Origin: Flammula alnicola
Lineage: Eukaryota; Basidiomycota; Agaricomycetes; Agaricales; Strophariaceae
Direction of reading: 5' to 3'
Assembly (NCBI GenBank): GCA_015499995.1
Contig: JADNRV010000024.1
Location: forward strand, 310,001 to 374,000
Length of the DNA stretch: 64,000 bases
Shown here: in pieces, positions 1 to 64,000 of the stretch
How positions within the stretch are numbered: the first letter of the stretch is position 1
How the letters are laid out: each line of letters begins with the position of its first letter
Notes under the pieces: generated by a model
What the model was told of the DNA's origin: nothing
Seen by the model: the letters and a program-made list of their open reading frames with translations, nothing else
Database searches by the model: none
Program-made: the position numbers and the translations under genes

Positions 1-234
1 ATTCGAGGCCAAATTCCATACCGCAATCCAATTTGGATGAAGTCCATCGACAAGCGGCTCGGTAATGATGTCATTGCATTCGTCGAGGACGTTCAACGCG
101 ACGGGAATACCAGGCGTAAGCGCGACACGACGTGGGGGGAGGGAAAGAGTAAAGTTGAAAGGAGACGGGTAAAGAATACCATGGGCTACATGTCTCAAGT
201 TGAGCGGCCTTCTCACGACTGAAAGATGCATCAT
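1..234 (-). CDS. 5' end of an unidentified gene leaving the left edge
   Basis: The reverse strand is open without a stop from an ATG at 234 (a second ATG follows directly) to the window edge, about 78 codons. The peptide begins MMHLSVVRRPLNLRHVAHG and ends with NWIAVWNLASN. Its mixed, non-repetitive composition looks coding, whereas the plus-strand frames here do not. I do not recognise the family. The true start could be the second ATG at 231. Confidence 0.45.
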   Translation of the reverse strand, partial: MMHLSVVRRPLNLRHVAHGILYPSPFNFTLSLPPRRVALTPGIPVALNVLDECNDIITEPLVDGLHPNWIAVWNLASN

Positions 235-873
235 GTCCTCGGAGGGAAATAGACTAACTTACATAACCTATAAGGTTTTTTTTAGCTTAGGTCTTCTTTT
301 CTTTTTCAATATTAATTGACCTTATGAATATATAAAACTACTGCGTTGAATTTATGTTATTGAATTTCTGCCGGAAACGGTCACGAAGGTTGACGACACC
401 GAAACTGCCTCTGAGACGCGCGTCAATCACGAAGTCCCTTTGCGGCGTTTTCCGGTCCCTTTGCGGCGTTTTCCGGAGGTCACGTGTTTTCGACAAACCT
501 GCTGGGTCAATGGCTTTCACTCGGGGCCACGTGTGCAAGGGAACCAGGAGGAGGAGAAGCGTCGCATCCTCGAGGATATCCACCTATGTATCTCCTCCGC
601 CCTCTTGTACTCGTACACCTCGCGTGCAGTGCCCAGCTGCCCGACGATCGACGCAGACGACGGTGCATGTGCTCTTGGTGTACCTCAGGGGTGCCAGCTA
701 TCCTTGGAGACTTTTGCCTCTTCCCTCTGACCGTGTTCTTCGTCGCCTGCTACCACCAATGCCAGTGGGACTGGGCTGGGATCAGTTGGGACTGCGCGAC
801 GTGGCCCTGGCCGGCGGATACACAGGCCATAAAGGAGGTCGTTTCTGTGTGATTTCGCTGCCGGCGAGCGACC
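235..873. other. No supported gene; contains a 21-bp direct repeat
   Basis: An AT-rich 80 bp at 240-340 is the likely promoter side of the left-edge gene. The rest is GC-rich and open in all three plus frames, but none gives a recognisable protein. A perfect 21-bp tandem duplication (unit beginning GTCCCTTTGCGGCG) lies at about 433-474. Parts may be the degraded upstream portion of the synthetase pseudogene that follows, but I cannot align them. Confidence 0.4.
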
Positions 874-2209
874 TTGGTATCCCTCTGCACACCGTCAACT
901 TCAAATGCCAGCAACAAACCTTTCCTCGAATCCCAACCTCCCTTCAGACGCAAACCTCTCCTCAAGTTCAATTTCAAACTTCGCGTTAAACACTACCCCT
1001 ACGCGGGACTCATACCTCGTGCACACGCACTCTTGGTACATGCACACAGGACCTCTGCGCAAAAGAAAATTTCCAAGAGCCTTGGAAACGCGGCTGACTT
1101 TGTGGACGCGATGGAGCGGTAGGGTGCGGCCATGGTGCTGTTTATCTCGTCGGAGTTTGGGGGCGGTAGTGGGCGATGTGGGTGAGTACCCGTCTGTTTT
1201 AGTGTTTGAGTGAGGGGAGCGGTTTGCTTTTCAAGTTTCTGGAGGTTCTGGGTTTTTCGTTTTTCGTTGCTTGCTTGTGTTCATGCCTTTCTTCGCTTTC
1301 ACGGGTTGGATGGATGGATGGATAGATGCATGCCACGCTGTCTATCACTGAAGTGTGGGCCTGCAATTCTTTCTGCTCGACAGGATGCGTAGAGATCTTT
1401 TTTTCACCTTGGTTTCGTTTGTCGGTCGTGAGTGTTACGCATGCGTTTGATGAGTGGTATCGAGTTGAGTTGACCGAACCCTTCTGCCTCATCCTCAGCG
1501 CGAGCTTTCAAATTTCATCTTTTGTGCCTTCTGCCCCAGTGAAAGGGTGCGTCGTTGGGCTTGGCATGCCCTGCGTGGATGTCGCTGCTGGGCTACTGGA
1601 GGGATTGGAGATGCGAGAACCGCCCGAGGGTGAGGCGAGGCGGCAGCAGCAGTGGAGGTGGAAGCTGAGTTGAAAGCTCCAAGACCCGAACTGCGAGCTA
1701 GTGGAGATGACGTTCTATCTTGCGAGTAAGGTCGTCGAGCGTATGGATCCGGAGACCTACGGTGCTGGGCATGAGTATGGGTGGCGTGAAGGTGGTACGT
1801 GCTTCCCTTCGTTTTATTCTTTATTCCTTTTTTCTGCTTGCCTTTTGCGCTTATTCAATTGTTTGGTAACCGATTTTTCTTTTTTCTTTTACCCGTAGGC
1901 ACACAAGACGTCGACGGATATTGCGCCGCGAGGGGCCAGCAAGCCACCTCCGCTCGTGCGGAAAACGCGCGTCGTCGCGTTCGGAAACGTTGTCTTTTGT
2001 TGGGAAACGCTTGGTGCCGTTTATGCCTGGGATGGTGGGGCGATTTTGGGCTTTGTTGGCGATGGGTTTCAGCACCGGGGTGCTTGAAACCTGTCGAAAC
2101 GCAGGTGCCGTTATAGGAAGACAGACGGGGAGAAGAGAGGGAAGAAGGGATGGAAGCAGTTTGGAAGTGCTGGAACGGGAAGGATGTTAAGGGCGTCAAG
2201 TCGTTCTAA
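874..2209 (+). pseudogene. Decayed mitochondrial methionyl-tRNA synthetase (C-terminal half)
   Basis: The segment around 1040-1120 reads LLVHAHRTSAQKKISKSLGN followed by AADFVDAMER. This matches the region around the KMSKS loop of bacterial/mitochondrial-type methionyl-tRNA synthetases (usual form LLVHxHW, KMSKSLGN, then ADPFxAxERxG). A TAG at 1120-1122 interrupts the frame at the position of an aromatic residue, and the following GAAMVLFIS continues the family pattern. Further on, LVEMTFYLASKVVE (about 1698-1740), an intron-like stretch 1795-1898, STDIAPRG, LVRKTRVV and, in another frame, RLVPFMPGMVGR (near 2010-2045) fit the C-terminal anticodon-binding region. A short tail ending GVKSF stops at 2207-2209. 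At least one nonsense change and two or more frame changes mean it cannot encode an enzyme. The catalytic N-terminus is not visible. Confidence 0.6.
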
Positions 2210-2739
2210 ATTGTGGAGGGTTGCGGTACGGTTCTTGCCCTGCGTATTCTTGTGGCTAATTTATCTGCGTGAAAGGTGTGTATGCTACCGAAATACCACA
2301 AGTGGACGTCGTCGACTCGTTTCGCCGGGGGACGTATTATTGCAGTAAAAGGCGTGCTATATACGTATTTTCGGTGCCGCGCTCTAGTCTGGAAAGGCTG
2401 TGAATTTTGTGATTGCCTTCTACTCGCCAACTCACCTTCGAAGCTCAAGATGGAAGAAAAGATAATAGGTGGAGATAGGTGGAGCGCATACTAATATGAT
2501 ACCATACATGACCCGAAAGAACGACTACCCTGGTGTTGGACGCGCACGACTATGGAGTGGAATTGTTTATCGCCCACTGCCAATATTCCAGCGCCAGGCC
2601 CATGATGAGGCCCAAAACAAATATTCGCGGCCAAAGTGATTTCTTCGAACCTACGAGAGGTGAATTTGACATCAGCTGAGCTCGAACTCGAACAGGTCGG
2701 TTGTGCGCACCGGTCTTGGCCGCGACTTGTCCTTATAGA
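2210..2739. other. Intergenic, nothing recognised
   Basis: Lies between the synthetase remnant and the 3' end of the NACHT gene. It is AT-moderate with only short open stretches. I see no RNA gene or repeat. Confidence 0.4.
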
Positions 2740-5613
2740 TCAGGAATAGGAATCAAGACCAATCGAGTGGGATATGTGTGTGATAATCTCAGATCGGCGA
2801 GTTATGTCCGAAAGAGAGGACTTCAAGTTCGCCTGTGTGACGTCCTCCAAGTTGTCATCATTGGAACCATCGTCAACAAGGCTGGCTACAGGCTCAGGAC
2901 CGAAGAGCCTTGATAACTCGCCATCATATAGAGGGTATTCAGAACAAATCACACAGATTTCGTCATCAGAGTGTTCTCTGGAATGCTCCAAAAATGGGAT
3001 TTCGGAGCGCTACGTGGTGGAAGATTACCACGATAAAGAACGATTACGGATTAAATAAGTCAATGATCAAGTCTCGGTCCAGTGGTAGCGACGGTGGAAC
3101 ATCATACTTACTTTTATGTATTCCAAGGCGGCAAGAGCTGCCCCTTCTCGTCTGCCAGACTCGAATTTTGGATATTGGAGTGCGCGATCTCTCAGGAGCT
3201 TTGCGAGACGCGGTTTTGCTGATGCTTTGGGTAGAGCCAATTCGAGCAATGTCAAGGTGGTTTGCTGTATCTCCTCATTAGTAGGCTTAAGATGATACCT
3301 GTCGAAGAATAAACCAGGGGGTAGTATCGCATTCAGCAGGTCGCGTCGCCTGCCGGGGAATAAGTCGTAAGTAGTACAAAGTAACGATCATTCTCAATGA
3401 TGCTCAGATGAAATCGAGCAATTTCAGACTCACCCTGGGACTCGGAAGAGAAACTCCGCCAGCGCACCAGCAAGAATAGCATACTTGTTCCAGTCGACAA
3501 AGAGTGGGCCTGCGCGAAGTGGGTCGAGGAGAAAATTCGATATTGTACGAGTCAACTCGCTCGTGTTCTCATGTTGGACATAAATCTTTGCCAACACAGA
3601 GTCTCCGTGGGGAGATTGTCGATCTTTTAGTAAATTTGGTTGTTCCACATAGATAATTTGCTCCAGAAGACAGATTAGTGCCATCCGGTCGAAGTCGTCA
3701 GCCATAAAGTCCTCGAAAGTTACAGCTGCAGCCAAAAAAAACTGAGCTTCGGTCGGGTAGACTGTGAGTTGCCGTCGTAGCCATTTGTCTTGAGAGTGGA
3801 GGTGAATTTGCAAAAGATTGTTTGTGGGATCCGAGGTATCCTATAGGAAGAGGTGTGCAGAAACCGGTCAGCAACTCGTCAAATTTCATTAGATTGAAAA
3901 AAATTCAGACCTCTCCCCGCATCCAATCCAAAAAATAATCCCATAATTGTACAGCTTTATCGATATTGACCTGATCGACCTCTAAAATAGACGGTAGGAA
4001 GTCGATGTCACGCAAATCGTTTGAAAGCTCCGGAGTCAGGCACGATTCCGTGCAATGGACCATAAGGGCGGGAATAACCGACGAGAATTTCCAACTTGCT
4101 GCGAAAAAAAGATCAAGCATTGTCGCCAATACTGGAAATGAGAGTTACGTACCTTCTGGCCGTCCTGAAGTGAACTGTATGTACTTTCTGGCGAGACGTG
4201 TATGCCCCTTTTTGACATCAATGAAGAAAGCCTGAGATCGTGACGGGTCCAGAAGGAAGTCTCCTAAGGATGCGTGGTAGAGGCTGATCTCGTGTGTTCT
4301 ATCCCGTGGTATATTTAGTACAGCATGCATATCGGATAATAATATGTCTAAATCCCCAGGTTGGTAACCCAGGACTCCCTCAATGTAAAGTGGCGACCTC
4401 CGTCGGTCGTCAGATAGCCCGAACCCAATCTCCAATGGATTTTCCACCCAAAGAATGATGTAAGAAAGGATCTCGAGCACCTTTTCAGGTTCCTCCGCTG
4501 AAAACAAAATTTGGTGATAGAGGGCGTCAAGGACGGCAAAAGGACTATCCTTGGCGAGAGAAGGCGATAGTCCCAGAATAACACGCAACCTATCCTCGGG
4601 CCGATGCCTAGGTGATTCAGTATATTTCACAACGACGGACGCATAGATGAACTGTCCGGATGCTTTGTGGATAAGCGTGTCAAGATCCTCCTCGCTCGGC
4701 CATATTGCAGGAAGATAAATCCCGAGTAAATGCTCCTTCTTTATCTGGTTGAACTTGGATATGAGAAACGTGCGGATATCGTTATTCGGAAGGTAGGTAT
4801 CGTCGAGGGGCAATCCTAGCATCAACGAGCTCAGTGGGATGGAGTTGAATGCCTGTCGAATTTCGAGTTCGGGTCTGCTGGCAATAAGAAAGGATATCGG
4901 GATATTAAACTGGTGTGCGGCTGCCGATAGGGCGTCGAGGATTTGTCGTTGGGATTTCCCGTCGCCGCATTCATCCAGCCCATCGATTATGATTACATTT
5001 GGGTGCTTTCGAAGGCGCGTCATCACCTTCTCGTCCTGCATCGCGCGGTTCAGAGGGTTGAGGACAAGTTCTTGCAGTTGGACAGGAAGAGATCGAGAAA
5101 AGATCGAGGGGTCCTCATCAACGGTTTTCCCAACGATCTCGCGAGTTTCGGGGATTAACAGACAGAGTTGAAAGGCGATAGTGGGAATGAAGAGTCTGTC
5201 GTTATTGCGCCCTGCCGTCGTCCGAGAGAAAAAGAAGCTTGCAGCGAGAATGCCTGCGGCGTGTAACATCTCCGCGATGGTCTGTGCGATGGCGGATTTG
5301 CCTGACCCAGCTGGGCCGTATAGCCACAAGAAGAACCGCAGATTTTCGGGATCCTTGATCCACTCCATGATTTTCCTGAGGACAGCCTCACGAGTACCAG
5401 GATGGCATTTCGGTGGGTCGTATCGCTCCGCCGAGTTGTGGAAAGCGCCAAAAGCGACATTCTGCCTGAGTATATCCCAGCCTAGCATGGATCGCCCCGA
5501 ATCAGCCTCGTCCATGGACGCAGGAGTCACATACCTCGCTGGCTGGCAACATTCTGATTTTGTGCGACGAATGTCCCACCGCTAATGTGAAGGTATCGGG
5601 AATTGGCGAACAT
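2740..5613 (-). CDS. NACHT-domain STAND NTPase (fungal NLR-like)
   Basis: Encodes a signal-transduction ATPase of the NACHT class, known in fungi for NLR-like, heterokaryon-incompatibility-type roles. The start ATG at 5613 opens a 79-nt exon encoding MFANSRYLHISGGTF, a hallmark N-terminus of agaricomycete NACHT proteins. A 53-nt intron (5482-5534) joins it in frame to GWDILRQNVAFGAFHNSAER. The Walker A motif is GPAGSGKSAIAQ, the Walker B region is NVIIIDGLDECGDG, and the sensor-like ASRPE follows. A helical region ends at LYHASLGDFLLDPSR, typical of the family. Later introns lie at about 4099-4152, 3842-3910, 3366-3431 and 2987-3110, and the last exon ends EHSDDEICVICSEYP and so on to the TGA at 2740. 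No WD40, ankyrin or TPR repeats follow, so this is a short NACHT form. Which exons are joined is certain for the first three and likely for the rest. Confidence 0.85.
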
Positions 5614-6426
5614 GGCAGCTGGCTTCGAATACAAGGTAGCCGTGGCTACGCCCTGACGAGAAAGATGTGGAAGCGGCTGAAGATGCGGAAGTGGTTAAAG
5701 CACTCAAGTAAGTAAATACTCAACGCAGCCTGGTAGCAATAGCACAGCCCCATTGGCAGGGCACTGCTCTACGACCGTCACGGTGCGACTGTGCGAGACG
5801 TCTTCTTCTTGTGTCTTATCACATCTTATCTTATCGAAACGAAAGACGCACTCATCATATTTATGCACTCAGATTCATGACTCCTCAGGGAAAGAGCAGG
5901 GGAACTGTCCCGGGGTTGCGGAATGGTCGTTCTGGGCAGTAGTCTGAAATATCGAACGTTCGAACAGCTGAACAGGATTATAGCGAGACTCTGAATCACC
6001 ACAGATAGAATGGAACACCCTTACACTTCAAGGATTTTTAGCCCTCTTTGCGCAGTGGAACACGTCTCGAGTTCTGTCAAGAGCAAGAGAGGCAGATCCG
6101 ATTGGTAGGAGCAGACGATGATGAGATGTACATAGGGTGGTTCAGAGAGGTACTTATCATCAGGGACACGGTGAGCCTCACTTCCCGCTAGTAGTCCCAG
6201 AATTCTTGCATTTGGTAAAATAACACCATTTGAGCATCATTGTGACATTCAGGTTTGGCATGGGATCAGGCCATCAACCTGATTTTAAGATCCGAACAAG
6301 TTGGCGGTGTTTACACAGAGAATCATTGATCACGATGGCTGAGAATGTGGACCGTGATATTCGAGGACCTGCTTTATAATATTCCCTCGCAGCAACACCC
6401 TAAAGAATTCAGCGTTACTATCAACT
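5614..6426. other. Divergent intergenic region
   Basis: Separates the start of the NACHT gene (minus) from the start of the HAD gene (plus), so both promoters lie here. A CACATCTTATCTTATC run near 5820 resembles a similar run near 8130. No coding stretch is convincing. Confidence 0.4.
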
Positions 6427-7594
6427 ATGGACAATGTCAAAGCCTTGATTTTCGACGTGTTTGGGACTGTCGTGGACTGGCGATCCAGCGTGGTTGCAGA
6501 GCTTGAGGTACTAGGCAAGCAACACGGGGTAGCATCAGGTGTGTCTTATACTTGCTTTCAAACTCGGAATTTCAGATGAATTACTTACCCGTTGATTGGT
6601 TTCTAGACACCGATTGGAACAAGTTTGCTCAACAATGGTACAGCGGTCATATCAAGAACGCGTCCGTAGTCAACCTCCTCCACGCTTCTCGATACTGTGC
6701 TCACTCGGTCTGTGGTGAAATCCAGACGACGCATTGCAGCTGGCGCTTCAGGCCCACTCAGTGTAGACGTCATGCACAGAGAGGTCGGCTCTTCTCATCC
6801 TTGTCGCATTGCATTCATTAATCCCAGTTGTCCTCGCTAGATCCTTGAAGACCTCCTAAGCTCTTCGGAATGGTCCCATATCGGTACTCTGTGGGATGAA
6901 AAGACACGCCAACACTTAAATCTCGTCTGGCATCGTCTGAACGGTCAGGACTCGCTTCCAACTTTCATCAAATCAGATTGAGCCAGCAGCTAACCGCGCG
7001 ACTCATTGAAGGCTGGCCGGATACTGTCGAAGGTCTACACTCGCTTAAAAAGCAAGCTATCATTGCGACCTTGTCAAACGGCAACGTTCGCCTGTTGATC
7101 GACATGGTGATCGCCAGCTCCTTCTCTCCTTCTGGCTAAGAAGCTTGAATCATACGTCATGTTTAGGCAAAGCACGCCGGCCTGCCCTGGGACATGGTAT
7201 TCTCCACGGAGCTCTTCAACACCTTCAAACCGTCAGTTTTATCCTTATCGTCTCCTTATTTTACATCCATCACCATCGTGCCCCTTTCTAAACACAAACT
7301 GATCCGTTTAATCCTATCAGGAACCCAAAAGCCTATCTCGAAGCCATGCGTCACCTATCCCTACCCCCAGAGAACTGCGCCATGGTGGCGGCACACATCT
7401 ACGACCTGAGGGCTGCGGGGAGCCTGGGAATGACGACGATATATGTGCGCCGGCCACACGAGGACAGCGACGCCATCCAGCTGGATCTGGAAGTCAAGAG
7501 CAAGAAGGACGGCGGAGAGGTGGACTGCGTCGTCGATTCGTTCACCGAATTGGCCGAGATTCTCACTCGTGCTGCTCCGGCTGGAGAGAATTGA
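6427..7594 (+). CDS. HAD-superfamily hydrolase (haloacid dehalogenase type II-like)
   Basis: The ATG at 6427 opens VKALIFDVFGTVVDWRSSV, the motif I of haloacid dehalogenase-like hydrolases with the nucleophile D in DVFGT. Seven exons join in frame: 6427-6538, 6607-6661, 6726-6783, 6841-6943, 7012-7106, 7170-7231 and 7321-7594. Motif II is ATLSNGN, the motif III region is FKPNPKAYLEA with its K, and motif IV is AAHIYDLRAAGSLGM, where the usual H-x-x-D-L pattern is clear. The family dehalogenates short haloacids or acts as a broad phosphatase; the substrate is unknown here. The six introns are 50-89 nt with GT-AG ends. The C-terminus ends AAPAGEN. It appears intact. Confidence 0.9.
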
Positions 7595-8394
7595 GATTGT
7601 AGCCGAAGTGAGGCGGACGGGCTCGCGGGTGAGTCAATGTTTGTATGTATATATGAAATGAAGACAGATTCACGTTGTGTTGTATCACCTCAAATGAATG
7701 GACGAGTTCTCTCCTTCATCTTGGGTAAAGTAATATGCACGCATAATCAGTAAGTGAAGTTATCGCACGCTCCTGGTCATTGGCCATTGGACGAAGCTGT
7801 TAATCGTCGCATCTCATATTCAAGTTCGTCCTTTTTAAATTTCCACCTTTCCATTTGTATTTCCGGAGCCTATCCTTTTCTATCCCGCAGAGAAAGTTGA
7901 AATTTGTTCCTCCTAAGTATATACTCGTGATTCAGAAGTTTTCCGACGTTACCACTCAAATTCAGGGCGTTTTTGGGTTTCAGACCTATCGTGGCCACTG
8001 GCCAAACAACCTTTGGCTTGCGTGATACCCTGTGGACGATGTGGAAGGAGTTGAAACGACTCTGTGGAAGGGGATCAAGCGACTGCGAGCAGCGACATAG
8101 CCTGATCACAGCCTCAATATTCTTATCTTATCTTATCCAACCCGAAGAAAGGCGCATACTCTACATGTACCTTAAGAGGTACTTATCCTAACATTCTCGG
8201 GCACCTATTTCCAACCTATTTCTCTCATTTGCACCTATATCAAGACAAGAGGCGAATACGACGAGAGGAAATCGGAAAACAGACCTCGAGGCTCATGAAA
8301 AAAGGGGGGATGAAATAGAACTACAGGTAGACCATATGTCAATAAACAAATTCACAAGTTAAAAACAGTAGCACCCGTACAACGTTCTAGAGGT
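7595..8394. other. Intergenic, nothing recognised
   Basis: The 3' flank of the HAD gene. Contains a TTATCTTATCTTATCC run at about 8129 and otherwise only short non-coding-looking open stretches. Confidence 0.4.
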
Positions 8395-8640
8395 TTAATT
8401 GTACAGCGAACTATCGAGGATTCCAGACTGTGGCAGCGACGCGATCGTATCGTTAACCGCTGCAAGAAAGGCATCGTGGGTCAAAGGGGTTCCTTGCAAG
8501 GCACTTCGGATTTTTCCGACAGAGCATCCAAATGAGTAACCGGTTGCCATCTGATTTTCATCAGGGTAGACCACAGTCGACACACTCCCCAAATCGGGAC
8601 AGTCCACATCAGCGACACATGGGACCAAAACTCGACACAT
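8395..8640 (-). pseudogene. Orphan gene tail of about 50-80 codons
   Basis: A minus-strand stretch ending at the stop 8395-8397 reads MATGYSFGCSVGKIRSALQG followed by TPLTHDAFLAAVNDTIASL, which looks like genuine coding sequence. Upstream (towards 8640) it runs into the CGACACA-rich inverted-repeat region and the protein character is lost. I infer a 3' gene fragment cut by an insertion or rearrangement. The family is not recognised. Confidence 0.35.
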
Positions 8641-8681
8641 CTATCGGATGTGTTGAACTTGACCCGTGGAAGTGTGTCGCT
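8611..8681. repeat. Imperfect inverted repeat bounded by AGCGACACA / TGTGTCGCT
   Basis: The outer nine bases pair perfectly (AGCGACACA at 8611-8619 with TGTGTCGCT at 8673-8681), and the inner GACACATC pairs with GATGTGTT around a short loop at about 8643. Further CGACACA copies lie at 8579-8585 and 8633-8639, and TGTGTCG at 8694-8700. This resembles terminal or subterminal repeats of a DNA transposon, but no transposase is visible. Confidence 0.5.
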
Positions 8682-8721
8682 GACCGATACAGGTGTGTCG
8701 ATAATTGTCAATCATCGACAC

Positions 8722-9825
8722 TCTCCGGAGTTGGCTAACGTTTCCGTTTAGGGGGCAGTTCATGGCAGAAGATGACTCAGTTCACAAAAGGTTTATGAAG
8801 ACTATGTAAGTATATTAGATAATTCGTAAGATCTCGGACTTGAAGTCTACTGAATCTGCAAAATTCACATTTTGCCTCCGAGTTTGTCTTATGAGTTTTC
8901 TCGGTTATGACATTAAGATAATTCATTGAAGAAATCTAAGATACACAATGAAAAATACAGGATCCATCTCGACATTCTCCAACTATTACCCTACTGTGTC
9001 TACTCTCTACGAACGAGTCCCCAGTAGAAGCAAAGAGACGTTTTGTACTCGGGATTTTGCCGCCACTGGTGATGTTTGCAGAGTGTTCATCCAGTTGAAA
9101 GACATGGGGGCGAGACGACGGCCCCTTGCTCCACGGAGATCGTCCGTGGCCTTGTTGCCATGTTGGCGGGGTGGAAGTGTCGAATCAGATGCGATGCGGC
9201 CTTGCGTGCTCGAACGGAGGTAGGAGAGGGGACGGCGGGGCCTCCAGCCCTGGTATTTACACCACAGAAGGGGGGCTGTGCGGTCAGCGACATGGAAAGG
9301 CATGCCTTTGCCACTTACCTGGCAGGGTTCGTTGCGTATGATATCAAATGGACAAGGGAGATGAGGGAAAACCTCAAATACGAGACCTGAGGCCAGTGGA
9401 TATGTTCAGTATAGTCCTACGGGTTGAGCAAGGCACGTACCAGGGATGTTCCAAACTGTATCGGTCCCATCCTTCAACGTTTAAACCCTCAACCAATATC
9501 TTTGCCCTCGAGCACCGGGTCTGCTTGTTATTGTCGTGAACCTTCTCAATTCTCAATCTTGGGTAAGGCCATCGTTGGCACAGCCAAGAGTGATGGCGTG
9601 CGGGAGTGGAAGTGGTGGTGACGGCGGTGAACAAAGAAACGATCACGGCCAACGTCCGGATTTGGAATTGGCAGCTGAACTGAACTGATTCGGGTCAGAA
9701 TCACGTGCTGAAATAAAGAGCGCGACAATGGACGTGTCGCGAATCAGATGGGTCCTCGACACCGTGTCGAGCATCATGATCATGTGTCGTTAATCTAAAT
9801 AAGGTGTGTGCGTCGCATTTGGTAT
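8722..9825. other. Interval without a supported gene, flanked by CGACAC/GTGTCG motifs
   Basis: GTGTCGAATCAGATG occurs at about 9177 and the near-copy GTGTCGCGAATCAGATGG at about 9736. A 17-base perfect palindrome CTCGACACCGTGTCGAG lies at about 9756-9772, and ATGTGTCGT at about 9782. Overlapping open frames on both strands at 9000-9400 show no family. The interval may be a non-autonomous element; its borders are not defined. Confidence 0.3.
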
Positions 9826-10091
9826 ATCCTCGATTTTCATCTGTCAAACTAGACGCTCAACTGGATGCAGCATCGCCTTATTGTCTCATTTGATTGTCCG
9901 CCATGTCAACCACATAAAGATAAGTGAAGGCGGTGCAAAGGCGGTGAAATTTAAATAACACGCCTCGCGTCGGGAAAACCCAAATCCCTTGTAAGGCATT
10001 TGAAATTTCAGAAATTTCCGACGCGAGGTTTCCATGCTGTGGTACTTAAACTCTCAGGCCTCAATGTGAGTGGGCCCCCACCTTAGCTGAA

Positions 10092-13000
10092 ATGCTTCCT
10101 TTCGTTCCAAGCTCCTTTGGTGATATCGTCGCCGCCGCTACCCTTGCTCTCTCGATTTACAAAGCTCTCAACGACAGCACGGGATCATCGTACGAGTACC
10201 AGTGCTTGATTAGCGAAGTGCGTTCTTTTCATCATGCCTTGCTGTTCGTGGGCGACGTAATCCGTGCAACTCCCTCCAATGAAACTGTGGCGCAAGATAT
10301 CAAGGTAGAAGCCGCAATGTGTCTCAAATTGCTGGAGAACTTCTGGGATCGTATCAAGTCATACCAGAAGGCTCTCGGCGGTGGCGGACGGAACTCCTCT
10401 TGGCGCAAAATCGGGTGGGGTCTTTTTAAGGCCAACGAAGTTGCGGAGTTCAGACAGAAGCTTTCTCAACGTAAACAAAATCTTACAGTGTTTTTGAGTG
10501 GACTGGGAATGTAAGTTGGATCCCGCACTAAACGTCTTCATCATCACTAATGCTACGCTACCTCAGTTTCTTAACTTCCTACCACGCCGACGGCATTCGA
10601 GAGGCCTTGGCGTCAATTACAACAACAACGAAAGAGATACTCACAATACAGAAGCAACTGCCTCCATCCCTTGGGTATGGTCGTGAAAACGCCGTGATCC
10701 TGATAGATGCATTCGGGAAGCAAATGACGTTGCCAATGGAGTTTTGCTACTCACCAGACGTGCGCCTTTTATGTGCATTTCCTTCTCTACGCTTATATAT
10801 CGCGCACAGAAACTTCACGATCTTCTGATGGGGCACTTCAAGGGAAAGATCGGTCATGACTACGTGATGCAGCACGAATACAGCATTTCCAGTGAGGATG
10901 GCAAGTCGGTCGTAGAGTCTGATCCAGGTGAATGGGGTTCACTGGTGAAGAAAGGGGCGGTTCTTATCATGAGCATGCAGGTAAGGAGGGTACAGCTGGA
11001 GTCGGAGTCTGCTGCGCTTCAGAGGACGACATGTCCACGATGTTACAGAACAGATATTGGTGTGATGCGGGACGAAGGATGGTTAGAGTGGTGAGCGTAA
11101 TTTGCTGTTTTTCCTGGCATTTCATGACAGATTCCAGTCGGCGTTGCGAACGACGCTTCCATTGGGCAGATATGGAAATGTATGAGTATGAGCCACCTTT
11201 GGAGGATCTGAGCATTGTGGACTTCCGCAATATTCAGGTTGTACCAGTCGAACAGGTAAATACAGACATTTGGTAGAGATGCATGTGCAGTATTCTCACA
11301 ATTTCCTTGCCTGTGAGCGTTTCTAGGATGTACGTGAACTTGTTGATTGTGCACCGACCAACCCTCTGACGATTCCGTCTCGCCTGCACACTTCCAGTTT
11401 GTATGTGAACTTGTTGATTGAGCATCGACTGCTCCTCTGATGATTCCATCTTGCTTGTGCATTTCCAGGATGTATGTGGTGAAATTGTTGATTGAGCACT
11501 GACCGCCCCTCTGACGATTCGGTCACACCTGCACATTTCCAGGATGTACGTGAACTTGTTGATTGCACACCAACCAGCCCTCTGACAATTCCATGTCGCT
11601 TGCATATTTCCAGGATGTACGTGAGCTTGTTGATTGCGCACAGACTGGCCCTCTGACGATTCTGTCTCACTTGCACATTTCCAGTTTGTATGTGAATTTG
11701 TTGACTGAGCAATGACCGCCCCTCTGACGATTCGGTGTCGCCTGCACATTTCCAGGTTGTATGTGAACTTATTGATTGAGCACTGACTGGCCCTCTGACT
11801 ATTCTGCCTTGCTTGCGCATTTCCAGAAAGTTAGTGGACTTGTTGCTTGAGCACCGAGCGCCGCTCTGATGATCCCGCCTTGCTTGCACATTTCCAGGAT
11901 GTACGTGAACTTGTTGATCGAGGAATGACCGCCCCTCTGATTATTCTGCCTTGCTTGTGCATTTTCAGACAGTTAGTGGACTTGTTGGTTGAGCACCAAC
12001 TGCCCCTCTGACGATTCCATCTCTCTGGCACATTTCTAGCTTGTACGTGAACTTGTTGATTGAGCACTGACTGCCCCTCTGACGATTCCATGTCGCTTGT
12101 GCATTTCCAGGAAGTGAGTGAACTTGATGATTGAAATTTGAGCACTAACCGGCCCTCTGACGATTCCGTCTCATTGGCTCATTTCCAGCCTGTGCGTGAG
12201 CTTGTTGATTGCACACTGCTCGGCCCTCTGACGATTCCATCTTGCTTGCACATTTCCAGCTTGTATGTGGATTTGTTGACTGAGGACCGATCACCCCTCT
12301 GATGATTCGGTCTCGCTTGCATATTTGCAGGTTGTACGTGAACTTGTTGATTGAGCAATGACAGGCTCTCTGAGACTATTTCGCCTTGATTGCACTTTCC
12401 CAGAATGTCAGTGGACTGGTTGATTGTGCACCGACGGGCCCTCTGATGATTCTGCTTCGCTTGCGCACTTGCAGGTTGTGCGTGAACTTGTTGATTGAGC
12501 ACCAGCCGGTCCTCTGATGATTCCGTCAAGCTTGCACGTTTCCAGGATGTACGTGAGCTTGTTGATTGAGCACTGACCGTCCCTCTGACTATTCTGCGTT
12601 GCTTGTGCATTTCCAGAAAGTCAGTGGACTTGTTGATTGCGCACTGCTCGCCCTTCTGATGATTCCGTCTTGCTTGTGCATTTCCAGGATGTATGTGGTG
12701 AAATTGTTGATTGAGCACCGACCGCCCCTCTGACCATTCGCTCTCACCTGCACATTTCCAGGATGTACGTGAACTTGTTGACTGCGCACCAACTGGCCCT
12801 CTGACAATTCCATGTAGCCTCAAGAGCATTTCAAGGCTGTACGTGAGCTTGGTGATTGCCCACCGACCGTCCCTCTGATGATTTCATCTAGATGTCATAT
12901 TTCCAAGCTGTGCGTGAACTCCTTGATTGAGCACCGCCCGGCCTTCTGACTATTCCACCCTGATTGCACTGCGGCGCATATCCAGAAAGTTAGTGGACTT

Positions 13001-13950
13001 TTTGATTGAGCACCGACAGGCCTCTGACGATTCCGCCTTCCTCTCTCATTTCCAGAATGTACGTGAACTTGTTGATTGCACATTGACCACCGCTCTGACG
13101 ACTCGGTCGCGCCTGCACATTTTCAGGTTGTACGTGAACTTGTTGATTGAGCACCGATCAACGACCATCCCTCTGATGATTCCATCTTGCCTGCGCATTT
13201 CCAGCAAGTAAGTGAACTTTTTGGTTGTGCAGTGATCGTCCCTCTGAGTATTCCGTCTTGCTTGGACATTTCCAGGATGTACGTGAGCTTGCTAATTGCG
13301 CGCCAACCGGCCCTCTGACGATTTCGTCCAGCTTGAACATTTCAAGAATGTGCGTGAACTGGTTGATTGCGCACCGAGCACACCTCTGACGATTCCGTCT
13401 CGCTGGCACATTTCCAGCTTGTACGTGAACTTGTCGACTGAGCACCGACTATCTCTCTGACGATTCCGTCTCATCTGTGCATTTCCAGGCAGTAAGTGAA
13501 CTTGCTGATTGAGCATTTACCGCACCTCTGACGATTCCGTCTCGCTGGTGCATTTCTAGCAAGTACGTTAAATTGTTGATTCAGCACCGACCGCCTCTCT
13601 GACAGTCGGAATCCCTCTGATTTTGTGCACCTCCAGCAAGTATGTGCCTCCGTAACATTGCCAGTCATATTCTATGCTCACTGACCGTGTCTCACCCATT
13701 GCAGTGGGTAAGTACTTCATTTAGGCGTAGCTGAGAATACTCATGTATACTGGCTATCACCTTCCTCCTCTGGGTATGTTCTCAAGCTGAAGGTCACTTC
13801 CATTTGCTTACATGCTTCCATAACATCTTCCAGATTGAACTCGCGCAGGAAGATGCAAAAGCTGACGAAGCCAGTCGATGTGAGTGCTCTGGTAGTCCAT
13901 GCTCGTTTTGTTCTGACAATGTTTATTTAGTTGAGGAAATTCTCCCCTAA
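10092..13950 (+). CDS. Array gene A: helical N-terminus + ubiquitin-like domain + zinc ribbon + single-codon micro-exon array
   Basis: Exon 1 (10092-10510) encodes an N-terminal helical domain (MLPFVPSSFGDIVAAATLAL) like those heading agaricomycete ULD and STAND proteins. Exon 2 (10567-10759) and exon 3 (10810-11090) carry the ubiquitin-like part (ENAVILIDAFGKQMTLP, then KLHDLLMGHFKGKIGHD) and start a zinc ribbon CPRCYRT. Exon 4 (11138-11255) completes it with ECRRCERRFHW and ends VVPVEQ in phase 0. From 11327 to 13707 there follow 34 micro-exons, 33 of exactly 3 nt, each between a GTNNGT donor and an AG acceptor. The last exon (13834-13950) encodes IELAQEDAKADEASR, then a Cys-rich CECSGSPCSFCSDN and EEILP. 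Four-exon, array and last-exon frames all agree. With unit 23 skipped the product is about 408 residues. Its role is unknown; the neighbourhood and N-terminus suggest a recognition or signalling protein, which is inference. Confidence 0.7.
11327..13639 (+). repeat. Tandem intron/micro-exon array A (period 71 bp)
   Basis: Donor positions are 11330, 11401, 11472, 11546, 11617, 11688, 11759, 11830, 11901, 11972, 12043, 12114, 12192, 12263, 12334, 12407, 12478, 12549, 12620, 12691, 12765, 12839, 12910, 12989, 13059, 13130, 13208, 13279, 13350, 13421, 13492, 13563 and 13640. Of the 32 spacings, 23 are exactly 71 and the others range from 70 to 79. A typical unit is GTACGTGAACTTGTTGATTG, a variable middle, CCTCTGACGATTCC, then GCACATTTCCAG and one codon. 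Codons in order by position: GAT 11327, TTT 11398, GAT 11469, GAT 11543, GAT 11614, TTT 11685, GTT 11756, AAA 11827, GAT 11898, ACA 11969, CTT 12040, GAA 12111, CCT 12189, CTT 12260, GTT 12331, AAT 12404, GTT 12475, GAT 12546, AAA 12617, GAT 12688, GAT 12762, GCT 12836, unit 23 at 12908 (2 nt), AAA 12986, AAT 13056, GTT 13127, CAA 13205, GAT 13276, AAT 13347, CTT 13418, GCA 13489, CAA 13560, CAA 13637. A TGG at 13705 follows after a different intron. Confidence 0.9.
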
Positions 13951-14228
13951 GGCGAGACCTTTCATGCTACTGACCTAGATGCTGCTGTAGTCTTACACTC
14001 TCTACTATCTAGATAATTCTATTCCTCCCAGTTTCGCAGTATGTAGTATGCACCAGCACATTGATTGTCAACAAGGTCAACAGTAAATTTCAGAGTTCCT
14101 CATGTGGATGCCAGAACTATGCAAGGCGCAAGTGAGCGTTACTCCGAATATATCGACTGTCCATCTAACAACGATCCTAGTTCTGTGTGATGTAGTGAAT
14201 CCCCCATCGATGATTTACGATGTATCAT

Positions 14229-15455
14229 TCAAGGGCCGGCGATGATCAAACCGATCCTTCCTCGCGCAATCCCAGTAGCGTAAAATAGAATCTCATATAT
14301 GCACATTATCTCAAAGTAACAACAGAATTTACTATCGTTCCACCTTTCGCGGCGCCTTCTCCGGAAACGGCGCTCCTGCATAATTTCTGTCATCGAGATA
14401 GAGAGGATGTGGCGGGCTAGATGAATTTGCTCCCACTGCGTTTCATCCGGTGTCTCCAGCGGCGTTATCCCTTCCGTCGCTCCATCGTTGGTCGCGCTCG
14501 TATTGGCGGTTAATCCCACCGTACGGATCAGATGCCTGCGATGCGTGGTTCGGCGAGACTGTACCCCAGCTGGATAATGCGCGCCGAATTCTGCAGGCGA
14601 TGACTGAGGCTGCGGGGGTGGCGTAACGGCGTAACCCGTCGCTGCGTAGGGATTGGGGGTGTGGTATTGTGAGGGTCTTTGATGCTCGGATCCGGAGCCG
14701 ACTTGCGTCCACGACTGCCCAGGCGACAATGGAGACACGCGGAGCCCGTCTCGTGGCCAGTACCCTTGGTTGATGTTCGAAGCAGCGATGTCGGATGGTG
14801 TTACAGCCATTGGCACCCGCGGATTGACGGGTTGGAAGCCGTATTGCGGTGTACCGGAGGTTTGTGTCATTCCGGGAGTCGTTGGAGGTGTGCCAGGCGC
14901 GCTTGGCACAAAAGGAGGGGCAGGCTTTCGCTGCACTTTTCTTCCTAACGTGTTCGGACTCCCGGGTTGTTCTTGTCCCCTGATCTGCGAGGAAAGCGGT
15001 CGAGGTTGATGATCGTCTGAACCCGTCACTGAAACTGGAGAAAAGAAAAGAGGAAAAGTCATTTTGATAGTTAGAACTGCACAGGGGTCAATATAAGGTT
15101 ACTGTCTGGAGCCCTATAAATTCGGTGACGTGTAACGCCCCTCCCCGTTCTCTCGATTGCAACAACACCCCAGCTTGTACCAGCATACGAGCGCAAGTAG
15201 AAAGACGACCCCCATCCTCGCTATTGCAGGAATGAATAGGTTGTCGTGAACCACGTCGCTTGTCGTCGACATCGCAGCGATCGGGATCGATAGTGGAAAC
15301 TCTGTTGGGAAAGTGTTGTAGTGGCGTCGGTGTCCTCCCGGCATGACCCTTCGATTGGGCTGGCCTGGTTCGGAGTTCCTTAGGATAGCAAAACCACTGC
15401 TCACGAGCGCACCGAAGACTAGGTGGCGGAGGATGTGCATGAAGCAAGAGAGCAT
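14229..15455 (-). CDS. Probable single-pass membrane protein with Pro/Ser-rich tail
   Basis: Exon 1 (15137-15455) encodes a hydrophobic start (MLSCFMHILRHLVFGALVSS) and a clear membrane helix ARMGVVFLLALVCWYKLG followed by CCC. A roughly 100-nt intron (15035-15136) joins in phase 1 to exon 2, which starts SVTGSDDHQPRPLSSQ and continues as a disordered tail rich in P, S, T and Q (PSAPGTPPTTPGMTQ). The tail has a basic patch ERRFRRRRRERW near its end. This architecture is common in agaricomycete surface or sensor-like proteins of unknown function. The 3' end is uncertain: an extra intron after RERWNDS would change the last 35 codons. The start could lie in an upstream exon. Confidence 0.5.
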
Positions 15456-15489
15456 CGTTGGCGCTCTCGATTGACCTGAATGTCCAAAT

Positions 15490-16951
15490 TTACGTTAAGC
15501 CCAGCTTACATTCATGGATGCGAAGTAGGTAACACACTGCTTCTTCTATGTCAATGTCGGAGTCAGGGTGAACTCTGTGGAATTGATTAAGACGATCGAC
15601 ATCAGGCTGGAAAATTATAAGACAGGTCATGATATATATCTTGACGATTTTCCTCCTTGGACAGGGGTTAACCTCAAGAATAGCCTGAGTCTGATGGGAG
15701 AACTTGGGGCAAGAGGTACGACCCAAGAGCACTCTATTTGACTTTGCTTGTCAAGACCTTCAGGACAAAACTGGGCTTCTCCAACCTCCCAGCATGGCCG
15801 CAGCTGGCGATAACCTTTCGCACCTCATTCATTCCAATGCTGTTCCTTCTCTTTCATGAACGTGATTTAGTGCGAGGTTCAATCTCGGAGCGAGACATTT
15901 CAAAAGTGGACTTCAAGACCATTGCCGAACTGCGAAAGACGCTTCACGGACTCGAAAATTGACACAGAGAGCTTACGGAGCGACGAGCAACCTACACCAG
16001 TAGGAAGCGCCTCCAGAACCTGCACGAACCGCGGTGACGCGATGAGAAACTTCGAAAGCTTGCACAGAGCCACAGATTCAGCTCATCCCACATGTAAGGT
16101 TGAGCTTCTCGGCTGGATGAATCGCTTCATCGTATGAGGTGAATAAGGAAGGAGGCGAAAATGTCGACGGCGTATGGTGTATGAGAAGGACATGGCCTGC
16201 TGAGCTCCGTGGTCGACGTGGTAGGCATTGAGCAGGCTGTCGACTGTCAACCTAGTCTCTCCTGACAGACCATAAGCGTAATTTAGAGTGGATTCCCACG
16301 GGTACTTATTTTTGTTTCTAACATCAGTGGCATTGTCAATCATATCCTTGAGGCAAGCAGCTCAAAAAAGCGTTAGGTACTCAATAGTGAGAGGTGCATA
16401 TCTACATTGTCATTGATGGTTTCGTCCTTCTCCTCAAAAACCGACTGTCCAGCATCAAAAGCGTCCAAAGGTACTTCGACGCGACTTGTCCCTCCCACCT
16501 TTTTGCAGAGTTATCCACATATCTTCTGAATAATTGCAAGGTGTGCCTTCATCCTATGATCCATATTCTCACCGCATTAACTTCTAGGTTAGTAAGGAAC
16601 AGTGCGGGACGTTCCCATCTCCGATTTTATCCCATTTCTAATGGCTCGGAGGCGTGTCAGTCTGTCTTTTAACGTACCTTTATGGAGCAAGAACTTGGAC
16701 GGTGATCTAAAATCAGTGGTTTCGAATCGTTCTCCGTGCATTGGATCTTTCCCTCATTCATTTTTTCGGTGGTCCCAGTTGACTTTTTCAACATTAATGT
16801 CATGATCTCCACACGGGACAACACGTTCTCTGAGTCGATCTTTTCTGTCCAGGCTGACCTGTGGTTCAGCTTCAGTCAATCCATAAAGTGTATATTTATT
16901 GATGGCTCGAACTAATTCTCTCTTTCTGACTACGACATCGCTCCAGCTCAT
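15490..16951 (-). pseudogene. Unidentified coding remnants, possibly one decayed multi-exon gene
   Basis: Several minus-strand blocks look coding. At 16860-16951 there is MSWSDVVVRKRELVRAINKY. Near 16700-16740 is GERFETTDFRSPSKFLLHKG. At about 16395-16480 is TSRVEVPLDAFDAGQSVFEE. At 16083-16350 there are DMIDNATDVRNKNKYPWES and LTVDSLLNAYHVDHGAQQ. At 15490-15600 is PDSDIDIEEAVCYLLRIHEC. An intron with a CCTAAC branch site at about 16345-16405 would join two of them. An in-frame stop before the 16480 block (CG, stop, LCKK) suggests decay. I do not recognise the family and cannot build a complete frame. Confidence 0.3.
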
Positions 16952-17075
16952 ATAAAACTCGAAGACTACCTTGGTTCCACACCTAACCTAAAAACCAATC
17001 TGTATCATGAGACACGGACGAAAAAAATCGAGCAATACTAGACCTACAGAAAAAACAGCACATTGAGATATGACT

Positions 17076-17578
17076 TTAAGTCTGCTTGTTGCAGATGAAA
17101 GATTCAATGTTGTCGTAAAGGCCCGGGGGGAGTTGGTTAACGGTTCCAGAGAGCAGAGTCCCAGAACCCTCGCAACCTTGAAACCTAGAATAACGAGTAG
17201 AAGTGATTAGTTATATGACACAAGAATCCCCCCTCCCCCCAGGAGTACTAATACGCACCCATAGAATGTGCACGCGAAACCTGAGCCGATCTTGACACTC
17301 TCGGGTCTGTCCAGCCAATGAGCAGGGAGCGTGGTGCACACACCCTGTACGAGGGAATCGGGGGAGAAGCTTGCGCCAGTCAAGTTAACGTCGTCAAAGA
17401 AAATGACGGACAATTCGGCAAGTTCACTCTGGTGGGTGTTATAGGGGATGATGAGTTGAATGCAATAACAAGAGGGACATAAATGAAATCTTACGCGAGC
17501 GATGACGGCCGCATGGGCAGAGAATGCAGAGGCTGCAACAGCCAAAAGCAGACTGGCGAACTTGGCGTTGAAGTACAT
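17076..17578 (-). CDS. Small secreted cysteine-containing protein
   Basis: The ATG at 17578 opens a signal peptide MYFNAKFASLLLAVAASAFS (cleavage likely after AHA). Exon 1 ends AVIAR at about 17495. A 66-nt intron leads to exon 2 (SELAELSVIFFDDVNLTG, then VQGVCTTLPAHW and GFACTFYG), ending near 17259. A further intron of about 70 nt joins in frame to FQGCEGSGTLLSGTVNQLPP and ends FICNKQT with the TAA at 17076-17078. The mature protein is about 95 residues with four cysteines, so two disulfides are possible. Secreted proteins of this size in mushrooms may be effectors, surface or cell-wall proteins; no family is recognised. Confidence 0.7.
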
Positions 17579-18061
17579 GTTTGTGAGATGAGATTGAGGC
17601 TTGTAAAAGAGTTTGTTGGTTTAGCAAGTCGATTGAGCTGCTGAAGTCTTGAAGAGAATTTGACCTCCTTTTTATACTGTTTGAAGCAGGAGACAGGAAT
17701 CTTGGAAAGATATATGGGCTGTCGTGTCGATCACCCTTGACTTCGACTGAGGAGAAATCAAAGATAATATTCGCGATGAGTTCGGTTCCAGTATCAGAGG
17801 CGTCCGAGAAACTGGATAAGACTAAGAATCCGTACTGAGTGTGGTCGGCCACTAGCAATCATGTATCCTGTCTGATTTTGCACTTGACTTTCGCTTCCTG
17901 CGGCATCGCTGCACCATACCCGCTCGAAATTTATAAGTCAGTTGGCACAAGTTGGCAAGACCTTTTCTCGTGTGTTGGCCCTTTCGACCACATCTGTCAA
18001 TTTGTTCCATTCTTGTAATACTGTAGTAGCTATTTATTTATGTCCTTGAAAGCCGTGAGAG
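17579..18061. other. Upstream region of the small secreted protein
   Basis: No gene seen. AT-rich just upstream of the ATG, as expected of a promoter. Confidence 0.4.
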
Positions 18062-19459
18062 GTGGATTGGCAGAAGGTCAGTCTCCTTTACAGAAGGTGG
18101 CTTTGCCATGGGCCTTGGGACAGATTTGTATGGCTTCGCGGATTCTCAGGCGGCAACAGTGACGAGCTCGATGCCTCCGAAAGAGAAAAATGCGTAGACG
18201 AATGTCTAAGCGAAAGCCGCAAAGCCTCCGATGAAAGCTTGGCCGTCGTGAAAATTAGATAAACCCTTGAATGACAAGACATTAACAACAACGCTCTCAA
18301 GTCAGTGGAAGACAATCGACCAGCACATACCCGACCAGGATGGCCTTTGCCTCCTGTCCAGTCGAACATCAAGCCTACGATAAATAAGAAGATGATCATT
18401 ACTACTTTGATCATAGCAAACCAGTATTCGTATTCGCCTACATACACGCCAGTCAGCGTAAGTATGGAAGCAGAAATAACACAGACGAACCATAGACTTT
18501 GACGTGTATCAACTGTAACGCGAATATGGGGACAATGATGATGAGGACCCAATGCCACGTCTGTAAGGTTTGAGTCCAGAACTGCAAAATTACAGCGGCG
18601 GCGGTCAATTCGCTTGCTAAACCGAACGTTAACACATGCGTAATTACAAAGCAGATTATCGATGCAGAATGGACTTACGTATTGAGAGAGTCCTGAAAAG
18701 TCATATTATTTCAGCTCGCTGGATGTATCTAAAGAATCTCGGCACACCACTGCAACCAGTAATTCAAACCTAACAATATCAAAGATAGCCTATCACACGA
18801 GGTACAGATGAAAGATTGCATACCAAGAGTGAACCCTAGTGCTGGTGAGACGAGTCGTGTTCCAAACACGGAGAAGGCGCCAGATACCGGATACATTGAG
18901 GATATTTTGCCACTGAGATGTAAATATGCATAGCCGTTATTCGCTGAGTCCATTGAGTAGTTTCGACGATGCGAAAGATCACTTACAGAGTGATAACAAC
19001 CGTGTATACGAACAACCCAACGACAAAGTAGGACAGTAAAGCACTGCCAGGACCAGCCAGAGCAACGGCCTAGCACGCGACTTGCAAATAAATAATTAGG
19101 AAAGAGCTTTGTTATGGCGGTAAGGAAGAAACATACAGATCCTGCACTCAAGAATATTCCTGTGCCAATTGTGCCCCCGATAGCTGTTGGTTGAATTTTC
19201 AAGGTGAGCACGCAGGGTACTAGGACTTCAAGTACGAAAATAACCCACCAATCATCACGAGATGTCGGCTCTGCGTTGCACGCCGTGTTTCGTTTCCATC
19301 CTCAGCGTCCAGTCTCTTCCAAAACCCGAGTTTCTTTTCAGGGATGCCATTCGGTTTCGGAAGATCCTTCGAGTACGCCTCAGAAGTACTTTCTTCTTTG
19401 AGGATACTCGACCTGGTGGAAGGCGGCCTTTCTTGAAGTTGTAGCCCGTCAGAATTCAT
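18062..19459 (-). pseudogene. Amino-acid permease (AAT/YAT family), truncated pseudogene
   Basis: The 5' part is good: MNSDGLQLQERPPSTRSS, a cytosolic tail, then RHLVMIGG joined over a short intron to AIGGTIGTGIFLSAGS, the family's conserved TM1 signature. GKISSMYPVSGAFSVFGTRL is the TM3 signature; LNYWLQWCAEI, ASELTAAAVILQFW and GEYEYWFAMIKVVMI follow in order. In the exon FHDGQAFIGGFAAFA-TFVYAFFSFGGIELV a TAG (18206-18208) replaces one codon, and a TGA (18146-18148) replaces another in VTVAA-ESAKPYKSVP. A frame change follows near 18110 and the second half of the transporter (roughly TM7-12) is absent. Such proteins import amino acids at the plasma membrane; this copy cannot. Confidence 0.8.
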
Positions 19460-19646
19460 CCCGACGTCGAAGGGTTATCAAGAAAGCAAGCCAAGATTCC
19501 TGGGAAAGAGAAGCCTTCCTCCCCATTGGCTGTCAAGATATGAATACTCGTGGCCAATGGCGAGTAAAGACGCCATTTTGTTGCATATAGAAATGTCGGC
19601 TAGCGATTAGAATGGCTCATCGTTATGTCTGGCAGTGATTTCAGCT

Positions 19647-21080
19647 TCCCACCATGCCTCCTCTTGTTCTTAGCATGCCGTCCACGTCGTAGTCGTCTCC
19701 GTCGCCGATATCATCGAGCTTGCTTGTGAGACCCGAGTGTCCTCCTCGCCGTCGTGCTGGTCGTTGGTCGATAAGGGTCAGTGCATCGACAGGAGCATTG
19801 GAATAGGACTCACCCTCAGATGCCTCCGGACGATGTCGTGGATGTCGCAAGAACTGTACTCATATGATTTACTAGCTATTGAAGCTAGCTCGAACATCCC
19901 TTGAGTCTGAGGCCGGATCCGAGTCCCCTTTCTCAACCGCCGCCGCTCGCGGTCCTCGTGTATTAGCAGAGAAGATGGGAGGAGCGTGAACGCTGATGTA
20001 GGTCGGAGATGCATGGTGGATGAGTAGGTGTACACGGTGTCGGGAACCGAAATGACCGACGAAATGGGACTGCAGCTTCATTGCGGGAAAGGCTAGTGGT
20101 TTGGATTCGAATTCGGTGTCATCTTCATCGTCCCAACCCTCCTCATGTGGCGAAGAGGCGCGCTTTTGCGGCGAGCTGTGCCCTCGAGAGTCGAAGGTGA
20201 GCTTCCCGAAATAGACCGCTTCATGGCTCGGCTTTGGCTGCTGGTGCTGCTGTCGTCTCCCAGTTCCATCTCGCTTCCTTTAGTTGTGATTGTCGAGTAG
20301 AAATTCAATACCGTCATCCCAGATCTCAAAGCGTTCTAAAACACAAGTTTCCAGATATCAGAATCATATGAATAGCACCTAAGTAAATGAATACGTACTG
20401 AGACCGGATTAGAGGCTACACAACAAGAGCGGCGGCGGCGAGGAGGGAGAGGTTGGCGAATGAGATGAGCGGCGACGATGACGATGACGATGACGTGGCG
20501 CTCTGGTCGTAGTTGACGTTGAGGTAACAGGGGAGTTGCGGTCGGTGTGAAGAGGTACAGCGAGCGCATGTTTGGAGATCGTGTTGATCCTATTGCTGCT
20601 GAGGTGGTTTGGGCTAGAGGCTTCATAGACAGAGACGATGTAGTTGTCATTGATGGATTTGCGGAGGAGGCATGCATGTCCATATCCATGGCATCCTATC
20701 TTAGGGGTGGGCCACCGGCGAAAGAGAAAGTAGATAGTTAGATTAGGCACCGTTTCTAGAGAAAAACAAAGAGAGGAAAAACATACCTCGCCGACGTCAA
20801 CATCGAAACGAATACCAGGCCCAATTTTCGTTCCTACCGCCTTCTCGTTGTGATAGACGATGTGTACAGCGTTATCAGCCTATCCGAGGGTATTAGAGCC
20901 ATCGTATGCAGTCCAAGGGGTCGATGTGTGGATTGCTGCTCAATGAGAGGAAGGGGTTGCATGTTGCATGCGGTGAGATTTCTTTGACGGTCGACTGAAA
21001 GTTTGCTCACTGGGAGACGGGCAAACATACCCTGGGAGTCAAAAAGCTGACCGTTGAATCGTGATACCTTTTACTCGCAT
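19647..21080 (-). CDS. Unidentified multi-exon gene or two adjacent genes
   Basis: Two joined exons look firmly coding: YHDSTVSFLTPR (about 21031-21070) spliced to ADNAVHIVYHNEKAVGTKIG and PGIRFDVDVGE (about 20782-20880, with GT and AG at both ends). Downstream, a long open stretch (about 20400-20700) is low-complexity and open in two frames, depending on whether the acceptor is CCTAAG or CCTAAGATAG. The next exon reads NALRSGMTVLNFYSTITTKG in one frame or RFEIWDDGIEFLLDNHN-stop in another. A Ser/Asp-rich piece ending GDGDDYDVDGMLRTRGG stops at 19641-19646. I cannot decide the splice pattern or the family. Confidence 0.35.
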
Positions 21081-21208
21081 CTAGGAAACACCAATATGGC
21101 GATCGCAAATAAAAATTGTCAACGTGTATACTTTACAAGACTCTCCATGAATTAGCATTATCCGAAATAAAGGACCTCAAATCCTGATTTATTCTTCTGT
21201 AAATAGTT

Positions 21209-22989
21209 TTAGAGTTCAAAGTATTTGTCCAATCGAAAAACTGCCAAGCTTACCAAATTGCAAATGATACGCTCATCAGTCATACACACCGCATTCCAGT
21301 CTAGCCTCGCTGCATTCAGATCCAAAGGAGCATTCTGATCCACATCGTTTCTTTCACCCATTTTCCAGGGTAGGTCCGTGACAACACAAGGCAAGTACGA
21401 GATCACTGGCTTGGTAAAGGCCTTGCTTGTGAGGGAAGAGTCCTTTCTGTTACTTGAAGATGATGGTAAAAGACTGGGAACCCCAAAATTAAGGACCTGA
21501 AGCCGGACCACCTCGAAATGGTTTTGAAAATCGAATTCAATACGGCCTGAAAGGCAACGTGTGCCACTAGCTGATCTAATGTCGTCCATGGAATTGTGGG
21601 ACAAGTTATGAGGGAACCACCGCGTCGCTTGAGGACCCCATGACTCCCAGGGAATGCTTTTGCTGCTTGGAAAAAATAATCCGTGTTCTCCCTCCTGGCC
21701 AGGAGTTCGGGGCTTTGCACCTGGTCCGGAAAAACTTGCAAGAGCGCCTGCAGCCTGAGTGAGAAGGATCAAATGCTGCGTCACAAATGTAAACTCTTCT
21801 AAGGGAGAAGTTTGAAAGGAAACACCGAGCGTGAAAGCTAGAACTTCGCTGAGGGGATCGTTGACAAATGGCCGCAGTGGGTCTGTATGAGGCAGGAAGA
21901 TGGAGGGCGAGGAAATAGGATTTGAGTTTGTAAAACTTGAAAGATATTCAATATGAGCTCTTTCTGCGAGTCGAGGGAGGAGGAGTGATTGAACCACCTG
22001 AACAGTGTCAAAATCCGCAGAGACGCCGTGACGGGATGAAACCTCAGAGGAGGGAGGGATATATAAAATGTCGAGCGAAGCATGATATCCTACATTTGGG
22101 ATCAACAAGAGGTCCTCTCTCAAAAAGAGCACTCCACCATGAAAGGAGCGCTTCAGATTAGCCTTGACGCATCCTGCCTTCCAATTCCAAATATTGAGGA
22201 AGTGTAGGGATTGCCCGGTGTCATCTTTATACGTGATGGTGAAGGTCAGGTTTTCTCCTGAGATACGGACGTGGGAGGCGGTCAGTTCCGTGGAGCGGAC
22301 AGTGCAAATGTCCAAGATGGGCGACGAAGCCAAAGGATGCGGTTCGCGTGTGGAACGACGCAGAAGATGGATTTGAACGAATTTTTCAGGAGAGTTTGGT
22401 GGCGACGGCATCCTAAGTGTGAATTATGAGAATATGCCAGCCAAAACGAGTGGAATTCCTACGAGGTAGCAAATGCAAGCAAGTCATGTTCTTCTATCGC
22501 CATTCCTACTGCGAGGATATGTTTTCCAAGAGTTATCTTGTCCCATTTTGCTGCGATATCGGCGAGTGTCACGGGTAAGCGAGCAAAGTATGCTTCCTCT
22601 ACTATTCTACCCTCTACACCACGTAGCGTTGGAAGCACGAGCATCTGTGGAGATGGAGTGATGTTGTAGGTATCGAAGTTCGACCTGTTCGACTTCGGCC
22701 ATCTTACTCGGGCCCTCCACTTCAAATCCAAATGTTTCCACCGCATTGCACGTTCTTTGAGCATCTCCAGTCGTTTGCTACGGGGGTATATCTCGTATGA
22801 ACAGCAAGGGTTATCGATCATGCCTTCTTTCTCGAGCTCCACAATATAGTTCAGATGCGTGGAGGAGGCGATGATGGTGTGAAGTTGGCGACAGACGGAA
22901 AGGCACACAGTAAGGGACATCAGAGACAGACGCGACAGGATGTGTTCGACAAGTAAATCGACTGGAAGGGAGAATAGCATATTGTGCAA
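21209..22989 (-). CDS. F-box protein
   Basis: Exon 1 (22463-22989) begins MHNMLFSLPVDLLVEHILSR with the F-box pattern LPVDLLVEHILSRLSLMSLT followed by VCRQLHTI. F-box proteins recruit substrates to SCF ubiquitin ligases. A 50-nt intron (22413-22462) joins ATS in frame to MPSPPNSPEKFVQIHLLRRS. Exon 2 (21209-22412) is a 400-residue beta-rich, WD-like C-terminal part without recognisable repeats (ITYKDDTGQSLHFLNIWNWK, LLIPNVGYHASLDILYI). Total about 576 residues, a usual length for this large mushroom family. It appears intact. Confidence 0.8.
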
Positions 22990-23532
22990 TATCTCTCAGG
23001 ACGCGCTATGATAGACGAGGAGAGGGGTATTCAGGCCATTTGTACAGCAACAGACAGCGATTCGGAGATCTTGCTGCGGCGCAGGGCCTCAGGCTTCTGT
23101 TTGTTCAACCAATGTTCAACTGTGGGTACTGTCAGATCGGAAATTTCCGGCCAAAATTGTAACGCGTTACGACGCCCGTTCCTGGTTTGCTGCTCTGCTT
23201 TTGCTGTTTTTTTTTGGCGGGACAGGATGGAATGCATTACGCATTGTCTAATCTTTCGATAAGGTCACTTCTTTTAGTTTCGGAATTGCTGCTACGAGGC
23301 TAATTTAACAGATGAAAATCAGACACCCGGTTTTTCCATCTGTCAAATTATACTCTCGATGGCATGCAGCATCGCCCGGGCCTTATTGACTCGTTTGATT
23401 GTCTGAAGAGTCAAGACAGGTGAAGGCGGTGAAAAGGTGGTGAAATTTAACATGCCTCCCGCGGTTTCCACGCTGTCAGTGACACTCAAATAAGCCGTCA
23501 GGCAATGTGAATGGGCGCCCGCCTCACCTGAA
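22990..23532. other. Shared upstream region; promoter copy of array gene B
   Basis: 23325-23532 is homologous to the region just upstream of gene A (9826-10091), so the promoter was duplicated with the gene. 22990-23324 holds nothing recognised apart from a TTTTTTTTTGGCGGG run near 23205. Confidence 0.5.
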
Positions 23533-25796
23533 ATGCTTCCCTTCGTTCCAAGCTCCTTTGGCGATATCATCGCTGCCGCCACTCTTGCTCTCTCAATTTA
23601 CAAAGCTCTCAACGACAGCACGGGAGCTTCATACGAATATCAATGCCTGATCAGCGAACTGCGTTCTTTCCATCGCGCCTTGCTATTCGTGAACAACGTA
23701 ATCGGTGCAACTCCCCCTAACGAAACTGTGGTGCAGGATATCAAGGAAGAAGCCGCAACATGTCTCGAATTGCTGGAGAAGTTCTGGGATCGTATCAAGT
23801 CGTACCAGAAGGCTCTCGGTGGTGGCGGGCGGAACTCCTCTTGGCGCAAAATCGGTTGGGGTCTTTTTAAGACCAATGAAGTTGCGGACTTCAGACAGAA
23901 GCTTTCTCAACATAAACAAAATCTTACAGTGTTTTTAAGTGGAATGGGAATGTAAGTCGGATCTCGCACTAAACGTCTTCATCGTCACTAATGCCATGCT
24001 ACATCAGTTCCTTAACTTCCTACCACGCCGACGTCAATAGAGAGACCTTGGCGTCAATAAGGAAAGAGATACTCACAATACAGGAGCGACTACCTCCATC
24101 CCTTGGGTATGGTCGTGAAAACGCCGTGATCCTGATGGATGCATTCGGGAAGTCGATGACGTTGCCAATGGACTTTTGCTACTCACCAGATGTACGCCTT
24201 CTATGTGCATTTCCTTCTATACGCTCATATACCAGGCACAGAAACTTCACGATATTCTGATGCTGCACTTCAAGGGAAAGATCGGTCACGACTATGTTAT
24301 GCAGCGCGAATACAGCATTTCCAGCCAGGATGGCAAGGCAGTCGTAAAGTCTGATCCAGGTGAATGGGGTTCAGTGGTGAAGAAAGGGGCGGTTCTCGTC
24401 ATGAGCATGAAGGTGAGGCGGGTAAAGCTGAAGTCAAAGTCTGCTACGCTTCAGAGGACGACATGTCCACGATGTTACAGAACATATGTTGGTGTGATGC
24501 GGGATGAAGGATGGTTAGAGTGGTAAGCGTAATTTGCCAATTTCCTTTCATTTAATGACCACTGCATTCTAGTCGGCGTTGTGAACGACGTTTCCATTGG
24601 GCAGATACGGCAATCCATGAGGATAGTAAGCCACCTTTGAAGGATCTGTCCATTGTAGACTTCCGCAATATCCAGGTTGTGCCAGTCGAACAGGTAAATA
24701 AGGCATTTGGTTGAGATACATTTGCAGTATTCTCACAATTTCCTCGCCCGTCAGCCTTTGCAGTTTGTACGTGAACTTGTTGATTGTGCATCGACCAGCC
24801 CTCTGACGATTCCGTTTCGCTTGGACATTTCCAGCCTGTACGTGACCTTGTTGATTGAGCACCGACCGGCCCTCTGACAATTCCATGTCGCTTATGCATT
24901 TCAACAGTTTGTACGTGCACTTGTTGATTGAGCATCGGCCGTCCCTCTGAGTATTATGTCTCGCCTGCCCATTTCCAGATTGTACGTGAACATGTTGACT
25001 GAGCACTGGCCGGCCCTCTGACGACTCCGTCTCGGTTGCGCATTCTAGAATGTACGTGAGCTTGTTGATTACGTGTCGGCAGGCCCTCTGACGATTCCGT
25101 CTCGCTTGCGCACTTCCAGATTGTACGTGAACTTGTTATTGCTTGAGCACCCACCATCCCTCTGACGATTCCGTATTGCATGCACATTTCCAGCGAGTAC
25201 GTGAACTTGTCGATTGATTATAGACTGTCTCTCTGACGATTCCATCTCATCTGCACATTGCCAGCTTGTACGTTAACTTGTTGATTGAGTACTGACTGTC
25301 CCTCTGACAATTCTGTCTTGTCTGTACATTTCCAGGAAGTAAGTAACTTGTTGATGAGCACCAACTGCCCTTCTGATGATTCCATCTCATGTGCACATTT
25401 CCAGATTGTATGTTAACTGGTTAATTGAGCACTGACCGCCTCTCTGACAATCACAATCACACTAATTTTGTGCACCTCCAGCAAGTATGTGCCTCCCCAA
25501 CATTGCCACTCATATTATATGCTCACTGACTGTGTCTCACATGTTGCAGTGGGTAAGTATTTCATTTTAGGTGTAGCTGAGAATGCTCATGTGTACTGGC
25601 TATCTCCTTCCTCCTCTGGGTATGTTCTCAAACTTAATGCGGCTTCCATTTGCTTACATACTTTCATAACACCTTTCAGAACGAACTCGGGCAGCGTGAG
25701 GCAGCAGCTGACGAAGCTAGTCGATGTGAGTGTTCTGGAAGCCCATGCTCGTTTTGTTCTGACAATGTTCATGCAGTTGAAGAAATTCTCCCCTAA
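23533..25796 (+). CDS. Array gene B: paralogue of gene A with a short micro-exon array
   Basis: Same plan as gene A. Exons are 23533-23951, 24008-24191, 24242-24522 and 24573-24693 (ending VVPVEQ), 12 micro-exons, then 25680-25796. N-terminal domain MLPFVPSSFGDIIAAATLAL; ubiquitin-like part with ENAVILMDAFGKSMTLP; zinc ribbon CPRCYRT and CRRCERRFHW. The last exon reads NELGQREAAADEASR, CECSGSPCSFCSDN and EEILP. Exon lengths sum to whole codons (335, then 12, then 38), giving about 385 residues. Between the copies, the stretch CECSGSPCSFCSDN differs only by synonymous changes, which argues that the last exon is translated and that the GTGAGT inside it is not used as a donor. No disabling change is visible. 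Confidence 0.7.
24764..25552 (+). repeat. Tandem intron/micro-exon array B (12 units)
   Basis: Donors are at 24767, 24838, 24911, 24982, 25052, 25123, 25197, 25268, 25339, 25408, 25485 and 25553, with spacings of 68-77 (71 in five cases). Codons by position: TTT 24764, CCT 24835, TTT 24908, ATT 24979, AAT 25049, ATT 25120, CGA 25194, CTT 25265, GAA 25336, ATT 25405, CAA 25482, TGG 25550. All are exactly 3 nt and none is a stop. All donors fit GTNNGT and nearly all units keep CTCTGAC or CTCTGAT before a pyrimidine-rich acceptor. The final CAA and TGG positions match the final two of copy A; the rest do not. Confidence 0.9.
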
Positions 25797-26248
25797 GGCG
25801 AGACCTTTCATGCTACTGACCTAGATGCTGCTGGAGACTTACATACTGTGCTACCTAGATACTTCTATCCCTCCTAGTTTCGCAGTACATAGTATGCACC
25901 AGCCCATTGACTGTCAACAAGGCGAACAGTAAATTTCAGAATTCCCCATGCAGATGCCAAAACTATGCAAGTCGCAAGCGAGCGTCAATCCGAATATCGG
26001 CTGTCCATCTAATTATTCTCCAGATCTTCCTATCACTAATGGGGCGCTGAATCCACCAGTCATTATCAGAAAAGCGAGCCACCCCTCTGCGATCCTAGTT
26101 TTGTGTATTGTAGTGAATCTCCCATCGATACGTATGATCCACCGCTGGTCGATGTACGCGTTACTTTAGGGGCGCGCTAAATAATGCAAGTACGCAAGGC
26201 ATTCGAGTGAAAATTGATGACAAAAGTTCAACATGGATCATAATAACA

Positions 26249-29228
26249 TTATGATCCGCCACAGCTAGAACCACCACCGCCACCGCAGCTGGAGCTTCCA
26301 CCACAGCTAGATGCACCCCCTCCACCGCAAGTAGATGCGCCTTCTCCACTGCTTCCTCCACAGCTGGACATACCTCCTCCGCCACAACTAGACGCGCCTC
26401 CTCCACCACAAAATGAAATGGCTTCCCCTCCTACACTTGCTCTTGCTGTGCGTCCGCCATTACTTCTTGCACCACGACCCGATGTGCGTCCGCCATTGCT
26501 TCCTGCACGACTTGCCGTGCGTCCGCCATTTCTTCTTGCAGAAGTGGATACACGACCTCCGCCACTGCCTTCAGCACCGCTGGAAAGCCCACTTCCGCTA
26601 CTCGCCGATCCACAGCTGGATAGACCACTTGCGCCTCCTTCAGACCCACCGCCGCACTATAAGTTATCAGAAAGAGAAAGTAAAATCAGCTTCCTGTTAT
26701 AGGTATTGCAGAAGAAAGACTCACGCTGCCACAACCTGCCACCGGAGTAACCGAACCGCCTCCTAATGCAACACAGCCTGAATCGACTGACGTAGCACCC
26801 TTCGCGAAGTAGAGGGGTACAGGAACTAGAAACGGTGTGTCGTATGTGTGATCACGAGCGGATCCATTCCCAGCCCTGCTGACGGATGCAGCATGTAGGC
26901 GGCTGTGCGCCGTGCCAGGATATCCTCCCGCCTGTTGCTTTGCGGTCTTCTGAGCTGCTTCCGCTACAGCCTGCCTCCTCTTCATTGCAAGCTGGCCGTA
27001 GCGCAGTGTATTAATCTTCTGGACCCGTGCACTCTCTGGTATAAAGCGCACTGCGTTGTGATCACTGGGATGCGTGGCGCATAGTAAATCTGGGCGATCC
27101 GAGAAGGGCATAAGGTGGGACGGTGGAGGAGGAGCGTAGATCTTAATAAGTCGTGTCAGGCGCTGACCGATGGTAGTGCCTGGGACGGGACATCCACAAT
27201 GGGTATACTGGACATTGAAGCGTTCCTGCCAAGCTTGGCCAGTGATGTCAAATCCCGACGATAGTTTAAGGCCCTCGACTTTATCATCACTAAATTATAA
27301 CCATCAGCCAGAAAATTTTAGGATGTATCAGACACGTACTGGTCGATGAAACGTCCAACATAGGTATTGCAATCAGCCTCATATCTAGTGGCCAGAAGTT
27401 GATGGGTATGCCAGACGAGGTCAATGTCGAGAGTCGGAACGAAGAAAGAGCCGGGTGATGAGGCTAGCAGATCTAAGAATCTGTAAGGACCGTCAGCGTG
27501 CATTTATATGAGAATCAGGAGGAGAGCTTACGCATGGTAACGCGACAATGCATGCTGAAGTGCCAATTCATCGCCTGGCCCGTCGAAAAATCCAGGGTGG
27601 GTCCACCCAAGCTCGTGCATCTTTTCAACAAACGATCCTTGACGAAGGACCTATTGGTGGGATGTTAGATTGAGGTAAACGGTAGGGTATCAGGGCGACA
27701 AACTCACCGCACCAACTAGTTCGACCGAGTAAACCTTGTCGTCGCTATACGCATCCAGGATCCTTCGGAGTCTACAAAATGGAGGTGGTCAAAAAGATCG
27801 TCGGAAATTTATTCAATCAATCTCACAATCGGTCTTGGGTCGGCTTATTACTATCATTAGCCATGAGCGCTCTCAGTTTTGGCAAGGAGTATTCCGCCAA
27901 CTTCATGATTGCAAGGCAAAGCTGTTCCGAGCACCCAGGATCTGTGGATGGAAGCCACTTAGATGCAGGTTGCGAGGCAATCGCAGCTTTGCAGACTCGT
28001 GCTTTAATCTTGTTACTCGCTTCGGCGTCGGCTTGGGACGAAGGACTGAAAAGAGTGCCACTGCGATTGGGAAGGCTATAAGATCATGCACATAGATAAA
28101 GACATGCGGGACAGACGCACGGCAGATGTCCAGTAGGTGTTCCAGCAGGAGCCACGAGGTCCTGGGCTAGTTTCCGAAGACCAAGTGTGCCTTTCGTTAT
28201 CTCTTTGATGCTAACTCTGATGGTACAAGGCAGCTGGTAGCAGTGGGCGGAGAACTTCTGCTGTAGGTATCCGGTCCCTCCTTCATGCATAAGCTCTTGA
28301 GGGAAATGATTAGATCGCAAAGCCTGATTACGCCTATGGTTGAGGCTTACCAACTTCGACACGGCTGCGACATTGAGGGCAAGGAATAATCTTCTTGTTC
28401 AGGTTACGAGTTTTCAGGCCTTCGATAGGGTCAAATGGGAGAGCGGTTCGCTGGCGCCAAAAGTCAAGCCGAGCTTCGGAGGGAGGCACAGACAAAATAG
28501 CATGAAAATGTAGCTTTTCGAATAATTGTTCAGATTGATAGACAGTTCATTATTTGCATGACTTACGAGAGCTTTGGTAAAGTGGACTCCCAGCTCCTTC
28601 AAAACTGCGCAAGCCGGAACTCGCAGACAGTCTTCTGCGTACCATCTGCGCCATGGAAATAAGGAACGGCGCTCGTATATTTTACAGAAACTTAAAAGTC
28701 CGTACCGAGGATTAAGCATATAAGCATGCCATACCTAAATAGAAGAAATGAGTTTCAAAGCAAATGCGTTCCGAGAGATGCTTTTAATCTACCATGATGA
28801 CATCTATCGGGGGTAGGATAATTTCCATAGGTTCATTCCTAGCGTCTTTAGCCTTCAAGTTGTGACACCATATATCGAAGCTATTAAGCATCCCAAATTA
28901 AGGTATCAAGGTGGATTTAACACGAGAAGGCAAGCAACACACACCGTTCGACTGCAATTCCTACGAACCAACTCCATCGCCTCTCATTATCGGAAGGCAT
29001 GTGCTCTGCGACAATTTTTGATGCAGTGACGTCGTTCTTCAGCTGGGCAAAAGAATGCAAGAGCGCTAGATGGTCTTTGACTTCGGCCACCTTGACGAGG
29101 GGCTCCGTCGTTCGAGTAGATCCAATAGCAAAAGTGGTCGGAGCATGGTAACTTGGGAGTTCCCTATCCACTTCACCGGGTCGCCCAGAAAGCGATTTGT
29201 AGTAGGAAGGTGGAGGAGCGTCGGCCAT
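26249..29228 (-). CDS. Glycine-rich-domain protein (DUF1399), copy 1
   Basis: The start MADAPPPSYYKSLSG at 29228 matches that of copy 2. Exons follow in frame: RRWSWFVGIAVER, FDIWCHNLKAKDARNEP, then PPIDVIMVWHAYMLNPR, the DUF1399 signature. After KKIIPCPQCR comes ELMHEGGTGYLQQKF, then FSPSSQADAEASNKIKARVC, RRILDAYSDDKVYSVELVG, RQGSFVEKMHELGWTHPGFF and the second signature TLDIDLVWHTHQLLATRYE. The C-terminal part (YPGTAHSRLHAASVS) leads to a Gly/Ser/Cys-rich tail with repeated SSCGGGG units, stopping at 26249-26251. Plant relatives are called GRDPs; the fungal role is unknown. Introns are short and all checked joins keep frame. It appears intact. Confidence 0.8.
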
Positions 29229-29938
29229 TAATAGAGTATGAGCGCGAGTATCGAAGTTGTTGATTGAGTGCCATTTGCGCCAGTTATATGTTGTCAGGCC
29301 CTCCACGGGCGAAGAGGTCGTCACATGTGGCCCTTGCACAGCTGTTCGACGCAGAATCTCAGGTCTTCAAAGCTTCAAAGCTTCAAGGCTACACTACATG
29401 AAAGTTTGAAACAGCAAAAAATGACAACCGCGTCCTGAGGTCGCGACGTGGCGGCCACAGCCTCCTCCGGATCACGCATTTATTGCCAAATCGCGACTTG
29501 TCTCCCATCACTTGTGACAAACAGGACCCGTTCAACATTTTATGCTTTAGGCCAGCTTTAGGCTCGCAAGTACACCGCCAATTTGATCAAATCTATAACA
29601 TTGATGATCCGATGTCACCCGAACGATAACCAAGATACCAGGCGGGTGCGCTTTGCCAAGCGCGAACTCCGGTTCAGCAAGACACGACTCGTACATAAAA
29701 ACCTGAAGTTTATTCGAAGAAGTCAAGCTAACCCGAAGCTCACATTAGAAAAGAAAAAAGGGATGGCAATGCCTGTACATATTTGAAAGAAAGAATTACG
29801 GAAATTGGTCAACTACAAGTTGAAGTATTTGTTAAACGAAATGTCGATGCACATTGAAGTACCCGTTAAATACTGCATATTGCGATAATAAAGAGATGTT
29901 AAGGTCGTACATACATATGTCCATAATGCTTGCGCGTA
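29229..29938. other. Intergenic spacer between the tandem DUF1399 genes
   Basis: The first 110 bp upstream of copy 1 resembles the region upstream of copy 2 (shared GATTGAG..CCATTTG..CCA.TTATATGTTGTC pattern), so the promoter was duplicated too. The remainder is the 3' flank of copy 2 with no gene. Confidence 0.5.
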
Positions 29939-32900
29939 CTAACATCCACCACAGCTTGAGCCACCGCCACCGCAGCTGGAGCCTCCACCACAACTAGATG
30001 CACCACCTCCACCGCAACTAGACGCACCCCCTCCGCTGCTCCCTCCACAGCTGGATACACCTCCCCCACTGCTCCCTCCACCACAGTTCGAGCCATTAAT
30101 CGATCCACAGGTCGACAGACCACTTGCGCCTCCAGACCCACCGCCGCACTATGAAGAAGAAAATGGGAATTAGTTTTCTTTTACACACATCCTAAGGAAA
30201 AGACTCACGCTACTACAACCTGCAACGGGATTAACCGCACTGCCTCCAACCGCAACACAACCGAGGGGAGGGCCCGTTGAATAGTAGAGAGGTACAGGAA
30301 CTAGGAACGGCGTGTCGTACGTATGGTCACGCGAGGGCTGGAAAGCAGGTCTGTTGCCAGACCTACTGCAGCGTGCAGCGTGCAGTCGGCTGTGCGCCGT
30401 GCCAGGATATCCCTTTGCCTCCTGCTTTGCAGTCTTCTTCGCTGCCTTCTCGGCAGCTCGCGTCTTATCCAGCGAAAGCTGGGCATAACGCAGTGTATTA
30501 AGCCTATGGGCCCGAGCATTTTCTGCTATAAAGCGCACTGCATTGTGGTCACTGGGATGCGTGGCGGATAGCAGATCTGGGCGATCCGAGAAGGGCGTGA
30601 GATGGGATGGTGGGGGTGGTGCGTATATCTTGATGAGGCGCGACAGTCGCTGGCCGATGCTAGTCCCTGGTACAGGACATCCGCAATGAGTATATTGGAC
30701 GTTGAATCTTTCTTTCCAAGCTTGGCAAGTGATGTCAAATGCCGAGGATAGTTTAAGGCCCTCGACTTTATCATCGCTAAATTATAAATATCAGCAAGAA
30801 AATTTTAGGATGCATCAGACACGTACTGGTCGATGAATCGTCCAACATATGTATTGCAATCAGCCTCATATCTATTGACCAGGAGTTGGTGGGTATGCCA
30901 GATGAGGTCAATGTCGAGGGTCGGAACGAAGAAAGAGGCGGGCGACGACGCCAGCAGGTCCAAGAATCTGTAAAAACGGTCAACGGGTATTTATACGGGG
31001 ATCTGGAAGAGAGCTTACGCGTGGTAACGGGACAATGCATGTTGAAGTGCCAACTCATCACCTGGCCCGTCGAAAAATCCCGGTTGGGTCCACCCAAGCT
31101 CGTACATCTTTAAATCAGTGTTGGACCTAAGGCTTAACCCTTAATAAGGTTTAAGGGTTAATTTCATTCTAAGACTAAGGGTTAATATCACTCACCATTC
31201 AATTTAAGCCTTAAGTTAAGCCTTAATAAGAGTAACACAGCCACAGATTTTGGCTCGAGCACACTGTCCTTCAGCACGGAGTGCTTTTGTGCGTCAAAAT
31301 TTCTTATCACCAGTAAATACTACTTCTTAGGGATGAATAGGTGCAAAAAATCGGGTAAATACCATCTAGAAAATAGCATTCATGGTGAACATTGATGACT
31401 AGACAGAAAGAAACAGATATTGACGTTCAGATGAGACGGATACGGTGACGCAACACATTCACGGAGGAGGCGAGACTGATGGAGCTGATGGCAGATGAGG
31501 AAGCAGAGGAAGAAAGGATACCAGATGACAGAGAACTGGAAGGTTCGGGTGACAATTTTGATGGCTGACGAAATCGGTCAGTTTCTAGCTGAACTCTTAA
31601 TAAGGCCTTAGAATAAAGTCTTAATTAAGGGTTGTTTTTAACACTTAAGACTTAACAAAAAAAAATGCCCTTAATAAGGCCTTAGAATCCAACACTGCAT
31701 CTTTTCAACAAATGAACCTTGACGCAGGACCTAAGGATGGGACGTTAGTCCCAGGTACTTAAAAGATATTGTAAACTCACCGCCCCAACCAGCTCAACTG
31801 AGTAGACCTTGTCGTCGTTATATGCATCCAGGATCCTTCGAAGTCTAAAAAATCAAGCCGGTCAAAAACGTTATAAGGAGATCGTCCAGTCAATCTCACA
31901 GTCGGTCTTGGGAAGCCTTATTGCTATTAGTAGCCATAATCGGTCTCAGTTTCGACAAGGAGTAGCCCGCCATCTTCATGATTGCAAGACAAAGCTGTTC
32001 CGAGTACCCAGCGCCTGTGGATGGAAGCAATTTATGTGCAGGTTGCGAGGCGATCGCAGTTGCGCAGACTCGTGCTTTAATCTTGTCGCTCGTTTCGGCA
32101 TCAGCTGGGGACGAGGGATTGAACAGAGTTCCTCTGCGGTTAGGAACGTTAGGAATGTCATGCACATATATAATGAAGACATGTAGAGCATACGCACGGA
32201 AGATGTCCGGAAGGTATTCCAAGTCCAGAGGAAGCAACCAGGTCTTGAGCTAGTTTCCGAACTCCAAGGGTCTCTTTAGTTATCTCTTTGATGCCACAGG
32301 AGGAGTGGTAGCAGTGGGCGGAGAATTTCTGTTGTAGGTATCCGGTCCCTCCTTCATGCATGAGCACTTGAGGGAAATAATTAGCTCGAGATATTTTATT
32401 ATAGGCCTGGTTCAGACTTACCAATCTCTACAGGCTTGCGACATTGAGGACAAGGGATGATCTTCTTGTTCAGATTACGGAGTTTCATACCCTCGATGGG
32501 GTCGAATGGGAGAGACGTTCGCCTCTGCCAAAAGTCAAGCCGGGCTTGAGAAGGAGGCGCAGACAATATCATATGGAACTGTGACTTTTCGAAAAGAGGT
32601 TCATATCAGGAGGCCATTACTTGTAGAGGATTTATATTACTCACGAGAGCTTTGTCAAAGTGGACTCCCAGCTCCTTCAAAACTGCGCAAGCTGGAACTC
32701 GTGAGCAGTCTTCTGCATACCATCTGCGCCATGAAACAATATGAGCAGCGCTCGTGATTATTTTTGGCGCAAAGTTCATACCGAGGATTCAGCATATAAG
32801 CATGCCAGACCTGTGTAAATACAGTCAGTAAGTTTGATGTCGGGTGCGTTTCGAGAGACGCTTCGAATCTACCATTATGACGTCTATCGGAGGCATAATA

Positions 32901-33301
32901 ACGTCCATCTCATTCCTCGCGTCTCTAGCTTTCAAGTTGTGACACCATATATCAAAGCTATTGTCCCAAATCAAGGTGTCATGGAGAATTCAAGGTCGAG
33001 AAGGTACAGTAAACAACACATACCGTTCAACCGCAACTCCTACGAACCAACTCCATCGCCTCTCGTCATCGAAAGGCATGTGTTCTACGACGGCTTGCAA
33101 ATCCGTGACGTCGGTCTTCAGCTTTGCGAAAGCGTGCAAGAGTACTAGGTGGCCTTTGACTTCGACCACCTTAACGAGGGGCTGCGTGGTTCGAGTGGAT
33201 CCGATGGCAAAAGTGGTCGGAGCTTGATAACTGGGAACCTCTTGTTCCGCATCTACTTCAGGGCGTCGCCAATCGTAGGACGGTGGAGGAGCGTCGGCCA
33301 T
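29939..33301 (-). pseudogene. Glycine-rich-domain protein (DUF1399), copy 2, interrupted by a MITE
   Basis: Begins MADAPPPSYDWRRPEVDAEQ at 33301 and follows copy 1 exon by exon (RRWSWFVGVAVER, ADAETSDKIKARVCATAIAS, DIDLVWHTHQL, YPGTAHSRLHAARCS). It ends with a shorter Gly/Ser/Cys tail, stop at 29939-29941. A 585-bp element (31113-31697) sits in the coding exon corresponding to SFVEKM-HELGWTHPGFF of copy 1. Reading into it from the 5' side gives a stop after about 12 codons. Unless the element is spliced out, the protein loses the second signature motif and the Gly-rich tail. The remainder seems undamaged, so the insertion may be recent. Confidence 0.75.
31113..31697. mobile_element. hAT-like MITE, about 585 bp
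   Basis: The left end CAGTGTTGGACCTAAGGC (from 31116) and the reverse complement of the right end CAGTGTTGGATTCTAAGGC (to 31697) form terminal inverted repeats of the CAGTG type seen in hAT transposons. Flanks are CATCTTTA (31105-31112) and CATCTTTT (31698-31705), an 8-bp target-site duplication with one mismatch. Alignment with DUF1399 copy 1 shows the uninterrupted site, confirming an insertion. TTAATAAGG and its complement are repeated inside. There is no transposase, so it is non-autonomous. Confidence 0.8.
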
Positions 33302-33959
33302 AAGTGTGAATGCGAGTATAGATGCTGATGATTGAGCACCATTTGTGCCATTTATATGTTGTCTGGCCCTTTATGGGTTATATGGGGAGAAGTTGTCACA
33401 CGCCCTGCCGCCTTGCCATAGGCTGTAAAGGCTGTTCGACGCAGGTCATATCAGGGCTTCGAGTGTACCGTCCACAAGTCTATATGAAACAGCAATAATA
33501 GAACCCGATAACAACGTGGCCGCCGCCACGCCCGGCATAGCCTCCTCCAGATATGGGAGTTATTACCTAATTCAGGACATCCGTAATACACGTAGAGACA
33601 AACCACATACGAGGATACGTGAATTAGAGTTCTGTAGAATAGAAACACACACCCGACCAAGTACACAGCATACTGTATAGGAATGAGGACCAGCGCAACC
33701 ATAGACTCCGAGAGACTCACTTTGGAGAAACGGGACAAGTACGCGATGGGAGGCTGTTTCTCTTGAAGTTCAATCGTGGCAGTCTGACTCGAGAGGACAA
33801 ACCATATCGTAGTACTTGCTGGCAACGTATTCCACAGCAAAGACACAGCTGCATTCCAAGGCAACGACTGAGGCGGAAAAAGAACTTTATTAAAGTAGTC
33901 ACAACGGAAAATATAACAACCAGAGAACCCATCCATCCAGTGAAAAGGCGACAAGAAGA

Positions 33960-36900
33960 TTAAGAGGCATCTACGAGGACGTTTTCTTCGCTACTGGCTA
34001 CACATTGCAATGCTGTCAGCCACGCGATGCAATCAACGGACGGAATAAACTTACACGAAAGGAGCTCTTCTTCTTTCGCCAGTGCCTCTGCCCATCCCTC
34101 CTCAAATAGCTCGGGGTTGGTCGAAGGGTCCGCGATTGTGGCAGCTATCTTAGAGCGACTTTTTGCCTCGAGTTCAGATTTCCACGCTGATACAGCACTT
34201 GAAGTCCGGCTATAACCAAAGGGGTTATTAACTGAAGAAGGGAGACACAACAAAAATGCGAATGATCATACCTGGGTTTGTACGTGCGGGCAAACAGGGC
34301 CGCCTCTGGTGCACGCTGCGTTTTTACAAGGAGATCGACGCAAGATGATGCATCTCCGAGCTGAAGTGTGATAGCGAAAGCCAGGTTATTCTGACCTTTC
34401 TCCACTGCAAAATAATCAATATAACAGGAACATCGTAGAAGGGGATCTTCAGACATAACTGACCAGCTTTCTGAGACAGGGCAGTCAAACCATCTCGATC
34501 TCCAATGGCCAACAGGAGAAGCATCAGCGCGCTAAGATCGTTCGCTTTCTCGAAGCTCTCCCTCGCGAGGTCGAATCTCCACACGGTCAGAGCCCGGTCA
34601 CCCAAGGCCTTCCACTTGACTTCAGACTCGTTCTCTGGCACGGCGCGTGCGATTTCGACAGCTGTATCAAGATCGTCCAAAGACAACGCGAGGTCGAACT
34701 TGTGGTCTGGGTCGGTCGTTACTTGTATCGCGAGTTCTTTCAAGTCTGCGATAAAAGCCAAGTTAGCTCATTCCTCCCTGAATAACGGGTAAAAGATAGA
34801 AAATGGACGGACCTCGGCCTTCGAGGAACCGCGCGACCTTGTTGAGCTGGTCCTTCGGCAACGTAGGTAGAATCTCAGCAGCAGCCTCCGTATCCCCTCT
34901 GAGAATGGCCGTTTGATATTCGACCACGTTCAGAGAAAGCGCATAGCCGTAGATGTTCAAATTCTTGTCCGCAAGGTACACTCGGTTATGGGCGGGTATA
35001 TATCCGAGAAGGTATAAGGGTCTGGAAGGAAAAGGAAAGTTACAATGGGTTATAAGGCTACGTGAGGAAGACGTACGTGTCGAATGGACTGATGGTGTAT
35101 GATTCGCTGCCGACGAAGTAGCAAAGTCGATTTGATGCGGTGGTGTAGATGAAGCAGTCTCCGACCCATTTCGCGGACTTGACGCTAAAACAGAAGGTTA
35201 GGGTAGGTCATGACGATAAGCGATGGGCAAACCTGTCTGCAACGTCAGCAACGACCTCGAAGGCCTCTTCGACACCCTCGTCTGTGATCTCGGCGCCCTC
35301 TTCGAGCTTGGCGTTGTACGCATCTCTGTCGAAACGCAGGATATAGAAGGAGTCGTCGGATGTGATGGCCACCAACGAGCCCGTGCCAGACCAGAATACC
35401 TGTTGTAGGAATAAGTCGAGAACTTCTATCAGATTTCAAGGAATTAGCAACTCACGTTCTTGGCATCTACGTCAATCCGTCTGACGATTTCTCCCGTTTC
35501 CCAATCCCAGAACATCACGAAACCATTTCCTCTAGCGCCGAGGAGGGTACCGCCATGCAGGCTCTCGATAGACCAACTGCCAGCGCCCTTCATGCCTACA
35601 CCCGGTCGCTCCTTGAAGTTCTTATACACTTTTAGCTTGACCTTATTCTCCAGTACGGCGTATGTGTTCGAATCCGGCGCCCACGCGAACGAGATGCCGT
35701 TACCGAAACTCTTGTTGCGCCATGCAAGCGCGGTGTAGGTGATGTACTCGCCATCGCCTACCACGGTCACGAAGCGGCCATTCGGAGAGTGCATCAGGGA
35801 CGTGGCGAAGATTTCTGTGGAGCCAATTTCTTTTGTTGATAGGGAGATGCGGGTACCGTCCGCAAAAGAGGTAGAAGAGTCGTCGGAGGCGAGGGAGATG
35901 GTTTGCAGGTTTCCGGATAGGACGTTGTGGTTTCGGGTGTAGATGAGCTTGCCAGAGGGATCCATGCTGAGTGTCGGCTCGTCTCTGCCGAGCTTGATTA
36001 TAACCACACCCTCGTCGAAGCCCACTGCCACCTCGTTCGCGTCTTTACGGAGCGCGACACACCAAGCACGCTCGAGTGCGTAACTAAGCGTATTCTCGAC
36101 TCGATAGGTGCCGCTGTTCCAGATCTTGACTGTGCCGTCTTCGCTTCCGCTGATGATAATCGGTAGGTTGGGGTGGAAGACGGCGAACGAGACGTTGTTC
36201 GTGTGTCCTTCCATCGTCTGCACGCAGCTTTTGCTGAGGTAGTCCCAGACTTTCACGGTTTTATCGTCGCCGGTGGTAACCAGGTAGGGCTTGTCTGCTC
36301 CTGGGTAGAAATCGACGTAGTTGACACCCTTGTCGTGCGCTTCCATTGTAAAGTTGGCTGTCGAAGACCCGAGGGACCACATTTTGACGGTGCGGTCAAG
36401 GCAAGCGGATACGAAGGTGTTGGCGTCTTTGGGGTTGAAGGCCAGGTTCATAATGTAGTGCGTGTGCCCTTCGTATGTCTACCGATCCTTAGCGCATGCG
36501 ATTCTTGGCAAACATGACACGTACTTGAATATTCTTCCATCCCTTATCCCAGTCCCAAGCTTTGATCGTCATGTCATCGCTTCCTGTGAGCACAATGCTC
36601 GCCGTTGGGTGCACAGTAAGGCATCGAATGTAGTCTGGATGCGCCTCGAAGGAAGCAACCTTCTCATGGGTGTTGTAGTTGAAGATACGGAGCTGGAAGT
36701 CGTCCGAACCAGCGACGAACCAGTTTTTGCGCGCGATGAATTTGACACATCGCACAGGAACCTCTGCGACTTCGAAAGTCTTGACTATGGCGCCTGTCTC
36801 GTGGTTGTAGATGTTGACGGAACCATTGTAAAGTCCTGTCAGGAGCCAAGGCTCTGTGGGATGAAAGTCGACTCCTTTGACGCGGTCTGACCGAGCAAAG

Positions 36901-36976
36901 AGCTTTTTCTAATGAAATGTCAGGTTTATATCATGTTTCCCAATGCAAAGAGACTTACATTGACCTCGAAAAGCAT
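33960..36976 (-). CDS. SEC27: COPI coat subunit beta-prime
   Basis: Starts MLFEVN (ATG at 36976), spliced to [20 protein letters not shown]. The N-terminal WD40 propeller is almost textbook: [60 protein letters not shown], then [40 protein letters not shown] and [19 protein letters not shown]. The second propeller and the alpha-solenoid COPA/B-type region follow ([60 protein letters not shown]). The C-terminal exon ends [14 protein letters not shown] at 33960-33962, after a 58-nt intron near 33998-34055. The protein forms the COPI outer coat for Golgi-to-ER retrograde transport and binds dilysine cargo. Length and order fit the family. Confidence 0.95.
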
Positions 36977-37263
36977 TCTATTCGTGTCAGATGGCGCTTG
37001 CCGTTGCTGGTCGTGGTCGTGTTACTAGAGTGACGACGTGGTCTTGAATATAAGTATTTTGTCGAATAACTCAGTGATCAATACTGATCCTCTGTGAGTT
37101 AGATTTGCTTAGCTAATTTAAGGCGAAATAAATAAGTAAATAACATCGGCCGAGACCATGCCTCCTTTCGTCAGTGTCTTGTAACCCTGCCTCCCACTTC
37201 TCTCATCATCGTTTTTTCCTTTCCTCGTCGTCCGCAAAAGCGACGACGGCTGTCCTTCTTTTC

Positions 37264-40200
37264 ATGGCTTCTAATCAAAATACCCAAGCCATTGCTTCTG
37301 GTGACCTCGTCGACCTTGTCTCCTCTTCAGGTTCAGCAACCATCTATCCTTCTGACGACGCCATCCTCGCTGTACTCCAAGCCCGTTTTCGTGCCGACCT
37401 ACCATACACACGGATAGGAACGACCAACCTTGTCGCAGTAAACCCATATAAGACTCTCGCCAGTGTCAACGATGTCAGTGCCAAGGAATACGAAGAGCAG
37501 TCTTACAAAGACACCAGCCTCCCCATGGTCAACTCACCGAGGCCTCTCCAACCTCACCTATATGATCTGGCGGCAAGAGTATATCTTCTAATGCGTCGGA
37601 GGAACGAGTCGCAGGGTGTGGTAACGAGGTCAGTTCTCCTATAAAGTATTATTCTCACAACTAACATCGAATAGAGGTATCACTGGATCGGGAAAGTCGT
37701 CCAGTTTGCGTCTCTTTCTGAACCAAGTCCTTAGGCTCTCGGCCCATTCGAAGAAGGAGCTGAAGCTTTCGGAACAAGTCAAGGCTCTTTCCACGGTACT
37801 CGACTCTTTTGGCAATGCCAAAACCCTCATGAATCCCAATGCCTCTCGCCACGGACGCTACCTCGAGCTTCACTTCAACGATCAAGGTCGCATTAATGCG
37901 GCGAAAGTCCTCACTTTTGGGCTTGACAAATCACGGCTCAACCGACTCACGTACGAAGAACGGACTTACCACGTCTTCTACCAGTTTCTCGCAGGGGCCA
38001 CTCCGGCTGAACGAGACGCCTTCAACCTCGAGGACCCATCAGAATATGCCCTGCTCGCCTCATCTGGATGCTACCGCCTTCCCTCGGGCCCTTTCAGCGA
38101 CGATTCCATTGCGATGACCGAACTGCGAGCAGCCATGCGAACTCTCGGCTTCAAACTCAAGCACATGACATCTATATTTAGCCTCGTCGTCGCCATCCTC
38201 CTTCTCGGCAACATCGAATTTGCGGAAGGCGATGCTCATGACGTTTCAGCGTACATCAGCAACTCGCATGTCCTGGACCAAGCAGCGAGGCTGCTGGGCA
38301 TTGCTGCAGACGATCTTAGCCAAGTTCTGACAAACAAGACGAGCTACGTGCGAAAGGAACTTTTCACAGTGCTCCTCAACGCCGAGCAAAGTTCACGGCA
38401 GAGGGATCAATGTGTGAGGGACCTGTATGCGATTCTCTTCGCATTCGTAGTTGAAACATGCAACCACCGTTTGGCGCCGAGCTCGAAGGATCCTCCTTCT
38501 ACCACCCAGATTATTCTTTTCGATCAACCAGGTTTCCAAACGCGTGGCCCCGCGGGCACGACTTCAATGTCACTTTCAGGCAATCAGCCTCTCATTTCAG
38601 CCTACGGCCAGAACGGATTCGACGAATTCAACATCAACTTCGCAGACGAAATGTTGCACTCCTACATCCAGCGGCACACATTCGAAAATAGCGTGGGATA
38701 CAACAGTGAAATGTCGCGCGATGGCATTTCTTTGCCGGACGTGTCTACCATGGATAACGGCGCATGCATCGAGCTGCTTCGGGGGTCCCAGCTCAGCGAG
38801 AGGTCGCAGAGAAAGCCTGGTGGGCTGCTTGGGATTATCAACAAAGCTTGTTCGTCGTACAAGTCGGGCAAGAGCGGCGATGGAAGGGATGACGAGATGC
38901 TTCAAGAGCTATCGTCCCAATATGGCGTACACTCCTCGTTCGTTGCCGGCCCTAGCACCGGTGGAGCTGCGGAAAGACGCCAGTTTGGCATCAACCACTA
39001 CGCAGGTTCGGCGTCTTACGACGCCACCAACTTCATTGAGAAGGACGCGGACCTGCTCGACTCGGCCTTCGTTTCGTTGCTCCGCAACTCCTCCGAAACG
39101 TTTGTGTCGAAGCTCCTTTCTGGGCCCAGTCTTGCAGCGGAAAAGCACTACAAGGACGATAGCATCATCGTGCAAGCTCAGGTTTCGTCCCGGCCTTTGA
39201 GGCAGCCGTCGCCTATTCTGTCGAGCAACAACACCCTGCCTCCGCAAGAGGAAGATCACCCTCGGTTGGATCCCGCCAAGACCTATCCTGTCACTGCACA
39301 ACTCAACTTTACGCTATCGGAGCTGTTCTCTTCGCTCGACCGTACGAAGCTATGGACCATCTCGTGCATCAGGCCCAATGACTCCAGCTCGGCCAACTCG
39401 TTCGATAAGCGTCGCGTCAAAGCTCAGATCAGGAGTCTTCTCTTGCCTGACTTGATTGCCAGGAAGAGCACGGAGTATATCGCCAACTATGAGTTGGGTG
39501 AATTCTGCGACCGATATGTGCCTACGATGCGAGGATCAGAAGAGGAGAGGATCGTGCAGTGTGCGAGGGCGCATGGGTGGAAGGAAGGCCTTGACTATCT
39601 CTGCGGCCATCAGATGATTTGGCTGGCATACAATGCCTGGAAGACGGTCGAAAATACCCTCCGTGCGCAAGAGAAGGATCCGAGGGGTGGGTCGAGGGAA
39701 GGCGATGAGGAGGACGATATGGGCGTCGACGATAACACCGATTTTACGCACGGGGCCGAGAGCCTGGCGCCTCCTCCATTGGGCGCATATTTTGGAGACA
39801 GTGCGGACAACTTACTTTTGACGAAGACCGCCCCGGATGGGACGAGATACCAAGACGCGAATGCTCAATATGGAGGTGGTGGTTTGAGGACGCCCAATAT
39901 GCCCTATGGTGGGAAGGCTTTCTCGGATCAGGATGACCCAGGCTCATGGGGCTCAGGGGACGACAAGAAGGGCAGTCCTGAGATACCGCCTTACTCTCCT
40001 GGCGGCGGTGGCCGCGGCAAAGAATCCGGAGGAATGATCGTCAAGGAGGCACCAAACGCTGTAGAGGAGGTGCCTTCTACTTCGTCAAGAAGATGGTGGC
40101 TGCGCCTCGTCTGGTTGACAACATGGTGGATGCCCAACTTCCTGCTTCGCATTGTCGGTCGGATGAAGAGACCCGACGTTCGACTCGCCTGGAGAGAAAA

Positions 40201-43200
40201 GGTCACCATCTTCTGGCTGATCTTCCTCTTCAACGCCGTCGTCGTTTTCTATATCGTCGAGTTTGGACGGCTCTTGTGTCCGAACTTTGACAAGGCATGG
40301 TCGCTTAACGAGGTCGCCCAACATCAGGGCGATGCGGATTACTGGGTTACTATTCAAGGCGTTGTATACGATGTTTCGAACTTTATCCATGGCGATCACA
40401 ACGACGGAACCTATCCTATCAAAAGTAACTCGCCCGACGTTTTAGACGCGTTGGCTGGGCAGGATTTAACTTACTGGTTCCCACCTCCGCTCGTCCTTGG
40501 GTGCGCTGGCCTAGTCACGGATGATAACCTGTTCTTAACACGAGAAAACTGGACGGATGTCGCGCCTTTGGCACATCATTTCAGTGGCAAGCAGCAGACG
40601 TTGAGCCCTGCCATGGAGCAGCCCGATTGGTACAGCAAGGTCTTCTTCCCGAAAATGCAGACGATGAAGAAGGGTCCGTTGGTGTATACACGGCAGAACA
40701 TTGCAGCGCAGGCGGCTGATCCAAATGTTAACAAGTACGTTTTCTCTCTCTCTCTCTTTTGCTTCGTAAGGCTGGCCGCTGATAAGGAGCACTGCAGGAT
40801 CTGGGCTGTTTACAATACTAAGCTCTACGATCTGACGGATTATGTCTGGTCGCTTGGTCTTACGCAGAACTCGCCCACTTTTGCATTCCTGGACGACAAT
40901 CTCGTGTCAGTGTTCAAGCAGCGCGCAGGCCAGGATATCACAACGGCTTTAAATACCGTCTTGAATGCTATGAACGGCACGGCCAAGGCCGAGCACCTGA
41001 ATTGTCTCGAGAACGTCTTCCTCTCCGGTGAAGCCGATTTTAGAAAGTCGGCAAGGTGTCAAGTGCAGAATTACTTGCTGATCATCATTTCGGTTATTCT
41101 CATGAGCTCCATCTTGATGAAATGTTCGTCTCTGTCTCTTCAGCCATATGGAGTGATATCTGATTTTTCTTTCTTTCTTAAGTTTTGGCTGCTCTACAAC
41201 TTGGAAGCAAGCGCTCTCCCGAGCTGCAAGACAAGTTCGTCCTGTGTCAAGTACCCTGCTACACCGAAGGCGAGGATTCTCTCCGACGCACGGTCGATTC
41301 GTTGGCTGCTCTGAACTATGACGACAAGCGCAAACTCATTTTCATCATTTGCGATGGCAACATTATCGGAAGCGGCAATGATCGCACGACACCGCGAATC
41401 GTGCTTGATATTCTTGGAGTGGATCCTAAACTCGATCCAGAACCATTATTGTTCAAGTCAGTGGGCGAGGGCTCGAAGGCTCTCAACTACGGTAAAATCT
41501 ATTCGGGGTTGTACGAGTTCGAAGGACATGTCGTCCCGTAAGTCATTCAGCTTTTATGATCATATTTGTCATGAACGAGCATTCTGTTTGGCATTTAGAT
41601 ATATGGTTGTCGTTAAAGTCGGAAAGCCTACCGAGAGATCGAAGCCTGGCAATCGTGGCAAACGAGACTCTCAGATCATGTTGCTTCATTATCTCAACAA
41701 AGTCCATTTCGACGCCGCTATGTCACCTTTGGAGTTGGAGATTTATCATCAAATGCGGAATGTCATCGGCATCGACCCTGCTTTTTATGAATACATCTTC
41801 ACTGTTGACGCTGATACGGTGCGTTCTTATTTGGCCATTTGCCACGTTCAATGCTGACGTCACTTTATTAGACCGTAACTCCCGACTCGTTGAATCGCCT
41901 GGTTGCCACGACATCGGATGACTCCAGCATCATCGGCGTCTGTGGCGAAACTAAACTCACAAACGAAGAAGGATCGTGGTGGACCATGATTCAAGTTTAC
42001 GAATACTACATTTCGCACCATTTGTCCAAGGCATTCGAAAGTTTGTTCGGGTCTGTCACCTGTTTGCCCGGTTGTTTCACTCTGTATCGCATCCGTACCG
42101 CCGATAAAGGACGACCAATCATCATATCCAACCGCATCATCGAGGAATACTCAGAGCCGAACGTCGATACCCTTCACAAAAAGAATTTGTTCTCCCTCGG
42201 TGAAGATCGATTTTTGACCACTTTGCTGATGAAGCACTTCCCAACCTTCAAGACCAAGTTCTGCCCAGATGCAGTTGCACATACAATGGCTCCAGAGTCG
42301 TGGCGAATCCTATTCTCACAGCGTCGGAGATGGATCAATTCTACCGTACACAATCTACTAGAACTCGTTATCCTCCCAGAACTATTTGGATTCTGTTGCT
42401 TCTCGATGCGTTTCTTTGTGTTTATCGACCTTATTGGAACTATGGTAAGTAATTTCTTTCCATCATTGTATCCGCATCTAATGGAGATGGTTGGCCTCTA
42501 GATTCTTCCTGCTACTTGTGTCTACGTAAGTAGCTTTGCTTTTCTATCGTTTTCTGCCTAACTAACTTGCTTCGATTGTAGTTGATATACTTGGTCATCG
42601 TCGTCGCCACTCGCCAGGCCGCTTTGCCAACCATCGCTCTCGCCATGTTGGCAGTTACATACGGTTTGCAGGTTTGTGATGCGAGTACTGCGTAAGAAAT
42701 ATAATGCTAATCACGACCTTTAGGCTCTCATCTTCATCATCAAGCGGGAGTTCATGCTTGTTGGGTGGATGGTCGTATACCTCCTTTCGTACGTCTGTTC
42801 CCATCGAAACGAAAAAGTTGATTACTCAACCGTATTTTCAGGTATCCTGTGTACAGCTTCTTCCTCCCTGTCTATTCGTTCTGGTGTATGGATGAGTTCA
42901 GTTGGGGTAATACTCGTGTGGTTATCGGCGAGGGTAAAGAGAAGAAGGTCATCAGCAATGAGGACGAAAAATTCGATGAGTCTATGATTCCTTTGAAGAA
43001 GTTCAGCGGTATGCCAACAACTCCTATCGTCTTCGTACATGTCTCTGACGTCTGGATTTGCAGAATACGAAGCTGAAGCTTGGGAAACGGGTACACGTCA
43101 CTCGGATGACACCGGATATGACAGCAAAGCACAATCTCGGTCGCATGCTCAACAATCTCGCACTGCATCGCCCCATACCTACAATCAGGCTTCACAGTCG

Positions 43201-43891
43201 GGCGACTATTATCGCGATACCAACATCACGCACAACAACAGTTCAAACCCGAACCTTCGCTTGGGCGGCAGCCAGCTCTCTCACAGCAACATATCAAGCC
43301 ACGGCGTACACCAACAGCAAACCATGTCCCAGTTCGGAGCACCCCAGCTACCATTCATGCCTTTCGCAAGCGGTCCAGGGTCCGTCGCAGGCTCCGACTA
43401 CGCACCCATGGGTATGCCGATGGTTCCGCAAATGGGCTATCAGAATACAGGCAGCATGTACGGAATGATGCCTCCAAACGCCGCTATGTTGTCAAACATG
43501 AATATGTTTACCGGAGGCAGCAATCATGGTTCGCAGTACGGGACAGTCCCTCCTTCTCTACCGCCGCTGGGTGGAGGTCTACAACAGCGACCAATGTCCA
43601 CTTTCTCGCTCGCAACGTCCGTCAATCCTTTCGCTGGCCCCAGTATGAATCCCAATCCTTCTGACGAGGAGCTGTTCAACGCTCTTCGAAACTATCTGAG
43701 TACCCAGGATCTGATGACGGTTACCAAAAAGTAAGCCCATAGCTCCTTCGCGACGATCTATCGCTCATTAGATTTTATGACATTTTAGGACTGCCCGGGA
43801 AGCAATTATGGCGCGATTCCCGAAGGCGGATCTTGCCCCACGGAAGGATTTCTTAAACCAATCCATCGACAAGATTCTTTCGGAATCCTAG
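37264..43891 (+). CDS. Chitin synthase with myosin motor-like head (class V/VII type)
   Basis: Twelve exons sum to 2004 codons in perfect frame: 37264-37628, 37675-40734, 40798-41123, 41183-41537, 41599-41818, 41872-42444, 42502-42525, 42582-42671, 42724-42789, 42843-43008, 43064-43730 and 43789-43891. The start [18 protein letters not shown] is chosen over an in-frame ATG at 37174 because homologues begin near here. A myosin-like head follows (ATP loop [10 protein letters not shown]; residues about 1-750). A cytochrome b5-like segment ([20 protein letters not shown]) comes next, then the glycosyltransferase 2 catalytic part with FTVDADT, EDRFLT and [14 protein letters not shown] disordered Gln/Met-rich tail ends in a DEK_C domain ([20 protein letters not shown]). 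The enzyme makes cell-wall chitin at the plasma membrane. Confidence 0.95.
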
Positions 43892-44812
43892 ACATTCTCT
43901 TGATTTACTTTCTTTGATACAAACCTCACGAGACAATAGTTGCACATGCTACATCGGACTTCACTCTTCTTAGTTATCTTTTTCAGGACTCCTGCTTTAT
44001 TCACTACCACTTTGCATGGACCTTCATCATAATCTGTAAGCAAATAGTCGTATCGATGGACTTCCCAGGTGGATATGCGCTCTCTTCCTGCTCTCTTCCT
44101 GCTACTGTAGACATCGCTAGAACATTGGCAATTAATCATTATATCCTCGCAATTCTACTAAGGTTCAAAGGCCACTTGTATTAAGGTATCAAGCTTCCAG
44201 CCGCGAACGCTACGTTTTTCTTTGGCAATTGGGCGCCCAGAAAGCTCTGCAGGCTTTTCTCACTGACCGTGTAGAGGTGGGTATGACCAGTTATTTAAAT
44301 TAGGAAATAACTACCGAATATGGAGGGCAACGCGGGAGCGAAAACCACCTTTCATGCTGGTAAAGATCGTCGAGGGGGAAATTTTCATTCAAATCGATAA
44401 TGACTCCTATAAATTTTAGGAACTGGGTATTTACTTGTGTAGTACGAGAACTAAAACCCTCGTATCTATGAGGTGGCAGTAACCGCGGGAGTGGTTTGAA
44501 GCAGAGAACATGTTCCTGCTGCTGATGGTGATTTACCCAGAGCTACGGTAAATATGTGAACTCCAATCTTAAGTCGACCCAGAAATAAAATTAAAACACG
44601 TATCTAAGTAAATTTACAGTAACTATGCTGCTGATAATCGAAGACCCACATCGTAGAATACATCTTTCCAGAAAAATGTACGATAATAACTAGTATTGGC
44701 AATGCCAAAAAACCTCTACTCATACAAAAATACATAATAAAGTTAAACATCCGGCCGTGTTCGAGGTCTGTATCGAAAGAAAAGCGAGTATAATAGTCAT
44801 AAAATGCAAGGG
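43892..44812. other. Convergent 3' flanks, no supported gene
   Basis: Lies between the ends of the chitin synthase and the membrane-protein gene. A minus-strand open frame at 43888-44139 overlaps the synthase end and has no family resemblance. 44560-44760 is AT-rich. Confidence 0.4.
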
Positions 44813-46057
44813 TCAACTAAAGCGTACAAATCCGTCGGACTGTGGGTATGTCCATGACTCTTCTCGCGGAGCTCCACTGCCGCTCGTGCTCGCGTGACCG
44901 ACCTCTGTCCAGGGCGGCGTTGCGGGGTTATCGTGCGCGTCCTCCGGTAAGAAAGGGCTGGACACCGATAAATGCGAGCGTCGCGAGCCCTCTGACGCCC
45001 CATCCTCCCGCACAGCTATCTCAGGGATCGTCGTTAACGGGTTCTTCCCCTTGAGGACAGCGGCAGCAGCGGGACGCGGAAACCCTTTTCTTCTCGGCGC
45101 ACTGCGATTCCGCCCCACGTCCGGGGCGACGAAGCGATATCGCTTGTAATAACTGGGGCGAGATGCGGCGTATCCGTTGTTCGACGCGTCGGACATCTCG
45201 GGTGGGGGAAGGTCGCGCGACGTGTACTCCTCTTCTTCGCGTAGGCGTTGGCGGCGGCGCCAGTACCAATAGATACCGCCGATAACGAGAAGCCCGAAAA
45301 TGGTGCAGACGAGGCCGAGTGCGATTGAGAGACCAGTCTTGGCCGTGTGTGGGTGGGAGGCGGTCGCGGAGCCTGCGGTGGGTGAGGATATAACGGAACT
45401 TGACGTGGAAGTCATCGATAACGTGGAGGATGAGGTTAACGTAGATGAACTCGGGTCTTCGAAAACGGTGTACCTGGTGTAGAGAAAGGTTATACGGGTG
45501 AAACATGGGCAAAAAAGGTCGGGTGACGTACTGCAAACCGTCGACAATGGCAAGATTACGACCAGCACCGATGGAGATCACTAATGTATGTTGGGTGTTG
45601 TCGAGGCCGTCTCTGAACCAGACGACTTGTGATTGTGACGTCTCTGGGGCACCTTCGACGACGGGTTGACTGTGATCCCTAAGGTCGACGAGCTCCGAAT
45701 TTGTACCATCGAGAGAAATGGCCGTCGTCATTCTGAATGGCCATAGCGGAGACCAGAAATATATTGCAACGCCTGGCAAGGAAAGATTTCATATTAGAGA
45801 TGCAGGGGTTGACAGACAATAGGATAAATATGATACGTACCTGTAAACGTGAATGTCGCTGTAGCGGCCTCGTCCGACGTAACTGTATGCTGGCCTCCTG
45901 AGTCCAGGGCATCGAATGCCGTCTGCTGCCAACTGCCTGGTGGTTCGTAGATGATCAGAGCTGTATCGCCATCGTCAACCGTAACGTTAAAGTCGGCTTT
46001 AACGGCGATGAAGAGGCAACATAGTAGCCAGACGAGAACAAGAGCTCGCAACCCCAT
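44813..46057 (-). CDS. Type I single-pass membrane protein
   Basis: Exon 1 begins with a signal peptide MGLRALVLVWLLCCLFIAVK, then a beta-rich ectodomain (ADFNVTVDDGDTALIIYEPP) typical of agaricomycete carbohydrate-binding-like surface proteins. An intron near 45777-45840 leads to VAIYFWSPLWPFRMTTAISL and GRNLAIVDGLQ. A second intron near 45477-45532 joins to YTVFEDPSSSTLTSSSTLSM, a Ser/Thr-rich stalk. The membrane helix is GLSIALGLVCTIFGLLVIGG, followed by YWYWRRRQRLREEE and a disordered cytosolic tail ending QSDGFVRFS. It may be a wall-stress or surface sensor by architecture only; function unknown. Confidence 0.75.
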
Positions 46058-46660
46058 ACTATTGACAACGGAGAACTGAGAATTCTGGATCAGTCTTCAC
46101 CGACCTTCACCGTCTAGATCGCAGTCATGTCCTCGTTGGAGAAGGGTAAGCTGTTGGTTGTCGGTGTGAAGATGTGCGTGTGCCGTGGGTTGTGTTTGGC
46201 TCGCCCAGCCTTGCCCTTGGGAATTTGGTCATAATCACAATCTTCTTTCCAACCACTCTCACAATGTCAGTCTGTTGCTGCCACCCTCTGCCACCTCACA
46301 CATGCAGCATGCTATAGATGCAACGCAATAACAACTCTTCTTACAGCCGACTTTCATCTGGAAAAAAACCGAGGTGAGCTCGTTGGAACCTTATCAAGGA
46401 GCTTGGCGGGCTAGACTTGTGTTTCGGCATCACAGTTGTTATAACGGCCCGAAGATACGTGCGGTCGTCGCTCTCCAACAAAAATTCCGGGCGAGAACAC
46501 GAGCAAGAGAAGCCAGCATTTGGTATTTTTATTCCAGAAAGAATTCTTTTGTGTCAGTCGAACATCTTATCAAAGATAGCCTGTAGAAGCAGAACGCTGA
46601 CTGGTCATGGTCTAGCCTTGACAAATATAATCGTCCAATAGACGGCGTCGTTGCAACACA
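46058..46660. other. Divergent promoter region
   Basis: Shared upstream region of the membrane-protein gene (minus) and the F-box gene (plus). Only short, implausible open frames. Confidence 0.4.
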
Positions 46661-48271
46661 ATGTCTGCAGGAGCCAATGATTTTCCACACCTCCGTCGCA
46701 CCAATGCAGTTCCTTCGCCTTCTGAAAGGAATGTGCTGCGAGGCTTGATATCCGACATCGATGACGAGATTTCGAATGTAGACTTGAGCATCCTGGAGCT
46801 ACAACAAAAGTTGGACGGAGTCAGAACTCAACGCGCAGGGCTTCAAGAGCTGCGCAAAACCTGCGCCGGTATCGTTTCCCCACTACGACATCTCCCGCTT
46901 GAAATATTCGGTCAGATATTCGTCCATGCTTCTGAAGACGACCCATCGTTTGGTCGGCGAGCTTCCCATGTTTGTCAACTCTGGCGACAAGCATCTTTAA
47001 CCACGTCAGAACTATGGTCGACCATCCAGGTGGGGCATGTAAAATTCTCATCGGAGGTCTCTTTCAAAGAGTACATCCACAGCTACGTTCATCGAGCGCG
47101 GTCACGTCCCCTCTCTCTGATATATAAGGACGTCCGTGTTCCATACGATCCCCTTGCAGTTGTTCGCGCAGTTGCGAAGGATTGGCAATGGAAAAACATT
47201 TCCTTGACCTCCAAAACAATCGAGTTCTCGCCTATCATAAGATCCCTCGTGCTCACCTCTTGGAACACACTCCATAGCCTGACAGTCGACGGCTGGGACG
47301 ATTTTTATTCCACAATTCAAGATGCGGCCGATGAGGAAGAAGCGGAGGCCAGAAATCTACACCTCATAGCGGTCTCCAGTAAGCTAAGAAAATTATCAGT
47401 TTCTCTGTACTACCCCATCGATTCTGGTGTACTGCGGGCGCCTTGGTCACAGCTTACCGACTTATTTATCAAGACGCCGGTAGCTTCTCAAGAAACAATC
47501 CTCGAAATTCTGCGTCAGTCCTCCAATTTAAAATCGTGTGTTTTGGACGTCAACCTGTTCCATCCAAGCGCGGCCATCAACGAAAAAGTCCATTTCCAGA
47601 ACCTTCGCGCACTCCACATCTACACCGCTACTCCCGACATGATCAGGATCACAGACGCACTAGTCACGCCTATCCTCCACGATTTGGTCATTGACGTCCA
47701 CAGCAACTTCTTCGAGGTGGAAGAATCCAGCCTGAAGGAGTACCTTATAGCTTGCGCGCCCACACTTCGAAGGCTCTGGTTGACCTGCGTCGGATCTGAC
47801 GTTCAAAACTTTGTGGTCCCCGAACTATCCCTAATCGAAGACCTCACCCTTGTTGGGCTTGATGAATTGCGCGCAGATTCGGTAGCTCTCGCGGCGCTCA
47901 CAGTCCACTATGGACCTAAAGTTAGCACCGGAGATGGTAGCGACGAAGACGACGAGATTGAAGATTATTCCATCCCACTCCCGAATCTCCAGAGACTGAA
48001 GATCATCTCCAACGCGGTCTATCGACGTTACCAGGAACGCTTCCTCCGGGTGGTTCAGTCGCGATGGTGGCCTGACTCTGAAGAGGATGCATACCCCCGC
48101 CCGTTCGCGAAATTGTGCTCCGCGTCTTTTCAGAATAGGAGTATAGGCGAGAGCCTCATGGTCACGGTCGTCGATGAAGTAGAGAAACTCAAAAAAGAGG
48201 GTCTGGATATTAGCGTTCTTATGGCTCGCGAAGACGATTTTGTCCCTTGTATTCAAAATTTTGCCACCTGA
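46661..48271 (+). CDS. F-box protein, intronless, 536 residues
   Basis: Single open frame from MSAGANDFPHLRRTNAVPSP to a stop at 48269-48271. A short coiled coil (LSILELQQKLDGVRTQRAGL, about residues 45-65) precedes the F-box-like motif SPLRHLPLEIFGQIFVHASE with VCQLWRQASL. This layout is the hallmark of the large mushroom F-box expansion. The rest is leucine-rich in spacing (LRKLSVSLYYPIDSGVLRAP, LRALHIYTATPDMIRITDAL). It is a predicted SCF substrate adaptor with unknown target. Confidence 0.85.
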   Translation: MSAGANDFPHLRRTNAVPSPSERNVLRGLISDIDDEISNVDLSILELQQKLDGVRTQRAGLQELRKTCAGIVSPLRHLPLEIFGQIFVHASEDDPSFGRRASHVCQLWRQASLTTSELWSTIQVGHVKFSSEVSFKEYIHSYVHRARSRPLSLIYKDVRVPYDPLAVVRAVAKDWQWKNISLTSKTIEFSPIIRSLVLTSWNTLHSLTVDGWDDFYSTIQDAADEEEAEARNLHLIAVSSKLRKLSVSLYYPIDSGVLRAPWSQLTDLFIKTPVASQETILEILRQSSNLKSCVLDVNLFHPSAAINEKVHFQNLRALHIYTATPDMIRITDALVTPILHDLVIDVHSNFFEVEESSLKEYLIACAPTLRRLWLTCVGSDVQNFVVPELSLIEDLTLVGLDELRADSVALAALTVHYGPKVSTGDGSDEDDEIEDYSIPLPNLQRLKIISNAVYRRYQERFLRVVQSRWWPDSEEDAYPRPFAKLCSASFQNRSIGESLMVTVVDEVEKLKKEGLDISVLMAREDDFVPCIQNFAT

Positions 48272-50933
48272 AGTATACATGATTTACTTATCCTTCGAGT
48301 TGTTCCGAAGCTTTTGGTTGTGCGTATACAACTGGTTGTATCATTGTACAAGTCAGTAAGTAAATATTGGGTGAACGTTGAATCGGGCCCTGGCCGCGAG
48401 GAAAGGGCGGCAAATGCGGTCCGGGATTTAAACTTCGTCATACAGTCTCTGGTTCTCCCAGTCTCGCAAGGTGAAACGCTTACAGTGACGAACGCTTCGC
48501 TCGCCTCAGGCTTGCACATCACACTCAACTCTCAAGTCGCCTTGGTGTCTAATTCTCCACTGGAGCGTATTCATAGGGCCGTGTCAGAATTGTCCAGCAT
48601 TCCGTTTCCGCATTTTCAGTCTCACCAATGCTGTTCCGTCAATCCCAAAGGGAGTTTAATCTGAACATGTCGACCAAGATATCTCATAGATGGTCACAAC
48701 TGGCATCGGAGACGTGCAAAAAATACTGTCAATTGTCAGTGCGCAGCAGTTGTCAAAATTTTTGCAAACTCTGGCGGGACAGTCTTCCTTGCGACGGATC
48801 CGCTCGAAAACCATGGGTCAATGTTTCTCGATGCGTCTTCGGCCTGCGCGCATCCTTATGTCTACCAACTCCGAAGACAAGGGTGATAAGTCTGCCACCT
48901 CAGAGGTATGTATGTGTAGGCCTCACGGCGAAGAAGTTTTCCCAAGGAGTGCATTTCGTCGCTGGAGCACGTTCTTGTCTTGTTCTTGTCCCCATTCCAA
49001 TGGAAAGCTATTGATGTGACCCTCGAATATCATTTACTCCTTCTCGCCCGCAATGGTGTCCCATATGGATACCTCCTGGGACTCTCTAGACTCTGGCGTT
49101 GAACAATACTGGATAATATCCCTGCCCTGGAATTTATTTCACTTTCTTGATTTTCCGTTTGGAAACGTTCCAGCTGCAATTATCCTCTCGCGTGAAGAAA
49201 CTGTCTGGCACCCTTTCCTGTCCAACCAATTTAATTTAGATCCGTATCTTTTGGTCCCTAAAGGCTAATTGCATCGGATTCCAGATCTAGATTATGGATC
49301 CGGCGTTCTCTCATTTTCAAATGATGACGTTGAATACCAAATCCGGTTAGGAAAGGGATGCGCATGGCTACACATCCAGGACATTCTAGGCGCCCGCGAA
49401 ACACCCATTTTTTAGAGCTGGCGTCGCCGCTCTATTTTTAATTTGAGGGGGGTAATGAGTCCCCGAATAATATCTCTTGGCTTGCGCACCATCACTCCGA
49501 AAACTTTGGCGGTGCGGAACCGGCTGCTGTGAAAAAGCACCCGCCCCATCTACGGTCAATTCAAGAGCAGTGACTTAACCTCCTTGGGATGGCTTTGGTC
49601 TGGATCCATGTAAACGCATAAACTACGATGGACCTTGCTATCCACGATTCGAAAGACCATGCATCTGCTCCGGAAGCACAAGGTTCTCAAAGTTATCTGC
49701 GCACTGCATCCAGACGAACAAGGTCGGACGAAGTTGAATTCGTTTCTGATGGATGAAACTTATCAGGAAAGGCCTGCCTATTAGCATTCTAATACCGAGT
49801 TGACATTGGCATACGTCTTTCGTCGTCGCTGGTTTAATTTTTAGTCACTGCGTAGCAATGCATACTCTCATATGTCTTCAAGAATCAAGATTGTCCAACA
49901 AACCTTCGATTCGTAGGCGCCTGAACACATCCCGCAATGTGGTCGTTGACATGACGTATTGTCTTCACTAAATTGGCTTTATCGCGATATTGTTTCCAGT
50001 TTATCACCGGATCTTCAGGTCTACATAAGGACCCTAATAATCTAGAGATCCTCTCTATCCATTTACATAATCGGCACTAGTCGGCACTCCGCAAACGAAG
50101 GCGTCATCGAAGGGAATAGACTATTGTTGCTTATCAATTGTCGTTTACTTATCCTCGTAATCGGAAAGGGACCTTTTGCTACCCTTTGTCATCTGGGCGC
50201 TCGACAATTTGACTGATTACCTTTGTCATATACTGTCTTATAGCGTCCGCTTTCAATGAATAGGCCCAAAATAAGATAACCGGGCCCGGGGGTGATTGCA
50301 CGGCTGGCTGGGGGCAGTTGAGCGTTTAAATAGATCGGTGATTAGGATGCCTTCCCGGATACTTGGAAGAAGTTGGGTCTAGATAAAGATGTTTCACATC
50401 GCAAAGCACAACGGGTAACTCTATTCAAACTCTATTAACTATGAACGAATGTGACCGTCCCAGATATCTCGATACACATTCATGCAGAAGAAAAACTTCG
50501 ATGTGAAAGAAAACACGACAACAAGGATTGGATCTTGGGCGATCATTAAACGGGTGGGCACAACAAGACGGCGATAGCGATTCTAAAAAGGTGCAGCGAA
50601 ATAAATCTAGATGAATGAGGACATAAAATAGACGATGGTGGCGCAATATTGCGGACTACAAATTGATACAGTAAAATGAGGGGATTCGTGAAGACATGAA
50701 AAAAATCGTGAGATATGTGGTTGCAGGGAGAAATGGTAATGCGAAAGGACGTTAGACGGATATATCGAAAGGGTGTGATTAATGGTAGGATCTAAGATGC
50801 CATGAAGTTACGACGGAGGCGCGTGGAACGTTCTGAGCGGCTAAAGTCGGTGATGGGTGTTGTTCCATGAAAGAAAAATGACATGGAAAGTGGATGTGGG
50901 CGACGGGGCGGCGGAGAATGGCCGGTCAAGAGA
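48272..50933. other. Long interval; possible decayed gene at 48314-49430, otherwise empty
   Basis: Plus-strand blocks with protein-like composition occur in different frames: LPVSQGETLTVTNASLASGL at about 48445-48540, CQCAAVVKIFANSGGTVFLA with HPYVYQLRRQG-stop at about 48740-48890, FPFGNVPAAIILSREETVW near 49155-49210, and YGSGVLSFSNDDVEYQIRLG near 49290-49350. They may be pieces of one broken gene of unknown family. From 49430 to 50933 I see nothing supported; 50730-50933 is the 3' flank of the next gene. Confidence 0.3.
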
Positions 50934-51900
50934 TTAATCGCTCCAGCTGATAGTAATAGGGCCAGTATCATAAAACTTGATGGCAGTTGGAATGGCCTGA
51001 AGAGTGTTTAAAAAAATGAAATCCAATCCATTTGTCAAGAAATAAGAGACCTACGGAATGTTGGGTTGGTGTGGCTTCACCCCCGTCGGACGCGACATCA
51101 GTCACTGGAGTGCTTGCAGAAGATTCCTCGATATTTTGACCCTTCGTATTCGCTGATGATGGGAGACCCGTCGGGTGGGAACCCCTGTCCCTCGTTCTTC
51201 CTCTAGCCCTTGTATCCATGTAACCAACTAGTCGCAAGTTCAATATTGGTGTAGGTTTAGGCTGCACTGAAGTCGGCGATTGTGATCGCGTGCCATGGGA
51301 TGGACCAACCTGAGGACCCAACGAACGAGAACGAGAACGACTGGGAGGAGCATGCCCATACGGGTTGCCATACGAAGGGTAAGGCTGCCTTTTCCATTGG
51401 CGAGCATTGTCAGGATTCGAATAGACATCGAAAGACACGGGGTTTTGGTGGTACCTTTGCCCATATTGCTTATCCTCAGACGCAGAGACCGACCTGGAAT
51501 TTGAATGTTTAGAGTTCTCCACAGGAATTACTTGATTGTGCAAGTTAAAGGGAATTTGAGAAGCGACATTGACCATTTTTCTGACTCACAGGGTGGCTTA
51601 TCAGCGACGGCGACATGTTATGTTGACAGTGACGTACCCCTCCTTTGCGCGGACGATTAACCCGAGCCGCTCTTGCAGCTTCTGATGATCAACGAGGACT
51701 ACGTTGGGGCTACAAATGGGAACGAAATCTCGTGATCGTAACCGAATCAAAAAACATAAGAGGTTTCGGAAAACATACTAGATAGCGGGAGGTTCAACTG
51801 TTTGTGGGATAAGGCGCGAGTTTTCATCGTATGATCCATCTATTTCGGGCTGCTCGCGACGACAGCAGCATAGTAAATTCCGCAAGATAGCGAAAGCCAT
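50934..51900 (-). CDS. LAMTOR1/Meh1-like lysosomal (vacuolar) adaptor
   Basis: The start at 51900 gives MAFAILRNLLCCCRREQPE, a short N-terminus with a cysteine cluster suited to lipidation. A Ser-Arg-Leu-Ile-Pro motif follows (DENSRLIPQTVEPPAI). After an intron comes NVVLVDHQKLQERLGLIVRA followed by KE; after a second intron (about 51589-51645), EKMVNVASQIPFNL. This helix resembles the LAMTOR1 core that anchors the Ragulator/EGO complex and TORC1 signalling. The middle is a disordered Ser/Pro/Arg-rich region (PSRSRSRSLGPQVGPSHGTR). A last small exon encodes AIPTAIKFYDTGPITISWSD with the TAA at 50934-50936. The family call rests on the N-terminal plan and is moderate. Confidence 0.55.
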
Positions 51901-54881
51901 AGCAGAATACCGAAAAAGTTGCACACCACTTGACGCGAAAATAGGAACGATGTCGGATGATAGAAAGAGTTTCTGTTATTGTTTACCCTGTGACACAGTC
52001 CTTGTTGTGACAGTGTCATTCTGTTGACGTTTGGGTGGATGCCACCGGCCCGTAGCGGTCCGAGAATGAAGCAACGTTGAATCCAAGTTAAATCCAAGCT
52101 GAATGAAATCGAATTCAAACTTGAAAAAAATATAGCGACGCCCCATCCAAACTTCTTATAACCTCGGACATTTATAGGTCAGTCTAATTAAATGACACTT
52201 TTCCCCAAGCGCAGCTTGTCGTATCCTACAACGTTTTCACGGGGTTAACTAATAAGAGTGGCGCAACCCATGATCACTTGCGAATCTGTCAACTGTGCAT
52301 TTCATTGATATTTATATTCCGAGTGGCTACATAACGCTAGGTCTCAAAACTCTCAGTAGAAGGCATATCGGAGGCGTTCTTGTTTAAATATCAAAGTTAT
52401 GGAGTGTTTTAATGTAACCTCTCGCGATCATTTTTTCCGAAATGAAAGTGCATTCGGCCGGTGTTGCTCCCATATTCTCATCCTTCAAATTTCATATGGC
52501 CGCGAATCTTACCTACTCTAAGGACATAATTCAGCCGTGGAACGAATTTGTGCCTAGAATCTGTCCATCCCCAGGCTCCGGTACGAGACGTATCACTCAG
52601 ATTCTGGCAGGCTTAGATGGCTTGTCCATTTTCGGGAACCCCACCATTATTCTGCTGCAAAATTGTATGGCCTCTCGATATATACCCAATTGCGCAGCTC
52701 TCGTACAATGTTAATTTTATTAGTGGTGTTACCTCATCCGTGAGCTGTCCTTGGTTTCATGTGTTGATGGGAATGATAATCTCCCTTGTACTTATTGCTG
52801 GATGCGGATTGTTCCATGGTCGGCAGATGGCACTTCAGCCGCGCGTATTCTAAGTAACAACATCGAAGACTATGAACCCGCCGAATGACACGGAAATAAG
52901 TAATATTTGGATCATAAAATGATTTTTTATTCGGTCACCATCAAGGTTATTGACATATATGACCAACGCATAACCATTGTAGTTACCTCGTTAGGATTGG
53001 TTTGCCTCGAGCCAATTCCTGGAATCTGGAACACAGGTATACGGATTTGCTTATCGGTTAGCATTATTTTTGTAGGGAAGGCCGGAACGATGATATTTGA
53101 GTCGTTTATGATTTAGGTCGCCCGGAATTCTATTTGCTTTAAGTCCTCTATGTCAACTCTATATGAACCAGCGCTCGTATTTCAGAACCTTCAAGTTGTG
53201 CTATGGCGTCCTGGGCTGCATTATGGAGGATCTCGTTGTCGATCTCTAATTCCCCCCAATGTATTATGGCACTCCGAACCCGGCGTCACTAGTATACAAT
53301 ACTCCAGTCGACGAACTCCACATGGCAGGCAGAACATATGTAGAAATGTCGATGATAGCACTTAATGTGCCTTCAACCTTGGAACTTGAAGTATATATTC
53401 ACCGACGGCGGCGTTTTCTGTCACTGTTTCCTACTACCATCACCTCAATATTTTTAATCTCTACAATAGTGTTATAAGCGCTGGGCTTCTTTGATGTCTC
53501 CCCAACTCATGTGATTTGTGACGTTTCGCGTTCTGTCACCATTGACAATGACTGGATTCTCCCACTTGCCCAAATGCTAACTTAGCACTTAAGGTGATCC
53601 GCTGCTCTCTTTTGTTGTAACTGTTGTACATTCAGTCTTTCGGGCATTCCCGACTTGTTACTAGTATGAGGATTTGTGGACAGATAGTACTATACCATGG
53701 CTAGACGACAACACTGACTACAACATAGTTAGCGTTTTGCTCTTCTCCGCGGGCCTCTCGCGCCTGTCAATTGTCATCGAAATATTATAGCTTCTCCGCA
53801 GGAGGACGCGTAATCATTATTATATTGAGGGTTAGTAAGGATTTTCGTTTCCCCCCATGACTCATGAGCCGAATCCAAGTTCAGTCTACCTCACAACCCT
53901 AAACCGGAATGATGTCTGATGAATCAGGTGAAGTTGCGTTCGGTTCATGCCAGTGTACCATGTGGTGCAACGGGTCGCCGCCGCACCATGTGAGCATCGA
54001 AGACATCAAGCTCATACATATTCCGGTTGTCCGTCGAGTTTAGTCACCCGAATCTTTGATCTACAACAGTTTCAAGGCCTTTATGCTGCGTTCCTGAATT
54101 CTGAATTAGCTTCTGTTGCGCTTTTATTGGGAATCCAATTGCATCCTACGGTGAGGCAATAATAATCTTTGGCATACGCAGTACTTATGAAGTACTTATG
54201 AGGTTTTTGTTCGTCCAGGGCCAAGTAGTGCTGCGTACTGTGCTTGACGTGATTCAGGTTAGGCTGCGCCGTGCCGCATTCCCTTTCGCATCAGAAACCC
54301 CCAACCGACGCGGTGACTTACTTACATACTTCTTACGGGCAGAAGGGCTGTGCTTGGCATTTACCGGAACGAGAGCCGACTGCCATGTCCTGCTGCGTCA
54401 GACCAATTAGCAATGTCCTACATAGACTTTTAGCTCATCAGATTCTCTCCCCATAGGATAACTAGACTTTCAGAGCGCACCGCCTCGAGATGCTCAGTTA
54501 CTCTGGTTTCCGCATCCCCATACACAGAACAAGAGGTCATGAATGGAAATAAATCCAATAAAACAGATGCGAAGACAGAGCTGAACTGGTGGATGTTTAT
54601 GTTTCTCCGAGATAAATGATCATGGAATGCGCCAGAAAGGCTGATTGTCCGCAGAGGCCCTGTATGTACTTGTACAACAGAACGCCTATCTAAGTTATAC
54701 AGCACCCAGAAAAGTCCTCGAAATTCGATAACTGGAACAATATCGTTAAGTTAACCTGGCTATAGAAGTGTCCAATGGGTAAAGAGCCGGAGGAGGGGAA
54801 GATGTACATACAAGTACTAGTCCATTCACGGTCGTCGAAAAGAAGGATACGTTAATATCCGAGTTACCAATTAACAATACG
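51901..54881. other. Long interval without a supported gene
   Basis: Plus-strand fragments at 52442-53480 (such as AANLTYSKDIIQPWNEF and VYNTPVDELHMAGRTYVEMS) have some protein character but change frame and contain stops. They could be a decayed gene. Nothing is recognised in 53480-54880. Confidence 0.3.
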
Positions 54882-56063
54882 TTACTTTGGAGAATGCTTG
54901 GAGCGCGGTCTAATTTTATTTCTCTTGAGTGTGAGGGGCCGAGGTTTTCCTCGAAGCCGAGCGTACACGCCACACGCGTTGCAAAGCTGTTCACCAGTCT
55001 TGCTCCTCCGCCAGACCGATGTGTGATGGGTACGACAATGAGTGCATTCGGGACCGGCGTAGTTGGGGTCTGACTCGTCCGAGGAGCTTCCGTCATCATC
55101 GGCATCGATCAGCTCCTGAGGTCGCAGTTTATTCCGTTGCTGCAAGTAAAGACCACAAGCGTTGCACAGGGGCTTCATCGTCGACGGATCCCGCCTCCAG
55201 AGAGGAGTAGAAGTCGCACGGCAGTGAGAGCAACTCTTCCCAGATTCGGGGCGGTCCTCGCTGGTTCTGCGAGGTCCATGCTGAGGAGAGCTTCCACCTG
55301 AAGGAGGTTGTTTCACATGGTAGTGATGTATGGGAGAAGGCGACGGTGACGGAGCCGGGGAAAGTCGATGAGGAAAGGTGAACCCGTTAAGTGGAATTGC
55401 CTGGTCATTACCAGGCGTATAGAGAGACGACGAGGACGAGTCGGACCCGGAAAGTATCATATTTCCGTAGGGATGAGAATCGAACTGAGGAATCTCGACA
55501 TTGAGCGGAGAGTTCCATGAGGATGGTCCGTCGCTGAACCTCTGATACTGGCCATTCATGGAGGCAGCAGAACTTGCCTCCACGTTCCAGTTGTTCCAAT
55601 TCGAGGGTTGAATCTCCGTAGGCATGGTTCGAGGATATGAGACCTGGAAGTTTGGAGAACGCAGAAGGTGGGGCGAATCGGAAAACGGGGAGCTCGAGGC
55701 ATCTTGACGGGACGATTGTAAGGAATGAATAGGTGGCTGAGTAGCACGACAGTCCAAACGCCTTTCACGAAGACGGAGGTTTGATTCCTGTTGAGCAAGC
55801 CACCGGCGTTGTTGGTCCTGAGCCAGAAGAGAATCGACACCGCTGTATGGCTGCCGCGAATCTGAAGGAATTAGAAAGACTGCAAACTGCCTCATCATGA
55901 AGCGCTCACTGATTGCCCAATTTCCAGCACCAGTTCCTGAACCAACAGAATACATCGAAGGAGGGTAATTGCACATCGTAGGCGAGTTGCTGGGAGAAGG
56001 GGTGGTTTGGTATTTGTCTGACGACATGAAGGGGATTGGGTGTTGACGGATGTGCACTGCCAT
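54882..56063 (-). CDS. GATA-type zinc-finger transcription factor with two fingers
   Basis: Two GATA fingers near the C-terminus: CSHCRATSTPLWRRDP..CNAC with 18 residues between the cysteine pairs, and CTHCRTHHTSVWRRSKTGEQ..CNAC with 17, separated by about 35 residues, then a basic tail (KRNKIRPRSKH). The N-terminal 300 residues are a Ser/Pro/Asn-rich low-complexity region. I prefer the start MAVHIRQHPIPFMSS at 56063 over an upstream in-frame ATG at 56180. A 48-nt in-frame segment (about 55862-55909) has GTGAGC and TTCAG ends with a CTAAT branch-like site and is probably an intron, although it contains no stop. Fungal GATA factors regulate nitrogen use, iron uptake or light responses; which applies here is not visible. 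Confidence 0.85.
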   Translation of the reverse strand: MAVHIRQHPIPFMSSDKYQTTPSPSNSPTMCNYPPSMYSVGSGTGAGNWAISERFMMRQFAVFLIPSDSRQPYSGVDSLLAQDQQRRWLAQQESNLRLRERRLDCRATQPPIHSLQSSRQDASSSPFSDSPHLLRSPNFQVSYPRTMPTEIQPSNWNNWNVEASSAASMNGQYQRFSDGPSSWNSPLNVEIPQFDSHPYGNMILSGSDSSSSSLYTPGNDQAIPLNGFTFPHRLSPAPSPSPSPIHHYHVKQPPSGGSSPQHGPRRTSEDRPESGKSCSHCRATSTPLWRRDPSTMKPLCNACGLYLQQRNKLRPQELIDADDDGSSSDESDPNYAGPECTHCRTHHTSVWRRSKTGEQLCNACGVYARLRGKPRPLTLKRNKIRPRSKHSPK

Positions 56064-56180
56064 GATCTTGTCAGGTACGAAAGTGAAAGAGACTTTGGGT
56101 CCCCAGTCCTTACGGTTATATAGCAAAGGCCAAAAATGAGTTGGTGACACAATTGCCTTGCCGAGGTATCGAGATTGCAC

Positions 56181-59100
56181 CCAATGCAGGGTCAGATCTA
56201 ATACGAGCCGGTGACGTTTAGGTGGATGTCAAAGAAAGAAACGAGCGCAAACTAACCCGCAGGCCTCAGGGCCCAAAGAGAGAACAATCATCCGCGTCAG
56301 CCTCAACAAGCGCCTCGAGACCTGGCCTTTATCCGGCAATCGAATCTATTGCCGTAGAATGTCCCCCGAACCCCATTTACCGTTAAGGAACTGAAAGAAG
56401 GTGAAGATTGATGGAGATCCCGAATTTCAATCCTTGGACGGTGGAAGCATGCGTCCATGGGTGTGGTCCAATAACGTAAGGGGTAAACCCAAAGGTTCCT
56501 TTCATGCCGACGGTTTCGGGATATTGCGTATCCAAGCAAACCCATGACTCGACCCGTTCTCAAAAAGAGGCCTCCACTGCGCCAGGGGGATTTGCGTCTG
56601 GAAAAGAGCTAGTATCATGAATGCCCAGGTGCTCAACGCACTGTTCTTGGCTCGAACCATTGTTTTCGGGCCTTTTATTGAGAGAAAAAAAGTAGCTGAG
56701 AAGCTGATGATGAGGGAGAAGATAGGGAAGAAAGAACCGAAAGAGCGTGACCGAAACAGGGTGTTTGTCTAGGCAAGCATTATGCAAATGCATAACATCA
56801 TCATTTCCTCCAAAACGCCGTATTACATGTCGTGGTGCTGATTCCTTTGAAGAACCAAGCACACGTGTCCTTTTTCAGACTCCTACTACAGAGAGTCTCT
56901 TGCGGCAGCCTATGCTATGGGCACAAAGTCACTACTAGCATGAGAAATTTCGTGAGTACTCCAATATCCATCCAAATCTCGATGATGAGCAGAACTTGCT
57001 TGAAACACGGATACCTCAAGGCTTGGCGCCCGGGCTTCAAGGCCAATCAAGAGCAACAAAATTGACGCTAAATACAGGACAGTCGGGTCACTTTCTGAGC
57101 GCGTTCAGGCGTGTTCGCACCACGACATCAATTCTCATGTGGAGTCCTCGAACCCGAATGTTGTATTGACGATTGAATCTAGGCATGGGCCGAACTTCCT
57201 TCGTCGGTTGGGGTTCCAAAGACCCTACACATATTCACTCCTTCTGCGTCGACTCTCAACGCCCGCATCTCACCTGCCAAAATACAGACAGTTCCCGTCC
57301 TGTGAGAACACCACACATAACGTAGAAGGGGAGAACTCGCCGTGCGGCTTGAAAACAAAGCATCTGATGCGCACTATGCCAGTGACACGCTTCCCCGGGC
57401 CTGTCATATGTCTCCGTGACGGTCTCTCATTGTCTCTTTGACAACAGGACTGCCAGGTTGCGTCTCCACTTGCAAACACCAGCGTTTAATCTTGTTTGAT
57501 ATTGTGAAATCCAGGCACGACGCCAGCGACGGTTAACTTGTGATCTACAATGCCAGGGTGTTAGAAAATAGCTCGAGCGCGGTCGGATTGTCCGTTAAGC
57601 CTCGTCCAGAATGTTAATCCTGATGAACAATTCAGCCGGTAATAGCAAGCGAAGAAAGGCCATGGTCGCCTTTCCCTACATTGCTTAGAAAGCTCAGCCT
57701 TCAATACTGATGGACGTTTGGTCGATCTTCTAATCCCACGAGAAACGGCGATCGGAAGGAAGACACGATGCGCGAGAAGCAAGTAGTTCATTTCCCACCA
57801 AGCATTTAGCCCTCAACAGCCTCAACTTCTTGCAAAACGCTTGCATCCAGAATTTGTCGAGCCTTAGGCCGTGGCCTTATGTCGTTTTTTTGGGGTATGG
57901 GTCTGAAGAACGTGCAACGACGAGCTAAAGGACGAGCCCACGCTATCTACGACGGAGGCGTTTCGTTCTCAGAATACGAGTTGACACTTCGGTCCATCAT
58001 TCGCCAGTCTGTTCTTTGCCGATCTTGTGGAATTTGTTATTCTCTTGTTTAACGTGAAACAAAATGGGAGCTGGGGTTCCAAAAAAGCAAGGCAGGTGAG
58101 TATTGGGGTTTTCCTCCTACAATGGATTTAGCTAACTGGTTCGCAGCAGAGGGCCGAGTTGGGCCAAAGTTTGCCAGTAATCATGACATAGAGCGTCGAA
58201 TAATGACGAGGGTAGTGCGGCACTGGCCTATGTTGGTGGAGTCTTCATATTTCGGGTTAGTATGAGATTGTAACTGGTCGACAGACTCGAGTAAGAAGAC
58301 TGATACACCCACCGAAGAGCGTTCCGACGCCACTGGGGCAATCTTGCAGCTGACGGATGGACATCGAAGATTCGAGCACGCGCCGGCTCTCGCTCTAACC
58401 TATCCCGGTGGTGTCACAAAGCAGCAAATGTCAACTTGGAAATGATAGGAGTGAGTGGCAATTCGCTACTGGTGTTTTGAATGCGCGCCTATGACTTCAA
58501 AGAGCTAGGGCCAGTCAAGCCATTCGGTTTCCTTTTTTCTTCGTCAATGCAGGTTGGCGGACTGATGGTCTATTGGAGGCCTTCGGATACTGCTCCAAAA
58601 CTGACGTCCGGCCGTGGTTCTCGGTGTAACTCATGACCGGGTCAGCAATTTGCAAACATCGTGGATTTGGAGCCGAGAATGTGTCCAAATGAATGTGGGG
58701 AGACGCCAGACAGGAGAGACATCTTCGCACAATGCCCCAGGAATGATTTCTGCGCATAAAGATTCCTGATTGCTGATTCTTTATGACCAAAGGACCCAGG
58801 ATCTAATATTCTTCGCGCGCTAGGGCAAGACATACGCGAACATGAAGCCAGCATACTTTTCCGGCAGTGCGTGTGCGTGTGGGATTCCAAGATCCTGTCT
58901 ATGAGAAATCTAGAGAGTAGAAAAATAGAAACGCCAAGTCCCGGAATCATCGCAAATTCTTCTTTGACAGACCTATTCATGACTTTTATTAGGGTGCGCG
59001 TATTACGAGGCGTTCCTTGGTCCACGATATGCTGTGAATAAAGAAATAAAAATCAGCGAAAGAGCGCAGAATACCACATTTGTGTCTTTCGTATGTCGAA

Positions 59101-60271
59101 TCTTACTTGTTTCAGAGCCTGACGCACTTTTCACCGTAACAAGTTTTCCGGCATTCCGAGAATGATCGGCGCCCATAATCAACGTTCAATATCTAAGCGA
59201 CTGCTTTCGATCTGCACCAAAACCGGGGTTCGGGACTTGCATTCCGAGGAACTAAAAGCAACCATTGGGATTTATTGGTCGACAAACGGCCATTAAAATC
59301 CCTAGTGGGTTTGCATAGCGCTTATCTTCTCCTGCATAAGTATGAGTTGTTCGTTCGAAGTCTGGTGTAGGAGGACAATCATTCAGAAAGAATACAATCA
59401 GAGCAATCGAGACAGAGTATGTGACTCTCCCACCTTCGATATTTCAAGTTATGTACTATACAGATGGCCACCAAAATCAAGTTAACGACCAGATTTACGG
59501 TACGTGAGAATTCGTGGGGGAAGGTATCACATTGCCAAAAAGCAAATACCGTTGTACTCGAGGTCGAGGAGGCGCTGTCCCCATCATGTCCGATTTGCGG
59601 GGACACGGCCAGGAAAGGTGGCGAAAATGGAGCAAGAATTGAAAAATCGGGTAATCGAAGAGCCTCAAGATAGATAATTTGTGTATCTGCAATAGGGTTG
59701 GGTAAAAAACCTCCAGGGGGGGTAATTTACCAGTAATTTACCTCGAAAAATTTTTCTGTGAGAGGGACAGGTAATTTACCAGTATTTTACCAGTAATTTA
59801 CCATCACGTGATTTGATTTTTCGTAAGGCTTTTAAAAAAAATTTCGCCACCTGCGCGGCTCATATATATCACGTGGTCATGCAGTAAAAAACCTCACAGA
59901 CCTGCCACCAAGGGGGGTAATTTACCTGGTAATTTACCGGTATTTTACCGGTAAAAAACGTTTTGGTAAAAAACCCTAGGTTTTTTACCCAACCCTAATC
60001 TGCAACATGTCCAGCGTACTTGGGCGGCGTCAAAGATAGAAAAAATTCGAGTGCATAGTTGAGGTTGGTCGTTACGTAAACAATCACAAGGGAATTTCAC
60101 GTGATAAAGGAGGAGTCACGCCACGTCACGCGCAGGTTTGTGACGCGGTTGGTTTGTGACGCGGTTGGTTTGTGACGCGACCGAGGTCCTCTTCAAGTTT
60201 GATTTATGCCATCCCAACCATAGCTGTCGTTTTCTCAAAGTCGCCTTTAACCAGCTTGTATATTATCTGCA
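56181..60271. other. Long gene-poor interval containing one MITE
   Basis: No open frame is convincing. An ATG near 58061 begins a short MGAGVPKKQG peptide followed by a GTGAGT, but the downstream exon cannot be extended. 59690-60005 holds a MITE. The last 200 bp are the promoter side of the Lunapark gene, with three near-identical TTTGTGACGCGGTTGG-type repeats at about 60136-60182. Confidence 0.35.
59693..59997. mobile_element. hAT-like MITE, 305 bp, with internal GTAATTTACC repeats
   Basis: Terminal inverted repeats TAGGGTTGGGTAAAAAACCT at the left (59693) and its complement at the right (to 59997). A perfect 8-bp target-site duplication ATCTGCAA lies at 59685-59692 and 59998-60005. The interior is packed with the self-complementary motif GGTAATTTACC and variants GGTATTTTACC, so the strand could fold into many hairpins. 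No coding capacity. Confidence 0.85.
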
Positions 60272-61603
60272 ATGTCCTTTTTTCGACGAATTTTTTCAAA
60301 GGTGCGCTTTGCTTTCAAAAAGGTTGCTCATTTGCTCACGAAGTTCCTTTGTGTCTGCAACAGAAAAGCGAAGAGGATTATGAAACTATTCTTTCGAATT
60401 TAGCGGACGATATTCAGAAGAGGCAGCTGAAACTCTCCGAGATACGTTTGCGTGAGCGGAGATCTACGCTGCTCGTCACTTTGTACACTTTGGCTGCGTG
60501 GGTGGCATACGTTAGCCTGTGGTACTTGAACGCCTTGCCGGACCTCAAAACAAGGAGCTACGTCAGCAATCCGAGTGTCGAAAGGGTTCTTAAGGGTCTA
60601 CCAGTGATAATTAGTCCAATCATGTACGTGCTGGTGGTCCCAATAATACCAGCTCCTAATTCGCTTCCTAGCATTCTCTTTGTCCGACGAGTTGTTCAGA
60701 TTTGGTACATGAAGAAGGGAGATGCCGAAGGTATGTCGTCGTAAACTCCTAACGGTACTCTACTTATTTGTTCTATCAGAGAAAACCGTCAAGGAATTAA
60801 TGAAGAGGCGCCGCGACAAAGTGGAGGAAATCAAGAAGAAAACCAATTACTACTCTACTCGCGATCTCATTCAGAAATATGACGAAGCATCTCCATTGGC
60901 AACGCCCCTAAGACAACGTTTTCCCCCGGGTCAAGCTGTACCACAAACTCCCCAAGGTCGGCCAATACCAAACAACGGAGCTCTTCAAACTCCTGGTCCA
61001 AGTGCAGCACTACAAGCTCATCTATCTCGTAACGAACTTTAATTGTCGCTCATTTGCGTGCCGGTCTGAATAACTGTTTTTAGCTCTTACCCCCGCTCAA
61101 CCTCTCCCTCCTCCACGAAAACAATGGTATGACAAATTGGCAGATGCTCTCCTGGGCGAGGATGACCCGAATATCGCTTCTCCGAGCTCTCGTTACGCTC
61201 TGATATGCGAAAAGTGTTTTGCGCACAATGGTTTGGTGAAAGAGAGCATGTGGGAGGACGCCCGTGAGTTTTTTTTCGTTTACCCGTCATTCGTGTTCTA
61301 TACCCGGTGTCAGAAATTGACGGCATACTCTATTCAGAATATTTGTGCCCGAAATGTGGTCACTTCAATGCTTCTGTCCGGGCAAAGAGGGAACGACCAA
61401 GGCAAGGTGTATCTCCGACTCAATCCGCCGCTTCATCACCCTCGCATTCTGCCGATATGTCACCCCAGAGTCACCCGCAAGCGCAAGAGTCTCCTTCTCA
61501 GATACTGAAAGGTGCAACAGGCTCTGAGCCGGACCCTCCCACAGTTGACGGTCCAGAATCGATTGCTATGGATATCGACTCCGCACAAGACACCACTCCT
61601 TGA
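60272..61603 (+). CDS. LNP1: Lunapark-family ER three-way-junction protein
   Basis: Five exons: 60272-60301 (MSFFRRIFSK), 60364-60730, 60780-61028, 61084-61263 and 61314-61603. After a coiled coil (ILSNLADDIQKRQLKLSEIR) come two membrane segments, LLVTLYTLAAWVAYVSLWYL and a second near LPVIISPIMYVLVVPIIPA. A second coiled coil EKTVKELMKRRRDKVEEI, then the conserved YYSTRDLIQKYDEAS. The Lunapark zinc ribbon is RYALICEKCFAHNGLV with EYLCPKCGHFN, split between exons 4 and 5. The disordered tail ends DSAQDTTP. The family stabilises three-way junctions of the tubular ER. It appears intact. Confidence 0.9.
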
Positions 61604-61878
61604 ACCGAAGTCAACCAGATATGTTCCTGACTATATTCACTCACTAATCTACATCCTCTCGTCGTTGCCTGCGTATGTCCAATGGCAACTAGTTTTATCG
61701 ATCATCGTGTGCTTTGAATTTTAGCTCGCGATTTCCGAGTTTCTGGTCACACTTCCAGTCTTTTTATGTAAAACTGACGTATTACACTGATGTAATCAAG
61801 GTTTGTCGTTCGACTCTTTTTTTCAGCTCAGTAGACGCTCCTGTCTTTCCTGCTCTTGTCAAAGAACGACCCGGCGCC

Positions 61879-63629
61879 ATGGCGAAGGAACTCAGATCTG
61901 AGCGAATGAAGATCGAAGAGTTGCAGGCTCAATTGATGAATCAGGTGGGCAGTGGCACTGGGCACCAAATGTTGAATTTCACACTTCCAGCTCGCTGATT
62001 ACACTTCGATATTCAGGCGACTGAGGGCTCGGAGTATAAGGAGCGCGCAGAAGCGGCAGAACATGCTCTGGAGGCTATGAAAAAGAATTTCGAGGACGTC
62101 AATTTTGAGAAGGAGTGTCTGAAAGTAATGTTGGCAGAGAACAAGACAGGAATAAAGAAGGTAAGAATCTGACCTTTACAAGTCGATTTACGGTCATGAA
62201 TGATTATTTATCTTAGGAGAAAGACAAGGACGCAGAAGTAATCATCGACCCTTTGAGCGAGATGCCTCGAAGCGAAAAATCAATGGAAACAGATGAACAG
62301 GTGAACCAGGCACGTCTAAAGGGAAGATGTACTCCGCCCGAATATATCTAACATGAAATTACAGGATAGCGAGTATATCAAAGTCCTCGAAGAGACATTC
62401 CAGAAATACTATCGAAAGTACAGATCACTCAAAGAAGCTAAACATCAGCTGCAAGACGTGCGTAATCCATCTTCGAGCTTGGGCCTCTGCTTTAGTGATG
62501 TGACCTTACGTAGACTTGCCGAACGCTGGAGGAAAAAATGTCAGACCTCGACACAAAAAATCAAGATCTCCAAAAGTCATTGTCGAGCTCCCTTTCCGCG
62601 AAAGTGAGTAAAATGCTTGATTGACCTATCCATTGCCTCACTTTGACGCTGTTAGGCCTCCAGTACGCCACCTGTAGGCCCTGAAGGTACTCCATCGACA
62701 ATGCCGTCAGTAAGTTGCATTGTCTCCTCGAAGGAGTTATGAATTCTAAATATAACTTGTGAAGACGCCTGTCCACAAAGATTTCAACAAATTCATGTCC
62801 GAGTTTCCCAAAATTACGCATCGGCCTTCCTACCCCCAACTTCGTCCCGTATGCCAAAGAGGCGTAGATTTGAAGGGTTACCTCGCCTCTGTATGTTCGG
62901 ATCCCGATCTTCTCAATCGTCTCCGATTCATGTTGTATTTCTATATATCACAGGATTCAGATTCTAAAATAAACAGGTTCCGATGTTTCCATTTCATTTC
63001 AGTCTTGGCTCTCATTCTTACTTCTTTAATTAATCCAGAGTAGCAACAAATTTCTTGTGCCTTCCCGGACGGTTGACGTGGTGCTCGCCGAACAAAGACC
63101 ATGCACTTGCTGTAGGCCCAATTCATCTCTTTGATCCTTCGCAAAATGCCTGGTCCAAAAAATCCATTTTTCGGGGTCTTTACGGACGAAGCTTCCACCT
63201 CTTTTATCCACACAAGCACTGGATATTCTACGCAGGATTTTACAAGGCCCTCAACCTCCGTTCGCGGGTTTCAGAAGGCTCGTCGATGCCTACGGGCGGC
63301 ATTGTGGTGAGCAGTCCATCCGCCTGTAGAAGTGCTTGGTCGTGATATATCCCAAGTCTGCTCAAGCTCTAGCCGAGGCCACTGTGATAACCTCCGGTCC
63401 TCTCACAGCTCAGGAGGAGACAACCGTGACGACCATGATTGCCAGCCTCTACTCTGATAAAATACTGAACGTTGAAACCCTTGGTCTTCAATGTGTTGGG
63501 TATGATCTCAAGCTGCACAACGCCATGAAGGAATGCTTCGAAGCACGCCGACGTGGTGAATGGGCAGGACATTACCCAGAGAGGGCGCAAGCCTCTGAAC
63601 CGCCAAAAAAGAAACAAAAGATTACGTAG
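61879..63629 (+). CDS. Coiled-coil protein with DUF6697-type C-terminal domain
   Basis: Starts MAKELRSERMKIEELQAQLM. Coiled-coil exons follow: 62027-62160 (SEYKERAEAAEHALEAMKKN), 62217-62300, 62365-62457 (YIKVLEETFQKYYRKYRSLK) and about 62514-62604 (LEEKMSDLDTKNQDLQKSL). Next come short proline-rich exons and HKDFNKFMSEFPKITHRPSY. The C-terminal domain reads NKDHALAVGPIHLFDPSQN, FRGLYGRSFHLFYPHKHWIF and YAGFYKAL, a pattern shared by many mushroom proteins. After a 47-nt intron near 63308-63354 the last exon has KILNVETLGLQCVGYDLKLH and ends with a basic PPKKKQKIT, possibly a nuclear signal. Function unknown. Exon borders between 62860 and 63060 are uncertain. Confidence 0.7.
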
Positions 63630-64000
63630 TCAATTGGAATTGTCTTGCACGCTGAATTTCATTGAGGCATCGTTCGGAATATTTATCGTAACGTCGAAGC
63701 AGAAGTCATAAAATACTGCTTTCAAAGTTAGAAAAAGTCTGCTGCCTCGAGTCGTGAGTTGATTTACTACGGAGAAATTTTACAATCTTGGGATATGAGT
63801 TGGACACGACGCGCTGGCGCTGAGCCCATGGATCTAGCCTTAGCAGAGCCGTCGACGTTTGAATCCCCCAATCGCCGACAACAGACTCATAAGTCCTCAG
63901 GCCTCATGATTCACGAGGGCGCTCTCGTAAACCAAATCTCGGTCCGGATTTCAACTGTCAAACACCGGGGGGGATCATTTGGGTGTAGTGTGGATGATTA
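63630..64000. other. Right edge, nothing recognised
   Basis: The 3' flank of the DUF6697-type gene. No tRNA-like fold or coding stretch is visible. Confidence 0.4.

Follow-up and report, generated by a model that had tools for sequence, protein, structure and literature searches.

Gene A lay on the plus strand of the window, which is the whole stretch of 64,000 nucleotides of Flammula alnicola DNA that was analysed. Exon 1 (10092..10510) coded for a helical N-terminal domain in an open frame that was aligned to paralogues and ended at a GTAAGT donor. In exon 2 (10567..10759), the helical part ended and a ubiquitin-like domain began. The bulk of this domain, for which Pfam gave a match to ULD_2 (PF22893) with E 5e-17, was located in exon 3 (10810..11090, flanks AG/GTGAGC) together with the first CxxC of a zinc ribbon. 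The second CxxC was in exon 4 (11138..11255), which ended with VVPVEQ in phase 0. The first intron of the array region (11256..11326), GTAAAT...TTTCTAG, was outside the 71-nt family described below, and its GTAAAT donor was present in 10 of 10 aligned copies, including gene A.

The array was located at 11327..13636 with a tandem array score of 1821. Its units of about 71 nt consisted of a 3-nt codon and an intron of about 68 nt (GTNNGT...CTCTGAC...TTTCCAG). The codons were read as D F D D D F V K D T L E P L V N V D K D D A, a decayed position, and K N V Q D N L A Q. The micro-exon CAA (Q, 13637..13639) was followed by an intron of different sequence. The micro-exon TGG (W, 13705..13707) was the final array codon in the copies in which the array end was read, and it also occurred in the protein record P0011. 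The next-to-last exon (13834..13879), IELAQEDAKADEASR, had the frame of exon 4 and was kept in paralogues. The last exon (13931..13950) coded for (F)EEILP and the stop. Exons 1-4, the 33 codons and the last two exons gave one open frame, and the statement of an earlier note on this DNA that the introns are in phase 0 and the flanking exons in a common frame was confirmed. The same note had claimed a 3-nt spacing at 33 of 34 junctions and no stop among the codons. Both claims were confirmed, since 33 of the 34 junctions from 11325 to 13703 were AG-NNN-GTNNGT, one had 2 nt, and 0/33 codons were stops.

Some features counted against reading the codons as micro-exons. The decayed junction (12905..12909), AAG-CT-GTGCGT (ccAAGctGTGCGT), had 2 nt between acceptor and donor and was the one frame-breaking junction of the array. 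Its unit is probably skipped as one intron of about 147 nt, as the frame would otherwise be broken. In addition, omission of the whole array would also preserve the frame. A second copy in the window, gene B (23533..25796, plus strand), had an array of 12 codons, F P F I N I R L E I Q W, at 24764-25552.

Gene copies, splice junctions and relatives

Array units were found at 13 loci in the Flammula alnicola genome, and 12 of these also had the gene body, a ubiquitin-like domain with a CxxC zinc-ribbon motif. A two-unit query gave 134 matches in the 13 loci, these numbers being lower bounds. At C323, the 10 kb inspected held a fragment of the array without gene body. As far as searched, all units belonged to a single gene family and had the same location in it. 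The gene body was under purifying selection, with dN/dS values of 0.23-0.49 in 15 pairs among six copies. The last exons stayed in frame in nine of ten copies read (four by script and five by eye). In the tenth, C157_382, an indel close to where exon 1 ends had broken the body frame, and this copy did not enter the dN/dS analysis. Codon counts were made without the 3-nt codons of C53_76, C239 and C323.

The pattern AG-3 nt-GTNNGT occurred 33 times on the plus strand of the array and three times on the minus strand. In 500 Markov-1 simulations of the array, its mean number was 0.37. Chance motif density was rejected as the source of the units, with 33 observed against a simulated maximum of 3. 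Outside the arrays of genes A and B, in 60,552 bases of the window, the pattern was counted 15 times on the plus strand and 13 times on the minus strand.

Donor bases 1, 2, 5 and 6 had been described as constant and bases 3 and 4 as variable. This held in 22 gene A units of 71 nt, which had been chosen by a pattern fixing bases 1, 2 and 5 and allowing only T or C at base 6. Across six arrays, base 6 varied in 2/80 units. Since the 22 units were picked by pattern, a search anchored in the intron interior only, with no selection for splice sites, was the fair test. In this search, 13 arrays yielded 200 junctions, with near-identical copies counted, and 192 of them were AG-3nt-GTNNG. Two of the eight others were the 2-nt junction common to gene A and its 99% copy, and one was a 2-nt junction in a broken copy on C239. 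In the remaining five, the interior match overran the junction; visual inspection showed a 3-nt codon in four of these, and the fifth was empty. Another four gaps could not be judged because of their length. The 3-nt spacing was constant in 192/200 junctions despite codon-to-codon distances of 38 to 78 nt, besides three longer gaps in which a junction had been missed. In the C157_382/C53_126 pair, the intron of one unit was just 42/35 nt and may not splice, which counts against the micro-exon reading. Judged by sequence only, the arrays had what defines codon-sized micro-exon arrays in fungi, of which Tuber nank is the type: consecutive predicted exons of 3 nt that are separated by canonical introns.

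For other genera, the evidence consisted of protein records, which were back-translated to fit the Flammula unit and scored against 300 shuffles. Galerina P0008 gave two units 71 nt apart (fit 0.80, best shuffle 0.62), Psilocybe P0010 gave one unit (0.68 against 0.62), and Galerina P0006 gave a unit start of seven residues (0.94 against 0.89). These fits suggested that the Galerina and Psilocybe gene models run into the same array structure as in Flammula. Together with the 192/200 junctions, they pointed to functional splice sites, as the earlier note had argued. No fit to the Flammula unit was obtained for Gymnopilus P0012 (10/300 shuffles as good), three residues of Phlegmacium P0007 (50/300), ENA P0009 (111/300), or P0053 and P0055 (256 and 252 of 300). 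By eye, P0053 and P0055 resembled Russula vinacea P0015, and they could be back-translated as AG|(A/G)AA|GTATGT and CTCCAG|TNT|GTATG, which is a lead only.

P0011 read ..LLVER-SLL-W-VELVEL..EANRFVEIS across the array site, with SLL-W exactly where the array sits. It was cDNA-like because it was free of the introns of the gene over 289 aa. Its source was oddly named ribosomal protein S14. A tail-only protein search on residues 190-289 found P0011 alone among 160 candidates.

Codon variation and competing readings

Within arrays, the introns were 66-86% alike on average, and the codons were nearly unrelated. In 80 units of 71 nt from six non-redundant arrays, codon bases 1-2 were off consensus in 78/160 cases, compared to 514/4720 at intron positions 7-65 (odds ratio 7.8, nominal p 2.8e-31, with units not independent). 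In C53_26, the array with the most alike introns, these values were 31% and 3.7%. The upstream codon was shared by only 19% of 115 intron pairs that were >=90% alike. Bases 1-2 of the micro-exon codons were free, and base 3 was nearly fixed within the synonymous choice. In two-fold codons, the third base was T or A in 66/66 cases, compared to 52/124 in exons 1-4 of gene A (p 1.6e-18). There was no stop among 127 micro-exon codons, and NAT/NAA counts were 26/29 with first base A, C or G and 7/0 with T (one-sided p 0.009). Codons at the same place agreed in 16/20 cases between C53_44 and C643 and in 21/21 between C157_382 and C53_126, compared to 5-6% off place. Substitutions between paired arrays were found at 0/63 codon bases and 41/1103 intron bases (P about 0.09). 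Other pairs gave 7/60 and 140/1091, which is the intron rate, and 0/99 and 12/1962. These counts were insufficient alone as proof of purifying selection on the codons.

We favour the reading, at a probability of about 0.74, that the 33 single codons would be spliced in frame into the mRNA of a ubiquitin-like-domain gene and would encode its variable C-terminal tail, with one residue per exon. The proposal that each unit adds one variable residue to a hypervariable peptide was supported by comparison. The third base restricted to T/A, the excess of codon over intron variability, the single gene family, the fits of the Galerina and Psilocybe models and the extra residues of P0011 were additions to what had been noted before.

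The micro-exons might also be real and used in combination, so that any donor joins any downstream acceptor in frame and many tail isoforms arise, as reported for nank of Tuber. The donors and acceptors were alike and in phase 0, and a skip between any two 3-nt units would therefore preserve the frame. The available parts of PMC4986451, PMC3689799 and PMC10197012 refer to Iotti et al. 2012 (Fungal Biol 116:261-275) for alternatively spliced codon-sized (3-bp) micro-exons in Tuber melanosporum, and two of them name the nank family. The statement of the earlier note that no fungal array of one codon per exon was known has to be withdrawn on the basis of these reports. However, the place-specific codon agreement between related arrays suggested that order matters, and constitutive inclusion would fit equally well. 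We regard combinatorial use as possible, though on the doubtful side.

Another reading takes the array as a minisatellite within one large intron, from the exon 4 donor to the last acceptor, with splice-like motifs as functionless relics of an ancestral intron. The array is tandem, its introns are kept alike, and the public model of gene A (P0002) left out most of it, as judged by eye. However, a minisatellite of this kind would be difficult to reconcile with the contrast between codon bases 1-2 and introns, the third-base rule, the lack of stops, the 192/200 junctions with 3 nt, and SLL-W in P0011. It was considered unlikely.

Near-identical introns could instead have entered an existing continuous tail, as introners do, and the codons would then have no shared ancestry. 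Identical intron interiors stood beside different codons (CAT, CAT and AAT in pairs of C53_26), and within arrays intron likeness and codon identity were nearly uncorrelated (r -0.18 to 0.09). Against this, the unit was found only at the 13 loci, 12 of them with the gene body, and block copies brought their codons along. This was seen for GAT-GAT at 11469 and 12688 with an identical 74-nt unit and for the CAT-ATT block of C53_26. The nearest intron between arrays shared its codon somewhat above expectation in 4/6 arrays (4-5 of 19-20, compared to 1.1-1.5 expected), which was not clear in A and B, with one hit each. It is also hard to imagine that insertions hit each codon boundary and no other site. 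The invasion was therefore judged improbable. A dispersed introner was rejected as well; near-identical introns in unrelated genes were not found in a lower-bound search.

A minus-strand repeat protein or a plus-strand read-through was rejected as highly improbable, despite open stretches on the minus strand that cross the array with up to 234 codons, because unit lengths break the frame. Most units have 71 nt and so displace the frame at each step, length differences within and between arrays are not multiples of 3, and a read-through of the plus strand runs into stops inside the units. Structured RNA was rejected, with no Rfam match at gathering score in 10000-14500 of the window, and no tRNA or tmRNA was found in the whole window. 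A plasmid-borne array was also rejected, with no megablast match in the plasmid collection.

Protein domains, proposed mechanism and known systems

No NACHT or ANK domain was found by hmmscan in gene A from exon 1 to part of exon 3, where ULD_2 was the only match, or in P0001, P0006, P0008, P0014 and P0011 at E up to 1. The sequences searched thus showed neither the NACHT and ankyrin domains of the nank family nor the nucleotide-binding domain (NACHT or NB-ARC) of fungal NLR/STAND receptors. PF17111 (PigL_N), which we take to be a STAND-type N-terminal domain, scored above the cut-off of 27.2 bits in P0006 (29.2) and just below it in P0008 (27.0). It was below the cut-off in P0001 (18.6) and P0011 (12.5 bits), and there was no listing for P0014. 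The fold was modelled for P0001, which ends in misread residues instead of the real tail. Foldseek gave no match in the PDB at E <=0.001, and the best rows were mostly ubiquitin-like folds. The bundle of helices at the N-terminus might be akin to the four-helix bundles of HeLo, MLKL and other cell-death domains or of NLR coiled coils, a likeness within the chance range for helical bundles.

Each intron has a normal fungal length, from which we infer that the introns would be removed one after another, with the 3-nt exons joining a growing upstream exon. As every repeat consists of an intron and a single codon, unequal exchange at any point of the intron would lead to the gain, loss or replacement of complete residues, with frame and splicing intact. 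This exchange would also hold the introns alike, and the codons would be held apart by selection that favours diversity of the peptide, opposes its homogenisation, or does both. The tail is likely a changeable recognition or specificity tail, which is the least certain step. More tentatively, and in our view rather unlikely, free choice among 33 in-frame units would give a hypervariable recognition tail with a very large peptide repertoire per cell or hypha, a form of receptor diversity through splicing that would have arisen in Basidiomycota independently of Tuber.

If confirmed, a second family of fungal genes, from a different phylum and with a different architecture, would write a variable peptide one residue per exon. 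It would suggest a recurrent way of diversifying recognition proteins, in which an intron plus one codon is a frame-safe recombination cassette. For the spliceosome, 30 or more 3-nt exons in series would be demanding as well. Since automatic annotation is not made for such series, they would explain the wrong ends of the public gene models of this family in Flammula; the models of Galerina and Psilocybe probably have the same problem.

Schistosome micro-exon genes (MEGs) likewise have short exons in series, which give variants of secreted proteins. However, their exons have several codons, whereas those predicted in Flammula are single codons within repeats of one unit. The Flammula arrays belong to a different gene family from nank of Tuber, in Basidiomycota. 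As far as described in the available parts of the sources above, nank (NACHT-ANK) of Tuber melanosporum shares multiple 3-bp exons, an expanded fungal family and a recognition context with Flammula. However, it is an Ascomycete family with NACHT and ankyrin domains, whereas the Flammula family has ULD_2 and a zinc ribbon, with the array near the C-terminus. Among the matches listed from the open-access literature, with subscription papers outside the scope, no report of such a structure or of this gene family in Basidiomycota was found.

The available part of PMC4986451 describes WD, ANK and TPR repeats of fungal NLRs that are kept alike through exchange, diversify at a few codons per repeat and show length polymorphism. 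The Flammula array is similar in these respects. However, the NLR repeat unit is coding, whereas the Flammula unit is almost all intron and would express one codon if spliced. Introner-like elements, as far as covered in PMC4457414, are also near-identical and present in many copies, whereas no copies of the Flammula introns were found in unrelated genes, as far as searched. Very short exons in filamentous fungi include the single functional micro-exon of Xlr2 in Trichoderma (PMC11121469) and micro-exons of 2-10 aa in Phanerochaete P450 genes (PMC1184071). The P450 exons have at least two codons, and neither case is described as a tandem array in the available parts of these papers. The part available of PMC11121469 states that functional micro-exons were previously undescribed in filamentous fungi, and in that of PMC4014442 the term micro-exon is used only for an aligner setting.

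Gene A and its array units

The array of gene A (window 11256-13833) lies within contig C157 of the 74.4-Mb genome. It is preceded by four exons at 10092-10510, 10567-10759, 10810-11090 and 11138-11255 and followed by two at 13834-13879 and 13931-13950, all on the forward strand. Joining the 33 codons to exons 1-4 upstream and to the last exons downstream gave a single open frame ending ..VVPVEQ-DFDDDFVKDTLEPLVNVDKDDAKNVQDNLAQQW-IELAQEDAKADEASRFEEILP. The gene body matched Pfam ULD_2 (E 5e-17) and contained a CPRC..CRRC zinc-ribbon motif, which was named by eye. When the junctions were counted, there were 33 three-base units and a single 2-nt exception. Since an AG-3nt-GT pattern can only return AG-3nt-GT, the recount was anchored on the intron interior alone. 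The 13 arrays, with near-identical copies counted, yielded 200 junctions in this way; 192 had AG-3nt-GTNNG, and the other 8 were scored as different.

Variation in codons and introns

Intron interiors were 66-86% alike on average within arrays, and the codons were 34-51% alike per base, which is near unrelated. In the array copy C53_26, on contig C53, CAT or AAT stood beside introns that were identical over the compared interior. Departures from consensus were counted in 80 units of 71 nt from six non-redundant arrays. They occupied 78 of 160 cells at codon bases 1-2 compared with 514 of 4720 at intron positions 7-65 (p 2.8e-31, nominal because the units are related). Column entropy was 1.88, 1.70 and 1.03 bits at the three codon bases; one intron column reached 1.53 bits and all others were ≤1.2. 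These figures indicated that codon bases 1 and 2 were free.

Of 127 codons, 119 had T or A as the third base; the eight exceptions were TGG (six), CCG (one) and CTC (one). For two-codon amino acids, this base was T or A in 66/66 array codons compared with 52/124 in exons 1-4 of gene A. There was no stop among the 127 array codons. TAA was avoided where TAT occurred (TAT 7, TAA 0, against 26 and 29 for other first bases; one-sided p 0.009). If the array were a neutral minisatellite, we saw no reason for the third-base rule, the lack of stops or the TAA avoidance. These patterns would be expected of a codon that is translated and has its last base in the donor context as well. Pair counts in the six non-redundant arrays gave a further observation: donor base 4 was A mostly beside codons ending in A or G, and C or T more often beside codons ending in T. 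This pairing could reflect a link of the third base with donor context or shared descent of the units.

Slower change of codons than of introns was not beyond doubt in the paired arrays (0/63 vs 41/1103, 7/60 vs 140/1091 and 0/99 vs 12/1962). Codons at the same place were identical in 21/21 and 16/20 cases in paired arrays, compared with 5-6% off place. Between the C53_44 array, also on contig C53, and that on contig C643, the best-matching intron was at the same place in only 8/20, introns being alike within arrays. Place-keeping codons with alike introns would result from unit exchange that spreads introns and is less tolerated when it replaces a codon. Selection for new residues would equally give them.

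Gene family, tails and haplotypes

Loci were searched using the array itself and a two-unit consensus as DNA queries. Thirteen loci matched: four on C157, four on C53 (one of them a broken copy) and one each on C643, C479, C560, C239 and C323. Exons of the same gene were present at 12 of the 13; no gene-body exon was found in the 10-kb stretch examined around the C323 array. The dN/dS of the gene body was 0.23-0.49 (15 pairs, six copies), showing purifying selection on it. The tails predicted from the codons differed between arrays. They were FPFINIRLEIQW for gene B (the second copy in the window), HIKKY-(33-nt extra exon TVNIQLVPVKK)-HIHKNKDKYYKKLLKW for C53_26, NNRYPRGHILAGQLVRLEQW for C53_44 and NIRYGRGHPLAGQLVRLEQW for C643; the pair C157_382 and C53_126 had identical tails, DKRIYLNIYEEKLNIVRLEQW.

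The last exons of 10 copies were examined. In gene A, C53_126, C53_26 and C53_44, the frame ran on through them to a stop (by script); in gene B, C643, C479, C560 and a 99% copy of A, it was read by eye in the DNA. C157_382 retained its last exons, with the body frame broken. An in-frame 12-nt addition was present in the last exons of C643, C479 and C560. The array genes on these three contigs are near-identical to one another and could be assembly duplicates, haplotypes or recent copies. The last exons of the 99% copy lay ~3.8 kb past the array, and an extra stretch of ~3.65 kb (C157:296889-300543) stood between the two. In C53:70000-78700, the gene B counterpart was split into pieces across ~8 kb, apparently by insertions. 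A 104-nt block inside the array at C53:26845-28369 (6845-8369 of stretch L012) consisted of the 33-nt exon and the 71-nt first intron. This exon was copied from the exon 4 end and reads in frame, and the block showed that blocks are copied together with their codons.

C53 was collinear with C157, with 95% identity at window 45000-50000 and 89% at 14200-19200; in 500-base steps, identity went from 98% at 17200 down to 74% at 15200. Upstream of 10000, where the comparison covered ~3 kb of the C53 sequence preceding the gene, nothing but short or weak matches was found. C53_44 is probably the counterpart of gene A in the second nucleus because its position is that of gene A; its tail, of 20 residues, was wholly different. 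This haplotype pattern, together with the identical tails of C157_382 and C53_126, would be compatible with old, divergent alleles at one locus; another possible explanation is a rearranged gene cluster. The 3' end of gene A was 98% identical to C53_26 compared with 91% to C53_44, a sign of exchange between copies.

A proline-rich ORF with an apparent hydrophobic stretch upstream was located at window 14229-15500 (-), convergent to gene A. Similar DNA adjoined five other array copies (C53:28865, C53:46193, C157:301024, C157:380573 and C53:124044); the array gene may therefore be accompanied by a partner gene when it moves. Two minisatellite copies of the same motif (window 26294-26540 and 29946-30086) each adjoined an ORF, and the two ORFs (26689-27294 and 30173-30781, reverse strand) resembled each other.

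Precedents and relatives in other species

Codon-sized micro-exons are on record in fungi in the NACHT-ANK genes of Tuber melanosporum, according to excerpts of PMC4986451, PMC3689799 and PMC10197012. The Flammula family belongs to another phylum, and no NACHT or ankyrin match was found by Pfam in gene A (exons 1 to part of 3) or in five family protein records (P0001, P0006, P0008, P0011 and P0014; E up to 1). The family was not found among the literature matches listed (open-access PMC).

Public gene models of relatives appear to run into the same array structure. Codons were chosen by back-translation to match the Flammula unit, and the fit was compared with 300 shuffles. Galerina marginata P0008, ending ..GKCVCELVDPSLPATLTVPSFFLISSLYVSWLIEHSLSL, gave 89/111 matches (0.80) with two micro-exons 71 nt apart, compared with a maximum of 0.62 in 300 shuffles. 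Psilocybe cyanescens P0010 (0.68 vs 0.62) and the 7-residue end of Galerina P0006 (0.94 vs 0.89) were also above all 300 shuffles. The fits of Gymnopilus P0012, ENA P0009, P0053, P0055 and Phlegmacium P0007 (3-residue end) were not above all 300. The JGI record P0011 comes from a contig of 1486 bases, and its source name, ribosomal protein S14, is odd. It crossed the usual intron places of the gene unbroken and read FRNIRILLVER-SLL-W-VELVELLALARRREKWCQAEAEEANRFVEIS, in which three residues and the W stand between the end of exon 4 and the last exons. From this reading, we took P0011 to be a spliced transcript of a relative.
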